From assembly GCA_964030785.1 (NCBI GenBank), contig OZ034966.1, positions 1,895,201 to 1,959,200 of the forward strand: DNA of 64,000 bases, written 5' to 3'. Within the stretch, counting starts at the first letter, position 1; the number at the start of each line of letters is the position of its first letter. The stretch comes from Siderastrea siderea (Eukaryota; Cnidaria; Anthozoa; Scleractinia; Rhizangiidae). This document shows, piece by piece, positions 1-64,000 of this stretch. The notes beneath the pieces are model-generated. The model was not told the DNA's origin. It made no database searches and saw only the letters and a program-made list of their open reading frames with translations. The translations under genes and the position numbers were made by a program.

Positions 1-266
1 GTAAATGATTTTAATTCTCTCAGAAAGATAATACGAGACTCTGCCAATGTAAATATTTTTAAGCGACAGGTTTTTAATTTTTTAATTTAAGTGTTTTATA
101 AATTTCATATTTTTAGTCCTCTTATATATATATTTTTTATTTATTTAATGTAGATAATTTAATTTTTAGTATTAATCTTTGAGGTCCTTTTTGAAAACCA
201 CATGTAAGTGAAAATGTTTCCTCAATAAAGATTATTATTATTTTTTTATTTTATTTTATTATTTAG
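1..266. other. AT-rich intron-like sequence
   Basis: Very AT-rich sequence with no ORF of note. It ends in a pyrimidine/T-rich tract followed by TTTAG at about 262-266, a plausible splice acceptor for the protease exon that follows. Nothing else is recognisable. Confidence 0.5.
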
Positions 267-506
267 TGTCGTTTTGTGCCGGAGATGGAAAAGGAGGAAA
301 TGACACCTGCCATGGCGACAGTGGGGGAGCTTTTGTTCGCGAAGGAAGAAGAGGTGATAGCCATCGATGGATTGCTACTGGTCTTGTTAGCTGGAGGGAA
401 GGGGTGCGCACAAAAGGATCAGTTCACATACTACACCAGAGTGTATCCATTTATTGACTGGATTAAGAAAACTATGTACGCAAACAGTGTAAAAGACGGA
501 GCATAA
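267..506 (+). pseudogene. Trypsin-like serine protease, last exon, frameshifted
   Basis: The reading frame from 266 gives FCAGDGKGG followed by DTCHGDSGGAFV, the catalytic-Ser motif (GDSGG) of S1 chymotrypsin-fold proteases. The GDSGGAF variant is found in complement-type proteases such as MASPs. This is followed by the usual GLVSW segment. The typical end of the fold (GCAQKD, then YTRVYPFIDWIKKTM) lies in another frame, from about 400 to the TAA at 504-506. A one-base (+1) shift therefore occurs near 395-405, so the exon is either mutated or carries a sequence error. It starts after a TTTAG acceptor. The His and Asp exons would lie upstream of the window. A related middle exon occurs at 35840-57410 on the same strand, suggesting a tandem protease family. 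Confidence 0.75.
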
Positions 507-3420
507 AACACTCTTAAATGAACTGTTTAGCGTTAATGACACTATTTCAAACAATAACATGCATAATTGAATGTAGGTCTACATTGAAAAGTAAAGTTAC
601 TCAAAAATCGTTACGTTATTTGCAAAGCTAATTGGGACTATAGGTATTGGCTCACGTTTTCTAACTGTTGTAAGAAAGAAAGCGAATAGAAAAAGGAAAG
701 CAAGAGGGCTCAATCTTATGGAGCTACAAGCACTTTCGTACAGCCTCTGATTGCTGCTAGTCTAGTTGTTTTAAAGCTAACAAAACTAAAGTCGTTTTCT
801 GTTTTCCGTGAGGCACGGTACTTTGCAATTTTGTCTGTTCTCAGACTGAAAGGACACAGGAGCTCCCTAGAAATCGTTCTCTCTTTTCTTCTCGTGGTTC
901 AACTTTCTTGCAAGATTGCTCATCCGGGGTCTTTACTTTTGTATTATCGTTTTTTTCTTACTTAGTTACCAATTAATGATAAAAGAATACGAAATCCAGA
1001 TTCTTAAATTTCTTTCATTAAAAGAGGGAAAGTCATCGCGAGAACTGCTTGGAACTCAGCTCTTCAGTTCGTCGGTTCACTGAGTTAAATCCAAGTCCGA
1101 GTAGACTGACCGTTAACTTTAACTGTTTACATCCGGAATGTCAAGGAGCTAGGCATGTGACAGACACGTGACAGACACGTGAAAAACGCTTACGATTGAG
1201 AATCCTTCTCTCCAATACCATTTCAATATTACAGTCTACACTATAAATGAATGAAGGCTCACAATTATAGATTAAAACTGAATAAAAATACAAAGGATTA
1301 TTAGTGAATTAAAATGGAGCACGGATGGTTTACCGAGACTAGATTAAAACGGATTATTTGGAGCTAACACTGTTTTCTTAATTTGTATGAAAGTGTATGG
1401 TGTGTCATCCTTAGAAACCATCTTTGGTCTTTGACATGACTGTGATTTTATTCCCATACGAATACTTAGCTTCATTCTTATTTTCAAATCGGCAGCTTGC
1501 ACATAAAGACACCAGACAAGAATGAAGTTCTGAATAGCGTGATCTCGCCTCTTTAAATCCAGCCAAACATTTGGATTTTTTAATGCAAAACAATACAAAT
1601 CAGCTGGCAAATCACACTGCCTTACTTAAAGTAAATGCTTCTTCCCTTTTTTTTTTAATTTTTAAACACAAACATTTACAATACTATGTATTGCTATTAA
1701 TTACAAAAAACATTTTAGCCACCCCGGTAAAATTTTTAGTTCTAATATTTCTGACACAACAGCTCGTTCTAAACAAAAACCAGCAAGCCCTGTAAATGTA
1801 ACACCCAAAATAAAGCTACAGATTCTTTTTAGAAAAGTTAACAACTAGACAATACATTTTGTTTCCTTTAACGCATTCTCTGTTTAAGGAATTTGGGTAC
1901 TTGTGTTTTGATAAAATGAATTTTTGTTCAAAGAGTGACGTTCATGGCGAACCTAGGAAAAAGGCCCAAATTGTTAGATCCAGTTTGTTCTTACATTATC
2001 ATGAAAAGGAATCTTGTTTAAACTAAGACAATTTAAGTTGAGGGGAGGCATTTTTTGGTAAATGTAAATTTTCTCTCGTGATCAGCTCCTCATTCACAAA
2101 AACCCGAGGAAGACTAACCTTCAGACTACGAACAGCTCTTGTGTTGCTCCTAAAGTAGTCAAGTTAGAGGCCAAATACGCGCGTGTGAGGGTAGGTTCCC
2201 AGGTGACATTTTTCTCCCTTAGCAAGGGAATATTGATGAAGGGAAAGTAGCTCCAGGTAGGTAAGCGGTACTTTACCTCTTTGACTTCCCCTCTCCCCAA
2301 TCATCCAATCAGAGTCCAGACCAGGCGCACTGTAAACTGTGATCACCTGCAAGCAACAGAATACCAAACACGCTGTGTGATATGGCCGGCGCTAGCGCCC
2401 ACACTGTATGATTTCCTCTGAACCAAAGTGCAACTGATGAACACGCGAACACGGTGGCGGGGAGGGGGGGGGGCTTGCCCACCTTTTCTATACACCTATA
2501 GCTTTTAAACAGGTCAAACGAAGCAATCCGAGATGAAACTAGGGGGGAAAAGGTGTTTACCCTATCCCATCCCACAGTCCCCTTTCACTTTCCTGCCTTT
2601 TCTTTTGCCATATAACTTGTGAACAGCCTAAATGAAGCGTATTTAGGGGAAATCAGGTTAAATGGGTTCTACCTTGTCCCAACCGACAGGACGAATGTAG
2701 TAATCTGCATCTGTAATCTTGTTGGGTGCAAGTTTTTTCTTAGGCAAATGAAGTATAAATTAAGAGAAGAAAGCAGGGCAAACCACAGGTCCAGCACTTT
2801 CGTTTCAACCACACCGGCAAAATGCAATTGCCTTGTCTTTGCCAACAACATGATGGCACATACCAGGCTAAAACCATGACCCTGTAACCGACAGACAACC
2901 ATTTGTCCATAGTTCGTTCTCGTCGCCAGCACAAACTTTTTTAGGGGATGCTGGTCCCTGTTTTGGTTTTTCAATTTTAAGCCCGACACTCAGTCACCTC
3001 GGCAGCTAGTAATGAGAGCTCATTCTTTTCAGCGGCAGCAGCATTATCATAGAGTATTTTAGCCTTCCCGGTCAGAGATGGCCGGGGAACAGTGTTAGGG
3101 TCCAAGCCACTGGAGGTAGTGAAGAAGCCATGGATAGTGCCACTTCGCCATTCAGCAGTTGGGTGAATTGGAGACCATTCAGGGTCCTTACGGACGAATA
3201 ACTTGCACGGTTTGAAAAGTAGTATTTTACTGTTCAGCTAGCTTAGTTTTTCAAAACCTTTCTTGACTGCCGTTTTATTTATTTATTTATTTATTTTAGT
3301 ACGTTTTATATTCCCTGAAGAATTCAGGCTGAAAATGACGAAAATGGCGAAATATTGGAAAAATATAGAACATAGTGTACTATGAAACAAGCTGTACAGT
3401 CATCCTTTCTTTGTCTACTT
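507..3420. other. Non-coding host DNA, no gene seen
   Basis: AT-rich sequence with only short random ORFs. A G-run near 2461-2472 and a short (TTTA)n tract near 3270-3298 are visible. No conserved protein motif or RNA was recognised. Confidence 0.5.
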
Positions 3421-3429
3421 GTATCATCT

Positions 3430-3660
3430 AGACAAGCTTCTTGCCGATCCAACTCTACTAAAGATCCGGCAATTCTCAACGTCTTGTCGCTGTGGTCTTA
3501 CCAATTTTAAAGCTTTCTCACCGAATGCCTGCTGTGCAAATGTATCCAATGGCCAGTTCCCCCGATGTAGCAATCATTGCAGTCGTATGTAACAAGAGAA
3601 GTCCAAGATGAATTTACGCGTACATCTTATCCAAAAGATTGTTTTTCTGATCAAAGAGTT
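3430..3660 (-). mobile_element. Possible GIY-YIG fragment of a Penelope-like element
   Basis: Read on the minus strand, a short stretch encodes CNDCYIGGTGHW followed by an H-rich segment. This resembles the C-x2-C-YxG-TG core of the GIY-YIG nuclease at the C terminus of PLE reverse transcriptases. It lies upstream of a better-preserved PLE but differs from it, so it may be debris of another family. The match is short and interrupted by stops. Confidence 0.3.
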
Positions 3661-3779
3661 TGGTTGTTCTACGTGTCCTCATCTGAAATACTTAAATTGA
3701 GTTATCTGAAGAACAGAAAGTGAGCTGATATATTTCATTTTACATACAGCTCCCATGATTCCCTGCAGGTGTGTTACAG

Positions 3780-5250
3780 AGAGGAAACGTGGCATTCGGC
3801 ATCCCTGATGCCATCCTCAGTTGAAGGAAAAAGTTACAACAAAGCTATTTATATGCAATAGTGATTAGAATTGTAATTGAAAATTTATAAGCAAGAATGA
3901 CAAGAAAAAAGCGTGATTATGTGGAATCTAAACATACAATTTTAAATTAACATGTTTAACCTGTTGATTTAGCGTGGACTTTTCCCAGTGGATATGTAAG
4001 GATTCTTTGATCTTTAGTTGAAAGCTTGTAGTGGCGCAGTCTAAAGTACTGAAGCAATTGGTCGAACACAAATCGCGGCAACTTTCAGATTGTTGTAAGT
4101 GTTTGTATACGTGAGAGGCCCTATCCGTAGCTAAGTGCTCACGTACGCGTGTTGAAAAGTGACGGGTGGTTTCACCGACGTAACAAGCGTTACAACCTGC
4201 ACATGAAAATTTGTAAACAACACTCGAACGAAGATTGCTTGGGATAGGGTCCTTCGCGCTAAACAAGTGTCCGAGTTTTAACTTAATATCAGTGTTATTA
4301 CAGTAGCGTTTTATCAGGTGGCGAATGCGTTTCTGAGTGACGCCAGAGTAATGGCCTATATAAGGTAACTTGAAATAAAAAGTTGAAACCTTGTCAGGAA
4401 CACAACCCACAGAGCAAACTTCGCTTTCGACCCTGGTTACATATTGATTAATAACCCTTTTAATAAGATGGGTAGGGAAAAGGTTCTTCTTGAGAATTTG
4501 AGTGAGGTACTTGATGTCTTTGTGAAAACCAGCCCAGGTGCTATTGATTTTGTAGGTTCTGTCAACAAGTGTCCTGATGAGACCAAGTTTGTAGGAATAT
4601 GAAGTGAAACTGAAATAATTGGTAAGGAGGCCAGTGAAGGTTTTCTTACAATAAACACTAGTGATAGGGACATGAGAACAGTTGTTGTCGATAAGGACAT
4701 TCAAAAAAGGTATTCTGTGATCCACTTCTTTGTCCATGGTGAACCTAATGTTGGGGTGTCTGGAATTTATATAATGAAAAAATAATAAGGCGTCATTCTC
4801 AGAGTGAAACAAACAAAACGTGTCATCGACGTATCCACGATAAAACAGAATTTCAGAGGCATCAAAATTTTCTAACCATGACTTTTCATGGTGTCCCATA
4901 AAGAGATTTGCGAGGACAGGGTCTAGGGGGGAGCCCATGGCCACACCATCGATCTGGTCATAGAAGGAACCATTAAATAGAAAATGCGTTTGTGCGGTTG
5001 CCACAGAAAAGAGATCCCTGAGCTCGGTGACACTTAGTTTGATATCGAGGTTTCCCTCACGGATATACTTAACCGCCAGGTCAATGCACTCCTCCAGAGG
5101 TATGTTTGTAAAAAGACTTTCTACGTCAAATGAAACCAAAAATTTACCATACATAGGTACATCCTTAATATCACGAACAAATGAAAACGTATCCATAGCA
5201 CAATGTTCAGATGGGATGTGAGGCGTTAAAAGCCCGCATAAATATTTAAT
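3780..5250 (-). mobile_element. Penelope-like element, 5'-truncated copy
   Basis: This is the unit containing the reverse transcriptase/GIY-YIG ORF at 3928-5196 plus about 150 bp of 3' flank. The 3' flank (about 3780-3900) has a degenerate hammerhead-like block in which the GAAA core is altered. The 3' part (about 3780-4134) is repeated in inverted orientation at 5274-5640, the head-to-head arrangement often left by PLE integration. Confidence 0.75.
3928..5196 (-). CDS. Penelope-like reverse transcriptase with GIY-YIG endonuclease (partial)
   Basis: A 422-aa open frame. RT motifs appear in order: VSFDVESLFTNIP, GVAMGSPLDPVLANLFM, the catalytic YVDD box in YRGYVDDTFCLF, and FLNVLI. After a linker comes the GIY-YIG nuclease core: C-AGC-NACYVGETTRHFSTRVREHL. 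Full PLE proteins are about 600-800 aa, so the N-terminal part is missing. The frame is open for a few codons upstream of the chosen ATG and ends near the inverted-repeat junction at about 5265. The enzyme would reverse-transcribe PLE RNA and nick the target. It has no in-frame stops across 422 codons, so the copy is fairly young, but it is probably not autonomous. Confidence 0.85.
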   Translation of the reverse strand: MDTFSFVRDIKDVPMYGKFLVSFDVESLFTNIPLEECIDLAVKYIREGNLDIKLSVTELRDLFSVATAQTHFLFNGSFYDQIDGVAMGSPLDPVLANLFMGHHEKSWLENFDASEILFYRGYVDDTFCLFHSENDALLFFHYINSRHPNIRFTMDKEVDHRIPFLNVLIDNNCSHVPITSVYCKKTFTGLLTNYFSFTSYSYKLGLIRTLVDRTYKINSTWAGFHKDIKYLTQILKKNLFPTHLIKRVINQYVTRVESEVCSVGCVPDKVSTFYFKLPYIGHYSGVTQKRIRHLIKRYCNNTDIKLKLGHLFSAKDPIPSNLRSSVVYKFSCAGCNACYVGETTRHFSTRVREHLATDRASHVYKHLQQSESCRDLCSTNCFSTLDCATTSFQLKIKESLHIHWEKSTLNQQVKHVNLKLYV

Positions 5251-5273
5251 TTAGACAGATTATAATTATATTT

Positions 5274-5640
5274 AGCTACGGATTGGGCCTCTCACGTATA
5301 CAAACACTTACAACAATCTGAAAGTTGCCGCGATTTGTGTTCGACCAATTGCTTCAGTATTTTAGACTGCGCCACTACAAGCTTTCAACTAAAGATCAAA
5401 GAATCCTTACATATACACTGGGAAAAGTCCACGCTAAATCAACAGGTTAAACATGTTAATTTAAAATTGTATGCTTAGATTCCACATAATCACGCTTTTT
5501 TCTTATCATTCATGCTTAAAAATTTTCATTTACAATTCTAATCACTATTGCATATAAATAGCTTTGTTGTAACTTTTTCGTTCAACTGAGGATGGCATCA
5601 GGGATGCCGAAACATGTCTTTAAAACTTAAAAGTGTTGTG
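5274..5640 (+). mobile_element. Inverted 3'-end copy of the Penelope-like element
   Basis: The sequence is a near-identical reverse complement of about 3780-4134. It includes the last codons of the RT/endonuclease ORF, the 3' untranslated tail and a better-preserved hammerhead core. It has no independent coding capacity. Together with the copy at 3780-5250 it makes a tail-to-tail inverted pair. Confidence 0.75.
5575..5635 (+). ncRNA. Hammerhead-type ribozyme in PLE tail
   Basis: CTGAGGA (5586-5592) matches the CUGANGA core. It is followed by stem II, GGCATC/GATGCC with an AGG loop (5594-5608), then GAAA (5609-5612), a very short stem III, and GTC at 5616-5618 as the cleavage triplet. Minimal type I hammerheads with short stem III are known from PLEs. 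Stem I here is weak, with a mismatch next to the core, so activity is uncertain. Confidence 0.6.
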
Positions 5641-5764
5641 TTGTTTTTTAAAATATTAAGTTGTTTCCTGCTACCAAGACCTTTTATTCTAATTGGCTTT
5701 GCCTGCGTTTATATGGCTTCGCTTTCCTAAGCTACACCGCCTTAATGACACATGGGGGCAGTAC

Positions 5765-5935
5765 GTTATAATGGCTGAGTGACTTAGAGACCCGCTTGAT
5801 TTAACTGGGTCGCCCCGGGTTCAAATCCCACTCAGGCCACTAGCTGGAGTTGTTTCTCGGTAGTCCCGAGTTCAAGTCTTCGGCCATGGTTGTAGATAGT
5901 TAACTGGTCTGTATCCCAGCCATTTGGGATTCTCA
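5765..5935 (+). mobile_element. tRNA-derived SINE-like repeat
   Basis: TGGCTGAGTGAC (A-box-like) near 5771 and GGTTCAAATCC (B-box-like) near 5818 have tRNA spacing, and the region ends in a tRNA-like closing arm. A second GTTCAAG box follows. There is no proper anticodon arm, so this is a tRNA-derived SINE or degenerate tRNA rather than a working tRNA. Confidence 0.5.
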
Positions 5936-6000
5936 CTTGTTATGTTCAATTGTTCTATTTCTTTCTAGTTATTTGTTTCATACACACGGCTCTACAAGAA

Positions 6001-6001
6001 T

Positions 6002-6051
<50 letters not shown>

Positions 6052-6052
6052 T
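6001..6052. repeat. (ATC)n microsatellite
   Basis: About 16 perfect ATC units. Polyhistidine, polyserine and polyaspartate ORFs crossing it are artefacts of the repeat. Confidence 0.95.
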
Positions 6053-6332
6053 ACGTAAACTCCCTATTAGAAGAACATCATTACTGTATGGCATTGGATT
6101 ATATCCAAGTGACGCCTTTTTTTCATTTTTTTTTGTTGTTGTTGTCAGACGAGAATAAAAGCAAGACAATGTTTCACTGAGAAGAACGAAATAACGGATC
6201 AAGACAGCAAAAAAACTCTACTTTTTGAAAGAGGAAGAAACTAGCTTCCAAGAACGATCTTCGTATCTGCTGAAAGTGTGGCACAAACTGAAAGCACGTC
6301 CGAGTGCGTTCATTAATGAAGGTCAAAACTAT

Positions 6333-6485
6333 ATAATAGAGTGATTTTACTTAACCCGTGAAACAATATCTAACAATTAGTGTCTAATAATCAAAGCTGA
6401 ACAAAAGAAAACAATGGAATTAGTGTGTAATAGTGCGTAATAGTTTAGTATCTATTTCACGGGTTAACTCAAATCACTCTATAAT
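6333..6485. mobile_element. Small MITE with ~30-bp terminal inverted repeats
   Basis: The ends are inverted copies of TAATAGAGTGATTT...TTAACCCGTGAAA (left about 6333-6364, right about 6453-6485). The unit is about 150 bp, has no coding capacity and an AT-rich centre. Superfamily is not assignable because no clear target duplication is visible. Confidence 0.6.
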
Positions 6486-6860
6486 CGTCTCAGCACAGAC
6501 GGATTAAGACAGCGAAAACATTCGTTATCTGAATCGCGCTGATGGGGAAGTCAAAAAGAAGGAAGAGTTATCATATGACCGAGTACTTAGTCAAATTTAG
6601 TTATTAATAAAATATATCAGGAGAAGCGAAATTTCCAGTTGTCTGCAGTGTTTTTCTCTTATCGGCGGCAAACTAGTACAAACTAACTAAACCTGGTCGT
6701 CTCAACACAGACGGATTTTGAAAGAGAAAGAAACTGACTTCCAAGAACGACCCTCCCATCTGTTAAAAGTGTGGCACAAACTGGAATCACGTCCAAGTGC
6801 GTTTATTAAACCAGGGTCAACGTCTCAGCACAGACGGATTAAGAGAGCTTATTTTTCACA
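6485..6860. repeat. Degenerate repeat units with CTCAGCACAGACGGATT core
   Basis: The core CTCA(G/A)CACAGACGGATT recurs near 6487, 6699 and 6824, separated by related sequence containing CAAAAAGAAGGAAGAG and a SINE-like GAAATT(T)CCAGTTGTCT block. The same unit recurs at about 8035-8370. It reads as an old dispersed or tandem family; function unknown. Confidence 0.55.
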
Positions 6861-7154
6861 TGGCTCGTTTTCCTTTGTTCTTCCAGGCTGATTATAGATC
6901 GTTTTCACTCACGTGGTCAGTAGCTATGCAAATTTCTTGGAACAAAGGAAGGTTTTTACATGAAAAAAGTTTTCAATCCCCACAGGATTTTCTTGGTACA
7001 CCAACATGGCCGCTGTTTCATTGTTTTATCCACCAATATGGCCGCCGTGACGTCATGTGAAAACGATCTATATTGAATAAACCCCGCTAATTATCAACTG
7101 TCTGAAAAGCTGGGGGCAGCTTTGATTGTAACAGGGGAGAGCGGAGCTGATATT

Positions 7155-7220
7155 CTAATATTCCCCTAGGGGAATATTAGCGTTGATAATCCCCTAGGGG
7201 AATATTAAAAGCAATATTCC
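7155..7220. repeat. Pair of near-perfect palindromes around CCCCTAGGGG
   Basis: A 26-bp perfect palindrome centred on CCCCTAGGGG (7155-7180) is followed by a second, shorter palindrome with the same core (about 7186-7208). Probably the remnant of a foldback or MITE; no protein-binding role can be argued from sequence alone. Confidence 0.6.
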
Positions 7221-7346
7221 CCTCGCAGCACACCCACACGCATCGCATTACACGCACTGACAAACAAAACCACATCTTAACTTCAACAGCGTTCCATTTA
7301 TTTTGCCTACACTGTTATTACATTTTAAATACTACTGAGCAGTTGC

Positions 7347-7712
7347 TTAAATTGAAGACATGAGAATTGCGTTCCGGAACTCTTGCAACTCGGCCGAGGG
7401 TACTTGGGTAAACAAGTCAGCAGAATTCTGAGGCACTGCATTCCTTTCGGTTGCCCACTCATTCCAAACATTCAAACACCAAAAGGTTACCTTTTTAGTG
7501 TTCTTTGGGATCCTTTCACTGTTCCTGGCCAGCAGCTCTTTGTCATCTACGACGATGATATCCCTCTTCGACGTTTTCTTCTCATTTGTTTCACCCTCCT
7601 TGTCAACGCTGCCGATTGAGACTTCTTCATACTTATCCGCCTGGTTGAAGCTAAACAACCCTTCTGTTACCTCTTCAATGCTGAACTGGGCGTTTTCGTA
7701 GTCCCCTAGCAA
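7347..7712 (-). pseudogene. Possible Crypton/YR-recombinase-type N-terminal fragment
   Basis: A 121-aa open frame with no ATG at its left end, so it is a fragment or exon. It has an acidic start and a basic KKTSKRD patch. A segment PKNTKKVTF...NVWNEWATERN resembles the helical N-terminal domain of Crypton-derived tyrosine recombinases and related host proteins, where N-T-K-x-(x)-x-W motifs recur. No catalytic tyrosine recombinase residues are present. The identification rests on one short motif, so it is tentative. It is flanked by repeats on both sides. Confidence 0.3.
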
Positions 7713-8034
7713 ATTCTCTAACCTCGTTGTAGTAAAGTGGTGAAAAAAGTGGTTGCAAATTTGTCAAAGTTGTCGGTACTATTAGGCAATTACAAAATCC
7801 CAGTGCGTATTTAATCTATTGTAAAGCTTGTTTGGCACGCACATTAGTTGCTTTGGTCTGCGTATCAAAAACGAAAAAAAAACAACAAAGAACAGCGTGT
7901 TTCCTATTGTTTTACGCTACAGTTGATACCTCGCCCAGGTCAAAAATAAGCCGTGGGCTGTGCCCTCGGTGAATAAATCACATATCCCCTCGTTGCCTAA
8001 AAATAACCCTTACAAAAACATTGAAGACCTGTAG

Positions 8035-8370
8035 CACGCTGATGCGGAAATCAAAAAGAAAGAAAACTATCATGTGACCAAGTAGTCAAATTCAGTTATT
8101 TATAAAACATATTAGGAGAAGCGAAATTCCAGTTGTCTCGAATGTTCTTCTCTTATAAGTGGCACAACTAACCACAGACGGATTAAGAAGGCACATCGAT
8201 ACGGAAGTAAAAAAGAAGAAGGGCATACCATATGACCAAGTTATCAAATTTAGTTATTTATAAAAGATATCAGGACATCAGGGGAAGCAATGTTATCAAT
8301 AGTCAACAGTGTTTTTCATCTTGTTGCACAACTAAACAGGGTCGCTTCAGCACAAACGGATTTTAAATAC
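8035..8370. repeat. Further copies of the ACAGACGGATT repeat family
   Basis: Two copies related to 6485-6860: a GCTGATG...GAAATCAAAAAGAA opening, a conserved TATCAGGAGAAGCGAAATT-like middle, and ACAGACGGATTAAGA ends near 8172. No coding capacity. Confidence 0.5.
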
Positions 8371-8559
8371 ATCAGGAGTTGAAATTAAAAGTGTTGTCAT
8401 GTGGCAACAGGTCAAAACCTCGCTGTTGCGTATAATATTCTTTCTTTATAAAGCCAAGGAGACACGGATGTGGCAAGAAAATACCAGTACATACCTACAT
8501 ACTTTATTCAAGATTCAAGTATTACTGGCGATGGCACATATTGCTCGTTAGGTCCTTAA

Positions 8560-9060
8560 AAATATAATAAAACAAAGGAACCATGTTTTTCTTTTCACAC
8601 AGGAAAAGATTTGCTGTTTTTGAATGCAAGGGTGTGGAAATTTGACCTTTCCACGTGTTGCAAATGTGGCACTGACACTCACAGTGTCGGAGCGGCACTT
8701 TTGAGCTCTTTGGTATTTTGGCAGATGTCCACCGCTTTGGGGCAACACGTCATCGATTCATGGCGATATACGCGACCCCACGGAATAATTCATCATCATT
8801 AAGCACGTTGGTTCGCAGCGAAAAGAAGTACTTAGGTGCCGAGACATATTTAAGGGTGCCATACGTCCATGATGTCCTCAATTTGTTGCAGGGTAAGTTG
8901 TTTCGTTCCTTGTCCGGTTTAAAGACGAAAAAAATGCAATGCTGTACCTTTTTTCCAGTGAAAAGGTTTGCCATGGCCTCACTTTACATTCATGATGATT
9001 TTTTGTTGCGGTGTTATGTCGATCAGCTTGAACTAAGGGTCTTAACTTTCTGCTGAGAAA
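8560..9060. repeat. Dispersed repeat, copy A
   Basis: The segment shares recognisable blocks with 60740-61130 in the same orientation: CACAGGAAAA..., GTCGGAGCGG-CACTTT, TTTTGGCA(G/A)ATGT(C/T)CA(C/T)CGCTTTG, and GCACGTTGGTTCG(C/T)AGC. No conserved ORF survives in both copies, so it looks like a non-coding interspersed repeat rather than a gene. Confidence 0.5.
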
Positions 9061-9231
9061 AGAGATCGCTAATGTGACAGGGATAGCACGGTACAACTTT
9101 GAGATGTTAATGACGAGGCTCAGAACTGGCACACGATACAGTGACAATAAGATTCCTGGTGTGTGTAAGCTGGGAAATGACGGAACCTCATTTATCTCAC
9201 CCTAGAAAGGCGAAAGTGAAGCACGATTATC

Positions 9232-9553
9232 AGTAGTATAGTAAAATGGGGGTTCTGTAAAAGCTTTATTACTGGGAGATTTATTTCAAGTTTTTAAACC
9301 GCTCACATATGAAACAATTTTTCACATTGGTGAGAGAGAAAAGTTTTATAACTGAGAGTTCTATTTCCGTTTTTACACCGATAGCACAAAAACCGGTTTT
9401 ATAAAGGTGGAAAGGGGTGGAAAGAATGTTATTGCATCACTTTAAAAAACCGTAATAATATATTTTACAAGTTTTTTTGTTGTAAACTGTCACAGAATTC
9501 CAAAAAATTTTTTCATTTAGAGATTTGTGTTTTGTTATTATATCAACAGTGTT
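9232..9553. repeat. Element 1 left terminal inverted repeat
   Basis: 322 bp, matching the reverse complement of 26503-26824 with only a handful of differences. It includes homopurine GGTGGAAAGGGGTGGAAAG and ends inside near AGTGTT. In protein-primed elements the TIR carries the replication origin. Confidence 0.95.
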
Positions 9554-9580
9554 CTCAATTAGAGCATTACATATCTTACC

Positions 9581-9877
9581 ATGGAAACAAAGCAACAAAC
9601 AGCTGAATGGAAAGAGATACACAATGAGCTTTTGAAACAACCTTTTTGTCATATCAGGCAGCAACTTGTGCGTATAATAATATGTTTAGAATATAATAAC
9701 TGCCCCTGGGAAGGGTTTTGTTATCCTTGTTTAATAAAAGGAACCAGACATAAACTGTTGTACACTCCTCCGATCGAGAATTTATCTTTATTAAAGGTTT
9801 GCTCTGATAATTACGATTGGCACATTGTATATAAAGAATTATCAAAGAATTTGTTATCTTTAACTTGCCTTTTATGA
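9581..9877 (+). CDS. Unknown 98-aa protein, paralogue of the next gene
   Basis: First ORF inside the left TIR. It shares the order WKEIHNEL, QPFC, RQQLV, then C-x-Y-x2-C...GFCYPC with the downstream 117-aa ORF, showing a local duplication. It lacks the N-terminal LPPEL block of its neighbour. The Cys spacing suggests a small metal-binding fold, but no family is recognised. It is probably an early accessory gene from its TIR-proximal position. Confidence 0.6.
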   Translation: METKQQTAEWKEIHNELLKQPFCHIRQQLVRIIICLEYNNCPWEGFCYPCLIKGTRHKLLYTPPIENLSLLKVCSDNYDWHIVYKELSKNLLSLTCLL

Positions 9878-9960
9878 AGAGTGCCAACAACCCATATAAC
9901 TGAACACGAATGAAAAAAAAAATTTTTTTTATCTGATTTGATATTTGTGAGTCAAATTTG

Positions 9961-10314
9961 ATGGCTGCTGGATTCAACACCTGTCAGGTTATTGAAGCAA
10001 TACAAAACCTACCACCAGAATTACGTGAGATAATTTACAAACATTTTCTCACCATAAAACTGAGAGAGCGAGCGGCTTTGGGTTGGAATTTGGTTCACAA
10101 TGAGCTTTCAATACAACCTTTCTGTCCTGAAAGGCAGCGGCTTGTCCATATTCTGGTGTGTGTAGCTTATATGCATTGTTGTTGTGGAGGGTGTTGTTAC
10201 CCTTGTTATAAACAAGAAGAAATCTTACATGAAATAACTACCTCTGTTTCGATCTTGGATTTAACTCTAGTTAATTATTGCACTGATATATGGGAAGAGG
10301 ACCACAATCCTTAA
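9961..10314 (+). CDS. F-box-like Cys-rich protein, 117 aa
   Basis: The ATG at 9961 is preferred to the TTG one codon upstream. Residues about 14-30 read IQNLPPELREIIYKHFL, which resembles the first helices of an F-box (LPxEL...I). The remainder holds WNLVHNEL, QPFCPERQ and a Cys cluster CCCGGCCYPC, shared with the preceding ORF. If the F-box reading holds, the protein could recruit host SCF ubiquitin ligase, with the Cys-rich half binding a target. This is inference; F-boxes are degenerate and the match is short. The paralogous pair sits just inside the left TIR, a typical place for host-interaction genes. Confidence 0.6.
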   Translation: MAAGFNTCQVIEAIQNLPPELREIIYKHFLTIKLRERAALGWNLVHNELSIQPFCPERQRLVHILVCVAYMHCCCGGCCYPCYKQEEILHEITTSVSILDLTLVNYCTDIWEEDHNP

Positions 10315-10437
10315 GTTGTGTTTACGGCGCGTGACTTCGCGGTCTGGTGAAACTCACAGACAATGACGTAATTTATATTCTCGTTCAAACATTGAAGGGA
10401 AACCCCCTAACAACTCAAGCTTGAAAAAACAGACAGG

Positions 10438-10755
10438 TTACATTAATTCATAATCAAAATATTCATTACCGTCAGCAGAAGTTTTGAGACCTATTTTGTA
10501 GACAAATTGATAATAATCATCTTCCATCAGGTCTTCTGTAAGTCGTTTAGGGGCCCACACACAAAACTCATCCCCATTTTTTGTTGCTAAAGTTAAAATA
10601 GCTGAATCCCCATATTTACCCTTTCTATATTTAACTTTTTTAATTTTGTAAATAGCGTCTGAAATATCAAGCCATTTAAAAATTTCTTTTCTTTCAAAAC
10701 TTTCCTCTGTTGGCCAGTCTTGTGAGATCGTATGTTGATCTGTGCAGATAGCCAT
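10438..10755 (-). CDS. Unknown 105-aa protein, possibly OB-fold
   Basis: Alternating charged and hydrophobic strands (IYKIKKVKYRKGKYGDSAIL, then TLATKNGDEFCVWAPKRL) followed by YQFVYKIGLKTSADGNEYFDYEL give an all-beta look compatible with an OB-fold single-strand DNA-binding protein. No catalytic motif is present. The family is not firmly recognised. It is convergent with the F-box-like gene, with 123 bp between them. A small SSB would fit protein-primed replication, but this is inference from predicted secondary structure only. Confidence 0.55.
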   Translation of the reverse strand: MAICTDQHTISQDWPTEESFERKEIFKWLDISDAIYKIKKVKYRKGKYGDSAILTLATKNGDEFCVWAPKRLTEDLMEDDYYQFVYKIGLKTSADGNEYFDYELM

Positions 10756-10970
10756 AGTAAGAGATGTGTTGAAGATACATTTGTTTAATAGCGTGTACTT
10801 TTCTACTCGAGGTAAAATTTTGTGAAGCGCATGCGTAAAAATATCTTATTATTGCGACATTAAGGTGAAGGACAGAAAAAGGGTACCATAAGGAAGAGAA
10901 GAAGAAAAATGTGTTATATATATATTGAAAGTGATCAAATATTAATTAGTTCACTTATTGGTAAAGCCTT

Positions 10971-11263
10971 AGGGGGGTGATGGTTGGCCACCATCTGAAC
11001 CCTGTTTGAGGGCTTGCATGCGGTGAATTACGAGGTATAGGGGAACTCCTTCCAGTGGGAGAGTACCCTCGGGTGAGCCCGCTTCGGCTACTGGTGACAG
11101 GGGGGTGCTCAGAGATCCCTCGGGATTTCAACCTCGCTCCCAGAGGTAAAATGTGGAAATGACAACCGCCTTGTCAGCGGTTAAATCCTCGCTTCGGTGA
11201 GGTGAAAGTCCTAGCCGTGGCTAGGCAGGAACAGCCACGAGCACCCCCCGACGAGGGTTTTTG
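10971..11263 (+). ncRNA. Candidate highly structured RNA with T-run terminator
   Basis: A GC-rich island in AT-rich DNA, with no ORF. Helices read directly: GGGGGGTGCTC (11100-11110) pairs perfectly with GAGCACCCCCC (11239-11249), 11 bp closing a 128-nt domain. Inside are CCTCGC-TTCG-GTGAGG (11187-11202), CCTAGC-CGTG-GCTAGG (11210-11225), ATCC/GGAT (11115-11126), and a possible H-type pseudoknot GACAA/TTGTC with CCGC/GCGG (11161-11180). Upstream: GATGGT/ACCATC (10979-10994) and CCAGT/ACTGG (11052-11094). GGGGGGTG at 10972-10979 could compete for the same 3' strand, so a switch is possible. TTTTT (11258-11262) and TTTT (11267-11270) follow, as at pol III genes. No convincing A/B box was found. 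Family unknown. Confidence 0.6.
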
Positions 11264-11271
11264 CTCTTTTA

Positions 11272-11368
11272 TGTGACCTGTCACGCAATGTCACGCGTGA
11301 CTGTCACGTTTGCTGTCACACAATGTCACGCCTCTTGTCACATAAGGTCACGCGTGACTATCACACAT
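11272..11368. promoter_or_regulatory. Cluster of ~10 GTCAC/GTGAC boxes
   Basis: Within about 95 bp the pentamer GTCAC or its complement occurs about ten times, including two copies of the palindrome GTCACGCGTGAC (near 11298 and 11350) and repeated TGTCACG(C/T). This is an iteron-like or operator-like array. It lies immediately 3' of the structured RNA and outside any ORF. Confidence 0.65.
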
Positions 11369-11406
11369 TTTTCGTTGTTTATAAGAGTTTTATAAGGAAA
11401 AACCGA

Positions 11407-11571
11407 TTATTGAACCACATCATAGCCTGAAATTGGGTAGCCATCTTCATCACGAGTTGGTAACATTATTTTTGAAACACACTCACGAGTAATGTATCGT
11501 ATTTGTCTAATATCAGGAGGAGTGAGAAGTTCAAAAAACCAATAACAAATAGTTGCAAAAAGTGCAATCAT
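11407..11571 (-). CDS. Small membrane ORF, 54 aa
   Basis: Starts at the ATG ending at 11571 and stops with TAA at 11407. The first 16 residues are hydrophobic (IALFATICYWFFELL), followed by TPPDIRQIRYITRE and an acidic tail ending GYDVVQ. Looks like a single-pass membrane peptide. It lies 22 bp downstream of the SLATT-like gene on the same strand, so the two may share a transcript. No family recognised. Confidence 0.45.
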   Translation of the reverse strand: MIALFATICYWFFELLTPPDIRQIRYITRECVSKIMLPTRDEDGYPISGYDVVQ

Positions 11572-11593
11572 TTTGTTTGCGTATATAATTACT

Positions 11594-11926
11594 TTAAAAA
11601 TCTACAATTAATTGAGCGAATTTTTTATCGTACTTTTCAGAAATAGATGGCGGAATCTCCATACAATGATCAGTGACGAAATTATCTTTCATTTTCAATC
11701 TATCAAGAAAGACCTTTTCGTCGAAAACTTCACCTCTCAGGTAAAAGCGAATCTCATCAAGTATTTTTTGGTATTCGATACGAGCAAAATTTGCTTGTTC
11801 TGTTTTCTTATCGTATTTCTTAAGGCTTGCCACTGCTTTCAAAATAAGACCAACACCAGTTAAAGTTGCCATGACAGCAGGGTTCAACGTTATTCCTCCG
11901 GCTACTGCGGCACTTATTATTAACAT
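11594..11926 (-). CDS. SLATT-like two-TM protein, 110 aa
   Basis: Two hydrophobic helices (about residues 2-18 and 20-36) are followed by KKYDKKTEQANFARIEYQ, a helical region with IRFYLRG, and an ending of the type PPSISEKYDKKF. This order (2TM, K/E-rich helix with conserved Y, L-R-G, then P-P-x-I/L-P/S) is shared with the 220-aa protein at 47629-48291 and resembles the SLATT family of 2TM effectors. An upstream frame (to 12014) contains GTAATCTTTCAG before a CTGGATG, so an extra 5' exon is possible. Role in the element unknown: a virion membrane or host-interaction protein are both possible. Confidence 0.6.
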   Translation of the reverse strand: MLIISAAVAGGITLNPAVMATLTGVGLILKAVASLKKYDKKTEQANFARIEYQKILDEIRFYLRGEVFDEKVFLDRLKMKDNFVTDHCMEIPPSISEKYDKKFAQLIVDF

Positions 11927-12023
11927 CCAGCTGAAAGATTACAAACAAAATTTTTTCTTCGAAAACCGCGATGCAACTTTTCATAGCCATAATGTTTCTT
12001 ATGGTAATAACCATACAAATCTT

Positions 12024-12746
12024 TCAGAATTTTAACTTTCTCTGCAGAAAGTGTTTGGTCGATATGGTTGAATTCGAAAATGTCCCGCATTGTGGTATTT
12101 CTTTTACGTATGATATTTGTGTTTCATCCGTCAGAAACATTGATATTACATAATAAATTCCTATATCATGATTAATATCGAAATTTTGTTCTTTTTTTCT
12201 TATATCAGTCGAATTGAACCTATGTACAGAAGATTTTGTTGAATCATTAGGATCTTCCTTTTTCATAAAAAGACTAATTGTATTATAATTACTTTGGTTT
12301 GTTTCATATATTATTTTAGCTTTTAATAATACATTATTTTTATTCATAATTATTTTTTTATAACTATTTAATGAAAAATTACCATTGCCTTTTTCTTTTT
12401 TATGAAAACCATGAATATAATGAACGGGGCCAATCAAATTATATCCGTTTAAAGAAAGATCTGTTTCCATTACCATTTTCCCATTTTCAATAACAAAAGC
12501 GGTGTCATAGACACTTGGGTCAACATTTGAAATTGTTTCTTTAACACCATAGACAATTAAATGACCAATTGTTAAAAAGGATGGTTTACTGACTGTACCA
12601 TGCAAATCAAGATATAGGAATTGTGGAGGTGAGCTACCCCATCTGTGAAAATTGATTACTGTTTTGGTGTACGTTTCGAATGTTTTTGTTGCATAATTAG
12701 AAATTGAAATCGTTGTTGCTTGCGGGGTTACACTCAACTCATTCAT
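12024..12746 (-). CDS. Unknown 240-aa protein next to the fibre-like gene
   Basis: A beta-rich protein with many Ser/Thr/Asn and aromatic residues (FHRWGSSPPQFLYLDLHG, IGHLIVYGVKE, GYNLIGPVHYIHGF), no signal peptide and no TM. It lies 121 bp downstream of the collagen/tail-fibre-like gene on the same strand. Position and composition suggest a fibre head or chaperone-like partner, but no family is recognised and this is inference. Confidence 0.6.
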   Translation of the reverse strand: MNELSVTPQATTISISNYATKTFETYTKTVINFHRWGSSPPQFLYLDLHGTVSKPSFLTIGHLIVYGVKETISNVDPSVYDTAFVIENGKMVMETDLSLNGYNLIGPVHYIHGFHKKEKGNGNFSLNSYKKIIMNKNNVLLKAKIIYETNQSNYNTISLFMKKEDPNDSTKSSVHRFNSTDIRKKEQNFDINHDIGIYYVISMFLTDETQISYVKEIPQCGTFSNSTISTKHFLQRKLKF

Positions 12747-12866
12747 TTCCGGCTAAAACCATTCAACGACTAAAGTATAGTAACCGACCGGAAGTTTATA
12801 TAGGTTAAAACCGAGGCGTGACCGGTACTGGTTTGGTGAGCCTTTTTGAAACAAGAGTTTAAGTTG

Positions 12867-13871
12867 CTAAGCTTTTTTATTAATTTGATGTGGAGAATTG
12901 GGAAAATCGTTAATACCCAAAACCTCGATATTGTTTTCACTCGAAGATTCATCAGTGTCTTCCATCAAGTATCTGAAGGCCTCTCTTTTTTGCCCTGAAT
13001 TAATGATCTGAGATTCATGAATTTTTTGAGTGACAAGATCTCTCATAGTTGTTATTTCATTTTGCATGAAATCAACATTAACTGCAGATTTAGAATCTCT
13101 GTAATCGGTTTGTAAGTTAACAATTTTATTATTGTTTAAATTCAAGTTTCCAGTCATATTGTTAGTGCCATCAAGTTTGATAAACTTTTTTTGTGTCATG
13201 TCATCAATTCTGTAGTTAACAAACTCGACACATGCGGCGTCTCTTTTGTTTGATGGAAGATTAAGATTGATAATTGATTTATTTTTCATATCAATATCAG
13301 CTCCTTTATCCAGTTTTTTCGCAAGCTGATTATCGACGTATATTTTGTTTGTGGCTTGATCTGCCTGTACTGGGTCTTTTACGTTGTAGATTGTATTATT
13401 GTTCATATCAATGCTGGCTTCCATTTTTCCGCCTTCCTTTTTTGAAAGAAAGATATTTCTCGTGTCCTGATAGTTTATTACCTTTGTCAAATCACCGTGG
13501 ACAGGATAAGGGTTGCTTTTTAATCGCAAAATATCGTACTTATTTTCCATGTCAATATTAGCAGAACCGCTGGCACTACCCTGAGGGCCACGATCACCTT
13601 TATCGCCCTTGTCGCCCTTGTCACCCTTGTCACCTTTTAAACCCTGTGACCCTTTCTGTCCTTGGAGACCAATCGGACCTTGTGGTACTGTGGCACCTTT
13701 TTCACCCCTTGGTCCACGAGGGCCTTGTAGTCCCGCTGAACCTTTGTCACCCTTCGGCCCAGGAGGGCCTTCAGGGCCAGGAGGACCCCCTGGGCCAGGA
13801 GGACCAACTTTTCCACTTTCACTCGTCGTAGTTTGGCTAGTTCCACCAATTTGACTGTTAATATACCCCAT
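12867..13871 (-). CDS. Collagen-like / tail-fibre-like protein, 334 aa
   Basis: Residues about 20-100 are Gly-x-y collagen repeats ([22 protein letters not shown], then repeated GDKGDKG). The C-terminal half has at least three repeats of the type D(M/L)NNNxI(Y/V)N(V/L)...D(A/S)...V(N/E)(F/V), e.g. [30 protein letters not shown]. These are the classic phage tail-fibre beta-helix repeats. Together they predict a trimeric fibre: collagen stalk plus fibrous shaft, probably projecting from capsid vertices for host binding. The start codon overlaps the last base of the ATPase gene upstream, indicating coordinated expression. The collagen antisense gives Pro-rich shadow ORFs on the plus strand. Confidence 0.85.
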
Positions 13872-14503
13872 TATATATCTTCATCAAAATTTTTTTTAAT
13901 TATTTTTTGGGGTTTGTCATAGTAAAGGAAAGAATATTTTTCATCGGTGGCGCGATCTAAAACCTCATGATCCACACCTATTTCGTTTGCAATTCGTTTG
14001 TTTTCTTTTGGATCTAATCTGAAAATACAAAGATGGCTGCAGTTAACACGGATGTCTTTTGGCACCTTGTAAAAGGTTTGAGAGAGGTAAATAACGCAGC
14101 AGTTTTTGTGCCGCCCGTTGATAAAATAATTAATGATATCGTTTTGGTTTTTTTCGCAAACAAGATCATCAAAAACAACTATTTTTTGGTTGTCCGCACG
14201 AAGTTCTTCGAGTGGAATGATTTCATCACCGTAAGCCTCGATAATATCATAACCAACCTTGGGGTTGTATTTTTCAGCAAATTCCTGCAAAAGAGACTGA
14301 TATTTATTCTGGTGCAGGTTTTTTGAAAAGAGGTAAATTTTATCATACTCTAACATCTCATAAAGCATATGCAGTAATGTGTTTGTTTTACCAGAATTAC
14401 TGGACCCACAAATTAACATCCGAAAAACATCTGCTGGCATACAAGGGTGACCTTGCTTGTAGTCACTCTCGGAAGAACCTGGGTCATAATTTGGAATCTT
14501 CAT
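13871..14503 (-). CDS. FtsK/HerA (A32-like) genome-packaging ATPase
   Basis: 210 aa. Walker A is [12 protein letters not shown] (about residues 31-42) and Walker B is KIVVFDDLV (about 106-114). Downstream come [15 protein letters not shown], the sensor-like region of A32 ATPases, and a C-terminal [13 protein letters not shown] segment. Length is normal for Polinton packaging ATPases. The enzyme would pump element DNA into preformed capsids. It is divergently transcribed from the 14539 gene across a 35-bp spacer that holds the AT-rich promoter motif. It appears intact, unlike the element 2 counterpart. Confidence 0.92.
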
Positions 14504-14513
14504 TTTTTTTTTC

Positions 14514-14530
14514 GCTTCTATATATTAACG
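14514..14530. promoter_or_regulatory. Bidirectional CTATATATTAA promoter motif
   Basis: The 35-bp gap between two divergent start codons (14503 minus, 14539 plus) holds CTATATATTAA at 14518-14528. This matches the TTAATATA-type block found upstream of the other late genes of element 1 (see findings). Confidence 0.55.
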
Positions 14531-14538
14531 CTGGAAAT

Positions 14539-15525
14539 ATGTCGATGAAAAAATGGCGTCAGTTGGCTGAAGAAAAGTCGGTGATTGATCAGCAAACAGA
14601 AGAAATTCACCAAAAATTTAAAATGGATAAAATAAACAAAGAGTTTGGTCAGCTTTCAGGAGAAGAGTTTTTTAAACCAATCACAAAAAGGCTTGATGAA
14701 AAGAGCACCACTGTGGAAGAAGAGGAAGAAGAGGAGCGGGAAGTTCCTGATTACACAATGGATGAATTTGACGAAATCAACCAGTTTGGTGACGAATTCA
14801 GGCCGGATGCGCCAACACCAGCACCGTCACCACCAACAACACCAACAACAACCACAACACCAATAGAACCAACATCACTTCCACCCCCATATCAAGAATT
14901 TGATGATCTTCCATTACCACCTCCACCTTTGATGGAAGAAACTGTTATGCCAGGATCTTCCAAAGATGAAACAAGGGAAGAAACATCAAAACGGCTTAGA
15001 ACTGTAAAAAGTATTCTTGCAAAACATGGAAGTGAACCAACTTACAAAGTAAAAAGTAAAGGATCTAAATACTATGGATATTATGTGGAAGAACTAGAAG
15101 CTGAGGCGTTTAAACTCGAAACAATTAAGGCACATCAAGAACATGCAGAAAAGTTACTTAAAAGAAAACAACCTTTATCAACACAATTACAAGAAAAAAA
15201 GGCGAAATTGAAACCACCAAAAAAACAAGAAAAAAGAGAAATCTCCAAAACTCCTCTTGAAAAAGCTGTCATGAGCCGAAGACCCGCTTTTGAACTTTCT
15301 GACAATGAAGATGACTTTTCTGAACAGGATTGGGAAATCGAAGGAAGTGGCATCGCTGATGAAGCTGAAAATTTGATCAACCAACTTTATTTGAGCTTAG
15401 GATCGATAAAAGCAGGAAACAGCTCAATAAAACTGAAAAATCAGGTATCATATCTTCTTGATTCACTTGTTGAACTCGGCACAATCGATAAAAAACAAAA
15501 GAAAAAATTATTTCTGATTATATAA
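14539..15525 (+). CDS. Pro-rich PPxY virion-associated protein, 328 aa
   Basis: The ATG at 14539 is chosen because the frame upstream lies over the ATPase and begins right after the promoter motif. Order: basic/helical N terminus; a poly-Glu tract; Thr/Pro-rich linker with PTPAPSPPTTPTT; LPPPYQEF, a PPxY late-domain motif (WW-domain ligand); a basic Lys-rich helix; and a C-terminal helical domain (LINQLYLSLGSIKAG...). PPxY motifs recruit NEDD4-type ligases and ESCRT in several viruses, including adenovirus protein VI. It heads the plus-strand morphogenesis cluster, 10 bp before the minor capsid gene. Confidence 0.65.
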   Translation: MSMKKWRQLAEEKSVIDQQTEEIHQKFKMDKINKEFGQLSGEEFFKPITKRLDEKSTTVEEEEEEEREVPDYTMDEFDEINQFGDEFRPDAPTPAPSPPTTPTTTTTPIEPTSLPPPYQEFDDLPLPPPPLMEETVMPGSSKDETREETSKRLRTVKSILAKHGSEPTYKVKSKGSKYYGYYVEELEAEAFKLETIKAHQEHAEKLLKRKQPLSTQLQEKKAKLKPPKKQEKREISKTPLEKAVMSRRPAFELSDNEDDFSEQDWEIEGSGIADEAENLINQLYLSLGSIKAGNSSIKLKNQVSYLLDSLVELGTIDKKQKKKLFLII

Positions 15526-15535
15526 AACAATAATT

Positions 15536-16294
15536 ATGTCTTTTGATCTCATTCTCAGCTCAAAACTCGCAAAACTCCAAAGAAGTGGAGACCAGAATGT
15601 TCCACATGATTTCACAATTAATTTTCCAACTCCAATTTATTTAGATTCAGGAAAATATCAAGCAGCATTGAAAAATATCTCAATGAGTTATTCATGGTAT
15701 AATATAGATGCCGCTTATGATAATAACAAAATTCGCTGGGAAAAAAAAACGGAACAAGCTTGGAAAACTTTGACGTTCCCAAATGGAATGTATGATTACG
15801 CAAACATTAACGATTTTATTCAGAAACACGTCGGTAGAGTAGATCCAAAAGTTGAAAAAAGTGATTTCATTTTCAATATGTATTTCGATATGACGGTTTA
15901 CAGAGTTGTCATTTTAATTCATGATGATTATGAGCTTGACTTATCTCAAGGATCTTTTTCTGATTTAATTGGTTATGGAAAAGTGACTTTGAGTGGAGAT
16001 AGTGTCGGAAGAAAACTACCAGATATTACAAGAGGTGTTGATTGGGTGTTTATCCACTGTGATCTGATCGCCCGGGAATCGAACAATGATCCAAAAGATG
16101 TAATATACACTTTTTCAACAGCCATGCTTCGAGTAAGTTATCCATTTGAAAAAGAACCGCTTATTCTCAATTGGCATCCTGTGAACAAAAAAATTATCGA
16201 TTCGGTAAGGATTAGAGTTACTGACGGAATTGGTGGTGCTCTGGATCTTAACGGGATAGATATTTTGGTTAATTTAATGATAAAACAAGAATGA
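15536..16294 (+). CDS. Minor capsid (penton-like) protein, 252 aa
   Basis: Beta-rich protein with N-terminal FDLILSSKLAKLQRSGDQN, then HDFTINFPTPIYLDSGKYQAALKNISMSYSWYNI. This opening (F-T-I-x-F/L-P-x-P-I-x-L...G-x-Y/W-x-x-A/G-L) is typical of the single jelly-roll penton of Polintons. No TM and no signal. It directly precedes the small virion gene and the major capsid gene, the conserved Polinton order. It would form the five-fold vertices. An AT-rich motif ATTATATAA lies at 15517-15525. Confidence 0.8.
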   Translation: MSFDLILSSKLAKLQRSGDQNVPHDFTINFPTPIYLDSGKYQAALKNISMSYSWYNIDAAYDNNKIRWEKKTEQAWKTLTFPNGMYDYANINDFIQKHVGRVDPKVEKSDFIFNMYFDMTVYRVVILIHDDYELDLSQGSFSDLIGYGKVTLSGDSVGRKLPDITRGVDWVFIHCDLIARESNNDPKDVIYTFSTAMLRVSYPFEKEPLILNWHPVNKKIIDSVRIRVTDGIGGALDLNGIDILVNLMIKQE

Positions 16295-16319
16295 ATTTTA
16301 TTTTCATTAATATACAACC

Positions 16320-16655
16320 ATGAATCATCCGAGCGAGTGGGCAAAATTTTTTGATGAAAAAACCGAAACTTTTCGCTATAAACATAAAGGGTCGGGTGTG
16401 ATCCGTGACACCTTCATGACCATCGGAAAAGTATTCAAAGACAATGTAAAGAATGTGGCAAAGAAAACAGCCGAAAAAGCCACAAAAACAATCGCTGAAA
16501 AGGCGGGTCAGTAAGTTGGTGAAATTGCTGTCGAAAAAGGTTAAAAAAAAATACGTCAACTATTGCAAGAGCGAAAGAAAAAGCAAATGAGGAAGGATGC
16601 ACAAAATAAACTTACAAACATTTTACAAAATAAACTACCAAAAAAAATCAGATGA
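16320..16655 (+). pseudogene. Small virion protein, interrupted by two stops
   Basis: The first 64 codons (HPSEWAKFF...GSGVIRDTFMTIGKV) are homologous in layout to the element 2 gene at 44295. That gene has a polar start, G-x-G-V, a hydrophobic T-helix and a long Lys-rich amphipathic tail. The same frame continues past a TAA at 16512-16514 and a second TAA at about 16545, with a sensible basic tail, until TGA at 16653-16655. The gene is therefore full-length in layout but carries two nonsense codons, or acts as a truncated 64-aa peptide. ATTAATATA lies just upstream at 16306-16314. Confidence 0.6.
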
Positions 16656-16741
16656 GGCTCTGATAAAATTGAATCGAATTTTGGCAAATGAAATTTAAGC
16701 GCAAAAATTTTTTTTTTCTTTTAATATAAAAGCTTGTTGTA

Positions 16742-18004
16742 ATGTTCAGAATTCAACCATACCTCGAGAGTGAAAAATATGTCAAATTCCTTTTAACCAC
16801 CCCTATCCTCTTACCCGCTAATGGTGACAATCAAGAAAAAGAGGGTTACACTTTCAAGGTGATGGACAGGGACAATATTTATGATTGGTATAATGCCTAT
16901 TTCCGCGTAGATTACAAGTTTGAAGCAACAGCAAATGGAGGTAATGTTGTCGCTAACACCGAATCAGCTCCGATAAACGGTTCTTTTTCATTGATTAAAA
17001 GTTTGAGGGTCAACTCATCTGGCAAAGAACTTTACTATGCGAATAATATCCACAAATTCATTTTCATCAAAAATCTGCTTGAATTTTCTGATGATTTTTC
17101 AAGAAGCGTGGCAAAAGATCAGTTTTGGTATCTTGACATTGACGCAACCACAGCGACTGATGCAAATGCGTCGAATACTGGAATGCAATCAAGGGCGCTT
17201 CTATCACATGGTGGAAAGATGGTTCAGACAACAATTCCTTTAAACAGATACTCCTTTTTCGAAGGGCTTTCCGACAGGCTGCTGCCACCAATGCAACTTG
17301 AGTTTCTTATTACTTTACAAAATGATAGAGAATTGATTTACCAAAATGATGGAACAGCTCGAAGAATTGTTGTTCGCAAATTAGAATTATGGGTTCCACA
17401 ATTACATTTCACTGGTAAAGGACAGACCTTTGTAAATGAAAATTTCTTAAAACCAACCCAATGGAAATACTTGAAAGAAAATATTTTTTCTTTGAGTGAA
17501 AGAAGGGACGAGAGTGGTATGTTCATGATTGGGAGTGGAATAAAAAACCCCAAACATGTCTTTGTATTCTTTCAACAAGCTCGTAAAATAAATCGTTACG
17601 AACAAAATCCTTACTTTTTTGACACATTTGATATCGATGGTGATGCCTCAGCAAAATTGAAAACTTGCAGCCTCCAATGCGGGACAAACTTTTACCCTCA
17701 GATTGAATACGATGATGAGTTTAAAGTAAGAATTTTGAAGGATTTGATAAATTTTAGATACAGAAAAAACGACTACAACACCGGCGTTCAGATACAAGTC
17801 GCAAACTTTGAGAAGTTATACCCAATTATATACTTCGATTTACGAAATGCCAAAGAAAGTTTGACAGGGGACCCACAAATCCTTTATTTTCATTACAAAC
17901 TTAACGAACCTGCTAACGCTCAAGATTATAAAATCTTCGCCGCGGTTTTGAATGAGCAAGAATTTGTTCTGAAACAACTTGGTAATGAGCTTGTTGTCGT
18001 CTGA
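16742..18004 (+). CDS. Major capsid protein, double jelly-roll, 420 aa
   Basis: Recognised by length, position and sequence features of Polinton major capsid proteins. These include PINGSFSLIKSLRVNSSGKELY near the start of the first jelly roll, TTIPLNRYSFFEGLSDRLLPPMQLEF in the middle, and a second beta domain with WVPQLHFT and YPIIYFDLRN. Hexameric capsomers of this fold build an icosahedral capsid in adenovirus, PRD1 and the NCLDVs. The gene is intact, preceded by TTAATATAA (16721-16729) and followed by the small basic genes and protease, the normal late cluster. Confidence 0.9.
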   Translation: MFRIQPYLESEKYVKFLLTTPILLPANGDNQEKEGYTFKVMDRDNIYDWYNAYFRVDYKFEATANGGNVVANTESAPINGSFSLIKSLRVNSSGKELYYANNIHKFIFIKNLLEFSDDFSRSVAKDQFWYLDIDATTATDANASNTGMQSRALLSHGGKMVQTTIPLNRYSFFEGLSDRLLPPMQLEFLITLQNDRELIYQNDGTARRIVVRKLELWVPQLHFTGKGQTFVNENFLKPTQWKYLKENIFSLSERRDESGMFMIGSGIKNPKHVFVFFQQARKINRYEQNPYFFDTFDIDGDASAKLKTCSLQCGTNFYPQIEYDDEFKVRILKDLINFRYRKNDYNTGVQIQVANFEKLYPIIYFDLRNAKESLTGDPQILYFHYKLNEPANAQDYKIFAAVLNEQEFVLKQLGNELVVV

Positions 18005-18045
18005 AAAAAATTGAATAAAAATTCTGAATATAATATATACGCACG

Positions 18046-18243
18046 ATGAGCACAACTTATCATCCATATAAAATCGCACTGACTGATGGTCAGAAAAAAA
18101 AACTTAAAAAAGCTTATGTAACAAAGATGCCTGTTGGACTGAAAGTCAAACCAGACCAAATTGGGCGTGGTGACGAACTGCTTCTCACTGAAACTCAAAT
18201 CAAGCGATTGAAAAAAGATCGGCGGCAGGGAAAGGAATGGTAA
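18046..18243 (+). CDS. Small basic virion-associated protein, 65 aa
   Basis: Lys-rich protein with the layout KIALTDGQKKKLKKAY...VGLKV...GRGDELLLTETQIKRLKK. A TDGQ-K-L-x-x-A-Y and D-E-L-x-L-T-x-(T/S)-Q-(I/V)-x-(K/R)-L pattern is seen in many cnidarian Polintons (from memory of the family; function not known). It overlaps the next gene by 7 bp, indicating co-transcription or coupled expression. Probably DNA-binding or core-associated. The motif TAATATATA lies at 18031-18039. Confidence 0.7.
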   Translation: MSTTYHPYKIALTDGQKKKLKKAYVTKMPVGLKVKPDQIGRGDELLLTETQIKRLKKDRRQGKEW

Positions 18244-18749
18244 TAAAATTAAGCCAGACACAGATTCAGAACACTGCGCAGCGTGGTGGAAATTTGTTTT
18301 CTGCTATGTTAGGTTTGGCACGACCTTTGATAAAGCCAGCCCTTGGAGCATTAGCGAGTGCAGGTTTGAGTTTTGGCGCTGAAAAGGTGCTGAAAAAGAT
18401 ATTTGGAAATGGCTTTGGACCAAGGGAAATTGAGCTTTATAAACTTGTCCAGCAAATGACTCCTTCTCAAAAAAAGGCGGCAGAACAATATCTTGTTGGC
18501 CAAGGTTTGGTGAGAGGAAGCGGTGCACAATATGGTGGCTTCCTTGGTATGTTGGCGTCTATCGGAGTGCCTTTAGCCATTGATTTAGTTCGAAAAATAA
18601 TCGGAAAAGGTATGCAAACGCAACCACCACGCTCACGACCGAGGCGAGCACCTCCTCTTCCACCACCACCTAAAGGTAAAGGAATGCAAATTCAACCTCC
18701 ACCTTTCTTTGGAACTTGGGATGATTATTATCGTTTAAAAAAAAAATGA
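18237..18749 (+). CDS. Membrane-active minor virion protein, 170 aa
   Basis: Starts IKLSQTQIQNTAQRGGNLFSAML. The QRGG site followed by hydrophobic residues looks like an adenain-type processing site (x-x-G-G). Two amphipathic/hydrophobic regions follow (LIKPALGALASAGLSFG and GGFLGMLASIGVPLAIDLV), then a Pro/Arg-rich tail (PPRSRPRRAPPLPPPP). The layout recalls adenovirus protein VI-like lytic factors. It overlaps both neighbours, the last four bases being ATGA shared with the protease start. Function is inferred from composition, not homology. Confidence 0.6.
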   Translation: MVIKLSQTQIQNTAQRGGNLFSAMLGLARPLIKPALGALASAGLSFGAEKVLKKIFGNGFGPREIELYKLVQQMTPSQKKAAEQYLVGQGLVRGSGAQYGGFLGMLASIGVPLAIDLVRKIIGKGMQTQPPRSRPRRAPPLPPPPKGKGMQIQPPPFFGTWDDYYRLKKK

Positions 18750-19189
18750 AATTTGAAGATAAACCTCTATCCAACATTGACCTGAGAAAATGGTGCAACT
18801 TTTTACGAATTCCAATAAAAGGTATTTTTAGCAGAAATGAAACAAAACCTTTGTTTCATTCTCCATGTATTATCAACTTGGATGATTTCGGAAGTTTGGG
18901 AACTCACTGGGTATGTTGTTGGCCAAAAGGAAAAGGTCTTTTTGAGTATTTCGATTCATTTGGGCTTCCACCACCTTTAGAATGGGAACAAGAGATGTCA
19001 ATGCATGGGATTAAATATTTTTTTAGAAATGATAATCAAATTCAATGGGAAAAAAGTGTAAGATGTGGTTACTACTGCCTTCTCTTTTTAAACGAAAGAA
19101 ATAAAGGAACAAGTTTTGCCGATATTTTGAAAATTTTCTCCAATGATTTACTTCAAAATGAAGAAATTGTGAAAAATTATTTTTCTTAA
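18746..19189 (+). CDS. Adenain-like maturation cysteine protease, 147 aa
   Basis: His54-Trp in GTHWVCCW, Asp70 in FEYFDSFG, Gln100, and Cys107 in RCGYYC give the adenain/Ulp1-type triad plus oxyanion Gln. The Gln-x6-Cys-Gly spacing equals that of adenovirus protease (Q115/C122). Length is somewhat short but complete. The enzyme would cleave virion precursors, probably at the QRGG/xGG sites seen in neighbouring proteins. Start overlaps the preceding stop (ATGA). Confidence 0.88.
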   Translation: MKFEDKPLSNIDLRKWCNFLRIPIKGIFSRNETKPLFHSPCIINLDDFGSLGTHWVCCWPKGKGLFEYFDSFGLPPPLEWEQEMSMHGIKYFFRNDNQIQWEKSVRCGYYCLLFLNERNKGTSFADILKIFSNDLLQNEEIVKNYFS

Positions 19190-19195
19190 TATATA

Positions 19196-19348
19196 ATGGA
19201 AAAAGTGTACTGTGTGAAAGAAGAACGTTATACACCAAATGTAAAGGGGACCGAAAAAGTTATAATCACAAAGAACAATCGAAAACTCTTGAAAGTAAAG
19301 TGCGCAAATTGTGGAAAAATGAAATCGAGTTTTTTCCCGGGAAACTAG
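19196..19348 (+). CDS. Small zinc-ribbon protein (DUF5679-like), 50 aa
   Basis: Opens YCVK, runs through a TKNNRK turn and ends CANCGKMKS, like the small viral zinc ribbons (C-V-K-C...T-K-x-G/N-R...C-x-x-C-G-x-x-K-S-R/F). The second Cys of the first knuckle is Glu here, leaving three Cys (6, 36, 39), so metal binding may be impaired. The frame ends in TAG at 19346-19348, 10 nt after a T6-C3 run where it overlaps the PLA2 frame in -1 phase. TTAATATAT lies 2 bp before the ATG. Confidence 0.65.
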   Translation: MEKVYCVKEERYTPNVKGTEKVIITKNNRKLLKVKCANCGKMKSSFFPGN

Positions 19349-19371
19349 GTGAGCCCTCCCTTGCGGAGGGC
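19330..19371 (+). other. Possible -1 frameshift site: T TTT TTC plus GC-rich hairpin
   Basis: In the zinc-ribbon frame the codons AGT TTT TTC make the heptamer T_TTT_TTC (19330-19336), a canonical X_XXY_YYZ slip site. The -1 frame leads directly into the PLA2 ORF. Downstream is GCCCTCC-CTTGC-GGAGGGC (19353-19371), a 7-bp GC-rich stem in AT-rich sequence. The 16-nt spacer is longer than the usual 5-9 nt, and a simple indel in the T-run explains the overlap equally well. Confidence 0.4.
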
Positions 19372-20280
19372 AGTGGAATATTCGGCGATGTTGCTATGGC
19401 AGTTGGTGATCTTGCTATTACAAAAGGAATCCCATATCTTGCGAAAAAAGGTGTTGAAGCTGTAAGATATAATGCTTCTGAAGCTATGAGAGACCCCAAA
19501 CTGCAAAAGAAAGCAATAAATTACACTCTTGACAAAGCCCGCCCAGTCATTCAAAAAGTCGGAAGTGAAATGTTAGATCAACTTTCAACTAAAGTTCGAC
19601 CAAACCAACGTTACAAAACTGACAGACCTGATTTGGATGGTGCTGGATTTGATATACATGCTGCAATTGGGAAACTTCCGAAACCAAAAAAAGGTTGGAC
19701 ATTGCCGGGACATAATTACACAGGGCCATACAATCCTCTCGAAAAACAGGTGAAATACGATCCAGAAACGGGTGAAATTCTGGAAGTATATCAACAGCCA
19801 ACAGGCACAACAGATGGGATTGCAATGCAACATGATGTTGATTATGATGTTTGTTCCAACCGTGAAAAAAAGTATGGTGAAAATCTTAAAAAATGCAAAA
19901 ACAAAGCGGATAAAAAAATGGTGAAGTCTCTTGACGCAGTTCCTTACAAACAGAGGCAGTGGGGCCATGCGGCTGCAAGAAATGCAATCAATGCTAAACA
20001 AAAGTTAGGTTTGGGTTTGAAAAAACAAAAAGGGACTGGTGTTTTGGACAAACCGTTGGAAGCAGTTAATTTTGCTGAAACTTTGACAAAAAAAAATTAT
20101 TCCTTCCACAAAACCTGTATTCGATAGGTATTGGTCAGGTGATATTACAAAAAATGCTTTCACAGGTCCAACTGGCGCCACAAGCAAGAAATTTTGGACT
20201 CATCCGAAAAAGGGTACTGTTATGCGTTTGGTAAAAAATCCGAAAACAGGCAAATATGAAAATGTTTATGAAGAACCTTG
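19337..20280 (+). pseudogene. Phospholipase A2-domain virion protein, frameshifted C terminus
   Basis: N-terminal helical region, then KKGWTLPGHNYTGPYNPL (calcium-loop-like Y-x-G-x-G/Y-N-x-L) and MQHDVDYDVC, the HDxxY catalytic motif of sPLA2-like domains such as parvovirus VP1u. The gene has no ATG of its own before 19396; it is entered in -1 phase from the zinc ribbon, or was once fused to it. The frame stops at 20127, but a well-formed tail (GPTGATSKKFW...NVYEEP) continues in the +1 frame to TGA at 20278-20280. The break is in an A9 run at 20088-20096. PLA2 would help membrane escape during entry. Homopolymer sequencing error is a possible cause of the break. Confidence 0.75.
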
Positions 20281-20820
20281 ATTGGTTTTCAACCACCATT
20301 TATAAAACTCCTGTTTTGCGTGCCGCCAACTTTCTAAGCTTTTTGGAAGGTGATTAGAAATAGATTCCATAATTTCTTTTTTCTTAGGCCAGCATTCAGA
20401 AGGTACTATTTCAAAATAATTGTACAGAAAATAGGGGTACTTCACTGACTTGCCGGACATCTTCTGAAATTGAGCAATAACGTTACCAAGAAAATCTACC
20501 TCGCTGGAAGAAAACATTTCTTTAATGTTCCATTTTCGCAAAACACTTTTTAAATAATCATTATTCGTTGGAAGAGCAGTGGAACTTCTTCTCCAATTTT
20601 CTTCTTCAAAATATTCATTATCATCACATTCAATCACTCTATCACATTTTTGACATGCAAGACATAACTCATTCACCACATAAACTATTTGCTCCTCGCA
20701 TGAAGGACAACGATTAATCTTTTTTGATAACAGGCTTATTTCATTTCTTTTTTGCAACATTTCTTGAATTATTTTCGACGAAATTTTCTCACCTTGCAAA
20801 CAACCAAACGGGTCGTCCAT
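20266..20820 (-). CDS. Zinc-ribbon protein, possibly VLTF3-like, 184 aa
   Basis: Residues about 37-60 form a zinc ribbon: RCPSCEEQIVYVVNELCLACQKC. It is followed by an acidic stretch and a helical C-terminal half with LRKWNIKEMFSSSEVDF and FLYNYFEIVP. Poxvirus VLTF3-type late transcription factors of Polintons have a zinc ribbon plus helical domain of similar size. The resemblance is structural rather than motif-perfect, so it is tentative. It shares a 22-bp divergent spacer with the integrase gene, containing GTATAGTAT. If VLTF3-like, it could drive the TTAATATA late promoters. Confidence 0.5.
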   Translation of the reverse strand: MDDPFGCLQGEKISSKIIQEMLQKRNEISLLSKKINRCPSCEEQIVYVVNELCLACQKCDRVIECDDNEYFEEENWRRSSTALPTNNDYLKSVLRKWNIKEMFSSSEVDFLGNVIAQFQKMSGKSVKYPYFLYNYFEIVPSECWPKKKEIMESISNHLPKSLESWRHAKQEFYKWWLKTNQGSS

Positions 20821-20842
20821 TTTTTATTGTGTATAGTATGCA

Positions 20843-21841
20843 ATGAGCTCACGCGTTTTAAATAAGTTGTCAAAAATTTATTACAGCCCGCAAGGGTATT
20901 GGAAAGGGTTTACAGCAATTAAGAAATTAGCCCAGGCAGCGAAAGTTTCGGAAGATGTGGCTCAAAACTGGTTGATGAAGCAAGCTCTTTGGCAGGTTTA
21001 TTTACCAGCCCCACGTTACATTCCAAGACCGAAATTTGATGTTCCTGTTCCAAACAAAGTTCACCAAGCCGATCTTCTGTATCTCCCACACGATCGCCCA
21101 CCACGCTCCCGTAAAACTTTTAAATATGCTCTCACAGTGGTAGATGTGGCCTCTCGATACAAAGAAGCCGAACCGTTGACCTCAAAAGAGGCTAAAGAAG
21201 TCGCAGCTGCTCTGGAGCGGATTTATAGTCGTGGTCCTTTGAAGTGGCCGAAACTGCTTCTGGTCGATCCCGGTCGTGAGTTTATGGGCGCTGTGAACCA
21301 ACTGCTTTCGAAACATAATGTTGAGGTTAGACGTGGTCGTGTGGATATTCACCGTGATCAAGCTGTCGTTGAAAGATTCAACCGCACCCTGGCTGAACGA
21401 CTGTTTGGACATCAATATGGGGTTGAAATGCGCCTCCCAGACGACAAAAGATCGACTGAATGGGTGGCCCGACTGCTCGCTGTTATTTCAGCTTTGAATA
21501 AAGAAGTCACTCGACTGACTGGTCAAAAACCTGTTGATGCCATCAAAAAGAAAACTGTTCCATCCAAACCCTCGACACCTTATTTGAGACCCGTTGGTGT
21601 GAACGCAAAAAAGCTCCCCTCCGGTTTGAGTGTTCGCTATCTTTATCAACCAGGTGAACTTGAAGGTGGTCGAAGAAGAGCTACCGACCCAATCTGGTCT
21701 TTGAATGTTTACGAGATTGAAAAAATTATGATAAAACCAGACGCACCGGTTATCTATTATTTGTTTGACGGACCAAAACGTTGTTTTGTCCGCGAAGAGC
21801 TTTTGGTTGTCCCTCCAAACATTGAGTTACCACCCGAGTAA
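20843..21841 (+). CDS. Retrovirus-type integrase (rve), 332 aa
   Basis: DDE triad: Asp77 in HQADLLYL, Asp142 in LLVDPGREFM, and Glu177 in AVVERFNRTLAER, with D-E spacing of 35. An N-terminal helical region lacks an obvious HHCC finger. The C-terminal part has strands and no chromodomain, unlike element 2. The frame is complete and its codon use is GC-richer than neighbouring genes. Its 3' end overlaps the PolB 3' end by 15 bp, converging. It would insert the linear element genome, giving the short target duplication seen at the ends. Confidence 0.92.
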   Translation: MSSRVLNKLSKIYYSPQGYWKGFTAIKKLAQAAKVSEDVAQNWLMKQALWQVYLPAPRYIPRPKFDVPVPNKVHQADLLYLPHDRPPRSRKTFKYALTVVDVASRYKEAEPLTSKEAKEVAAALERIYSRGPLKWPKLLLVDPGREFMGAVNQLLSKHNVEVRRGRVDIHRDQAVVERFNRTLAERLFGHQYGVEMRLPDDKRSTEWVARLLAVISALNKEVTRLTGQKPVDAIKKKTVPSKPSTPYLRPVGVNAKKLPSGLSVRYLYQPGELEGGRRRATDPIWSLNVYEIEKIMIKPDAPVIYYLFDGPKRCFVREELLVVPPNIELPPE

Positions 21842-24800
21842 CTCTAAAACTTCTTCTTCGGCTGCAGCAATTGCGGCAATTTCAGCATTTGTAAATTTGA
21901 ATGCGGGTTCGTAACCATAGGCTTTTGTATGAATACCATCTTCTTCTATCCTTCGCTTTGAATCAAATGGGGAAAACGAGATTTTGTTAACATACATGCC
22001 GTAAATCTCATGCTTCTGGCTTCGAAGAATGTTCATTCCATGCCATAACTGCTTCTTACCAAAGAGTGTTTCCTTGTACTGTTCATGCATTATTCGTTTC
22101 TTAACGACACATTTTTTCACACCCTTCGCTTTTTTTATATTTTTTTCATTGCCTTTCAGTATCGAGTACATTTTCGGTCTCAGACAGACACACGCTGTTA
22201 TGGAAGTTCCATTGCATTCGTCTTTCATTTTTCCTAAAACTTTTTTGTTGGCGTCTGAATAAAGTGGATGCTCCTTCGGGTAATCGCTCGTATCATATAG
22301 ATTTTTGTTTGTTTCGATATCTTTATAGATGTCATCCGTTTCAATCTCAAGCAGAAGGCTATCGGTGTCTGTGTACAAAAGTTCACACTTTGGGCCATAT
22401 TTTTATTTCAGCTCGTTGTAGAAAAAATCATACATCAGGATCTTGCTGTTGTCAAGGATTGTCATCCCTGTGTAGACCGGCTTGTTGAGCAGCAGCCGGC
22501 TTTTGCGCATGTCAATTCCGAACAGGTCGTTTGAAAACATAACATGCCTTGAGTAAAAAGGACTTGCAACCAATTTCCTTATTTTGTCTGTCTCATTGCT
22601 TCTCACTATTTTTATGTCAACACGGTTACGCAGGTTTTCCATGGTTTTGCCGAAAACTGAGTTATTCATGAGCTTGTAAAAGTTCTTTTCAAAGTTTTTT
22701 TTTTTTTGTAATTTGTTTATTTTTTTCAACAACAGGTTACAATACATACAATAACTTACTTACATTACACGTTACAATACATTACTTATACTTACAACTT
22801 AACTACATGACTTATTTACAATACACTACTGGAAGTATATAGCTTAGGATAACCTACAGTACACAACTTACGATTATATTACATTACTTCTTACATTACA
22901 CTACAAATTTACATTTTTCTTAAAATTATAAAACACAAAGACAGCGCAGTGCATACAGACATTATATATGTGTAACAACATACAGTTCAGTAAATTACCT
23001 TTAATTGATTAGATAGTTGTTCCAAAAAAGAAACAAGAAGTGCCGTGTGCTTGCCAGCTATTTTAAAAAGAGAGGAGGTAACCTAACAAATCTTTCCATT
23101 TGTCATAATGAAGGTTGATCTTGGTATTTTCTTTAGCAATTAAACGTTCAGAATCAAACACTGGTTTCAAAGTTTTTGTGAAACTGATTGCGCTGGGAAG
23201 AGAGTTGTTATGTTTACATCTGAAAATATGTTGTTTTCCTAATAGAATTAGATGATTCTTTAGAAATACATTTTCAACTGTGTCGGTGATCCCTAGGATC
23301 ACTTCTCTTTCAATTAGCTCATAACCCCCCAATAGATGCTTAACTGATTGCCAAAAGTTTGCTACCAAAGGACAATGGAAAAAGAAGTGGGACATGTTTT
23401 CCTCAGAGGATTGGCAGAAAGAACAGAGAGGAGAATTGGACTTGCCAATTTTAAAAAGGAAATCATTTAATGGAAGTATTCTATTTAGTATCTTGTATTG
23501 AAATTCACGCGTTTTGTATTCATCCGGATGTACGGCTCCATCCAGCATTCTTGTTCGAACTCCAACACCCTGTGCACACGTTTCAGTTTCATTCCTTGCT
23601 TCAGATAAAACTGTAAGTTTCGGTAATGCACCACATAGTTGTTTTTGTCTTGAAGAGTCAACAACATTTTGTTGCATTTTGGTGTTTTCAGATCCAAGTC
23701 TTTTATCAAACTGTGTTGATATTCCGACATCCATTCATTTTTAACCTGCTTTTTCTCAGGGGCAAGGGGAAAGCTGTTGTGTTCTTCATGCAGTTCTTTT
23801 GGGTATTCAAGATCCACATCAAGAATCCATCCATTCTTTGCGTTTTCTTTTTTCTTAATGATGTCTTCCTCAGTGGGCATAACACGTTTCCATTTAAAAT
23901 CTCTTTTCGGGAGTGGCTTGCTCATTGCCCATCCATAAAGATTATTAGCGTCGAGATACACGATGAATTTGTTCGGTTTGCTGGAGTCATAGCCAGGTAC
24001 ATACGGGTTGTTTGCCTTTGCGTATCTTTTGCTTACCATTGAGATTCCACCCCTCATTCCCCTTTCCACAAATAGATACATTTCAGGGTCTGTGAATAAC
24101 TCAAGCTCGACCACTGTCTTTTTCAATAAAGCGTCCCAGGATAGTCCTGGTGATGTGTAATAATGAGCTGGATCTAACCCATACTGCTCTTGGCATAGAT
24201 TTCGGAAGTTCTCAAAAACATCTGCCAACAGGGCAACATCTGTTTTAACGTAAAGATCATGATAATCACCCAACGTTTTACATTCAAAAGACTTCCAGAC
24301 AGTCTGCGCGTGTGCATACTCTTCATCTGTTATGTGCTCGTCGTTCAGCTTACTGTAAAACTTCTCTTTGTCCGGAAGCTTTGTCTCGCTAAATCTCCTC
24401 CATGAATCCATGTACTCATAAGGATAGATCCCTTTTTTGTAAAGCAGGTCGCTTCCTTTTGAAATTGTTGATGTTATTTTCAATGACTCCTTTGGTGTTG
24501 CGCTTACAAGTGAATCAAGGCTTCCTTGTAAAAAGTTCAAGCTGTCGATAAAACGCAGACCTCCGACTGAAAATGTGATATATTTCTCCATGTTATTAGC
24601 AATGCATTTAACCTCTTTATTGAATTGCGACATCTCTTGCATTAAATGGTGCGCGTCGTAGCCCTTTAGATTGTGGAATATAACTGGTATGGGGGTTGTT
24701 TTTGGGTTAATGTAGAGTTTTACATTGCAATTGTTGTGCGCCGCACCTCGATACCTTCCAGTTATGTGACAATGGTCTTTCGCTGCGTCTCTGAAGTTTT

Positions 24801-26490
24801 TCTGAAGTAATGGGTTCTCACAGAAAATACATTTTTCTGTTGTTTTGCTTCCAACTGGTCTTTCGTTTCTGTTAATTTTTTTAGCTTAAGAATCCCCCAT
24901 TGTTGCTCTTTCTGTGCTCTGTAAAAACATTTTTTATGCCCTTGACCCTTGTAGCTGCATTTTTCTCCACCTTCACCATCTTCTTCTATGCTCCAAACCG
25001 GCAAAGAGTCTAAGAATTCATCTTTTATCAAACTTGTATTACAAATGTGGCAATCTGTTGCGTTTTTGTACTTTTCCCAGTCTTCAGCCGTCATCACAAT
25101 TGGTTTTGGTGCAGCCAAACTCTCTCTTATTTTCACCTCTTCCTGCAGAATGTCACTTAAAAACATTCCTACCGCGTTTTCACCCCTATAAACTTTTGGT
25201 CCTGAAACTTCACCGTCACTTCTCACAACCGTGTAAGAATAACCACTTGCCTCGTGATATTCTGTTTTCATGGTGTAACTTTTTTTTCTTGCTCTCTGGT
25301 CCAAGCTCACAAAGAGAAATCTTTTTTACTAAAGCCTCAAAGTCAGCGTATATAACATAAGGCGCTTTCATTTGTTTGTAATAATTTTGAAATGAAACTA
25401 TTGTTTCCTCCTCTTTTGGCATATCAATCCTTGTCGGTTTTCCTTTTAAGCCATTGCAATATTTTTTATGGTTTTCCAACAAGTCCTCTCTTGAAAAACC
25501 TGTTAAGCACAACATGCAGTAATGTTTTGTATCGCGATGCTTGCTCTGATCATAAAGAAGGGCGCTTACCCTTTTCACAAAACAATAATGCTGTTTTTCA
25601 CCCAACTCAATCAACATCAGGTTCATCCGCGGCACGCTTTTTTCTTTTTTACTTATCCTATGCACAATCACACAATCATTTTCCCAGCCAAATACGTTTA
25701 TTGCGAGGTTTTCGTTTTGCGCCTCAAGCTTGTCAATTTGTTTTACTGGTGTTGGCAAAACAATGCCACTCCAATTAATACCATCGTTAACTGGGTAAGA
25801 ACTTGGTCTGTTTGGATTTTTTCCTTCTGGTGGGGGAAACATAGCTGATCTTACAGCCCACTTCAAACACTCGTTGTCCTTATTTTGCACATTCATTACT
25901 GCTTTTTTGTTTTTCAACTTTGTTGGAATTGGCAAATATGTTCCTCCACGCAGTGGCTGAAAACGTGCGACATTCACGTACACAAGCTCTATTTTGTCTA
26001 CTTCCTATCCTGACCCTTCCGCTACCCATGCCTCGATTTTTCCATTTATTATTTCAAAAATGTTATCGAAATATTCTACTGTCTCGTTTTCATCGTCGTT
26101 TGCGTTAAAAACCTGTGGCTCATTTTCTCGAAAATATTGCTGCATGTATTGAGTTTGTTCTTCTTCTTCTTCCTTTTTAAATTTAACTTTCATCTCTAGA
26201 CTTACTTTTATATTTTTTAACTCTTTTAGTTCTCTTTTTATTAAATCTGTAAAACTTTCTTTTGTTGCTCTTGCAAACTCAAAAAGATCTTTATTGTGGG
26301 GGTTTGTTTCCGATACAACCATTTTCCAAACATGAAGCCATTTATTATTATTGTTGTTTGTTGATATGTAAAACTCATCCTCAATTTCAACAAGCGGTTT
26401 TAATGGACGAGGTAAACTCTTTTTAACTTTTTCCGGTATTTCACCATAAAACATTTGAAAAATATCTTTCTGATTTCTTGCAACAGACAT
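21827..26490 (-). pseudogene. Protein-primed DNA polymerase B, disrupted
   Basis: Pieces of one PolB read in order on the minus strand: N-terminal region (26005-26490); middle with zinc-knuckle-like HYCMLCLTGF and YADFEAL (25216-25983); a frame-shifted block (24762-25310); exonuclease/palm with YLDANNLYGWAM, motif A (23485-24642); NSVFGKTMEN, motif B (22403-22747); and LLYTDTDSLL, motif C, to the end. Breaks: in-frame TAG at 26005-26007; frameshift in a T8 run at 25280-25287; frameshift in a T7 run near 24876-24882; LINE insertion about 22700-23510; in-frame TAA at 22403-22405. Even if the homopolymer shifts are errors, the stops and insertion inactivate it. The ATG lies 12 bp from the right TIR. 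Confidence 0.9.
22695..23510 (-). mobile_element. 5'-truncated LINE inserted in element 1 PolB
   Basis: On the minus strand an ORF end reads REFQYKILNRILPLNDFL...PLCSFCQSSEENMSHFFFHC, the C-terminal zinc-knuckle domain (zf-RVT) of a non-LTR retrotransposon. It is followed by a 3' UTR and a poly-A tail, seen as the T-run at about 22699-22712. It splits PolB between the block after motif A and the NFYKLMNN block of motif B. The 5' junction is near 23505, where GAATACAAAACGCG is shared by both frames. Target duplication unclear. Confidence 0.8.
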
Positions 26491-26502
26491 TTTGAATTCT
26501 GT

Positions 26503-26824
26503 AACACTTTTGATATATTAACAAAACACAAATCTCTAAATGAAAATTTTTTTTGGAATTCTGTGACAGTTTACAACAAAAAAACTTGTAAAATATATTA
26601 TTACGGTTTTTTAAAGTGATGCAATAACATTCTTTCCACCCCTTTCCACCTTTATAAAACCGGTTTTTGTGCTATCGGTGTAAAAACGGAAATAGAACTC
26701 TCAGTTATAAAACTTTTCTCTCTCACCAATGTGAAAAATTGTTTCATATGTGAGCGGTTTAAAAACTTGAAATAAATCTCCCAGTAATAAAGCTGTTACA
26801 GAACCCCCATTTTACTATACTACT
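26503..26824. repeat. Element 1 right terminal inverted repeat
   Basis: Reverse complement of 9232-9553. Its inner edge lies only 12 bp from the PolB start codon (ATG ends at 26490), so the PolB promoter must lie within the TIR. A TATATTAA block at 26513-26520 fits the element's AT-rich promoter motif. Confidence 0.95.
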
Positions 26825-27200
26825 TTATCAAACGTGTCTACTGATCCAAAAGAACACGGCAGATTCTTGTTTGTTTATGGATATTCTAAATTTGCTCAAC
26901 CGGAGAGGGAGCTACTCAAACTACATTTGCGAGGTTGGGCCGAACGAAAAAGGTGTTCAAATATCCTTTTGTTGTCGTTTACCTTCATCTGTTTGGAAGA
27001 CATCGATCACGTTCGGCATTTACTCCCCCCCTCCCAGCCAGCCCTTCCCCCCCGGCAAAAAAGGATTCTTCTCACTCTTTTTCAGCAACAGCCTTGTGTT
27101 AACCTAGCTCAGTCGCTCTATACTCTTCCCCAGCCCCCCTAAAAGGATTCTAAAAACGGGTCTCCTTTCCCATTCGTCACTTCAAAGACTGAATTAGTAG

Positions 27201-27202
<2 letters not shown>
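26825..27202. other. Non-coding host spacer
   Basis: The direct repeat TTATCA at 26825-26830 marks the element boundary. No gene motif was seen in the rest. Confidence 0.5.
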
Positions 27203-27231
<29 letters not shown>

Positions 27232-27306
27232 CATACATACATACATACATACATACATACATACATACATACATACATACATACATACATACATACATAC
27301 AGACAT

Positions 27307-27337
<31 letters not shown>

Positions 27338-27350
27338 TACATACATATAC
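27203..27350. repeat. (CATA)n / (CAGA)n microsatellite
   Basis: About 25 CATA units, then about 8 CAGA units and a few CATA units. It abuts the 3' end of the LINE below, typical of LINE tail repeats. Confidence 0.95.
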
Positions 27351-27403
27351 TTTATTTAAACACGGTAAAAACATCAGTTACAGAGTTAAAAATAAAAGCT
27401 GAT

Positions 27404-29002
27404 TTACATGTTTGCCGTGTGGGAGTACGAGGCGGACATAAGGCGTTTGATCTCATCATTAACCTTTTTATAAGATCTGATGCCTCTGACATTGTGTGAA
27501 AGGTTATTCCACAACTGTGCCCCACCGAAGCAGAAACTGCGTTTTAAAAAACCAGTACCGACGGGACTTGGGAAGACCAATTTGTTTTCCTTTTCTCTTA
27601 GTCCGTAGTCTGTGCTGAATGGTTTAAACAAGTCCTGTAGGTACTTCGGAGTTTGTTTATTTACAGTTTTAAACATTAATTTAGCTTTAATTTTCATCCT
27701 TCTGATAGAAAGGTCATCCCATCCTAGTCTAGTGCGAAGAGCAGTAGCACTGGAGTGATAATCAGACTTCGTGATAACCCTAATGGCGCGATTTTGTAGT
27801 TTTTGTAATTTATCGGCTAATTCATTACTAAGACCGTCCCAAACTGGGCAGCAATAGTCGAAGTGTGGTTCGATAACAGCTCGATATAGTAGAATAGCCG
27901 TGTCTTCACTTATAAACGGCCTTAGCCTTTTAAGTGCACCTATACCAGAGGAAATAGTCTTAGCAATCTCATTTACATGTTTGGACCATGACAAATTTTG
28001 GTCAATGTAGATTCCTAGGGATTTTGTGTTACACACTCTGTTGATTTCTTGCCCTTCTATCTGTACATTAAATAAATGGGTAACGGTGTTAGCAAGTCTT
28101 TGACGGGAGCCTATTAACATTAGCTCGGTTTTGGCAATGTTTAGGCTTAATCTATTTACCCTTAGGTTAATTAGTTCGCCATTTAGTACAGATTCAAGCC
28201 CCGATAAGCTACTAGCGGCAATGCTGATGTTTGAGTCGTCAGCGTACATTTGTGGTACGGCTTTACTCAGGCAGTTCGGCAGGTCGTTAATGTATATCAA
28301 GAAACTGACGTGGGCCGATTAGACTTGCCTGGGGGACTCCACAGGTAACAGCAAGCGCACCAGATAGCTCACCATTGACTAAACACTTTTGATGGCGATC
28401 ACTGAGATAAGAATCAAACCACTTTAAGGCCTTTTGATCAACTCCATAATTAGATAACTTACTTAAGAGGATCCTATGATCAATCGTGTCGAAAGCTTTT
28501 TTCAAATCTATAAATATGACCCCGTTAATGAAACCGTTATCAATGTTGACAGACCAACTGTTAGTAGCCTCAAGCAAGGAAGTAAGTGTGCTGTGAAGTG
28601 ATCTGAAGCCGGATTGACAGTTAGCTAAAAGATCGTTATCATTAAGATACTTATAGAATTGATCGTAAATTATTCTTTCGAAAACCTTAGCGACAGGAAT
28701 GATTGAGATTGGCTGATAATTATTGACATCTTGCCTTTTTGGCGTAACTCTAGCTAACTTCCATTCTAAAGGGACTATACCAGATGAAAGCGACTGGTTG
28801 AATATAAATGTTAGAGAAGGTGCTAAAAGGCGTGCAGCCAATTTAAGGAGCTTGGGCGGCAAATTATCCAGACCTGTCGCTTTCTTAACCTCTAGATTTT
28901 CGAGTAATTTTTGAACTTCACTAGTACTACAACTGTTCAAAGAAAAGGTTTTGTTTGTAGGGTTAAGATAGTATTTTGGCTCTTTAACAGTCGGGGGTAT
29001 AT
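27404..29002 (-). pseudogene. LINE reverse transcriptase (two frames)
   Basis: The upstream frame holds KKATGLDNLPPKLLK, FIDLKKAFDTIDH and GVPQASLIGPRQF. A one-base shift near 28290-28300 then leads to YINDLP and the catalytic QMYADDSN (YADD) box, the thumb, and a C-terminal segment ending near SHTANM. The ASL in place of the usual GSxLGP motif is unusual. The frameshift and insertion make it inactive. Confidence 0.85.
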
Positions 29003-29010
29003 CTTTAGCC

Positions 29011-29071
29011 AGAAACTCATAAGGAGTTGAAACGTGTAACTCGCGTTCGATGCTCCTAAATATTCATTTTT

Positions 29072-29106
<35 letters not shown>

Positions 29107-30160
29107 CACGCACGAGTTTAAGGCGCCAAAACCTTGCGAAGTGTTGCAGCGTTTCTTTGCAAACCTGAATGGATCAATGAAACTGCTCCGAAGTGAACGT
29201 CCGGGAATTAGTTTTTTCGCAAAAGTCGTACAATTATTGGCTCTAAAATGTGGTACAGGTTTGATGTTTCCTGAAAAAAATCGTTGTATTCATCGCCCAA
29301 AGCGGATTGAAGCTGTATGATTTTAACATTGTAGATGGAGAGTTGAAACGAACACAAAACGTTGTGGTTCCAGGTTCAGAGGGCGCCGACGGGATGTGGC
29401 AAGAAAACATGTTAACAAGGAATCAAACAACTGGGAAAGCGACCATTCAACTTATTTTGCATTACGTTCTCTTATTTGAACATTTGGAGCTGCCTGAAAT
29501 CAGAGCTACATCGACTGCAGGTAAAACGATGTTATTTTGCAGTATATAGCCGAAGAAAAACTCGTCCTTTCTTATTCAGCTTATTTAGCTTATTTGGTAG
29601 CGAATCACTGAAAACGTATGACACTTCAATATTATTAAACGGTTCTCTTCAATTTTACTGTGTTTTATTTTTGTATCATGTCTTGATATTTCGGTGTCAA
29701 ACGTTTTCCGTATAAAATCTACCTTTTATGAACATTTGTTGATAGTGCGACGGTGAAAGAAGCCGGACTGCAATCATAAAAACAACGCTAGACTATTTTG
29801 GTTTGGTTTCACAGTCTGATTTAGTTCTTACCCCAGCGCTTTGCTCCATGTTGTTTCAATTACTAATTCTTTTTGCCTTAAAAATTTCCTGCTCGGTCTT
29901 CGAAACCGGTATTTCTTTTCGCTTTGTCGTTCCTACGTTTGAAGGTTTTTCGGCTTCATTTTCCCCAGTTTGTCGGCCATTAATCTATGAACAAGTGCGC
30001 GAACTTGGTGTAAAATTACGTCACGTCGCTCATGAAGATTGATTGGTCAGTTCTCTCTCTCTTCATGTTCCAAATATGGTACTTGCGAAAATGAATAATT
30101 ACGAGCATCGTTCAAAACCTATATATGCGAGTTACACGTTTCAAGTCCTTATGAGTTTCT
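29011..30160. mobile_element. Mutator-like non-autonomous DNA element in the LINE
   Basis: Terminal inverted repeats begin AGAAACTCATAAGGA and continue with interruptions for about 75-80 bp (GAAACGTGTAACTCGCG, then ATATTCATTTT and AGTACCATATTTGGA). Flanks are TCTTTAGCC (29002-29010) and ACTTTAGCC (30161-30169), a 9-bp duplication with one mismatch. Long TIRs with 9-bp duplications are typical of Mutator-like elements. No transposase ORF is seen in 1150 bp. Confidence 0.7.
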
Positions 30161-30979
30161 ACTTTAGCCAAATCATGCCCAATGTTTGCGAAATGGCAAT
30201 TAAAGGCCTCTGCCATTTCTAATGCAGAGCTAACTTTATTGTCCCCGATTTCGATATCAGTAATAATTTAAATTCTTTTGGTGTTGGTGGGAACTCAATT
30301 CATTAATTAGTTGCCATGTTTTACGGGGATCGTTTCTACTGGCAGCTAGGTTGTCCTCAAAGTATTTACGTTTAGCATATTTAATTGAATTGTTAACTTC
30401 ATTTCTCGCTGCCGTTAACGCGGCCCAGTAGGACTGATCTTTACTTTGTTCAACCTTCATTTTTAGGAAGTCGCTCTTACGCATTTTTCGTACAAACTCG
30501 TACGTAATCCAATGGGACTTTGCTAAGATGGAGGGCGTTGAGATTCGATAGACGTCTGTATTTTCTGCCACATGAACGTTGACCGCATGAAGACCGGCAT
30601 TACAAGTTTGATTGGTAGAAATCAATCATCATCTTCTTATTTATTATTCTTCTGTTCATTTTCTTTCTATTTGAAGTGAAAGATACACGTTCTTCATAAA
30701 CACTTTTACTACTAAAAGCACTTATCTTCAATATTTTATTTGAAGTTGTCCTAGAGCTAGACCCTCTTGTGCGACAAAGCGATGGTAATTGTCTCGGTAC
30801 TGTATAAAGCGTCACTGTCTTGTGTATCGCTTTGGAGATTCTATTTTAATTTGCTGGCTACGCGATAACAGAAGAAGGCAAAGTGAATCCTGCCTTATGT
30901 GGGGATAGAATACAATTAAAAATGAGGTAAGATGAACGTTTATTCGTTTGTCTCACGATGGAATCGCTTTGAGTTGTTG

Positions 30980-31024
30980 ATCGCGACGTTTCGACTGCAA
31001 TACTGCTAGTCTTCATCAGGCGAT
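30980..31024 (-). ncRNA. Hammerhead ribozyme, minus strand
   Basis: Reverse-complement copy of the 31774-31818 ribozyme: CTGATGA core (complement at 31013-31019), GAAA, GTC cleavage triplet, and stem I ATCGC/GCGAT. Part of the inverted PLE tail. Confidence 0.75.
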
Positions 31025-31336
31025 GAGGTCAATTGTTTACGTGTCGCTATTTGTAGCATGATGGTTCGCTGCTATTGGTGCATTTCGATCCTCATTATTA
31101 TTCCGACTATTAGATGTTGTTCCCTCACAGGTCCGTTTTGTGGTTGGTCGGCTGTTGTGCTTTCTGATCGTAGGTATCCAAGCTTCTGGAATTCGATTCC
31201 GCTATCTCTATTGATGTTATTAGGATGAAGTCTTATATGGATAGCCTCTTTGACCCTACGTGTGTACCAGCGAGGGGCACCGTCTTCAAATCAGACACAA
31301 CTCTTAGGTCTCACTTAGTGCGACCGAAAGACACCC

Positions 31337-31726
31337 TTGAACCAACTAAACAAGACGGTGCCGTCTATAAAAATTCCATGTGAGTGCGGCAAAGTATACA
31401 TCGGGGAAAAAGGGAGAGCGATGCAAGACAGGATAAAAGAACACGACAGAGATATACGGCTTGCTCGTACGCAAACCTCCGCAGTTTCGGAACACGCTAA
31501 CGAAACGGGGCATCTTCCTATTTGGAAAGAAGTTAAGTTTATTGATCGTGAGGCTATCCATATAAGACTTCATCCTAATAACATCAATAGAGATAGCGGA
31601 ATCGAATTCCAGAAGCTTGCATACCTACGATCAGAAAGCACAACAGCCGACCAACCACAAAATGGACCTGTGAGGGAACAACATCTAATAGTCGGAATAA
31701 TAATGAGGATCGAAATGCACCAATAG
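31337..31726 (+). CDS. Penelope-like GIY-YIG endonuclease C-terminal fragment
   Basis: KIPCECGKVYIGEKGRAMQDRIKEH is the GIY-YIG core. H-x-N-E-T-G-H and IREAI-like segments follow, with the common PLE ending (GIEFQK, then a hydrophilic tail). The RT domain is absent, so this is a 5'-truncated fragment of 129 codons. It belongs to the PLE flanked by the 15-bp duplication. Confidence 0.75.
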   Translation: MNQLNKTVPSIKIPCECGKVYIGEKGRAMQDRIKEHDRDIRLARTQTSAVSEHANETGHLPIWKEVKFIDREAIHIRLHPNNINRDSGIEFQKLAYLRSESTTADQPQNGPVREQHLIVGIIMRIEMHQ

Positions 31727-31773
31727 CAGCGAACCATCATGCTACAACTAGCGACACGTAAACAATTGACCTC

Positions 31774-31818
31774 ATCGCCTGATGAAGACTAGCAGTATTG
31801 CAGTCGAAACGTCGCGAT
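31774..31818 (+). ncRNA. Hammerhead ribozyme (type I, PLE)
   Basis: Stem I ATCGC (31774-31778) pairs with GCGAT (31814-31818). Core CTGATGA is at 31779-31785; stem II GACT/AGTC encloses an 11-nt loop; GAAA is at 31806-31809; a short AC/GT stem III is followed by the cleavage triplet GTC at 31811-31813. All invariant hammerhead positions are met. Confidence 0.85.
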
Positions 31819-33594
31819 CAACAACTCAAAGCGATTCCATCGTGAGACAAACGAATAAACGTTCACCTTACCTATCTTACACCACGATGAACAATAAACA
31901 CATCTTTAATGACAATTAAAAATGAGTTTGTTGATTTACCCCTGAGAATCTAAGATCCCTTCGAGAGAGCTTGGGCTTAAGGGGAAGTAAATGCTGAACG
32001 CGTGATCGATATCTTCCAAACAGATGAGTGTAAACGACAACAAAAGGACATTTGTAACCCACCGCATGTAAGTAGTGCATTCATACCACGCAAACCTACA
32101 TGTATTAGGTTCCGATCTGTCCCTGAGAGGTTACGAAAGTGCCCTATGTTGTGGTAACTGTTTGTTTAAAAGCAATAAAATCCATTCCAGTCCCAAATTG
32201 TAGCTATTACCTTACCATGTACACGCCACACGATTCTCTCAATCGTTACAGCACTTTGAATCAGTTATTTTGGCTCACAAAAATTTGCCGTGTATGTGTT
32301 TGACTTTTCATGTCCCTAAAAGAACGAAAGAATCAAGATTCCGAAAAAAAAGCCCGTTTTTTATATCGCAACCTTGAACAGACAAGTTTATCAGTTTAAT
32401 TCAGTCAATCGCACTAAACGATTTGAGGGCAAGATGAAGCTATTATTTGGCAATCTGAGTGAATCGGTTAAATCTTTATTTTTTTAATGGAGATTCCAGG
32501 TTACCGATGTCTAAAAAGCAGCGAAGTTACAAAAGTCAAAAGTTCCCTATTTTCTGAAAGTTCCAGAGGGTAGTTTCGCCATAATTTCTTGAGAGATAGT
32601 GGATTTCAACACAACCAAATTAAACATTAGTATGATAGCAATAGTTGACCAAAAATTGAACTGGAAAAGGAGTTAGAGCTGTTAAAGTGTATTGATTCTA
32701 CCTGGTGTTTTTTTATGATAATGGCGGTAAAGGTTATAGGATTCCAAGAACTCTATATATGACTCAATATAAAGCTGAATTATAGCAAAAGCGCTCGATC
32801 TTAATAGCGTAATAAACAAGTGACTGCCTGTGAGCTATTCTGTTGTTTAAAAATATTTCCAAAGCGATGTACATTATACAGTACCGAGACATAATTGTAT
32901 TCTATCCTCCCATAAGGCAGGATTCACTTTGCCTTCTTCTGTTATCGCGTTGGCCAGCAAATTAAAATAGAATCTCCAAAGCGATACACAAGACAGTGAC
33001 GCTTTATGCAGCACCGAGATAATTACCATCGCTTTGTCACACAAGAGGGTCTAGCTCAAGGACAACTTCAAATGAAATATTTCACAAACGTGCATTAAGT
33101 AGTAAATGAAGAAAGCGACTCTTTTACTTCAAATAAAAGAAAATGAACAGAAAAATGATAAACAAGAAGATGATAATTGATTATTACCCATTAAACTTGT
33201 ATTGCCAGTCTCCATGGGGTCTGATTTTACATAGCGCAAAGTTAGGACAACCTATGAAACCATTTACTTTGTCTGCAGGAGCAATGACCTGAAATTTTGC
33301 ACATACTTTCTCTTTTTTTTATTGACTTTTTTAATGTTTTTCTTTTATCCTTGATTGATATCTTTGTGTATTATTTCACTTATTTAGGGTGGATTCATTT
33401 GCAGCATACGCTTATAGGAAAAAATGCGAGAACCTGTTTGTTTGCGTCGCGTTTAGGTTACGCATATGGGGTAAGCGATAAATCAATGGCGCATTCCATT
33501 GGCAATCGTACTTTATTGGCTATTTTTACGCTGTCTACTCTGATTCCTTCTCTGATTCCTGATGATTATTTCTCCCAAAGGCACTTATGTCCAA

Positions 33595-33920
33595 CGTTGT
33601 ACGCAGCTGCGAAATTTGCGATTTTTTGTGTGCTTGCGAAAAATCGCAAAAATCACAAGGTCGACGATTTTTCGCGTTGACTTGCGATTGTTCGTAGTTC
33701 TTGGTCTGTTAATGATATAAGTCGAAAGCGAGTTGCGGATTTTGCGAAAATTGCGAAAAACCGCAAGGCCGACGATTTTTCGCGTTCACCTGCGAGTTTT
33801 TGCAGTTCTGTGTTACGTTAATGACATAAATACAAAGCGGCCTTGCGGATTGCCAAAAATCGCAAGGTCCACGATTTTTCGCCGGTTCGCTTGCGATTTT
33901 CCGCACAGTTTCAACTGCGA
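33595..33920. repeat. Tandem repeat, ~110-bp unit, ~3 copies
   Basis: Units share CGCAAGG(T/C)C(G/C)ACGATTTTTCGC followed by CTTGCGA(T/G)TTTT-type sequence and a TTAATGA(T/C)ATAA spacer. Diverged, non-coding minisatellite. Confidence 0.7.
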
Positions 33921-34004
33921 TTCTTTTGTCTTTGTCTTGCTAATTGCCTCAGACACAACAGGATCTATGAATATCAGAAGAATCAATGAAGCAAGTGGCA
34001 CACA

Positions 34005-34235
34005 CATCCCTCGTTCTTTAAGCACGTAACGCGAGACATAACGTGAATCTATGTATATCCCTCGTTCTTTAAGCACACAGTGCGAGTATAACATAAATCT
34101 AAGAATATCCGTCGTTCTTTAAGCTCCCAGCGCGAGATATACCAGGCATATATCAATATCCCTCGTTCTTTAAACTCCGAGCGCGCGATATAACATGAAT
34201 CTATGAATATCCCTTGTTCTAAAAGCTTTATGAAA
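34005..34235. repeat. Minisatellite, ~50-57-bp unit, ~5 copies
   Basis: Units carry ATCCCTCGTTCTTTAAGC (one with GTCGTTC) followed by a CGCGAGATATAAC-like half, repeating at about 34004, 34057, 34108 and 34162. Confidence 0.8.
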
Positions 34236-34239
34236 CATC

Positions 34240-35515
34240 CCTCGTTCTCTGGGGGTGGATGTAGGGGGAAAGCACGAGCAGAGAATTGGGGCGATTTTAT
34301 CCCAGTCTCTCTCAAGCACGCCTGGCAGCCTGGCAGCGGCCTGGCAGATTTATACTAAGGCTTCGCTACTCTAGCTTGTTTACACTCATCAGTAGCAAAA
34401 GGTTAGCCATTTCAAGTGTAACAAAAGCCATCAAAAGGAACATGAAACAACCTCATTCCTTTGTGATAGTATTTAGGGATCATAAACAGGAAAACAAGCG
34501 AAAAGAAATGTTTCATCAGTGCTATATGTTTGCTATAATCTTCGATTCTTTATCGACAAGCTGGGAGCTGAGAAATTCGTCCAACCCTTTTTTTTTCAGT
34601 CTGGAAATGTGAAAGCCGTCTCTACAAGTACTCCCTAAATTCAAGGATGTTTTTTTTTCTACTGACTGGCCTTCAATTCAAACGTCAATTGTACCAGTAG
34701 TTTACATTTGGGAGCTGAGAAATTCTGTGCTACCCATGCTTTTTCACGGCTGGAAATGTGAAAGACGTGCATTTGATTTCTCCCCGTACTTCCACAATTC
34801 AAAGATGCGTTTTTTGCTGACTGACCTTCAATTCAAACATTTACATCATTTACATTTACACGGAAATGGCAATCTTCCTAATGAAAGACCATATGGCACA
34901 TGAAACATTCTTAGGGAACGTGAGACAATAATTATCGGCTGGATTTGACTAAATGGCCTTCACACTTATTGAGTGCTGTAAATTACAAATCATTGCTGAT
35001 TTGAGGTCAAGGATATTGAGCAGCATTTCAACTAAAACTTCACGACAATATTATTTCATTCTACCGACTATCTTTCCTTTACACAATTTTAATTTTCACT
35101 GATGTAGCATCACAGGAATTTCTGATCTTGGTCATAAGCTTCCATGACCACGTAAAACATCACACAAAGGACAAAAGTGTAACAGTCTGAAACAACATTT
35201 TGTTGCCTCCAGCTTAATCATAACAACAAATGGATTTGTGAGTAAACCCATATTTATTTACCTTTAATGCCATTGTGTTTGTAACTTGCCTAACTAATTT
35301 ACCATCGATGGTAAATGTTCTTACAATAAGTTCTTACAGCTATGTTCTTACAATAAGCTTACTATGCTAGCCATGAGAATTCACTTGATTAACAACTGCG
35401 CATGGCTACTGTAGCATAAAATGATTCCACTTTGTATTGTATATGACATCACTTGTAATAGAAGTGGATTCCACAGTTGTGTTTGGGCCCTCTATCCCAA
35501 TCTTTACACTGCTTT
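34240..35515. other. Non-coding host DNA, no gene seen
   Basis: A diverged repeat near 34560-34830 (GGGAGCTGAGAAATTC twice) is visible; otherwise no structure or ORF could be supported. Confidence 0.45.
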
Positions 35516-35775
35516 CACAGATGTCGCAGTATTTGCAATTTTTGCAGTTTTTGTAACAATCGTAGCTCTCGCTAGGGCCCTCTTAACCTCCTTTTCGACA
35601 GCTTTTCACTGACTTGACGAATTTTCTAATTTTTCGCAGACTTTACAATATTCGCAATTTTTGCAGTTTTCGCAAAAATCGCAGTTCTCGTCAGGGCCCT
35701 CTCAATCCCTTTTTCGACAGGTTTTTACTGACTCGACGAATTTTCCAATTTTTCGCAAATTTTGCAATTTTCTCA
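35515..35775. repeat. Tandem repeat, ~125-bp unit, 2 copies
   Basis: Two copies share TTTGCAATTTTTGCAGTTTT(C/T)G, AGGGCCCTCT and CTTTTTCGACAG...ACTGACT(C/T)GACGAATTTT. It sits just upstream of the interrupted protease exon. Confidence 0.7.
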
Positions 35776-35839
35776 GCTGCGTACAAACCTGGACATATCT
35801 CCCCAAAGGAGGGAAATGTCTGCTCAAATACTTGCGAAA

Positions 35840-35946
35840 GGTTTGCATTTTCCCGTGCTCGAGCAATGAATGCGATAAATCGACAAACCATTGACAATCC
35901 ACGATACAAAGACCAAATATTTGAAAATAAACTCCGAGAACCAGTG
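35840..35946 (+). pseudogene. Serine protease middle exon, part left of element 2
   Basis: The frame ends INRQTIDNPRYKDQIFENKLREPV, the region before the CLP motif in trypsin-like proteases (usually N-P-x-Y...ENDIAL-x-KL-x-x-PV). The catalytic-Asp block DIAL is not visible between FEN and KL, suggesting a short in-frame loss. The last six bases CCAGTG are the target duplication of element 2; the exon resumes at 57192. The exon's 5' edge is not certain. Confidence 0.65.
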
Positions 35947-36326
35947 AGTAGTAAGGTACGCTCGTATGGACATTGTCCTGGCTTCTGATTGGTTGTTGGG
36001 TTGCCTAGTAACAGCAGTCGGAAACCGCTGACCAGTTGGAAAAAAGGATCGTGGGCTCATGGGAACCGGAAGTCACGTGTTTTGGAATGGGAAACCGCTG
36101 CCCAGTGGGAAAAAAGGATCGCGGGCGCATGGGAACCGGAAGTCACGTGATTTGGAAAGGGAAACCGCTGACCAGTTGGAAAAAGGGATCGTGGGCTCAA
36201 GGGGAAGTAAACCCGCTGAGAAAACGCGGGCGCAAAGTCCAAAGTCCAATTGGGGGAACGTGGGTGGTCCTTGAAAAGTACACAAAATAAATAAATCATG
36301 TTTTATTGATTTGTTTTACAATAACT
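35947..36326. repeat. Element 2 left TIR with 70-bp internal repeats
   Basis: GAAACCGCTG starts at 36021, 36091 and 36161 mark 70-bp tandem units. Each full unit carries CCGGAAGTCACGTG (36066-36079, 36136-36149), an ETS site joined to an E-box. The TIR differs from the right one mainly in the number and order of these units. Confidence 0.9.
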
Positions 36327-36368
36327 CCTTTGTGTTCCTATTTGAGAAGTGTTCCTTTTATGATGAGG

Positions 36369-37265
36369 TTACTGAGAACTCAAATTGTTCTTCATGTGTG
36401 AAAGGACTTCGCTTGGGGTGTGGCCAAGAAAATGGGGTATGTTGCTGATTGTATCCGGATTCTTGAAGATTTTTCCCCAGAATCCTTCAATGGCTCCGGT
36501 GCCTGTATGACAAATACCATACCACAGATAACCATTCCAGATACGATCGACTTCTTTCAGAAATTGGGGGTCTTGTTTCCAATCGTAAGTGAGGATTTCA
36601 ATGACTGTGGTGGAATGGCTTTGTCGGATGTGAATACAGTTGGGGATTAGATGAGGATTCTTTCTCCAGTTGTCAGCACAGGCTACATGACAGGGGGTTC
36701 GGCAGCAGCTCAATATGATAAAATAGCTGACATCTTTGTGACAGACGATACACGAGCTGGTGGGGACAGGATTCAGTTCTTTCATGTTTGAAATGGCTTC
36801 GCTTGGGGTCTGGCCAAGAAACTCGATGTGATCAGATGAGCAATACCTGGGGTGGTGTTTTCCCCAGAATCCTTGGACGCCTCCCAAACATATGGGTTCA
36901 CCGCACTTCAATTCATAACCGATACCATACCAGAGAGGAAGGAGGTGCTGTGAGATTTCCCGTCCAGTATGTCGGTACCAGTGACGTTTGACTTCTTTCA
37001 TAAATTGGGGGTCTTTTTTCCATTCTTCATGAAGGATTTCAAGGACTTGGAGGCTAGTTCCTTGTAGACATCTAAAGGAAAGCGAGTGAGGATAGGTAGT
37101 TTTTTTTCCCTGCTGTTTGGCACAGGTTAGATGACAGGGTTGTTCGCAGCACATCAAAATGGTTGGTTTGGTGACAGGTTTCTTACACAGCAGGCATGGT
37201 TGGGGTTGAGCCATCACTTGTTGGGCTTTTGAACTGAGGCCTGGATCATCCAGGGATTGTAACAT
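36369..37265 (-). CDS. Tandemly duplicated RING/treble-clef-like protein, 298 aa
   Basis: Two similar halves of about 145 aa. Each starts with C-x2-C-x11-C-C-x3-C-H-x2-C (C24/C27/C39/C40/C44/H45/C48 and C172/C175/C187/C188/C192/H193/C196), e.g. CLLCKKPV...MCCEQPCHLTC. Each then has a helix E(W/D)-x-(W)-K-(K/Q)-DPQF(M/L)KEV, a Trp-rich part with GFWGK, and a FLG(Q/H)TPSE(A/V) end. The finger resembles RING or other treble-clef E3-type folds but is not a canonical C3HC4. It probably acts early, from the TIR-proximal bidirectional promoter with TATAAAA at 37288-37294. Ubiquitin ligase activity is inference. No known family with this duplicated layout is recognised. Confidence 0.7.
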   Translation of the reverse strand: MLQSLDDPGLSSKAQQVMAQPQPCLLCKKPVTKPTILMCCEQPCHLTCAKQQGKKTTYPHSLSFRCLQGTSLQVLEILHEEWKKDPQFMKEVKRHWYRHTGREISQHLLPLWYGIGYELKCGEPICLGGVQGFWGKHHPRYCSSDHIEFLGQTPSEAISNMKELNPVPTSSCIVCHKDVSYFIILSCCRTPCHVACADNWRKNPHLIPNCIHIRQSHSTTVIEILTYDWKQDPQFLKEVDRIWNGYLWYGICHTGTGAIEGFWGKIFKNPDTISNIPHFLGHTPSEVLSHMKNNLSSQ

Positions 37266-37508
37266 GACATGGGGAAGGTGGTGTTTTTTTTATAGAGAAA
37301 TCAAAGGGTCACGTGGGAGGGAAGGGACCAATGAGAGAAAGACCCCATCATGCTGTGGGAGGGGAAGAGGTGGGGGTACCCCCCTCCCCCCTCCTTAGAT
37401 AGACCATGGTGCATTGCGCGAATCAGGGTATATAAGTCAAGCGAGGCCACAGGACGCCACTCTTAGCTTTGAGCCGGTCTATGTTGACTTTTGTCAGTTG
37501 GTGCGAAA
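37266..37508. promoter_or_regulatory. Bidirectional early promoter module, left copy
   Basis: Contains TATAAAA on the minus strand (37288-37294), CACGTG (37310-37315), CCAAT (37328-37332), a C-run/G-run block and TATATAAG on the plus strand (37429-37436). The same order, inverted, is found at 52146-52383 before PolB: TATAGAGAA...TCACGTGGGAGGG...CCAAT...CCCCCCTC...CCATGGTGCAT...TATA. Confidence 0.7.
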
Positions 37509-38045
37509 ATGTCGGAAACGAGAACGCCCTTGGGCTCGCTAGCCAGCTGTGTGAATGAGAAGGGAGAAGAGGAGTTGACAAGGAGAGCGGGACGCGAGTT
37601 CACACCCATGGATCGCCATACGATTCGTATGCATGAACAGCGAGAGCAAGCGTGGCGCCCTCTTAACCGTTACCGTGTGGCTTCATTCATTCGGTTGTTC
37701 ATCCTGTGCTTGGTGGAGTTCGAGAATGGTCACCGGGTGGGACGAGTACACCCAGCAGTGGAGAAGATGCTGAAGAAGACCCTGGCCAAGCGGATTATTC
37801 CTTTTATTTGTAGACGCTTGGTGTACACGATGGACGAGTCGACGTGGATGATCAGTTTGTCTGAGTTTAAGGAACTCAATGATTACCTGCTGAATCACCT
37901 GCCACGGGTGCATGGGGGAGAACGATGGCAGGAGATTGCCTATTTTTTTAAAGAAGTGGAGCAGCAGCGAAAGGAGGAGAAGAAATGGTTGGAGGACATG
38001 GAGAGGGAGGCAGTGAAGACAGTGAATCGGGTGTTAGAACAATGA
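37509..38045 (+). CDS. Unknown helical protein, 178 aa
   Basis: The ATG at 37509 is preferred to the TTG at 37491; it lies about 75 bp after TATATAAG. Mostly alpha-helical, with a hydrophobic FIRLFILCLVEFENGH segment, KKTLAKRIIPFICRRLVYTMD, and a charged coiled-coil end (EVEQQRKEEKKWLEDMERE). No TM signature strong enough to call. No family recognised. It is paired with the RING-like gene by the shared promoter, suggesting an early accessory role. Confidence 0.6.
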   Translation: MSETRTPLGSLASCVNEKGEEELTRRAGREFTPMDRHTIRMHEQREQAWRPLNRYRVASFIRLFILCLVEFENGHRVGRVHPAVEKMLKKTLAKRIIPFICRRLVYTMDESTWMISLSEFKELNDYLLNHLPRVHGGERWQEIAYFFKEVEQQRKEEKKWLEDMEREAVKTVNRVLEQ

Positions 38046-38354
38046 ACATTTTTTAATTCCTGTTGAGTATTGTGAGTCAAGACGCATGTGAGTCAAGAGA
38101 CATTTATTTATGATCCACGTGCAAAGTCAGTGTTGTCAGTTTTTTATTTTTTAATTAAAAAAGAGTTGATGTTACAAATGGTGGTCTGTATTCTTTGCCA
38201 CGCGGGTGGGGTGTTCCTATTTACAATTGGAAAAAGCTATCTACAATTTGAAAAAAATAAAAAGTAAAAATGGCTATGTACAATGGGAAAAAATAAAAAA
38301 GTAAGAAATTGAAAAAGAAAGCTATGTACAATTCCAAAAGTAAAAACTAAGAAA
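38046..38354. other. Intergenic region between convergent genes
   Basis: AT-rich, with short direct repeats (GCTATGTACAAT three times) and AATAAA-like signals for both convergent genes. No ORF. Confidence 0.5.
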
Positions 38355-39047
38355 TTACAAATGAAAGTCTTCCAGTTCCATACGTAATTGATCAATGTTC
38401 TCGGGTAGACAGAAGGTGCGGTTGAATAAGGCTTGAATTTCGGCTCGGGTTTTCTCGTCCACATCCCGGGATCCCACAATAGCACTGCTTTGATGAAGGG
38501 TGGGCTTTTTAGGTCCCCAAGGAACAAATTGACTGCCAGTGACCAGGGTGGCGGCATTCTCATTGACTTGGTAGTAATGGTCCGAGCGGTACCATGATTG
38601 ACTGGGGATGTCAAACAGGTAGACGGGTTTGCCTTGATCCATAGCCAATTGCACCGTCCAACCAGTGCCTCCTTTCACACGTTTATGATCTGGTTCCAAG
38701 ATGCCAAAGGCATAGATGGTATGGGCTTTTTTGGCCAATTGATAATTACGTTGCAGCAATTGCAAGGTGTAAAAATGACTGGGCATTTTTTTGCCTAGTT
38801 TCTCCGCTGCCTGGTGAAGATGGGGGTTGGCCAGCATCAGGACTTCCACCGTAGAAGGGGTGATGAAAGTGGATCGAGGATGGTTCGGGGGGACCAGGAC
38901 TTCTAGTTGCATCCCAAAGTGTTTGGCCTGTTCTTCCACGAGGGCATCCGTACCTTTGGCTCCCCCTGTGTAGACCACATGGCCATGACCCACTTGCAGT
39001 TCCAAGGCACCGAGATCTTGTTCTCCGATCATGATGTCTGGGGGCAT
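38355..39047 (-). CDS. SLOG/DprA-like Rossmann-fold protein, 230 aa
   Basis: The ATG at 39047 is preferred to an upstream TTG. YTGGAKGTD (about residues 26-34) with the following helix and LEVLVPPNHPRS is the nucleotide-binding signature of the SLOG superfamily (LOG, DprA, TRPM-N). The second half has GGTGWTVQLAM (126-136) and KPVYLFD (140-146), also typical. SLOG proteins sense or cleave nucleotide derivatives; in prokaryotes some pair with SLATT 2TM effectors. A SLATT-like gene lies 8.6 kb away in this element, but another exists in element 1 without any SLOG gene. It is driven from a divergent promoter with three CCAAT boxes. Confidence 0.75.
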   Translation of the reverse strand: MPPDIMIGEQDLGALELQVGHGHVVYTGGAKGTDALVEEQAKHFGMQLEVLVPPNHPRSTFITPSTVEVLMLANPHLHQAAEKLGKKMPSHFYTLQLLQRNYQLAKKAHTIYAFGILEPDHKRVKGGTGWTVQLAMDQGKPVYLFDIPSQSWYRSDHYYQVNENAATLVTGSQFVPWGPKKPTLHQSSAIVGSRDVDEKTRAEIQALFNRTFCLPENIDQLRMELEDFHL

Positions 39048-39262
39048 GGCTTTTGAGAATGAAGATCTAGTGACCAAGGGACCGTCTTAAATAGGGACAA
39101 CGGACCAATGGGAAGACAAGAGGTCCTTATTTGGTTTGAACAAGCTGACCAATGGGAAGATAACAAGTCCTTATATGGGTAGGATAAGCTGACCAATGAC
39201 AGTCAAGGGTCTAAGGTATAAAAAGGCAGGGTCGGTAGGGGTGACATCAACCTTTGAGTACG
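39048..39262. promoter_or_regulatory. Divergent promoter with three CCAAT boxes
   Basis: CCAAT at 39115-39119, 39149-39153 and 39193-39197 (ACCAATG context each time); TATAAAAA (plus) at 39217-39224; TATTTAAG (minus) at 39086-39093. It serves the SLOG and zf-GRF genes. Confidence 0.7.
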
Positions 39263-40132
39263 ATGTCCACCGATCGGAAGAGAAAATCAACCCATCCCCC
39301 AGAGGGGAAGAAGAAGAAGAAGAGCATTCAACATATGACGCCCGTGGACTGTGATCCTGTGGTGTGCGACGTGGTGGAAGACACCCGAGCTGCTGTGGAA
39401 GATATGATGAAAGAATTGAATGACATGGTGGAGCAATCACCCCCATCACCTCAATTCACCTTGACGACCGTGTATGATCCTCCCAGTTCAGTGGACACTA
39501 TGGTATGTCCTTACCATGAGGTGCGTTTGGAGGCCCGAGAATCTCAAAAGGGATGGAAGTATGTGAAATGTCCCATGCAACCGTGTTTGCTGTTTTGTGG
39601 TCAAGATCAAGTTCTGGAGTATATGAAAGCCGTGTATAGTCAACCTCATGTAGAAGTGTTGGACATGTGGGGTGGTTTGCAATGCTTTTGCCGTGAACCC
39701 GCTACGCTTCAACAGAGTCATTCGACTCAGAACCCCGATCGGTTGTTTCTGACTTGTTCCAAGAAAACGTGTGGCTTCTTCCGATGGGCCGATCAACCCT
39801 TGGGTTCCAAGTACTGGACGTGGTTTCATGACAACCCTCCCAAAAAAGCCGACCAACAAGCTGAACCACCCACCCGTGATGCTCAAGGATATCCCAAGAG
39901 GGGCTATGACATCCCTGGCCCGCCCCCTCCAGTCAGAAGGAAAGAGGACGTGGAACGAGAACGACCCCTGACAGACTATGAGAAACAATTGTTACGAGAA
40001 ATTCAAGAGCTCAAGAACCGTCACGAAATGATGGTAGCCCCAGCTCCACCACCCCCCAAGTACAGTGACAGTGTAGAGAACTGGCAGAAAGGTCTAGAGA
40101 CCGTCAGCTATGGCCGTCTAGGTCTCTTTTAA
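39263..40132 (+). CDS. zf-GRF protein with PPxY motif, 289 aa
   Basis: The ATG at 39263 is used because the frame upstream starts with TTG. N terminus basic (DRKRKSTHPPEGKKKKKS, NLS-like). Two zinc modules: CPYHEVRLEAR...VKCPMQPCLLFC, a degenerate GRF, and CFCREPATLQQ...LFLTCSKKTCGFFRW (zf-GRF: C-x-C...C-x6-C-x2-F-x-W). GRF fingers bind single-stranded DNA in topoisomerase III and APE2. The C-terminal tail has a coiled coil and PPPPKYSD, a PPxY motif. A replication or repair accessory, perhaps with NEDD4-type recruitment. Confidence 0.75.
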   Translation: MSTDRKRKSTHPPEGKKKKKSIQHMTPVDCDPVVCDVVEDTRAAVEDMMKELNDMVEQSPPSPQFTLTTVYDPPSSVDTMVCPYHEVRLEARESQKGWKYVKCPMQPCLLFCGQDQVLEYMKAVYSQPHVEVLDMWGGLQCFCREPATLQQSHSTQNPDRLFLTCSKKTCGFFRWADQPLGSKYWTWFHDNPPKKADQQAEPPTRDAQGYPKRGYDIPGPPPPVRRKEDVERERPLTDYEKQLLREIQELKNRHEMMVAPAPPPPKYSDSVENWQKGLETVSYGRLGLF

Positions 40133-40133
40133 A

Positions 40134-40520
40134 ATGAGAGAACGAATAAAAGTTTTGATCAATGTCACCATGGAGTCTGTATGTGATGCATGGGAGGCTG
40201 TCTTGTCCCTGGGGCAATGGCAATGTCATCAAACCCTTTGTCAAGTCTTATATGATCATCAACCCGGGTCCCAAATCCCCATACCCCCTTGTCCCGAGGA
40301 CACGCATCCTCTCCACCTGTTTGAAGAAACCCATGTGGACTGCAATCTATATCGATGGGTGGTGTTTGTCTTATGGTTAAAAGCTCACCCAGAGGCATGG
40401 CGATGGTATCGAATCATTCAAAAGGCGCATCCCCACACGGTCCCCACCATATCGACCTTATGGGATGAATGCCAGAACGTATGGCCCCTCGAAAGAAAAA
40501 GGTCTCCCCATCATGGTTGA
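40134..40520 (+). CDS. Unknown Trp/His-rich protein, 128 aa
   Basis: Starts 2 bp after the zf-GRF stop, and its 3' end overlaps the integrase start region (from 40469). It is rich in Trp, His and Cys: HLFEETHVDCNLYRWVVFVLWLKAHPEAWRWYRII. The helical aromatic composition suggests a small folded domain. No family recognised. Tight packing and overlap argue it is real. Confidence 0.55.
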   Translation: MRERIKVLINVTMESVCDAWEAVLSLGQWQCHQTLCQVLYDHQPGSQIPIPPCPEDTHPLHLFEETHVDCNLYRWVVFVLWLKAHPEAWRWYRIIQKAHPHTVPTISTLWDECQNVWPLERKRSPHHG

Positions 40521-41620
40521 GTCAGTACCACGATCCTCGAGCCCCCGGCAGTTTAGGAGGGGTGCAACGGTTTGCTAAAGCCCATCGTCTCCCCTTGAAA
40601 AAAGTCCAACGGGTTTTGGAACGGGATTTGGCCTATACGTTACATAAACCGCGACGTCGTCGTTTTCCCACCGTCCCCGTCATTGTAGGAGGATTAGATG
40701 ATCAATGGGTCGCGGATTTAGTAGAAGTGCAACCCTTGGCCAAGTATAATCGGGGTATACGCTACTTGTTGACGGTCTTGGATGTGTTGTCCAAGTATGC
40801 GTGGGTCCAACCGTTGAAAGACAAAACCGGGGTGGCCTTGGTTCATGCCTTTGACAAGATTTTGAAAGGACGACGTCACCCGAATCGATTGCAAACGGAT
40901 CGAGGGAAAGAATTTTATAATCGGACCTTTCAACGATGGCTGGACGAGCAAGGCATTCAACATTTTTCGACCGAAGGGGATGCGAAAGCCAGTGTGGTGG
41001 AACGATTTAATCGCACCTTGAAAGAACGGTTGTACCGTTATTTCACCGCGGCCAACACCTTACAGTTTGACGATGTGTTACCCGAGTTGGTGCAAGGCTA
41101 TAATGCCACCCGGCATCGAAGTATTGGTATGGCCCCTCAAGACGTAACGTGGGACAACGAAGAAGCGGTGTGGAAACGATTGTATGCCAAACGGTTGAAA
41201 GACCAGAAAAAACCTAAATTCAAAGTCGGAGATCGTGTCCGTCTCAATAAGATTCATCGTACCTTTGAAAAAGGCTATTTACCCGGTTGGACCGAAGAAG
41301 TGTTTGTGGTGCATCGGGTGATCCCGGGCCCTGTGCCCACGTATAAGATTCACGAATGGGATGATACCCCCGTCCAAGGTACGTTTTATGAAGAGGATTT
41401 ACAAAAAGTCCATGTGTCCGAGGTGTTTCGCATCGAAAAGGTACTTAAGCGACAAAAAGATCGTTGGTTGGTCAAGTGGAAAGGGTGGCCCGACAAGTAC
41501 AATAGTTGGATTGCAAGTCAAGACGTCACGTCTCTCCAACCACCCCAGAGGAAAAGCCCACCCAAACGACAACTGAAGACTAAAGAGACAAGCCCGCCCA
41601 AAAGACGACGACGCGACTAA
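40469..41620 (+). CDS. Retrovirus-type integrase with C-terminal chromodomain, 383 aa
   Basis: DDE triad: Asp83 in QWVADLVEV, Asp144 in LQTDRGKEF, Glu178 in SVVERFNRTLKERLYRYF. The SH3-like C-terminal region KFKVGDRVRLNK is followed by a chromodomain VFRIEKVLKRQKDRWLVKWKGWPDKY (about residues 333-360) and a basic tail (NLS). Start may be 40469 or the better-placed ATG at 40481 (APRKKK). Chromodomain integrases may target chromatin marks, as in Tf1/chromoviruses. Here it is fused to a Polinton-type enzyme, while the element 1 integrase lacks it. Confidence 0.92.
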   Translation: MPERMAPRKKKVSPSWLSQYHDPRAPGSLGGVQRFAKAHRLPLKKVQRVLERDLAYTLHKPRRRRFPTVPVIVGGLDDQWVADLVEVQPLAKYNRGIRYLLTVLDVLSKYAWVQPLKDKTGVALVHAFDKILKGRRHPNRLQTDRGKEFYNRTFQRWLDEQGIQHFSTEGDAKASVVERFNRTLKERLYRYFTAANTLQFDDVLPELVQGYNATRHRSIGMAPQDVTWDNEEAVWKRLYAKRLKDQKKPKFKVGDRVRLNKIHRTFEKGYLPGWTEEVFVVHRVIPGPVPTYKIHEWDDTPVQGTFYEEDLQKVHVSEVFRIEKVLKRQKDRWLVKWKGWPDKYNSWIASQDVTSLQPPQRKSPPKRQLKTKETSPPKRRRRD

Positions 41621-41625
41621 AAAAA

Positions 41626-42666
41626 ATGACGTTGGTGCCCAACTCTTCGTTTTACGTGACGTTGATGAGTCATGCGAGTACCAAAGAGTTTCCTGGGAAC
41701 AAGAGTCATCATTTCAGAAACCGATTACCTAAACCCATCCGATTTGTGGGACGAGGATGGATGGTGGGTATGGTGAGTTTATCCTTACCCACCATTCCCG
41801 TGGTAGCGGAAGAAGGAGGCGTGGGTGATTCCCATCCTCTGTTGTACGTACGATGGCACGAACGGGTGTATGCCCAAGACGATCAAGGCAACGATCGATG
41901 GTGGCATCAACGTCGCGAACTCTTTGTCTACGGGCGAGATATGAGAAAGGAATTGGCCTCGTCGACGGGATCGCACTTTTTTCATCAACTGGTGTACCGT
42001 TACGTGCAAGCCCGTGCCAAACAAACCGAACCCAAAAACAAATGGGCCGAGGACAATGGCGTTAAATTATACCCGACGTTTGAATGGACCTCCGAAGGGG
42101 ATTTGGTGTTGAATACGACCAAGGTGGATTACACACGACAAGTGGCACGCGTGTTATGGGGCAGAACCTTGGCGCTGAGAATGGGATGGATTGAACAAGT
42201 GTCGACGGGCGTGTATCGATTGGGTCCCAATCTCTTGCAAGAATTTCATACGGACTCCATTCCCACCCCGTCCGATGTCCTGGATGGTAGCAACAAACCC
42301 GCCTTTTGGAAAGTGGATGGGGATTATCTGAACTTGAGTATGACGTGTAATTGGCGGTTTGTGAATGTGAACCAGACCTTTCGTCCCTCGTTGGAATTTC
42401 CCTCCACGCGTCCTTTGCACGTGTATTGTGATGTAGGGACCAGCAGCATGGTAGGGGGCCGCATCACCGATCTCTTACGAGAAATCAAGTACCAGCCTCA
42501 AAATACCACCCACTTTGAACCTCGACATATTCAATATATCCCAGTACGCAACGAAGTGGTGGAAATCGTCGAAACCCAGATGGCCGAAACTAATGGGGAT
42601 CTGGTGAAATTTGGTGAAGGGCATGCCCTCCTGACCCTCCACTTTAAAAGGGAAGTGGTGGTGTGA
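41626..42666 (+). CDS. Penton-like minor capsid protein, paralogue A, 346 aa
   Basis: Opens SSFYVTLMSHASTKEFPGN and HHFRNRLPKPIRFVGRGWMVGMVSLSLP, and ends with CDVGTSSMVGGRITDLLREI, HIQYIPVRNEVVEIVETQMAETNGDLVKFGEGHALLTLHFK. The opening and closing blocks recur in the next gene, with about the same length, so the pair arose by tandem duplication. The pattern FYVTLPSxxS...F.NN...F..RLP.P.xLxGxWxVGL is that of Polinton/adintovirus penton-class proteins. It starts 5 bp after the integrase stop. Confidence 0.8.
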   Translation: MTLVPNSSFYVTLMSHASTKEFPGNKSHHFRNRLPKPIRFVGRGWMVGMVSLSLPTIPVVAEEGGVGDSHPLLYVRWHERVYAQDDQGNDRWWHQRRELFVYGRDMRKELASSTGSHFFHQLVYRYVQARAKQTEPKNKWAEDNGVKLYPTFEWTSEGDLVLNTTKVDYTRQVARVLWGRTLALRMGWIEQVSTGVYRLGPNLLQEFHTDSIPTPSDVLDGSNKPAFWKVDGDYLNLSMTCNWRFVNVNQTFRPSLEFPSTRPLHVYCDVGTSSMVGGRITDLLREIKYQPQNTTHFEPRHIQYIPVRNEVVEIVETQMAETNGDLVKFGEGHALLTLHFKREVVV

Positions 42667-42681
42667 AGAAGAAAAGACAAC

Positions 42682-43731
42682 ATGTCGTTCTACGTGACGT
42701 TACCCAGTCATGCCAACCGACGTGAATTTCCCAACAACCAACCCAATTCCTTCAAGATTCGTTTACCTCAACCGTTACAGCTCACGGGAGGTGGTTGGCA
42801 AGTGGGGTTGAGCGCCATTTCCTTACCAGATGCTCGCGTCAATTTGTATGAGTTGGTGAAGAAAAATGGGTACGTCATGGGGACGTCCTGGGGCCAAACG
42901 TATCCCAAACCGGGTGCAAAAGACGAGGAAATGACCTCGCGAGTAGACACCGCGCGAAGCATCATCAATGACGTCCAAGATTTGGATTGGGTGGTGGATG
43001 GGGTGAGTTTCATGAAAGCCATCATTACTCACTTGGAACAACAACGTATGGAAATGGCCATTCAAGGGGGTCGGTTTACCAATGATCAAGGCAAGCACAC
43101 CTACGTCAAGTTCAAGTGGGAAGGCGAGGATCTGCTCATCGACAACACCAATATCTGCCATTGCGGCACCGACACGCCAGCCCTGACCATCTACACCAAA
43201 TTGGCGCTCAAGATGGGATGGTTACGTAAAATTGACAGTGTATTGATTTTGGGACCCAACTTACAACAAGAATTCATGGGGGATCAAATCCCCAACATGA
43301 CAAAACCCGCTGGCAACGATTGGAACGATGTCAACGACGATCAGAGCAAACCGGTCTTTTGGACGGTGCGCTCGTTTTTACCGGATTATTTACAATTGAG
43401 TATGAGTTGTAGTTGGCGTTTCACCAACTTGAATGTAGCGTTTCGTTCCGTGGTGGGTGAACCCACACGATCGTTGCACGTGTACTCCGACGTGGCAGGC
43501 AGCACGGTGGTGGGCAATCGCGTGACTGATTTGTTACGTGAAATCCAGTACAAGCGAGAAGCACGCGGCAACCTGTATTTTGAACTGTTGCACATTCAAT
43601 ACATGTCTCTTCGTAACGAGGTGGTGGAAATGATTCACGTTCAAGTGGCTGAAACCATTGGTAGAGGAGGAGACTTGGTCAAGTTTGGTGAAGGTCATAC
43701 CATTGTCACGTTACACTTCAAAAAGACATAA
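42682..43731 (+). CDS. Penton-like minor capsid protein, paralogue B, 349 aa
   Basis: Same family as 41626-42666: SFYVTLPSHANRREFPNN, FKIRLPQPLQLTGGGWQVGLSAISLP, SDVAGSTVVGNRVTDLLREIQYK and VQVAETIGRGGDLVKFGEGHTIVTLHFK. The middle is diverged (extra EEMTSRVDTARS helix). Starts 15 bp after paralogue A. Two penton-type proteins might form hetero-pentameric vertices or a penton and a fibre base; this is inference. Confidence 0.8.
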   Translation: MSFYVTLPSHANRREFPNNQPNSFKIRLPQPLQLTGGGWQVGLSAISLPDARVNLYELVKKNGYVMGTSWGQTYPKPGAKDEEMTSRVDTARSIINDVQDLDWVVDGVSFMKAIITHLEQQRMEMAIQGGRFTNDQGKHTYVKFKWEGEDLLIDNTNICHCGTDTPALTIYTKLALKMGWLRKIDSVLILGPNLQQEFMGDQIPNMTKPAGNDWNDVNDDQSKPVFWTVRSFLPDYLQLSMSCSWRFTNLNVAFRSVVGEPTRSLHVYSDVAGSTVVGNRVTDLLREIQYKREARGNLYFELLHIQYMSLRNEVVEMIHVQVAETIGRGGDLVKFGEGHTIVTLHFKKT

Positions 43732-43764
43732 AAAAGAGAGACGAGAAGGGAACCCAAATCAATC

Positions 43765-43998
43765 ATGCCTCCGAAACGACGACGACGACGACGACGCCGA
43801 CCACAGCGTCCACAAGCGGGGGAAGGGGTCAATGCAGTGATTGCCGGGATTCCTAAGGCCGCTTGGTCCATCACCAAAGGGGTAGAAAAGTTAGCCAAAA
43901 AGAATTACCTAAGATCAACGAAGAAACGTATGGAAGAAATGCGAAGTGGGAAACGCAAACGGTGGGCGGGGGAATCGTTTACGTGCAACGTCATGTGA
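43765..43998 (+). CDS. Arg-rich core-like protein, 77 aa
   Basis: Starts MPPKRRRRRRRRPQRPQ, followed by GVNAVIAGIPKAAWSITKGVEKLAKKNYLRSTKKRM and a basic tail. An Arg-rich N terminus plus a short amphipathic helix is typical of adenovirus-like core/cement proteins. No homology by name. Probably binds genome DNA in the virion. Confidence 0.6.
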   Translation: MPPKRRRRRRRRPQRPQAGEGVNAVIAGIPKAAWSITKGVEKLAKKNYLRSTKKRMEEMRSGKRKRWAGESFTCNVM

Positions 43999-44037
43999 GT
44001 ATAAAAAGAAAACAAGAGTTGTGAAAAACAAACAAAG

Positions 44038-44226
44038 ATGCCCAAGACAAGAGTGCGTCGAAGGAGACGAAGAAGAAGGCAACGAGGGGGTCTCTTGCCC
44101 CTGGCCGCCCTCATTCCAGCCTTGATCGCTGGAGGAAAAGCTGTGGCGTTGGGTGCTGCAAGTGGTGCCGCGAGTTACGGGGCTAAAAAAGGGTTGGAAG
44201 CCGCTTTTCGGAAAAAACGACGATGA
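44038..44226 (+). CDS. Arg-rich pX/mu-like protein with QRGG site, 62 aa
   Basis: PKTRVRRRRRRRRQRGG then LLPLAALIPALIAGGKAVALGAASGAASYGAKKG. The RQRGG followed by a hydrophobic segment looks like a maturation-protease site (x-x-G-G-x of adenain). After cleavage an Arg-rich peptide and a hydrophobic, membrane-active peptide would be released. TATAAAAA at 44000-44007 is 31 bp upstream of the ATG. Confidence 0.65.
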   Translation: MPKTRVRRRRRRRRQRGGLLPLAALIPALIAGGKAVALGAASGAASYGAKKGLEAAFRKKRR

Positions 44227-44294
44227 CGGTATAAAAAGGGGAGTCCCATGAAGCCCAAACAAAAACGTTTATCCCTGGTGAAGAAGAAGGCACC

Positions 44295-44621
44295 ATGCGT
44301 GGGGGAAGTTTGACACGATTTCGAACCGACGAGTGGTATGATCAACAAGGCAAAGGAGTGATGACGGATCTGATGCGTGGGGGGTTGCAAGGTCTTATAA
44401 GGACGCGAAATCCTTTAAAATTGCCTAGTAATATCAAGAGAGGCTTGGAAACGGGTTTGACACGCGGTATCAAACGCAAAGCCGAAGACGTCCTTAAAAA
44501 GGAAATCACCAAACAAGCCAAGAAAGCGTTGAGTCATAAGAACGTGAAAGACGCCGTGCGTGTAGCCACTGCCTTATTTCCCAAACAAACCAAACGTGCA
44601 CGTGATATTTTGGGAGTCTAA
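44295..44621 (+). CDS. Small virion protein, 108 aa, homologue of element 1 16320
   Basis: RGGSLTRFRTDEWYDQQGKGVMTDLMRGGLQGLI followed by a long Lys-rich amphipathic helix (IKRKAEDVLKKEITKQAKKAL). The layout matches the broken gene at 16320-16655 (x-x-E-W...G-x-G-V...). It ends with an overlap TAATG with the next start. TATAAAAA at 44230-44237. Confidence 0.65.
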   Translation: MRGGSLTRFRTDEWYDQQGKGVMTDLMRGGLQGLIRTRNPLKLPSNIKRGLETGLTRGIKRKAEDVLKKEITKQAKKALSHKNVKDAVRVATALFPKQTKRARDILGV

Positions 44622-44854
44622 TGGAACCCGTGCATTCACGACCTCGACGGATTCGTAGTAATCGAGGGTTGTCTCAATGGGGTGGACTGTATCCGTTTTG
44701 GAAACTCATGCCACGACGACGACAACGTGGTGGATGGTTGAGTCCCGAGGTGATGCGAGTCCCCGGGTTTGATTTGAGACAACGTTTAGCCCGACGACGA
44801 CGACGCTATAAAAACCCCTCACGACGACGACGGGGTACCACTCGACGACGTTAA
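44621..44854 (+). CDS. Arg-rich core-like protein with QRGG site, 77 aa
   Basis: The start ATG (44621) overlaps the preceding stop (TAATG). It reads RSNRGLSQWGGLYP and then PRRRQRGGWLSPEVM, giving two candidate x-x-G-G sites, and ends in an Arg/Lys run (RRRYKNPSRRRRGTTRRR). An internal ATG at 44708 is an alternative start. TATAAAAA inside the ORF (44807-44814) probably serves the major capsid gene. Confidence 0.6.
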   Translation: MEPVHSRPRRIRSNRGLSQWGGLYPFWKLMPRRRQRGGWLSPEVMRVPGFDLRQRLARRRRRYKNPSRRRRGTTRRR

Positions 44855-44856
44855 AC

Positions 44857-46257
44857 ATGCCTGACGTGAGTACGCAAACCGCCCCGGCTCACGAGCGTTC
44901 CGAAGCGACCGTCAACCCTGCCTTACGGATTTTCAAGGTGCCACCGACCGACATTAGTATCAATGCCTATCGCATGGTCACCATCCAACCCACCACCACG
45001 GGTATCAATCCCATGGAATTCATCATACCGGGATTGGACGATTTTGTGGATTTGGGACGCAGTTACTTTACCATGGAATTGAGTTTGAAAAAGGCGGCTG
45101 GCGGGAACTTGGTGGCCGCGGAGAAATTGTGGCCCGTCAACAATTTGGCCCATTCCATCATCAAGCAAATTGACTTGCAGTTGAATGGCACGTTGATCAG
45201 TCCACAATCCGACACGTATCATTACAAAGCTTACCTGGAAACCTTGCTGAATTATGACCGAGAAGATGGCAAGACCGTGTTAGGACCCCAAGGCTGGTTC
45301 AATCAAGTGGATTTCCCACCCCAATGGACCGCCAACAACACAGACAAAGCAGGACCTGATGCTGCCTATACCGCTCTCCCTGCCAACCACAAAGGAGCCT
45401 TGGACGCCATGGTAGCCGAAACCGCCAAGTATGCTGCAGGTGTCACCCACAGTCTAGTGTTTACCCCGCACTTGGAAGTCTTTCACACTGGCAAACTGTT
45501 GGTGCCTGGCATCGAAATCAAGATGAAATTTCATTTCAATGGTCCCAGCCTGTTTTTGAATGGAGTGGCTCTAGCTGGCCGATTGATGGAGGGGGATGTG
45601 AAACTACGGTTTCATCTCTGCCAACTGCGTTTGAATGACGCCATCTACCAGAGTATCTCTGAAAAAAGACACAATGAAGGCCAAGTGGCGGCTTACCCGA
45701 CCGTCCGCAGTGAAATCCGGACTTTCAGCATGCAAAACAACCTGGTCCGCTTTGATATCCCGAACCTGTTTCAAAACAGAATACCTGACCGATTGATTGT
45801 GGGGTTACTGGACAGCCGTGCCTTCAATGGAGATGTGACCCGAGATCCATTCTGTTTCCAGAAATTTGGTCTGAGTTCCATTAAACAGATTGTCAGAGGA
45901 GAAGAATACCCTTATGAAACCCTCCAGTTAGTGCACAACAATGGCACCCGAGATAATCTAGGCTACTTCCGTTTTCTGCAAGCCAGTGGTGCCTGGTGTA
46001 AAAAGAAAGGCAATATGGTAGAACTGCTGGATTGGGGCCAAGCTAAAAATTGTACCTTGTTCATGTTTGACAATGTGGCCAATGGATGTGCTGACAGTCA
46101 AAACCTCAACCCCAAGCAAACAGGCGATTTACAATTGGTCTTGGAATTTGGAGCTGCCCCCGGTCTCAATATAACCGTACTCGTGTATGGAGAATTTGAG
46201 AACTTGCTGGAGATTGACAGGAACGGAGCCGTGTTGTATAACATTTACCAGCACTGA
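44857..46257 (+). CDS. Major capsid protein, double jelly-roll, 466 aa
   Basis: Polinton major capsid type (the family annotated in animals as F54H12.2-like). Recognised by PVNNLAHSIIKQIDLQLNGTLISPQSDTY, HYKAYLETLLNYDREDGKT, SLVFTPHLEVFHTGKLLVPGIEIKMKF, and a second-domain block IPNLFQNRIPDRLIVGLLDSRAFNGD. Intact, with the strong late-gene layout TATAAAAA-ATG at 43-bp distance. It would form the hexamers of an icosahedral capsid, and is clearly diverged from the element 1 protein, so the two elements belong to different lineages. Confidence 0.93.
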   Translation: MPDVSTQTAPAHERSEATVNPALRIFKVPPTDISINAYRMVTIQPTTTGINPMEFIIPGLDDFVDLGRSYFTMELSLKKAAGGNLVAAEKLWPVNNLAHSIIKQIDLQLNGTLISPQSDTYHYKAYLETLLNYDREDGKTVLGPQGWFNQVDFPPQWTANNTDKAGPDAAYTALPANHKGALDAMVAETAKYAAGVTHSLVFTPHLEVFHTGKLLVPGIEIKMKFHFNGPSLFLNGVALAGRLMEGDVKLRFHLCQLRLNDAIYQSISEKRHNEGQVAAYPTVRSEIRTFSMQNNLVRFDIPNLFQNRIPDRLIVGLLDSRAFNGDVTRDPFCFQKFGLSSIKQIVRGEEYPYETLQLVHNNGTRDNLGYFRFLQASGAWCKKKGNMVELLDWGQAKNCTLFMFDNVANGCADSQNLNPKQTGDLQLVLEFGAAPGLNITVLVYGEFENLLEIDRNGAVLYNIYQH

Positions 46258-46261
46258 AGAA

Positions 46262-46801
46262 ATGGAACATGTGGCCTTGAATAATGTGCAGTTGGATTAT
46301 TTAGCCCGAGACGACCCCCAATTGAACCCGGTCTTTTACGGGACGGTGGCCTGTGATCGTTTACCCAAGAGTCCTGTCAAGACCCAACCTCAAGGGTACA
46401 TTGTGAATACGGACCCACACGATCAACCGGGACAACATTGGTTAGCGGTGTGGACCGATGGAAAGGTGTGTGAAGTCCTGGACAGTTATGCTTTGCCATT
46501 GGATACGTACGTGCAAGCGACCCCGTTACGAGATTGGATTGTCCAACATTGGAAGTATGTGGTGACCAATGGCAAGTCCCTCCAAGCCATTACAAGCAAG
46601 AGTTGTGGTGATTACGCCTTGTTGTACTTGAAAGCCAAAGCCCGTGGACGGACCTTGCAAGCGTTTTTAAATGAGTTTTCGGATCATGATTATGTTAGTA
46701 ATGACCATCAAGCCGGTCAACGCCTTCAACAATTGATTGTAGGCCAAGAAGCCAGATGGTATCAACTTTGTTGTCATCCGTATCATCAATGTAATGCTTA
46801 A
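46262..46801 (+). CDS. Adenain-like maturation cysteine protease, 179 aa
   Basis: The ATG at 46262 (4 bp after the capsid stop) is preferred to the longer frame. His in PGQHWLAVW, Asp in VCEVLDSYALPL, Gln and Cys in LQAITSKSCGDYALLYL (Q-x6-C-G, the adenain spacing) form the catalytic set. Expected to process the many QRGG-containing precursors encoded on both sides. Longer than the element 1 enzyme by a C-terminal extension. Confidence 0.9.
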   Translation: MEHVALNNVQLDYLARDDPQLNPVFYGTVACDRLPKSPVKTQPQGYIVNTDPHDQPGQHWLAVWTDGKVCEVLDSYALPLDTYVQATPLRDWIVQHWKYVVTNGKSLQAITSKSCGDYALLYLKAKARGRTLQAFLNEFSDHDYVSNDHQAGQRLQQLIVGQEARWYQLCCHPYHQCNA

Positions 46802-46829
46802 ATAAAATTTGTTGGAAAAAACTGGTGTC

Positions 46830-46917
46830 GGAGTCGTAGCTCAGTGGGTAGAGCCTTTGGATCCCCCCTCGAATACATGAGGAGGGTCGTGCGTGGGTTC
46901 GAGTCCCACCGATTCCA
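46830..46917 (+). tRNA. tRNA-like pol III gene with aberrant anticodon arm
   Basis: Acceptor GGAGTCG (46830-46836) pairs with CGATTCC (46910-46916); D-arm GCTC/GAGC (46839-46854); T-arm GTGGG-TTCGAGT-CCCAC (46893-46909). A-box TAGCTCAGTGGG and B-box GGTTCGAGTCC are both perfect. Between the D- and T-arms are 38 nt instead of about 23. They fold into one long imperfect hairpin (GATCC..CCTC/GAGG..GGGTC, 46860-46888) with an 8-nt GAATACAT loop; no normal 7-nt anticodon loop with U33 can be formed. A T11 run (46931-46941) provides a pol III terminator. It is best read as a viral tRNA-derived or VA-RNA-like small RNA, less likely an intron-bearing tRNA. Confidence 0.8.
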
Positions 46918-46930
46918 ATAAAAAGGTGCC

Positions 46931-46941
46931 TTTTTTTTTTT
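46931..46941 (+). terminator. Pol III T11 terminator
   Basis: Eleven consecutive T residues 14 bp after the tRNA-like gene, as expected for RNA polymerase III termination. It also lies 18 bp before the ATPase start codon. Confidence 0.75.
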
Positions 46942-46958
46942 CTAAGGGTATTATCATC

Positions 46959-47390
46959 ATGCAAACGGGGAAACCGTTTCGTTTTCATACGCCTTCCTCT
47001 ATCTTGGTGGTGGGTCCTTCGGGATGTGGTAAAACCGCGTTTACGGAAAAACTCTTGGTAGACAACCCCGAGTTGTTTGACACCCCACCGACCCAAAGGC
47101 ATTATTGTTATGGGGCCTGGCAAGATCGATTTCGAAGCATGCAAGATCAAGGGGTGGTGTTTCACGAAGGGATTCCTGATCATGAGGCCTTAGTGCAATG
47201 GTTTCCTGAAGGACAGGGGGTCCTGGTCTTGGATGATTTAATGGATGAAGGCAGTCACGATAAACGCGTGTTGGAGGTGGAGGTGGAGGTGGAGGTGGAG
47301 GTGGTGGTGGTGGTGGTGGTGGGGGTCGTCGTGGACGACGACCGAGACGAATACGAGGACGACGACGAAATACCCCTACTTCCCCTTTGA
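46959..47390 (+). pseudogene. Packaging ATPase, C-terminal part lost
   Basis: The ATG at 46959 starts QTGKPFRFHTPSSILVVGPSGCGKT (Walker A) and continues to GQGVLVLDDLMDEGS (Walker B). About 8 residues after Walker B the frame runs into a GGAGGT/GGT microsatellite (47270-47330), giving a VE/V run and an acidic tail. The sensor/arginine-finger half, about 95 residues in the element 1 enzyme, is absent. The likely cause is a deletion joining the ATPase middle to the Gly-rich gene downstream. The product should not hydrolyse ATP productively. Confidence 0.75.
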
Positions 47391-47626
47391 CACCTGCCTC
47401 CAATCCAGCCAGCCTTCGAGGATCTTGGACATCTGGGAGTCCACCCCCTCGTACCTTGCGTCAAGCGGATTTACAACGACGTTTACGGATGCTGTTACAA
47501 GATCAAGAACAATTGGCCCAAGGACGTGAAATTGCTAATGTCACCATGACCAATAGCATTGTCACCAGTTATAAACAAGGAGGAGCACCGAGCGTACAAA
47601 CCTCGTCGTCCCGTGTTTCGCCGTAA
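47264..47626 (+). CDS. Gly/Arg-rich protein without start codon, ~120 aa
   Basis: A frame open from just after a TAA at 47261-47263: a poly-Gly stretch, RRGRRPRRIRGRRRN, TPTSPLTPASNPA, then a helical TLRQADLQRRLRMLLQDQEQLAQGRE and a Ser-rich end. There is no ATG near its start, so its 5' part seems lost together with the ATPase 3' part. RGG-like basic Gly-rich proteins bind nucleic acid; a coiled-coil or fibre role is also possible. Confidence 0.5.
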   Translation, partial: TRVGGGGGGGGGGGGGGGGGGRRGRRPRRIRGRRRNTPTSPLTPASNPASLRGSWTSGSPPPRTLRQADLQRRLRMLLQDQEQLAQGREIANVTMTNSIVTSYKQGGAPSVQTSSSRVSP

Positions 47627-47628
47627 AG

Positions 47629-48291
47629 ATGAAAACCGTCGTGTCGTTATTGAATGGATCGAAACAGCATGGTCTTCCCTTCCCCCCGGAATTATTACAA
47701 CGCATGGATTCCTTGTATGCCTTTTATCATCAACAATGGTGGTGTTATCGAAAAATGTTGAATCATTACAGGTGTATCAATGCCTTGTTCAATGGCATGG
47801 CCTTACTCCTGATGGCTGCTGGTATGATTGCCGGGCCCCTTTTGGAAAACAGTACATTGGTAGCCTGTTTGGCGGCCGTAGGCACCGTGGTCAAAGGATG
47901 GAATGATTTTAAACAATACCGATTTAAAGTGACCATGAGTCGATTTGCGTTTACCACCTATGCCAAAGCCTTGACCGAATTGAAAACCCATGTGCGGGGT
48001 ATTCCCTTGGAGGATCTGGAACGATTTTTAATCAAGATGCAAACCTTGGATGATACCATTGTGGATTTCACCCCTCCATTACCTAAACGATGTCTCCAAG
48101 ATTACCATGGTCATTTTGTGTACCAACCCTTGGAAGCCCTATGCTATGTAGACGGATGTCCTCGTCCCTTGAGACCCAAAGACTATTGGATCCATAAAAA
48201 GCCGCTCCCTCCTAGTCCCACACTCTTAGAACCATGGCCGCCCAACGAAGACGACGACGCCGAAAAAGGAAACAACGAGGAGGGGCTTTAA
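47629..48291 (+). CDS. SLATT-like two-TM protein, 220 aa
   Basis: N-terminal aromatic helix (AFYHQQWWCYRKMLNHYRCIN), two TM helices (NGMALLLMAAGMIAGPLL and TLVACLAAVGTVVKGW), then the cytosolic helices SRFAFTTYAKALTELKTHVRGIPLEDLERFL and the closing TPPLPKRCLQDYHGHFVY. W-x-Y, 2TM, Y-x-x-L-x-x-(I/V)-R, and (T/S)-P-P-(L/I)-P match the SLATT layout of 2TM effectors. The same family is at 11594-11926. Its C-terminal end overlaps the next ORF. Could be an ion channel-like or virion membrane protein; which is not shown by sequence. Confidence 0.65.
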   Translation: MKTVVSLLNGSKQHGLPFPPELLQRMDSLYAFYHQQWWCYRKMLNHYRCINALFNGMALLLMAAGMIAGPLLENSTLVACLAAVGTVVKGWNDFKQYRFKVTMSRFAFTTYAKALTELKTHVRGIPLEDLERFLIKMQTLDDTIVDFTPPLPKRCLQDYHGHFVYQPLEALCYVDGCPRPLRPKDYWIHKKPLPPSPTLLEPWPPNEDDDAEKGNNEEGL

Positions 48292-48563
48292 TGCGTCGCA
48301 AACCCCGTTTGGTGGATAAAATTGCCCATGGCATGAGTATGTTTCTATCAGGTCCCGCGCCTGGGTTTGGACTGGCTTTAGGCAAATTAGGCGGACAAGC
48401 CTTGAAAGGCATTACCGATAATGTACAACATGTCCGACGACAACGAGGTGGGGGTTGGTGGCAAGATTTCAAACGCAATACCCGTCAAGGCTATAAAGAG
48501 ACGCAAGACCTCATCAAACAAGACAAAGCCCTTCAACGTCTATTGACGGGTCGACCATGGTGA
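48234..48563 (+). CDS. Arg-rich protein with two QRGG sites, 109 aa
   Basis: AAQRRRRRRKRKQRGGALMRRK at the N terminus, then a Gly-rich hydrophobic middle and RRQRGGGWWQDFKRN. Two RQRGG/KQRGG sites flank a 55-aa segment, an arrangement that suggests release of an internal peptide by the protease. Overlaps the preceding gene by 58 bp and the next by 7 bp (ATGGTGA). Confidence 0.6.
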   Translation: MAAQRRRRRRKRKQRGGALMRRKPRLVDKIAHGMSMFLSGPAPGFGLALGKLGGQALKGITDNVQHVRRQRGGGWWQDFKRNTRQGYKETQDLIKQDKALQRLLTGRPW

Positions 48564-48724
48564 GGAGGAGGAGACGACGACGCCGTCGTCAACGAGGCGG
48601 TTTTTTAAATCTATTGGTGCCCGCCATGGTAGGATTGGGGAAAGCCGTGGCCTTGGAAACGGATAAACGTATAAAACGCACGATTCAAAAAGCCAATCAA
48701 CGGTATCGTCGTCGTCACCGATAA
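48557..48724 (+). CDS. Arg-rich pX/mu-like protein, 55 aa
   Basis: Too short for most ORF lists. ATG at 48557 in the overlap ATGGTGA; reads VRRRRRRRRRQRGG then FLNLLVPAMVGLGKAVAL and a basic tail, ending TAA at 48722-48724. Same plan as 44038-44226: Arg-run, QRGG, hydrophobic segment, basic tail. TATAAAG lies inside the preceding ORF at 48492-48498. Confidence 0.65.
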   Translation: MVRRRRRRRRRQRGGFLNLLVPAMVGLGKAVALETDKRIKRTIQKANQRYRRRHR

Positions 48725-48727
48725 AGG

Positions 48728-49045
48728 ATGCAACGTCTTCGACGTCAATTCCCGTTTTTACGGTCCATGTTACAAGAAGCCAATGGTTCCAAACGTCAAG
48801 AGTTGTTACAACATGCCAATGCCGATCAAATCAATGCTGTGAGTGAACTGGTCTTGAACTTTTTAAAAAACAAGATTCCTGTGACCCCACCCATGCTGGC
48901 TAAACTTCAACCCTATAAAAAGGTACTACGTGATTTGGGACGTCGTCGACATTCCGTCAAAAAACGTCGTCAGTGGTTAGTCCAACAAAAAGGAAGCGGA
49001 TTGTTTCAAGGACTTCACGAGGTGTTATGTCAATGTGTTCGTTAA
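48728..49045 (+). CDS. Small conserved Polinton-type protein, 105 aa
   Basis: QRLRRQFPFLRSMLQEANGSKRQELLQHANADQINAVSELVLNFL, then I(P)V-x-x-x-L-x-x-Y-K-x-x-L-R-x-L. This pattern (L-x-x-x-P-F-L...R-x-x-L-L...A-x-x-x-Q-(I/L)-x-A-(V/I)-x-E) is familiar from many cnidarian Polintons. Function unknown. The C terminus has QQKGSGLFQG, a possible xGxG processing site. TATAAAA at 48670-48676. Confidence 0.65.
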   Translation: MQRLRRQFPFLRSMLQEANGSKRQELLQHANADQINAVSELVLNFLKNKIPVTPPMLAKLQPYKKVLRDLGRRRHSVKKRRQWLVQQKGSGLFQGLHEVLCQCVR

Positions 49046-49257
49046 CCCTCCCTACGTGGATGACTCTGTTACAAGAGGCCAATCGGGCCACCGACCAGTG
49101 GAAAGACGAGTGTCATTATTGGAAGCATAAATATCACCTGTTGTATCGAGAGTACCAACACATCTTGAGGGCCCGTCTTTGTAAGAGTTGCCGTGACCAG
49201 GAAGACGGGGAACTTTGCTCCGACTGTAGTCAACGAACATGGACGAGGTCTACATGA
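49027..49257 (+). CDS. Small Cys-rich helical protein, 76 aa
   Basis: ATG at 49027, overlapping the previous gene's end. Helix with EANRATDQWKDECHYWKHKYHLLYREYQHIL, then C-x-x-C and C-x-x-C (CKSCRDQEDGELCSDC), a zinc-ribbon-like knuckle. No family recognised. Its end overlaps the next start by 19 bp. Confidence 0.5.
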   Translation: MSMCSLTLPTWMTLLQEANRATDQWKDECHYWKHKYHLLYREYQHILRARLCKSCRDQEDGELCSDCSQRTWTRST

Positions 49258-49874
49258 TTCCCCAAAAGGACTTGGAACAACTCATTCAATATTACAAAGG
49301 AGAACTCACCGAAAATGCCTTGTTGAACAAAGCCGCCACGCTCGCCGCCCAAAAACATGTGTTATTAGCCAACCCCCAATTACCTCCCGCCCTAGTGAAT
49401 GCTCAAACCAAACCGTTGAGTCAAGAATTAATCAAGTTAACCAAACGCATTCGTCAATTTCCTGGCGGGGTGGGGGTTGGTGCCCCGGGTGCCCCGGGTG
49501 GTCCACCAGGCGAAGAAGAAGAAGAAGCCGGGGATTTGGTGACGGGACCTGTGGAACAATGGTTGAAGCGCATGATAAAAGGCAGCCCGTCGACTCCCAA
49601 ACCACCCATTACCCCTGCAACCAAGAAAGGCAAAGGAGCAGCCACTACCAGTAAGATTGTCAAGAAAGGGAGCCCATCCACCAGTCGAGGGGATCTACAA
49701 TCGCGTTTAGAAGCCATTCGAGAACAGCGCAAGACCTTGGAAAAAAAGTTAGCCGAGAGTCGCAAAGGCAAAGGACCCGCTCGTGAAGTGGAACGATTGA
49801 AACCTTTACCCGGTTGGGAAGATTGGGCTCGTGGCAAAAAGTTACGACGTCGATTGGATTACGACAGTGACTAA
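49239..49874 (+). CDS. Conserved virion-type protein with Pro/Gly-rich linker, 211 aa
   Basis: DEVYMIPQKDLEQLIQYYKGELTENALLNKAATLAAQKHVLL resembles the opening of a common Polinton/adintovirus family (E-x-Y-M-I-P-x-x-x-x-x-x-L). A GVGAPGAPGGPPG-type linker and an acidic patch are followed by a basic helical tail (LQSRLEAIREQRKTLEKKLAESRKG). Function unknown; placed among virion genes, 5 bp before the PLA2 gene. Confidence 0.65.
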   Translation: MDEVYMIPQKDLEQLIQYYKGELTENALLNKAATLAAQKHVLLANPQLPPALVNAQTKPLSQELIKLTKRIRQFPGGVGVGAPGAPGGPPGEEEEEAGDLVTGPVEQWLKRMIKGSPSTPKPPITPATKKGKGAATTSKIVKKGSPSTSRGDLQSRLEAIREQRKTLEKKLAESRKGKGPAREVERLKPLPGWEDWARGKKLRRRLDYDSD

Positions 49875-49879
49875 AAAAG

Positions 49880-50236
49880 ATGCCCACCAAGAGAAAAAGG
49901 GGTATTAAACGGAAACGCCCCCAACGAGGAGGGGCTTTGGATGTCCAAAAATGGATTGCGAAAACTGGGAAGGAATTTCATTGGCCCGGTTATCAGTACA
50001 TGGGGCCTGGCACCCATTTGGCTAAACGTCTGAAACGGGGGGATCCCGGCATCAATCGCTTGGACCAGATTGCTAAGCAACACGACATTGATTACAGCCG
50101 TGCTAAGAATTTGCAAGATAAATGGAAAGCCGATACCAAGATGATCCAAGCCATTGATCGATTACCCGGCAAGAAAAACAAGACGGAACGGGTGGTCAAG
50201 AAAATCATGCAAGCCAAGAAACGTTTAAAATTGTAA
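49880..50236 (+). CDS. Phospholipase A2-domain virion protein, 118 aa
   Basis: Basic start with KRPQRGGALDV (QRGG site), then the calcium-loop-like WPGYQYMGPGTHL and the catalytic AKQHDIDYSRA (HDxxY) followed by KADTKMIQAID. Short but has the key residues of the parvoviral-type sPLA2 domain. The QRGG site would free the lipase domain from an Arg-rich leader. Element 1 has a longer paralogue at 19337-20280. Confidence 0.82.
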   Translation: MPTKRKRGIKRKRPQRGGALDVQKWIAKTGKEFHWPGYQYMGPGTHLAKRLKRGDPGINRLDQIAKQHDIDYSRAKNLQDKWKADTKMIQAIDRLPGKKNKTERVVKKIMQAKKRLKL

Positions 50237-50415
50237 ACATTTAATTAACATGTTGAGTCAAAAATGAAAATGTCACATTGTTATTCTGCAGTTCGGTAGT
50301 CTTCTGTAGTTCGTGTCTCAAGCAGGATTGGCGAGACAGAACCCATTGTGATGTAGACAAGCCAGATAAAAATAAAAACAATGTCATTTGATTCATGAGT
50401 TGTCAAGTTCATTGT

Positions 50416-50540
50416 TCTGTCCAAAATACTGAGACGGATGTTCTGCCAAATACTGAGACGGATGTTCTTCCAAATACTGAGACGAATGTTCTGCCAAATA
50501 CTGAGACGAAATGTTCTGCCAAATACTGAGACGAAAATGT
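50416..50540. repeat. 24-bp minisatellite, ~5 copies
   Basis: AAATACTGAGACG(G/A)ATGTTCT(G/T)CC repeated, with small length changes, in the gap between the PLA2 gene and the 3' end of the minus-strand gene. Confidence 0.8.
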
Positions 50541-50542
50541 TT

Positions 50543-51817
50543 TTACGTTACTAAATCATACATGAAATCCACCCCCTCGTCGGGTGACATGTCGTGAACG
50601 AGGTCTTCAGGGGGTACCAATGCCTCCAAATCAAAGGAACAAGAGTCCTCCACATCCTTCAATAACTCGGTCCACTCGTCAGGTGTTATGTTCTGCAACA
50701 AAGACGAAAAGTCCTCCAAGTCAGAGGGGTCCAAGTCAGGGGGGCCCAAGTCAGGGGGGCCCAAGTCAGGGGGGTCCATGACTTGCACACCCCCCGAATC
50801 CATATCCGTGAGAGTATAAGAATCTAGAAATGATTCACAATAAGAAACGTTCTCAGGCATTTTAGGCGTCGATTTCTTAAAGTCCTCCAAGGGAATGGTT
50901 ACTTTCAAGGGTCCTAATGCTTTGATTTTCTCTTCCGTTTTCTGTCTCTCTACAGAAGGTAAGGAGGCACAAAAGTTATTCAAATACGTTTCCACAGAAG
51001 GTTGCGTCCTACAATTAGTCAATACCACCCGCAGTGTTTTGGGGCGAGGCACCTGCTTTCTTTTGTTTTGGTAGTACCTTCTAGCGAGCTCCAAGAACCT
51101 CTCGCGGTTCGCCCAGTAGTACTCTCTTCTTTGCGCATGCAGTTTCTCCTGGTTCGCAGCACGATAGGCCCGACGAGCCGCCCGGGCTTTTTCCCTTTTA
51201 TTGTACATCCTTTTGTACGCCAATATTCGTACACGATTCTTTTGACGATATTCACGCGCTTTGGCTCTCAAACGTTCCCGATGTTTCTCTCTATACTTTC
51301 GGTCGTATTCGACACAACGTGCTCGGTTCTTTTGGGCCCATTTTTTTTTGACGGCACGCCGGTGCTCCTTATGCGTCTCCTCATAACACCTGTGGGACTC
51401 CCGCACTCGATCCGGATATTGTTCTCGGTATCGTTTTTTGGCAGCACGCACTTTCTCAGGGTACTTGCGTCGGTAGTTGGCTTTTTTCACCATATTCCTC
51501 GCTCGGGCTTTCTCTGGGTAGCGGGCATTGTACCTAGCTTTTTTGATGGCGTTCCGTCTCCGTCGTCGTTCGTCTTTCGTCAGTAACTCTGTCGTTTCGT
51601 CGTCGTTCGGGTCATAGTCGTCAACGTCGTCGTCGTCCTCATCTGGGTCAGAGTCGTCAACGTCGTCGTCGTCGTTCGGGTCGGGAACATAGTCAATGTC
51701 GTTCAAGTCGTCGTTCAAGTCCTCGTCTGGGTCAGAGTCGTTAAGGTCGTTGTTGTTTGGTCGGTACGTCGTGCGTCGTCGGTTGCTGCGGCGGAGGCCC
51801 TCGTTTCCGGCAGGCAT
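50543..51817 (-). CDS. Acidic/basic repeat protein, ~424 aa
   Basis: Start taken as the ATG at 51817 (PAGNEGLRRSNRRRTTYRP); a GTG further up gives 457 aa. An Asp/Asn/Pro acidic tract (about 60 aa) is followed by about ten 16-20-aa basic repeats of the type K(K/R)x(Y/A)RxxxPEKxRAxxxx(Y), e.g. ARYPEKARARNM and KYPEKVRAAKKRY. Then comes a helical domain and an acidic Asp/Leu/Pro-rich C terminus with repeated PPDLG. Such Y-K/R-E repeats occur in several viral and protist proteins and probably form a long charged helix binding nucleic acid. Flanks of opposite charge suggest self-masking or transactivation; function unknown. Confidence 0.6.
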   Translation of the reverse strand: MPAGNEGLRRSNRRRTTYRPNNNDLNDSDPDEDLNDDLNDIDYVPDPNDDDDVDDSDPDEDDDDVDDYDPNDDETTELLTKDERRRRRNAIKKARYNARYPEKARARNMVKKANYRRKYPEKVRAAKKRYREQYPDRVRESHRCYEETHKEHRRAVKKKWAQKNRARCVEYDRKYREKHRERLRAKAREYRQKNRVRILAYKRMYNKREKARAARRAYRAANQEKLHAQRREYYWANRERFLELARRYYQNKRKQVPRPKTLRVVLTNCRTQPSVETYLNNFCASLPSVERQKTEEKIKALGPLKVTIPLEDFKKSTPKMPENVSYCESFLDSYTLTDMDSGGVQVMDPPDLGPPDLGPPDLDPSDLEDFSSLLQNITPDEWTELLKDVEDSCSFDLEALVPPEDLVHDMSPDEGVDFMYDLVT

Positions 51818-52145
51818 TGGGCGATGGCGGTGGTGCTGGTGGCGGGGTGAGGGGGCGCTTGAATTGGTAGCGCCAGTAATTGCAACAGTAATCCAGCCCC
51901 TCCACAAACCACTCACACGTTAATTGAGGGTAGCACAGTGGGTGAAAGGGAGCCGCCTGTTCTGCCCGACGTCTCTGGGCTTCCACTTTTTCCGGCTCCA
52001 ACTGCTTCAAAGTTTCTGCAAACTCACTAAAGCCTTCGTCCTTCAACAGCACCTCCTGCTTCACTTTCTCTAACACCTCTTCCACTTCCAAATCTACTTC
52101 AAACTCTTCAAATGCTTCGAGCAGCTTCTCATGGCAAGAGTCCAT
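51741..52145 (-). CDS. Acidic regulator-like ORF overlapping the repeat protein, 134 aa
   Basis: ATG at 52145, 3' end overlapping the repeat-protein start by 77 bp in another frame. N-terminal acidic helix (LLEAFEEFEVDLEVEEVLEKVKQEVLL), a Cys/Trp-rich middle (FHPLCYPQLTCEWFVEGLDYCCNYW) and a Pro-rich end (PLTPPPAPPPSPN). Layout resembles small viral early transactivators, but no LxCxE motif is present. Driven by the shared bidirectional promoter with PolB (TATA at 52177-52183). The overlap suggests splicing or a two-gene operon-like unit. Confidence 0.55.
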   Translation of the reverse strand: MDSCHEKLLEAFEEFEVDLEVEEVLEKVKQEVLLKDEGFSEFAETLKQLEPEKVEAQRRRAEQAAPFHPLCYPQLTCEWFVEGLDYCCNYWRYQFKRPLTPPPAPPPSPNACRKRGPPPQQPTTHDVPTKQQRP

Positions 52146-52383
52146 GTTGAGATGTTCCAGCCCGAGGATCGATCTGTTTTATAGTCTCTCATTCGTTCCC
52201 GTGATGCACCATGGACCCTAACTAGAGAGGGGGGAGGGGGGTCCCCCCACCCCGTCCCACCCCTCCCTAGGGCACGCCCTCTCTACGGGGCACCCTGTTT
52301 AGTGATTGGCTCCTTCCCCTCCCACGTGACATTTTAATTCTCTATAAAAACAGAGCCCCGATCTCCAGTGAGTTCATCTGATC
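52146..52383. promoter_or_regulatory. Bidirectional early promoter module, right copy
   Basis: Minus-strand TATA (TTTTATA at 52177-52183), CCATGGTGCAT-like block, C/G runs, ATTGG (52305-52309), CACGTG (52323-52328) and plus-strand TATAAAAA (52343-52350), 34 bp before the PolB ATG. It is an inverted relative of 37266-37508. Confidence 0.75.
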
Positions 52384-55300
52384 ATGTCCTCACAAGACAA
52401 GGACAATGTGGCGGGGCCAAGTGGCCTCGCCCACCATGAGGTTTTAGCCATGCTCGGTTTGGACATCTCTGATTCGGACGACGACACCAATTCCTGTGTG
52501 GGGCCTTTGATTTGCACCGAAAACATGGCGGACAGTGACGACGACATTTGTGAAGAGGCCTTGAACCAATGGGAACAAAGTGGGGGTGGATTGGATCCCT
52601 CTGAACACGTTACCTTCGACTTTGAACTCGAACCTTTTGTGAATCGGAAGAGTGATCGCATGGGGGTACAAGAACGTCATTTCAAGACCCAGTTACGACA
52701 AAGGGGGAACTTGATGCCAGGTCAAAATATAACCCAAGCTCTGCAAGATGGATTACGTCGAGCCGTCGATCAAGTGTTAACCACCACCCCCGACCTCCAC
52801 GATCAAGATCGCCTCTACTTTACCATAGCATCCGATCGCCTGCACAATAATTTTCAGGGGTGGGGATTACGTGCCGGTGAATGGCGTCGAGACACAGAAC
52901 GGGTGGAAGCGCTGTTCCAACGTTTAGCCCAAGCCCTCAACAGCAACGAACAATTTGAAATGGATGACTCCTTTCAAGTCTCCATCACTCAAGTTCATCA
53001 TGCTCCTCAAGGCACCGGCAGACCCCGTCGTGGGAAACCCGGCCATCCTACCATGACCATGTTAACGGCCAACAAACGGTCGGTCATCCGGATTATCAAC
53101 GACGATCAACTCTGTTGTGCCAGAGCCCTCGTGGTCGCCAAAGCTCACGTGGACCAACACCCGAAATGGAACAGCATCCGACAAGGAAGTCAAATCCAGA
53201 GAACCCTAGCTTGGGACCTCCAGAATGAAGCCCAGGTACCGTGGGGTCCTTGCAGCTATGATGCCTTGACCCAATTCAGTCAAGCTCCCTCCCTCACCGG
53301 TTACCAGATCATCCTGGTGGATGCGCAGCGATCGTTCCACATCACCACGTTTGGCCCCCTTTCTGACAAACAACTGATCCTGTTGCACAACCAAGACCAT
53401 TATGATGTCATCACCAAATTGCCAGGATTTTTTGGGTCCAGTTATGTCTGTGCGGATTGTTGGAAACCCTATGACCATGAGGGGAGGCATCGATGCACCA
53501 AAACCAAGTTGTGTGGGGCCTGTCGACAGAAAGATTGTCCAGACTTTCAAAATGCTTACCCCCGACACCTGAAAGCCACTCAACGTTGCGACTCGTGTCA
53601 TCGGGACTTTTTTGGACCCACGTGTTTCGAAGCCCATTCCAGCAAGACCCATGCGGGCAAACCCGTCACGGGCCTCCAGACCTCCGTGTGCTCTCAACGA
53701 CACCGATGCGCTGAATGCTATCAACAAAATGTGGGCTTGTCCCGCATTCAACGTCACCTTTGTAAGCACGTGGATTGCCCGTCTTGTCATCAGTACGTCG
53801 ACGCCGACGACCACCGTTGTTTTATACAAAGAGCCCCCAAACCTCAAGACCAAAAGAAGAAGAGAAAGAGGACCCGTCAAAAAGGTCCTCGCGCCAAACG
53901 AGGTGCCGCCGCCGCGGAACCCCATGCCTCCTCCGAGGACGAGGAAGACCTGCCTCCCTTACACGTCTTCTTTGATATCGAAGCCATGCAACCCCACGGA
54001 AAACACATTGCCAATCTCGTCGTGGCCGAAACCGAAGACAACGATGAACCCAAACCTTTCCCAGGTTCCACTTGTATCCGTGACTTTCTGGAATGGCTGG
54101 ATGCCTTGACCCTCCACGATACCCGTCAAGTCAACGTCATCGCTCATAATTTTCAAGGGTACGATGGGTACTTTATCATCCAAGAATACTATGGGGAGAA
54201 CCGCATCGTCCAACAACTCCGCAACGGATGTAAACTCTTAGAGATCAAACATGACCGCATCCGGTTCATTGATTCCATGAGTTTCTTCCAGATGCCCCTC
54301 TCCGCGTTTCCCAAAACCTTTGGTTTGACAGAACTCTGCAAAGGCTATTTCCCCCACAAGTTCAACATACCCGGTGATAAGCATCAAAACTACGTGGGCA
54401 TCCTCCCCTCACGCGATTACTACATGCCTGAGAGCATGACACTCGAAGGAAGACAAGCCTTTGAAACCTGGCATCAACAACAACGCGACCAGGGTGTGGT
54501 GTTTCATTTTCAACAAGAGTTGTTGGCCTATTGCAGTTCCGATGTACGACTCCTCAAACAAGGATGTCTGACTTTCAAACGCATGTTTGAAGACTTAACA
54601 GGCTTCAATCCCTTCGATCACGTCACCATTGCCTCCGCTTGTAATCGAGATTTACGTATGAACCGGATGATCCCCAACAGTATTGCCAGCGAACCCACCG
54701 GTCCGAAGGGGTGGAGAACTAACAACATCAACCAGTCCCTCCCAGCCCTTCACTGGTTAACCTGGTGCGATCACCAACTACGTCAACGGGCCCTCCAAGA
54801 TCTCAACCCCAACGATCTACTGGCCAGTGCCAATCCAAAGCCTCAGTACATCCAACATGTCCGAAATGAAGGCGAGTATAAGATCCCCGGGACCAACATC
54901 CATGTGGATGGTTATTGCCCCGACACCCACACCGTCTACGAATTTCAAGGCTGTTTCACCCACGGATGCCCTACCTGTTATCCCCATCGCTACGAAAAAC
55001 ATCCCCGCAACTATGATCGAACCATGCATGACCTCTATGACGTCACCCAAAACAAAGTCCAAAAGCTTACCGACCAAGGGTACAACGTCATTCAAATGTG
55101 GGGATGTCAATGGGACCACCTCCGAGACACCCACCCAGAGATCGACTCCTTCGTCCGGGAACTCAACTTTATCCAACCTCTTGAACCTCGGGATGCTTTC
55201 TGTGGAGGTCGTACCAATGCCATTAAACTGTACCATCATATCACCCCTGGCCAAAAAATTCACTACATCGATGTCACCTCCTTGTACCCGTGGGTCAACA

Positions 55301-56559
55301 AGAAGTCCACCTACCCCAAAGGACATCCCACCATCGTTTCTCAACCGGGTCACACGGACATACACCAGTACTTTGGACTCATTCAATGCAAAGTCCTGCC
55401 TCCCCGTGAATTGTACCATCCCGTGCTGCCTTACCGTCATGACAACAAACTGCTCTTTCCACTCTGTGCCCGTTGTGTAGAAGAAGAAATGGACAAACCT
55501 CTTTTGGACAGATCCTATCATTGTCCACACACTGATGAACAACGCGCCCTCACCAGTACCTGGTGCACACCGGAGTTGTATAAAGCCGTGGAATTCGGGT
55601 ACCAAGTCCAATACATCTATGAAGCTTGGCATTTTGAAGAGACCTGTGAGGGCCTCTTCGCCAATTATGTTAACACCTGGTTGAAAATCAAACAAGAAGC
55701 TAGTGGGTGGCCTAAGGATGTCACGACAGAAGAAGAAAAGCAACGTTACATCGAAGAGTACTTCCTGCATGAAGGCATCCAGTTGGACTACAACAACATC
55801 AAGAAGAACCCGGGCCTGCGTACCCTAGCTAAGCTCATGCTCAACTCCATGTGGGGTAAGTTTGGACAACGCCTCAACAAAACCCAAATTCAAGCCTTCG
55901 ATGACCCTCATGCCTTCCACTGTTTCTTGGATAGCGATGCGTTAGACGTACGTCACGTGTCCGTCGTCACCGACCAAATGGTGGAGGTACACTACCAAAA
56001 CCAAAAAGAGGACATCCGCGTCTCACCCAACCTCAACATTTTTGTGGCCTGCTTCACTACCTGCCACGCCCGCCTTAAATTGTATGACACCCTGCAAGCC
56101 TTAGGGGAAAGAGTCCTCTACTTTGACACCGACTCCGTCATCTACCTGGAGGAAACACCCACTCAATTCAAACCTGTCTTGGGTTCCTATCTTGGGGACT
56201 TCGCCTCCGAATTAGCTAAGGATGAATACATTCAAGAATTTGTCAGTGGAGGACCCAAGAACTATGGGTATACTACGAATGAAGGAAACGTGGAATGCAA
56301 GGTTAGAGGCTTCCGACTCAACAGCGAAGGACACACCCAGCTGAATTTTGACATCATGCGTCAGAATGTCAAGGACGAAATCCAGAAACCCCTTCCAAAA
56401 CCAAGGGAAATCCAGATTATCAACTCCCACCAAATTGTACGCAATCCCAAAAACTTCCAACTGTACACTCAACCAAGCAGTAAGTTCTATCAGTTGGTCT
56501 ATGACAAAAGAGTCATTGATCCCAACACCTTCAAGACCTACCCCTATGGCTACCAGTGA
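52384..56559 (+). CDS. Protein-primed family B DNA polymerase, 1391 aa, intact
   Basis: An N-terminal region of about 350 aa of uncertain fold is followed by a Cys/His-rich zone (CADCWKPYDHEGRHRC...CPSCH, about 355-480). Exonuclease motifs: FFDIEAM (Asp531/Glu533), HNFQGYDGYF, YCSSDVRLL. A nuclease-like insertion VYEFQGCFTHGCPTCY. Polymerase motifs: A (YIDVTSLYPW, Asp963), B (LMLNSMWGKFG), C (YFDTDSVIY, Asp1248/Asp1250). All catalytic residues are present and the frame is complete, so unlike element 1 this polymerase could be active. The terminal-protein function is expected in the N-terminal part but is not identifiable. It is the rightmost large gene and shares a promoter with the acidic ORF. 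Confidence 0.93.
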   Translation: MSSQDKDNVAGPSGLAHHEVLAMLGLDISDSDDDTNSCVGPLICTENMADSDDDICEEALNQWEQSGGGLDPSEHVTFDFELEPFVNRKSDRMGVQERHFKTQLRQRGNLMPGQNITQALQDGLRRAVDQVLTTTPDLHDQDRLYFTIASDRLHNNFQGWGLRAGEWRRDTERVEALFQRLAQALNSNEQFEMDDSFQVSITQVHHAPQGTGRPRRGKPGHPTMTMLTANKRSVIRIINDDQLCCARALVVAKAHVDQHPKWNSIRQGSQIQRTLAWDLQNEAQVPWGPCSYDALTQFSQAPSLTGYQIILVDAQRSFHITTFGPLSDKQLILLHNQDHYDVITKLPGFFGSSYVCADCWKPYDHEGRHRCTKTKLCGACRQKDCPDFQNAYPRHLKATQRCDSCHRDFFGPTCFEAHSSKTHAGKPVTGLQTSVCSQRHRCAECYQQNVGLSRIQRHLCKHVDCPSCHQYVDADDHRCFIQRAPKPQDQKKKRKRTRQKGPRAKRGAAAAEPHASSEDEEDLPPLHVFFDIEAMQPHGKHIANLVVAETEDNDEPKPFPGSTCIRDFLEWLDALTLHDTRQVNVIAHNFQGYDGYFIIQEYYGENRIVQQLRNGCKLLEIKHDRIRFIDSMSFFQMPLSAFPKTFGLTELCKGYFPHKFNIPGDKHQNYVGILPSRDYYMPESMTLEGRQAFETWHQQQRDQGVVFHFQQELLAYCSSDVRLLKQGCLTFKRMFEDLTGFNPFDHVTIASACNRDLRMNRMIPNSIASEPTGPKGWRTNNINQSLPALHWLTWCDHQLRQRALQDLNPNDLLASANPKPQYIQHVRNEGEYKIPGTNIHVDGYCPDTHTVYEFQGCFTHGCPTCYPHRYEKHPRNYDRTMHDLYDVTQNKVQKLTDQGYNVIQMWGCQWDHLRDTHPEIDSFVRELNFIQPLEPRDAFCGGRTNAIKLYHHITPGQKIHYIDVTSLYPWVNKKSTYPKGHPTIVSQPGHTDIHQYFGLIQCKVLPPRELYHPVLPYRHDNKLLFPLCARCVEEEMDKPLLDRSYHCPHTDEQRALTSTWCTPELYKAVEFGYQVQYIYEAWHFEETCEGLFANYVNTWLKIKQEASGWPKDVTTEEEKQRYIEEYFLHEGIQLDYNNIKKNPGLRTLAKLMLNSMWGKFGQRLNKTQIQAFDDPHAFHCFLDSDALDVRHVSVVTDQMVEVHYQNQKEDIRVSPNLNIFVACFTTCHARLKLYDTLQALGERVLYFDTDSVIYLEETPTQFKPVLGSYLGDFASELAKDEYIQEFVSGGPKNYGYTTNEGNVECKVRGFRLNSEGHTQLNFDIMRQNVKDEIQKPLPKPREIQIINSHQIVRNPKNFQLYTQPSSKFYQLVYDKRVIDPNTFKTYPYGYQ

Positions 56560-56764
56560 AAGCCCCAACAAAATCGTCGATTGTGATCACTGTGATCGAG
56601 AACATTTGACGCCACCACCACCACCCCCATTCTACAGTTCCTTTGCCGTACCTTTAATGAGAAATCCTCGACGTCAATTACAACAATGGATCCGTGACAA
56701 CAACCAATGGCGAAGAATAACTCGATGTCAAAAACAATGGTGGGGACCCTCTATTGAACATTAA
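56546..56764 (+). CDS. Micro-ORF with CxxC and PPxY motifs, 72 aa
   Basis: ATG at 56546 overlaps the PolB 3' end by 14 bp in another frame. CDHCDREH followed by LTPPPPPPFYSSF (PPxY, WW ligand) and a basic C terminus with several Trp (QQWIRDNNQWRR). Too ordered to be chance, but coding is inferred. Comes just before the right TIR. Confidence 0.5.
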   Translation: MATSESPNKIVDCDHCDREHLTPPPPPPFYSSFAVPLMRNPRRQLQQWIRDNNQWRRITRCQKQWWGPSIEH

Positions 56765-56784
56765 GGAACACTCAGGAAAACCAC

Positions 56785-57191
56785 AGTTATTGTAAAACAA
56801 ATCAATAAAAAATGTCATTTATTCATTTTGTGTACTTTTCACTCCAAAGGACCACCCCCGTTCCCCCAATTGGACTTTGGACTTTGAGCCCGCGTTTTCT
56901 CAGCGGTTTTACTTCCCCTTGAGCCCACGATCCCTTTTTCACATTGCTCAGCAGTTTCCCATCCTAAAACACGTGACTTCCGGTTTAAACCACGTGACTT
57001 CCGGTGACGTCACTTCCGGTTCCGGTCATGTGATTTTCGGTCACTTCCGGTTCCGGTCATGTGACTTCCGGTTCCCATGCGCCCGCGATCCCTTTTTCAT
57101 ACTGGTCCGCGGTTTCCGCGGTCTGTTACTAGGGCAACCCAACAACCAATCAGAAGCCAGGACAATGTCCATACGAGCGTACCTTACTACT
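56785..57191. repeat. Element 2 right TIR with ETS/E-box/CRE sites
   Basis: Reverse complement of the left TIR plus extra short repeats. CACGTGACTTCCGG occurs at 56970-56983 and 56991-57004, a variant CATGTGACTTCCGG at 57058-57071, and the palindromic CRE TGACGTCA at 57005-57012. Ends CCTTACTACT. Confidence 0.9.
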
Positions 57192-57410
57192 CCAGTGCAA
57201 GTTGACACGTTGTGTCTACCAACAAAAGATGAGGGTGATTTATCAATCCCGAAGAAATACGGCGTAGTAGCTGGGTGGGGAGCAACAAAAGCCTTGAAGC
57301 CACGAGAAGGACTTTCGGAGGCTGACCGATATTCTACAGTTCTCCAATACTCTGCTTTCACAATTCAAAGTGACCGACTGTGTTCAAACAGATCAGCGCT
57401 CCCGTTCAAT
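57192..57410 (+). pseudogene. Serine protease middle exon, part right of element 2
   Basis: Resumes after the duplicated CCAGTG: VQVDTLCLP, the DGVVAGWG-type strand (YGVVAGWGATK) and the following loop, as in trypsin-fold proteases. In frame with the left part if the element and one duplication copy are removed. The exon end is near 57400, with a GT in GTTCAA as a possible donor. The insertion must abolish normal expression of this copy. Confidence 0.75.
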
Positions 57411-57898
57411 TTTGGGCAACCGGCGTTTTTCTTAGCGGGAAATTGCATGACCATCGTCGCTTTTGAAAAAGGTTTTTTTTCTTAAAGCTTAGCTTGTTTA
57501 GCAAAACGATTCAGTTCGACAGAGGTGAAGTTTAGAACTTGAGAAAAATATCGAATGTCTGTTAATGGAAAGAAAAAGTTAAAAAGAATACTCAGTTGTC
57601 TTTTTCAGTGGAAGGCAAAAAGTTCAAGATATGAAATTTGCCTTCGAGGACTTCATCTTTGTTGTGTTCTGCTGCGAACAAGGTCGGCACAACGCTTGAG
57701 TTAGCAGCATTTGGCCACGGTCCCGACGCCAAATATAACAGAGCTAGTGCCTTCTGGTTTTTTCTGTCCACAACCATGGTTTTTGCGGCGGTCCGAACAC
57801 ATTTGGCCAGGAAAAACACCATCATGTTTATGTCTATCAGCATCTTGTCACGGGAAAAGAAATAAGTAGTAAAAATTAACTAGCACTGGTATTGTCAG
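57411..57898. other. Non-coding host DNA
   Basis: No exon with the catalytic Ser is seen downstream in the next 6 kb, so the rest of this protease gene is outside the window or lost. Confidence 0.45.
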
Positions 57899-57979
57899 CG
57901 TGCCTGGTGTAGTGGTGTGCGTGCCTGATTGCTATGTCAGCGACCCGGGTTCGATACTCATAGGGGACATGAACTGTGT

Positions 57980-58015
<36 letters not shown>

Positions 58016-58017
58016 TT
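57899..58017 (+). mobile_element. tRNA-derived SINE head with (CTTT)n tail
   Basis: TGGTGTAGTGG (A-box) and GGTTCGATACT (B-box-like) with tRNA spacing, followed by about 10 CTTT units (57979-58017). Confidence 0.6.
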
Positions 58018-60015
58018 TTATTTAACGACTTGAATGAGAGTATTTTCGCAAAGTACCAGCATAAAAAAAAAAACCACCAAACTTTCCTGTAAATTTAATA
58101 CTTGCACCAAAAATCCCTGACATGGTTGCCTTGAACGCTTTCCATAAGAACCAATAAGTTATTCATAGTACAGAAAATTTAGTCAACTCAAAAGTTAAAA
58201 ACATGTTTTGGAAACTTCGGTTTTATTCAGTTTGACTTCCCTACCGCAAGTCAAATTATCTAATTAAAACATTTTCCCCTTACAAATGAGAAATCCTTCT
58301 CCTCAATACCATTTCAGTACTACATGAATATTTTTAGAATTGCTGTAGTCCTGTGACAAAACTTTTAAGAACTGGCAGGGCACAACAAATTCGCAAAATT
58401 TATCCACGGCCCAAAACAGAATTGCGTTACGCATGACGTCAGTTTTATTGTCTATACTCTCATTGAAAATAAGCAAGAGCCAATAAGTGCGCGAGAATTC
58501 GCACAGCTATTGTAAAATTTCTAATCGACAATTTGGTGCGGCTCAAAACGCTTGCGAATTTACCGAAAATGATACTTTTTACTATGTCTGTAACTTTTTA
58601 CGTCTCAATAATTTGAATTTTTATCCCGAAAAGACCATGGGAACAAGGTTGCTCGCTTCTTTTCATGATCACACCAGGGTTTACCATCTTCATTGCCCAA
58701 ACAGTGCCCAAAGGCAATGCAATCTCTCTCAACACAGCACTACAGTGGCTATATCCTGATATGTGTAGCGTTCAAAACTAGAGAACTAGTCTCCTTGGCT
58801 TGTCACGCAACGTTCCCGATCCTCCCACAAAACGGTCTGCATACGAACAAGGGATGAGCGTGAACGTTCGTAGTATTAAATACCATCTGAAAATATTATG
58901 AATACAGAATAGTGTGATTGCTATTGAAAAGTTAGAAAATAAGAGGAAATACCGCTAAACCATTTGGGTACGAGCGTAACGTGACGTATTGCTGGTTAAC
59001 ATGTGGTATAGCCTCCAACGCAGACATTCTTTAAGTATTTAGGTTTTAAATAGCTTCTTAGTTTTTTGAGGGGAAAAGTGGCTAGTATTTATTATTGATG
59101 GTCTCAAAACTAATTTATTATGGGTGCGGTCCCTTGCTTCTGTGTCATGCGTACAGGAGCACATATCTTGTTGCGTATTAAGACTTAAGACTTCATTCTT
59201 CAGACCATGCTCTAGATCCTCTGATTTATTTGAGGCACAAAAGGTTCTTTGCATTTCCGAATAAGAACCTCTTTCATTTTTAGGCTACAACAGGCTGGTA
59301 AATATTCGGGGTCTAAACAACACATTTTAGCCCGATGGTTCTTAAACCACCAGATCTTGTATGGGGGTGTCCCTGTAGCCCAGTTTATAACAAATACAGG
59401 TTTGATATGTACAGTGTTCATGTTTGTGATGACTGTGCGGGAGAAATTAACCCAAGAAGCTGATGTAGATTGATTCTGAGTGTCGTGAGAGATGTGGTTG
59501 TGAAAAATGAGGGCTCCCTTTCGATTCCTTGTCGCTTATTCCTCGTCCCAATTTGATGTTGATATGGACTGCTCTGTTTTAACCGCTCAATTCATTATGA
59601 TCTGTTATGACAAAAACCGTGTTAAATCCACGTTGAATGACTATTGGTTGACCTGGGTATAAATCGGAACCACAATATTAAAGTTTATAACCCACCGCTA
59701 AATTTTCGCGCGCGCTCATCACGTGGTTTTCATTTGATATCCGTCGTTCGATTTTATTGACAAGAAAAAAAACAGGAAAGGAAGTCACTCTTTCAGGTTT
59801 TAATCTTTCAGTTCTAATCACAGTGCATTTTTTTTTAAATAGAGTAAACCAACCAAATTGGATTTGTTTAGCGGCAAATGTGTTGTGATCCCCACTGTCT
59901 TTTTTTTCTCTTTACCACAATAAAGCACATACGTTGTGGAAAACCCTTTCTGGCTTGCTGGTATATCGGGCAATAATGCCCTTGGCTGAAAGATTGTCCT
60001 TAAAAATTCACAGCT
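58018..60015. other. Non-coding host DNA, no gene seen
   Basis: AT-rich with random short ORFs only; no motif or repeat of note recognised. Confidence 0.4.
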
Positions 60016-60019
60016 TTTA

Positions 60020-60310
60020 TTATTATTTTTTATTTATTTATTTATTTATACACGGGAAAATCATCAGTAGAAATATGCTAAAAAACTATAATGAAAATAT
60101 CCTAATATTATACGCTACAAAAATCAACTGATTTACATGTTTGCCGTGTGGGAGCCGAAAGAAGAAAAGAAAGCTTTCGCTTTCTTTTTGAAAGCCCCCA
60201 GGGAGTTACATTCTCTAAGAGAATTCCATAAAGCAGCATCACTATAAGAGAATCTGCGCTTCAGGTACTCGGACAATCTTTCAGCCTCGGGCATTACCCT
60301 CCGTTTTACC
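60020..60310 (-). mobile_element. LINE 3'-end fragment
   Basis: Minus-strand reading ends with a LWNSLRE-like block and a SHTANM-like end, and shares GATTTACATGTTTGCCGTGTGGGAG with the LINE tail at 27404-27425. It is a 5'-truncated copy of a related CR1/L2-type element with a TTTA-rich tail at 60030-60050. Confidence 0.65.
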
Positions 60311-60739
60311 AGCCGCTGTAAGGGGTCTATTTATAAAATGTACACAACCGTGAGATATGCGTAAGCGGCCAAAGCTATCTCTACTGTTATTCATGCAAGT
60401 GGCTGAATTATCAAACTTAGTAGTTTGTCAACATTGAAACATGAGAATGACTCAGGAGAGATGACCTTTAAAGAGTGGTTCAGATTGATAGCACTCTCCG
60501 AGTGTATAAATTAACTATTAGCTGTTGCTGTAAGTTGTAAAACGAAGTTGCCTAGGGTCAGATGGATTCACAAGAAAAGCCCTCCCAGGCATGGTGAAGT
60601 GGAAGAGCAGAGAAAGTAAGACGTGTATGTGCGACTCAAATTTAGGTATTTTTACACTGCATCAAGATAGTGGAGTCTAAATGCTGGCTTTTTTTGACTA
60701 AAGAGATAAAACAAACAAAAAAGCTCACAATTAGCAAGA

Positions 60740-61130
60740 AAAAATACACCAAAAGAGAGGAAATATATATTTTTCGACACAGGAAGACGTTTTCCTTTTC
60801 TTTGCAGGGGTGTGAGAATGTGACCTGAGTGCTGAAAGAGTTGGCTCAAATAGCATTGTCGGAGCGGGCACTTTATAGCTTTTTGGCAAATGTTCATCGC
60901 TTTGTGGCATCATATCATCTTTCCAGATCAGGCGATACAAGAAGACATAAAAATATCACAGTCGCTTGCACGTTGGTTCGTAGCAACAACATCAACAAAA
61001 AAAAAACTGAATTGCAGATCAAATTCAGCGAAAAATCAGTCGAAGGTTGACATCAAACCGGCCAAGATGTCCTCAGTTGGTTGCAAGGTAGTGTGTGATG
61101 TTTTTGTTGCGCGGTGCTATATATAGTAAC
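60740..61130. repeat. Dispersed repeat, copy B
   Basis: Same family and orientation as 8560-9060 (shared GTCGGAGCGG, TTTTGGCAAATGTTCATCGC and GCACGTTGGTTCGTAGC blocks). Non-coding. Confidence 0.5.
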
Positions 61131-61344
61131 CTGAGAGACTTAATGGAGTTCAACCGCCTGGTGACCGAGAAACGAAGTTATGTTTATTATATAGACAAGA
61201 GTGTTTTAGTGGAAAATAGACCACTCGTAGGACTCGAGTGGCGTATTTTCCATATCCTCACCAGTGAGGATATCAATGACGTCCTTTCCCGCTCTTACAC
61301 TGTTCTTCGTGGAAAAATACTCTTGTCCATATAATAAAAAGAAA

Positions 61345-61482
61345 ATTACACGGCGGCGCGAAGATATGAATTTCATTTTCTCGTGGTAAAAAACAATACT
61401 TTACTCACTCGCTGCGCTCGTTCGTAAAATTTTGTTTTTACCACTCGAAAATAAAATTCTTATCTTCGCGCCGCCGTGTAAT
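61345..61482. mobile_element. Palindromic MITE (ATTACACGGCGGCGCGAAGAT ends)
   Basis: Inverted arms of about 40 bp begin ATTACACGGCGGCGCGAAGA and end in its complement; the centre is AT-rich. About 138 bp, non-coding. Confidence 0.75.
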
Positions 61483-62440
61483 ATCCTCTATTTATGCCAC
61501 GGATAGTTTTGCACCACTTGCAGAAACTTGGAACTGTTTAGAAATTATAGAACCCGCTCATTCATCTTACTGTTAATGGTTGAATTACCGTTCATCAGAA
61601 CACTAACACATAGATGACGAATTGTTATCAAACGTGTTTAACGCGGCAAAAATTATGAACGCGAGTTCCGTTCATAATTAGCCCATAAGCTGTCTTTTTT
61701 GATTGACACTATTTTAACCGGAAAAACAAGTAGCATCCAAGGGTTCCGTCGACAGCAGGTATGAGACTTATTATGTCATTATGACTGAAATTCTTTTGGC
61801 AGTTGCTAAACTACGAACAGTCTCCCTTCTCGAGTGTTCTTGTCGCGAGAGAGCGCGAAAATCGCCAGCTGCTCATCACACGCGCGACATGTTTCTAGGC
61901 GAAAAGCTCGCTCGCGTGTTTTTTCGCTAAACCACTCCTGCGCTAAACTTTCCCTGAGCGGAAAGGGAGACTGCTCGTAGTCTAGAAACCTGCTGACTTA
62001 ATATACGCCTTTTTTCAGTCTCTCTTTGATATATTTCTTTTGTTCACCAGATTCTGTTGTGGACATTTGCGACCGTATGGATGTCCTCCAGTCAAAGTAC
62101 AGAAGGTTCCAGTAAGTTTTAAGCTGTTTGTCAGAGAAATTTGCAACATGCAACATTTCTGATGGACATTCATGGTTAAGTTCATATTTTGTAAGTGGAG
62201 AAGTCGCTAAGAACAGAATGCTTGTTTTAAACGAAAGCCCGTTTGGGCAACCTGATGAAATCTCTTATAATTCAGGAATTGTCAACATATAAATAAAACA
62301 ATTGGTCTCGATCTCGCCATACATGCACTGAAGAGCCATGCAACTCGGTGCCCAGGGGTACTCCCTATGCTGCGCTATACCGCAAGTCTCCCCTCGACTT
62401 TTTGCGCTTGAGGTGTACTAAACTGGTAGGGAAATTTACT

Positions 62441-62657
62441 ATTTTAATTGCAAGGCTGGCACCACGGCAAAGGACACTTTTAATCGGGCCAATAATTCAA
62501 CTAGTACAACTAGTTTTCTTTAGGAACAGTGCTAAACTGAAGGATATAAAGGCTCTTCAGTTTAGCACTGGCGCTGAAGAAGACCAGTTGTACTAGTTGA
62601 AATATTGGCCTGATTAAAAGTGCCCTTTTGCCGTAATGCCAGCCTTGCAATTAAAAT
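62441..62657. mobile_element. Foldback MITE, ~217 bp
   Basis: Outer arms ATTTTAATTGCAAGGCTGGCA and complement, continuing for about 80 bp with mismatches. A second inner inverted repeat (CAGTGCTAAACTGAAG/CTTCAGTTTAGCACTG) surrounds a short loop. Almost fully self-complementary, non-coding. Confidence 0.8.
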
Positions 62658-62954
62658 AGTTTATTTACACGTTACAGTGACGTCTGGTACGAGAATCTCA
62701 ACAAAGCGAGATCCGGCAGTAAGAAGTACAAGCTGAGATTTTTGCGTTGTGTGGTTCCCTGCATTCAAAGTTTTTATATTGGAAATTTACTGTTTTTAGT
62801 ATGTTAAAGATACGAAAGTTTTAAGGTGGCCGAACACAGTTTTCTTGTACCTATGCGTTATTTATCGTTATTTTCAAACCACTGGCAGTTGGGCAGCCAA
62901 AATTGGCAAGGTGCAAGTTCAACTAAAGAAGATTGTATTTTGATATGTTTTATA

Positions 62955-63235
62955 GGGAGCAGGGATGGCGCAGTGGTGAGAGCGCTCGCCTCCCACCAAT
63001 GTGGCCCGGGTTCGATTCCCGGTCCCGCTGTCATATGTGGGTTGAGTTTGTTGTTGGCTCTCGTCCTTGCTCCGAGGGTTTTTCTCCGGGTTCTCCGGTT
63101 TTCCTCCCTCCCTAAAAACTAACATTTCCAAATTGCAATTCCACCTGCTTGTAAAGCGCATTTGATTATATTCACATAGAAAATGCGCTATATAAGCTCT
63201 AAATTATTATTATTATTATTATTATTATTGGACTA
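62955..63235 (+). mobile_element. tRNA-derived SINE with (ATT)n tail
   Basis: A-box TGGCGCAGTGG and B-box GGTTCGATTCC near 62965 and 63009, a tRNA-unrelated body with TTTTCCTCCCTCC and GCGCTATATAAG, and an (ATT)n tail at 63206-63230. Complete SINE structure. Confidence 0.85.
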
Positions 63236-64000
63236 GGTACCGTTACCATGGCAACACAGCTGGTAGTAAACCAGCATTAAATAATGGGTTTGATTTATTT
63301 TCAGAAAATCCAGTCGTTAGATTTTTTCCATCATTTGTCTCTAGAAAACTCAGAAAAATACTGGCCTATTGACACTGGTGTCGTGAAATTTTGACAGAGA
63401 GATCTTCTGTTATTTTGATTTTTGCATTTTAACGTTTTCTGAACATGTCCTCTGTCAGATTTCAATTTTTGTTTGCAGGCGAGCTAAGCGTGTTCCGAAC
63501 TATTATTCTACCAAATTTCATGAAATTCTAACGAGCGGTTCCGTAGAAATCAGTGCATTTCCACTAAATCGTGCAGTCACAATTTTCTGGTTAACTGCGC
63601 ATGCGCTGCATTTGACAGGATTCTCGATCTTTCTCAATCCGTACAAACAATCCCAGAAAGGCAGGGTATTTTCCAAGAGTATTACCTTTAATACATTGAA
63701 AAACAAACGTTTTCGACACATAACAAACTGTTTGATTGTTAAGAGGGAAAAACACTTCACTGAACAAAATGAAATGATCGCTGTACAGGCGCCAACAGGC
63801 GCCATGTTTGTTTTTCTCATAGGCTTGTGTGCGCGCGCTTATTCACTTCAACAGTACAAATCGTAGAGCGCGCGCAAACTGTGTTCAGACACCTAAAGCC
63901 TTCAAGTGACTAAAATCCAGCGATGACCTATTGTTTTTGGTTTATTTGGAGGTAGAAAGACGTGCAATTTTCGTTCTAGGTAATTAAATGGCATTCTCGC

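What the first reader, a model, noticed from the sequence alone, without database searches (positions are those of the whole stretch)
46830..46941. tRNA-like pol III gene embedded between protease and ATPase of a Polinton
Seen: a perfect A-box and B-box, 7-bp acceptor stem, D-arm, T-arm and a T11 terminator, but a 38-nt D-to-T interval folding into one long hairpin in place of an anticodon arm. Known: adenovirus VA RNAs are pol III products with tRNA-type promoters that block PKR/Dicer. Inference: this relative of adenovirus-like capsids may carry a VA-RNA analogue or a tRNA-derived RNA used as primer or decoy. I know of no such RNA reported in Polintons.
Basis: partly seen in the sequence, partly recalled or inferred. 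Interest (0 to 1): 0.82.

Follow-up and report, generated by a model that had tools for sequence, protein, structure and literature searches.

The report
tRNA-like RNA gene in a Polinton
A virus-like mobile element in what is probably a coral genome carries, always at the same place in the gene-bearing copies examined, a small gene shaped like a transfer RNA whose decoding arm is replaced by a variable hairpin, probably a non-coding RNA that imitates tRNA.

Summary
At 46830-46917 lies a cloverleaf-like RNA (Rfam tRNA model 46.1 bits) with A and B boxes, 7-bp acceptor, D and T arms, an 11-T run, and a 38-nt D-to-T interval forming one hairpin instead of an anticodon arm. It sits in a canonical Polinton (21.2 kb, AG...CT ends, 6-bp target duplication). 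A pattern leaving the centre free matches 996 places in the window's 831-Mb genome (reversed pattern: 0). Of 70 matched loci examined, 67 carry Polinton genes, all with the tRNA-like between protease and ATPase; 3 are host tRNA-like. The arm occurs in about eight sequence types, varies as much as flanking spacers, yet usually keeps basal pairing. Two tests give modest support for co-variation, carried by some types and not by the window's own. Most copies have no coherent anticodon, so decoding is unlikely; the arm is too short for VA RNA-like PKR inhibition. Best reading: a pol III-transcribed, non-decoding tRNA mimic; a decoy role is inferred. A second Polinton-like element in the window lacks it. 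There are no expression data, and how many copies of this lineage lack the gene could not be tested.

The parts
35947..57191 (+). Polinton element, AG...CT termini, long inverted terminal repeats
   Evidence: inverted arms in 35946-36326 / 56785-57192; termini and 6-bp duplication CCAGTG on both sides (35941-35946 and 57192-57197) read
40469..41620 (+). integrase (rve + chromodomain)
   Evidence: Pfam rve E 2.2e-13, Chromo 1.4e-5
44857..46257 (+). probable major capsid protein
   Evidence: Capsid_N 13.5 bits, below its cut-off of 24; 460 homologues, two of the 120 listed named from Oculina patagonica; named MCP by position and that weak match
46187..46801 (+). adenovirus-type protease
   Evidence: Peptidase_C5 18.2 bits, under its cut-off of 21.3
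46801..46806 (+). AATAAA (poly(A)-signal-like or TATA-like) 29 nt upstream of the RNA
   Evidence: AATAAA upstream in 53 of 54 copies, 45 of them at -29 to -32
46830..46917 (+). tRNA-like RNA body (acceptor, D arm, replaced arm, T arm, discriminator A)
46837..46848 (+). A box
   Evidence: sequence; consensus recalled
46855..46892 (+). 38-nt interval: linker CTTTG, hairpin 46860-46888, linker GTGC
46896..46906 (+). B box
   Evidence: sequence; consensus recalled
46917..46941 (+). conserved downstream block AATAAAAAGGTGCC + T11 (pol III terminator; overlapping poly(A)-signal-like hexamer)
   Evidence: edit distance 0.033 per nt; T runs of 6-11 in 53 of 54 copies
46959..47390 (+). P-loop ATPase 5' part (packaging ATPase by position); reading frame ends after a repetitive stretch
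   Evidence: P-loop matches; start lies 108-133 nt after the A-box start in related copies
52384..56559 (+). family B DNA polymerase
   Evidence: DNA_pol_B_2 E 3.1e-44

Best explanation
The locus is a genuine small RNA gene of this Polinton lineage: an RNA of about 88 nt with a type-2 (A box/B box) RNA polymerase III promoter and a T-run terminator, folding as a tRNA cloverleaf whose anticodon arm is replaced by a longer, sequence-variable hairpin held by fixed linkers. Most copies cannot decode in a regular way. Most likely host pol III makes it while the element is active, and it works as a tRNA mimic that occupies a host tRNA-binding factor (decoy or inhibitor), with the variable arm as the part that adapts. 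Shown here: promoter boxes, fold elements, terminator, fixed place in 67 of 67 Polinton loci that carry it, and an arm whose sequence turns over while basal pairing is usually kept. Inferred: transcription, maturation, abundance. Speculative: the decoy role and its target.
For: 996 pattern matches versus 0 control. 30 of 30, 17 of 20 and 20 of 20 loci in the same junction. Acceptor strands and the downstream AATAAAAAGGTGCC block, which the search pattern does not force, vary 0.03-0.10 per nt while adjacent spacers vary 0.26-0.29. All seven acceptor pairs form in 67 of 74 copies, including a C-G to G-C double change in 2. Arm: 48 distinct cores, basal five pairs 92.9% paired, falling to 66.7/44.6/43.3% when slid 1-3 nt; summed over eight types, native 5'/3' sides pair better than type-swapped ones, 50 of 40320 permutations as good. 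T run of 6 or more in 53 of 54. ARAGORN gives none, undetermined or differing isotypes across copies (Gln, Lys, Glu, Arg, Gly, Ser, stop). The same junction shows in antisense ORFs of other contigs.
Against: No transcript evidence. The lowest-energy fold of the window copy is a rod. The swap test is carried by types T2, T2b, T3, T5 and T7; for T1 (the window's own type), T4 and T6 native sides pair no better than swapped ones, and T5 and T2b are single sequences. Dealing 3' sides anew leaves 91.2% paired, 48 of 2000 as good as observed; the acceptor shuffle is not significant (1492 of 5000). Arm fold z-scores average only -1.04, 31 of 55 below -1. Three copies (L041, L047, L065) have lost the 5' acceptor strand and four more have one mismatch. 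Four T3 copies are all called tRNA-Gln TTG and one (L019) scores 53.4 bits, above the window copy. The search pattern requires the boxes, so box conservation is not independent. A second Polinton-like element in the window lacks the gene.
Confidence: 0.48

Rival explanations
1. Punctuation or boundary element: the tRNA-like sequence is embedded in a longer pol II transcript and is cut out by RNase P and RNase Z, or TFIIIC bound to its boxes separates two transcription units, so that capsid-protease and ATPase mRNAs end and begin cleanly.
For: Sits between two genes at near-constant distances; AATAAA just upstream (53 of 54) and directly downstream (53 of 54, counting CATAAA).
Against: Gives no reason for a variable but usually paired central arm or a conserved T run of 6-11.
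Confidence: 0.22
2. VA RNA-type inhibitor of dsRNA sensors (PKR, Dicer).
For: Pol III tRNA-type promoter in a virus-like element with an adenovirus-type protease; VA RNAs have been proposed to come from tRNA genes (PMC6599070, passages).
Against: Arm about 6-10 pairs; VA-I needs at least 20 bp for partial PKR inhibition. The rod fold that would lengthen the duplex is broken by uncompensated D-loop changes.
Confidence: 0.1
3. A functional but odd decoding tRNA (with intron or long variable arm) supplied by the element to aid its translation.
For: tRNA model scores of 40-53 bits in 12 of 13 Polinton loci scanned; four T3-type copies (L019, L024, L073, L078) are all called Gln (TTG); ordinary tRNAs occur in Polinton-like viruses and are read there as codon compensation (PMC12220804).
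Against: No consistent isotype across arm types, and two further T3 copies are called stop or undetermined; T1/T2/T6 arms show no 5-bp anticodon stem (by eye); T3 loops lack U33 (sequence; rule recalled).
Confidence: 0.07
4. A tRNA-derived SINE or stray host tRNA inserted once and copied along.
For: Host tRNA-like sequences exist (62958-63030; L051-L053).
Against: Same junction in 67 of 67 Polinton loci, about eight arm types, conserved stems and terminator against variable spacers; no SINE body, tail or flanking duplication seen in the sequence read (not searched systematically).
Confidence: 0.03
5. Primer or replication/packaging signal of the element.
For: A tRNA-like 3' end could prime; the position is fixed.
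Against: Polinton polymerase is protein-primed (recalled). The window arm has no complement longer than 10 nt elsewhere in the element; arms of other types reach 11.
Confidence: 0.06

Closest known systems
Murine gammaherpesvirus 68 TMERs (tRNA-miRNA-encoding RNAs)
   Same: viral pol III transcripts with A/B boxes and a tRNA-like structure; the tRNA-like part alone can rescue pathogenesis (PMC8223928, passages)
   Different: TMER hairpins are separate from a 5' tRNA-like part and give miRNAs; here one hairpin replaces the anticodon arm inside the tRNA-like fold and no pre-miRNA-sized hairpin appears in the fold of 46830-46941
Adenovirus VA RNA I/II
   Same: pol III, internal A/B boxes, virus with related protease, tRNA-like elements (PMC6599070, passages)
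   Different: VA-I has a 22-bp apical stem and a pseudoknotted central domain; here the RNA is 88 nt, keeps cloverleaf arms, and the arm has about 6-10 pairs
Ordinary tRNA genes in Polinton-like viruses and virophages
   Same: tRNA-model matches inside related elements (558 tRNAs; 8300 genomes scanned; PMC12220804, passages)
   Different: those are interpreted as decoding tRNAs; here the isotype is undetermined or conflicting and the gene junction is fixed
mascRNA/menRNA (MALAT1 and MEN-beta tRNA-like RNAs)
   Same: non-decoding tRNA-like RNA, possibly processed from a longer transcript (recalled)
   Different: only a chance-level match (13.6 bits, cut-off 42.5, E 4.7)

Membership tests
Polinton/Maverick | long TIRs, AG...CT ends, 6-bp target duplication | tested here: met
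   (defining values recalled)
Polinton/Maverick | integrase, PolB, protease, ATPase, capsid gene | tested here: met
   (integrase and PolB clear; protease and capsid matches below cut-off)
Decoding tRNA | 5-bp anticodon stem with 7-nt loop and an anticodon | tested here: not met
   window copy has a 38-nt interval in one hairpin; isotype undetermined; other copies undetermined or conflicting, though four T3 copies agree on Gln
tRNA fold (acceptor, D, T arms, A/B boxes) | match to the tRNA covariance model above its cut-off | tested here: met
   46.1 bits vs 29; 12 of 13 Polinton loci scanned, L047 missing
Adenovirus VA RNA | apical stem of about 20 bp or more for PKR inhibition | tested here: not met
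   against PMC6599070
Adenovirus VA RNA | binds or inhibits PKR/Dicer | not testable with these tools
   needs biochemistry
MHV68 TMER | pre-miRNA hairpins beside a 5' tRNA-like part | tested here: not met
   only a short A/T-rich hairpin precedes the T run
Pol III type-2 gene | A box, B box, T-run terminator | tested here: met
Pol III type-2 gene | transcribed by pol III | not testable with these tools
   no RNA data

The most novel reading that the evidence does not exclude
This Polinton lineage (host probably a coral) encodes a pol III tRNA mimic whose anticodon arm has become a fast-turning-over specificity module: otherwise close elements (about 2% apart in flanking genes) carry unrelated arms on a constant tRNA chassis, as expected if the arm tracks a host target in an arms race or sets recognition between competing elements.
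Probability: 0.18. Interest if true: 0.9.

Novelty: new variant of a known kind. Interest (0 to 1): 0.72.

Why it matters
Pol III non-coding RNAs are classic tools of adenoviruses and gammaherpesviruses. A conserved, structured one in an animal Polinton would carry this strategy to elements thought to lie near the root of many eukaryotic DNA viruses (recalled), and would give a testable, multi-copy natural series (about eight arm types on one chassis) for asking what host factor a viral tRNA mimic engages outside vertebrates.

Tried and rejected
IMG/VR was scanned with the capsid protein, a 20-sequence capsid alignment and a box pattern: no relatives. INPHARED with the protease: none. Rfam beyond tRNA: nothing near a cut-off. 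Complements of the arm in the element: none beyond 10 nt for the window's arm, 11 for others. The rod fold: preferred by energy, rejected by uncompensated D-loop variation. Acceptor covariation test: not significant. The arm was first thought to evolve faster than everything; measured, it varies about as much as the flanking spacers (0.323 against 0.258 and 0.286), so positive selection is not claimed. Arm types need 27 changes on either flanking-gene tree of 74 copies (shuffled labels about 44); this mixes exchange, conversion and mutation, and recombination makes the trees rough. Local ARAGORN runs inside one search printed nothing and are not used.

Not obtained: a sample of junctions chosen without regard to the tRNA-like gene. 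The genome search gave no answer, so the fraction of this lineage's copies that lack the gene is unknown.

Full report
WHAT IS THERE. Window 46830-46917 (+) holds a tRNA-like sequence, followed by AATAAAAAGGTGCC and 11 T (46931-46941). The Rfam tRNA model scores it 46.1 bits against a cut-off of 29, E 1.2e-6 over the window; ARAGORN cannot name an isotype. Acceptor, D and T arms are regular; between D and T arms lie 38 nt, read as linker CTTTG, a hairpin (46860-46888) and linker GTGC. With the three regular arms enforced the fold is -34.5 kcal/mol, with the interval as one hairpin of 9 pairs; the unconstrained minimum is a rod at -39.3.

WHERE IT IS. The element runs from 35947 to 57191 with inverted terminal repeats, AG...CT ends and the 6-bp duplication CCAGTG on both sides. 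It encodes integrase with chromodomain, PolB, a PLA2-like protein, a P-loop ATPase, and, by matches below cut-off, an adenovirus-type protease and a capsid protein. The capsid has 460 homologues; of the 120 listed, two are named proteins of Oculina patagonica, a stony coral. The window's genome, 831 Mb in 402 contigs, is therefore probably a coral; the species is not established.

IT IS A REPEATED, PLACED GENE. A DNA search scored 40 copies at 98-100% identity out of 1186 first-look candidates. A pattern fixing A box and B box and leaving 20-50 nt free found 996 places, reversed control 0; the first 100, all on contig C1, were listed. By interval 97 of the 100 are Polinton-like and 3 host tRNA-like (my reading of the list). 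I examined 70 loci covering 71 of the 100 places: 30 of 30, 17 of 20 chosen for odd arms (the other 3 are the host tRNA-like ones, without Polinton genes; L046 has a tandem duplication of the junction) and 20 of 20 lie between protease and ATPase. Measured from the A-box start, the protease match ends 36-71 nt before and the ATPase match starts 108-133 nt after. The same junction appears in antisense open frames of contigs in the protein database (38 of 39 hits matched my T-arm/D-arm search; five more by eye); those sources carry no species names. The other Polinton-like element of this window (9232-26824) has no tRNA match at E up to 1, and its protease-like and ATPase genes are not neighbours, so the gene is not general to such elements; that is one element.

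WHICH PARTS ARE HELD. In 54 copies, mean edit distance per nt is: 5' acceptor 0.057, 3' acceptor 0.097, linkers 0.06, downstream block 0.033, against 0.258 and 0.286 for the two spacers, 0.091 for protease, 0.132 for capsid, and 0.323 for the arm. T runs of 6-11 follow in 53 of 54. AATAAA lies about 30 nt before the RNA in 53 of 54 and right after it in 53 of 54, counting CATAAA as a match downstream: it may serve mRNA ends, a TATA-like role, or both. All seven acceptor pairs form in 67 of 74; a C-G to G-C double change occurs in 2, with half-changed, mismatched forms in 2 others; three copies have lost the 5' strand; a shuffle test over 12 haplotypes is not significant. Box conservation cannot be judged from copies found by their boxes.

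THE ARM. Fifty-five distinct intervals fold with mean z -1.04; 31 are below -1, some show no excess, and in a few the lowest-energy fold is not the basal hairpin. In 48 distinct cores the five basal pairs are 92.9% standard, 66.7/44.6/43.3% when slid by 1-3 nt, and 91.2% on average when 3' sides are dealt anew (48 of 2000 as good); pair 3 occurs as T-G (22), T-A (14) and C-G (11). Across 8 arm types, grouped by eye on loop motifs, two of them single sequences, native sides together pair better than permuted ones (50 of 40320 permutations as good); the signal comes from T2, T2b, T3, T5 and T7, not from T1 (the window's type), T4 or T6. Elements about 2% apart in flanking genes carry different types; the types need 27 changes on either flanking-gene tree of 74 copies, shuffled labels about 44. 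So sequence turns over while basal pairing is usually kept.

HOW IT LIKELY WORKS. Shown: promoter boxes, terminator, cloverleaf chassis, variable arm, fixed place. Inferred: host pol III makes it when the element is active. It is unlikely to decode: ARAGORN gives no, undetermined or conflicting isotypes, although four T3 copies agree on Gln. It is unlikely to block PKR like VA-I, which needs about 20 bp (PMC6599070, passages). I commit to a non-decoding tRNA mimic acting on a host tRNA-binding factor; the main rival is a punctuation or boundary element between two mRNAs.

NOVELTY. Ordinary tRNAs are reported in Polinton-like viruses (PMC12220804, passages). MHV68 TMERs combine a tRNA-like part with hairpins (PMC8223928, passages). 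Library searches surfaced no pol III or tRNA-like RNA of Polintons: 219 papers with two of four terms, 20 listed; 61 papers with two of three terms, 20 listed, none of these with 'polinton'; 12 papers; none; 6 listed of 16,744; 4 papers, not opened; 1 paper. PMC11071296 was searched for tRNA, noncoding RNA and Pol III: no occurrence. The library lacks most subscription papers. I file it as a new variant of a known kind, viral pol III tRNA-like RNAs.

Noticed in passing
window 9232-26824: A second, quite different Polinton-like element: 322-nt inverted repeats 98% complementary, integrase 20843-21841 and collagen-like protein 12867-13871, A32-type ATPase 13871-14503 on the other strand and PLA2-like 19396-20127, protease-like ORF 18746-19189 (by eye; no Pfam match). 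No polymerase match in the ORFs I tested. No tRNA-like gene.
   Followed up: partly
window 62958-63030: tRNA-Ala-like sequence (CGC) with Rfam 29.3 bits, perhaps a tRNA-derived SINE head; inverted repeats nearby.
   Followed up: no
L046 2072-2573: Tandem duplication of the protease-end/tRNA-like/ATPase-start junction, two identical arms 416 nt apart.
   Followed up: no
L041, L047, L065: Copies in which the 5' acceptor strand is replaced while boxes, arm and 3' half remain.
   Followed up: no
L019, L024, L073, L078: T3-type copies where CTTTGG can pair with a CCA(A/G) stretch to form an anticodon-like stem (called Gln TTG); they may stand nearest to the ancestral tRNA.
   Followed up: no
window 47310-47390: Repetitive low-complexity stretch in the ATPase reading frame, after which the frame ends.
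   Followed up: no
window 30925-31873: 324-nt arms 99% complementary, 301 nt apart, between the two elements: a foldback-like repeat.
   Followed up: no
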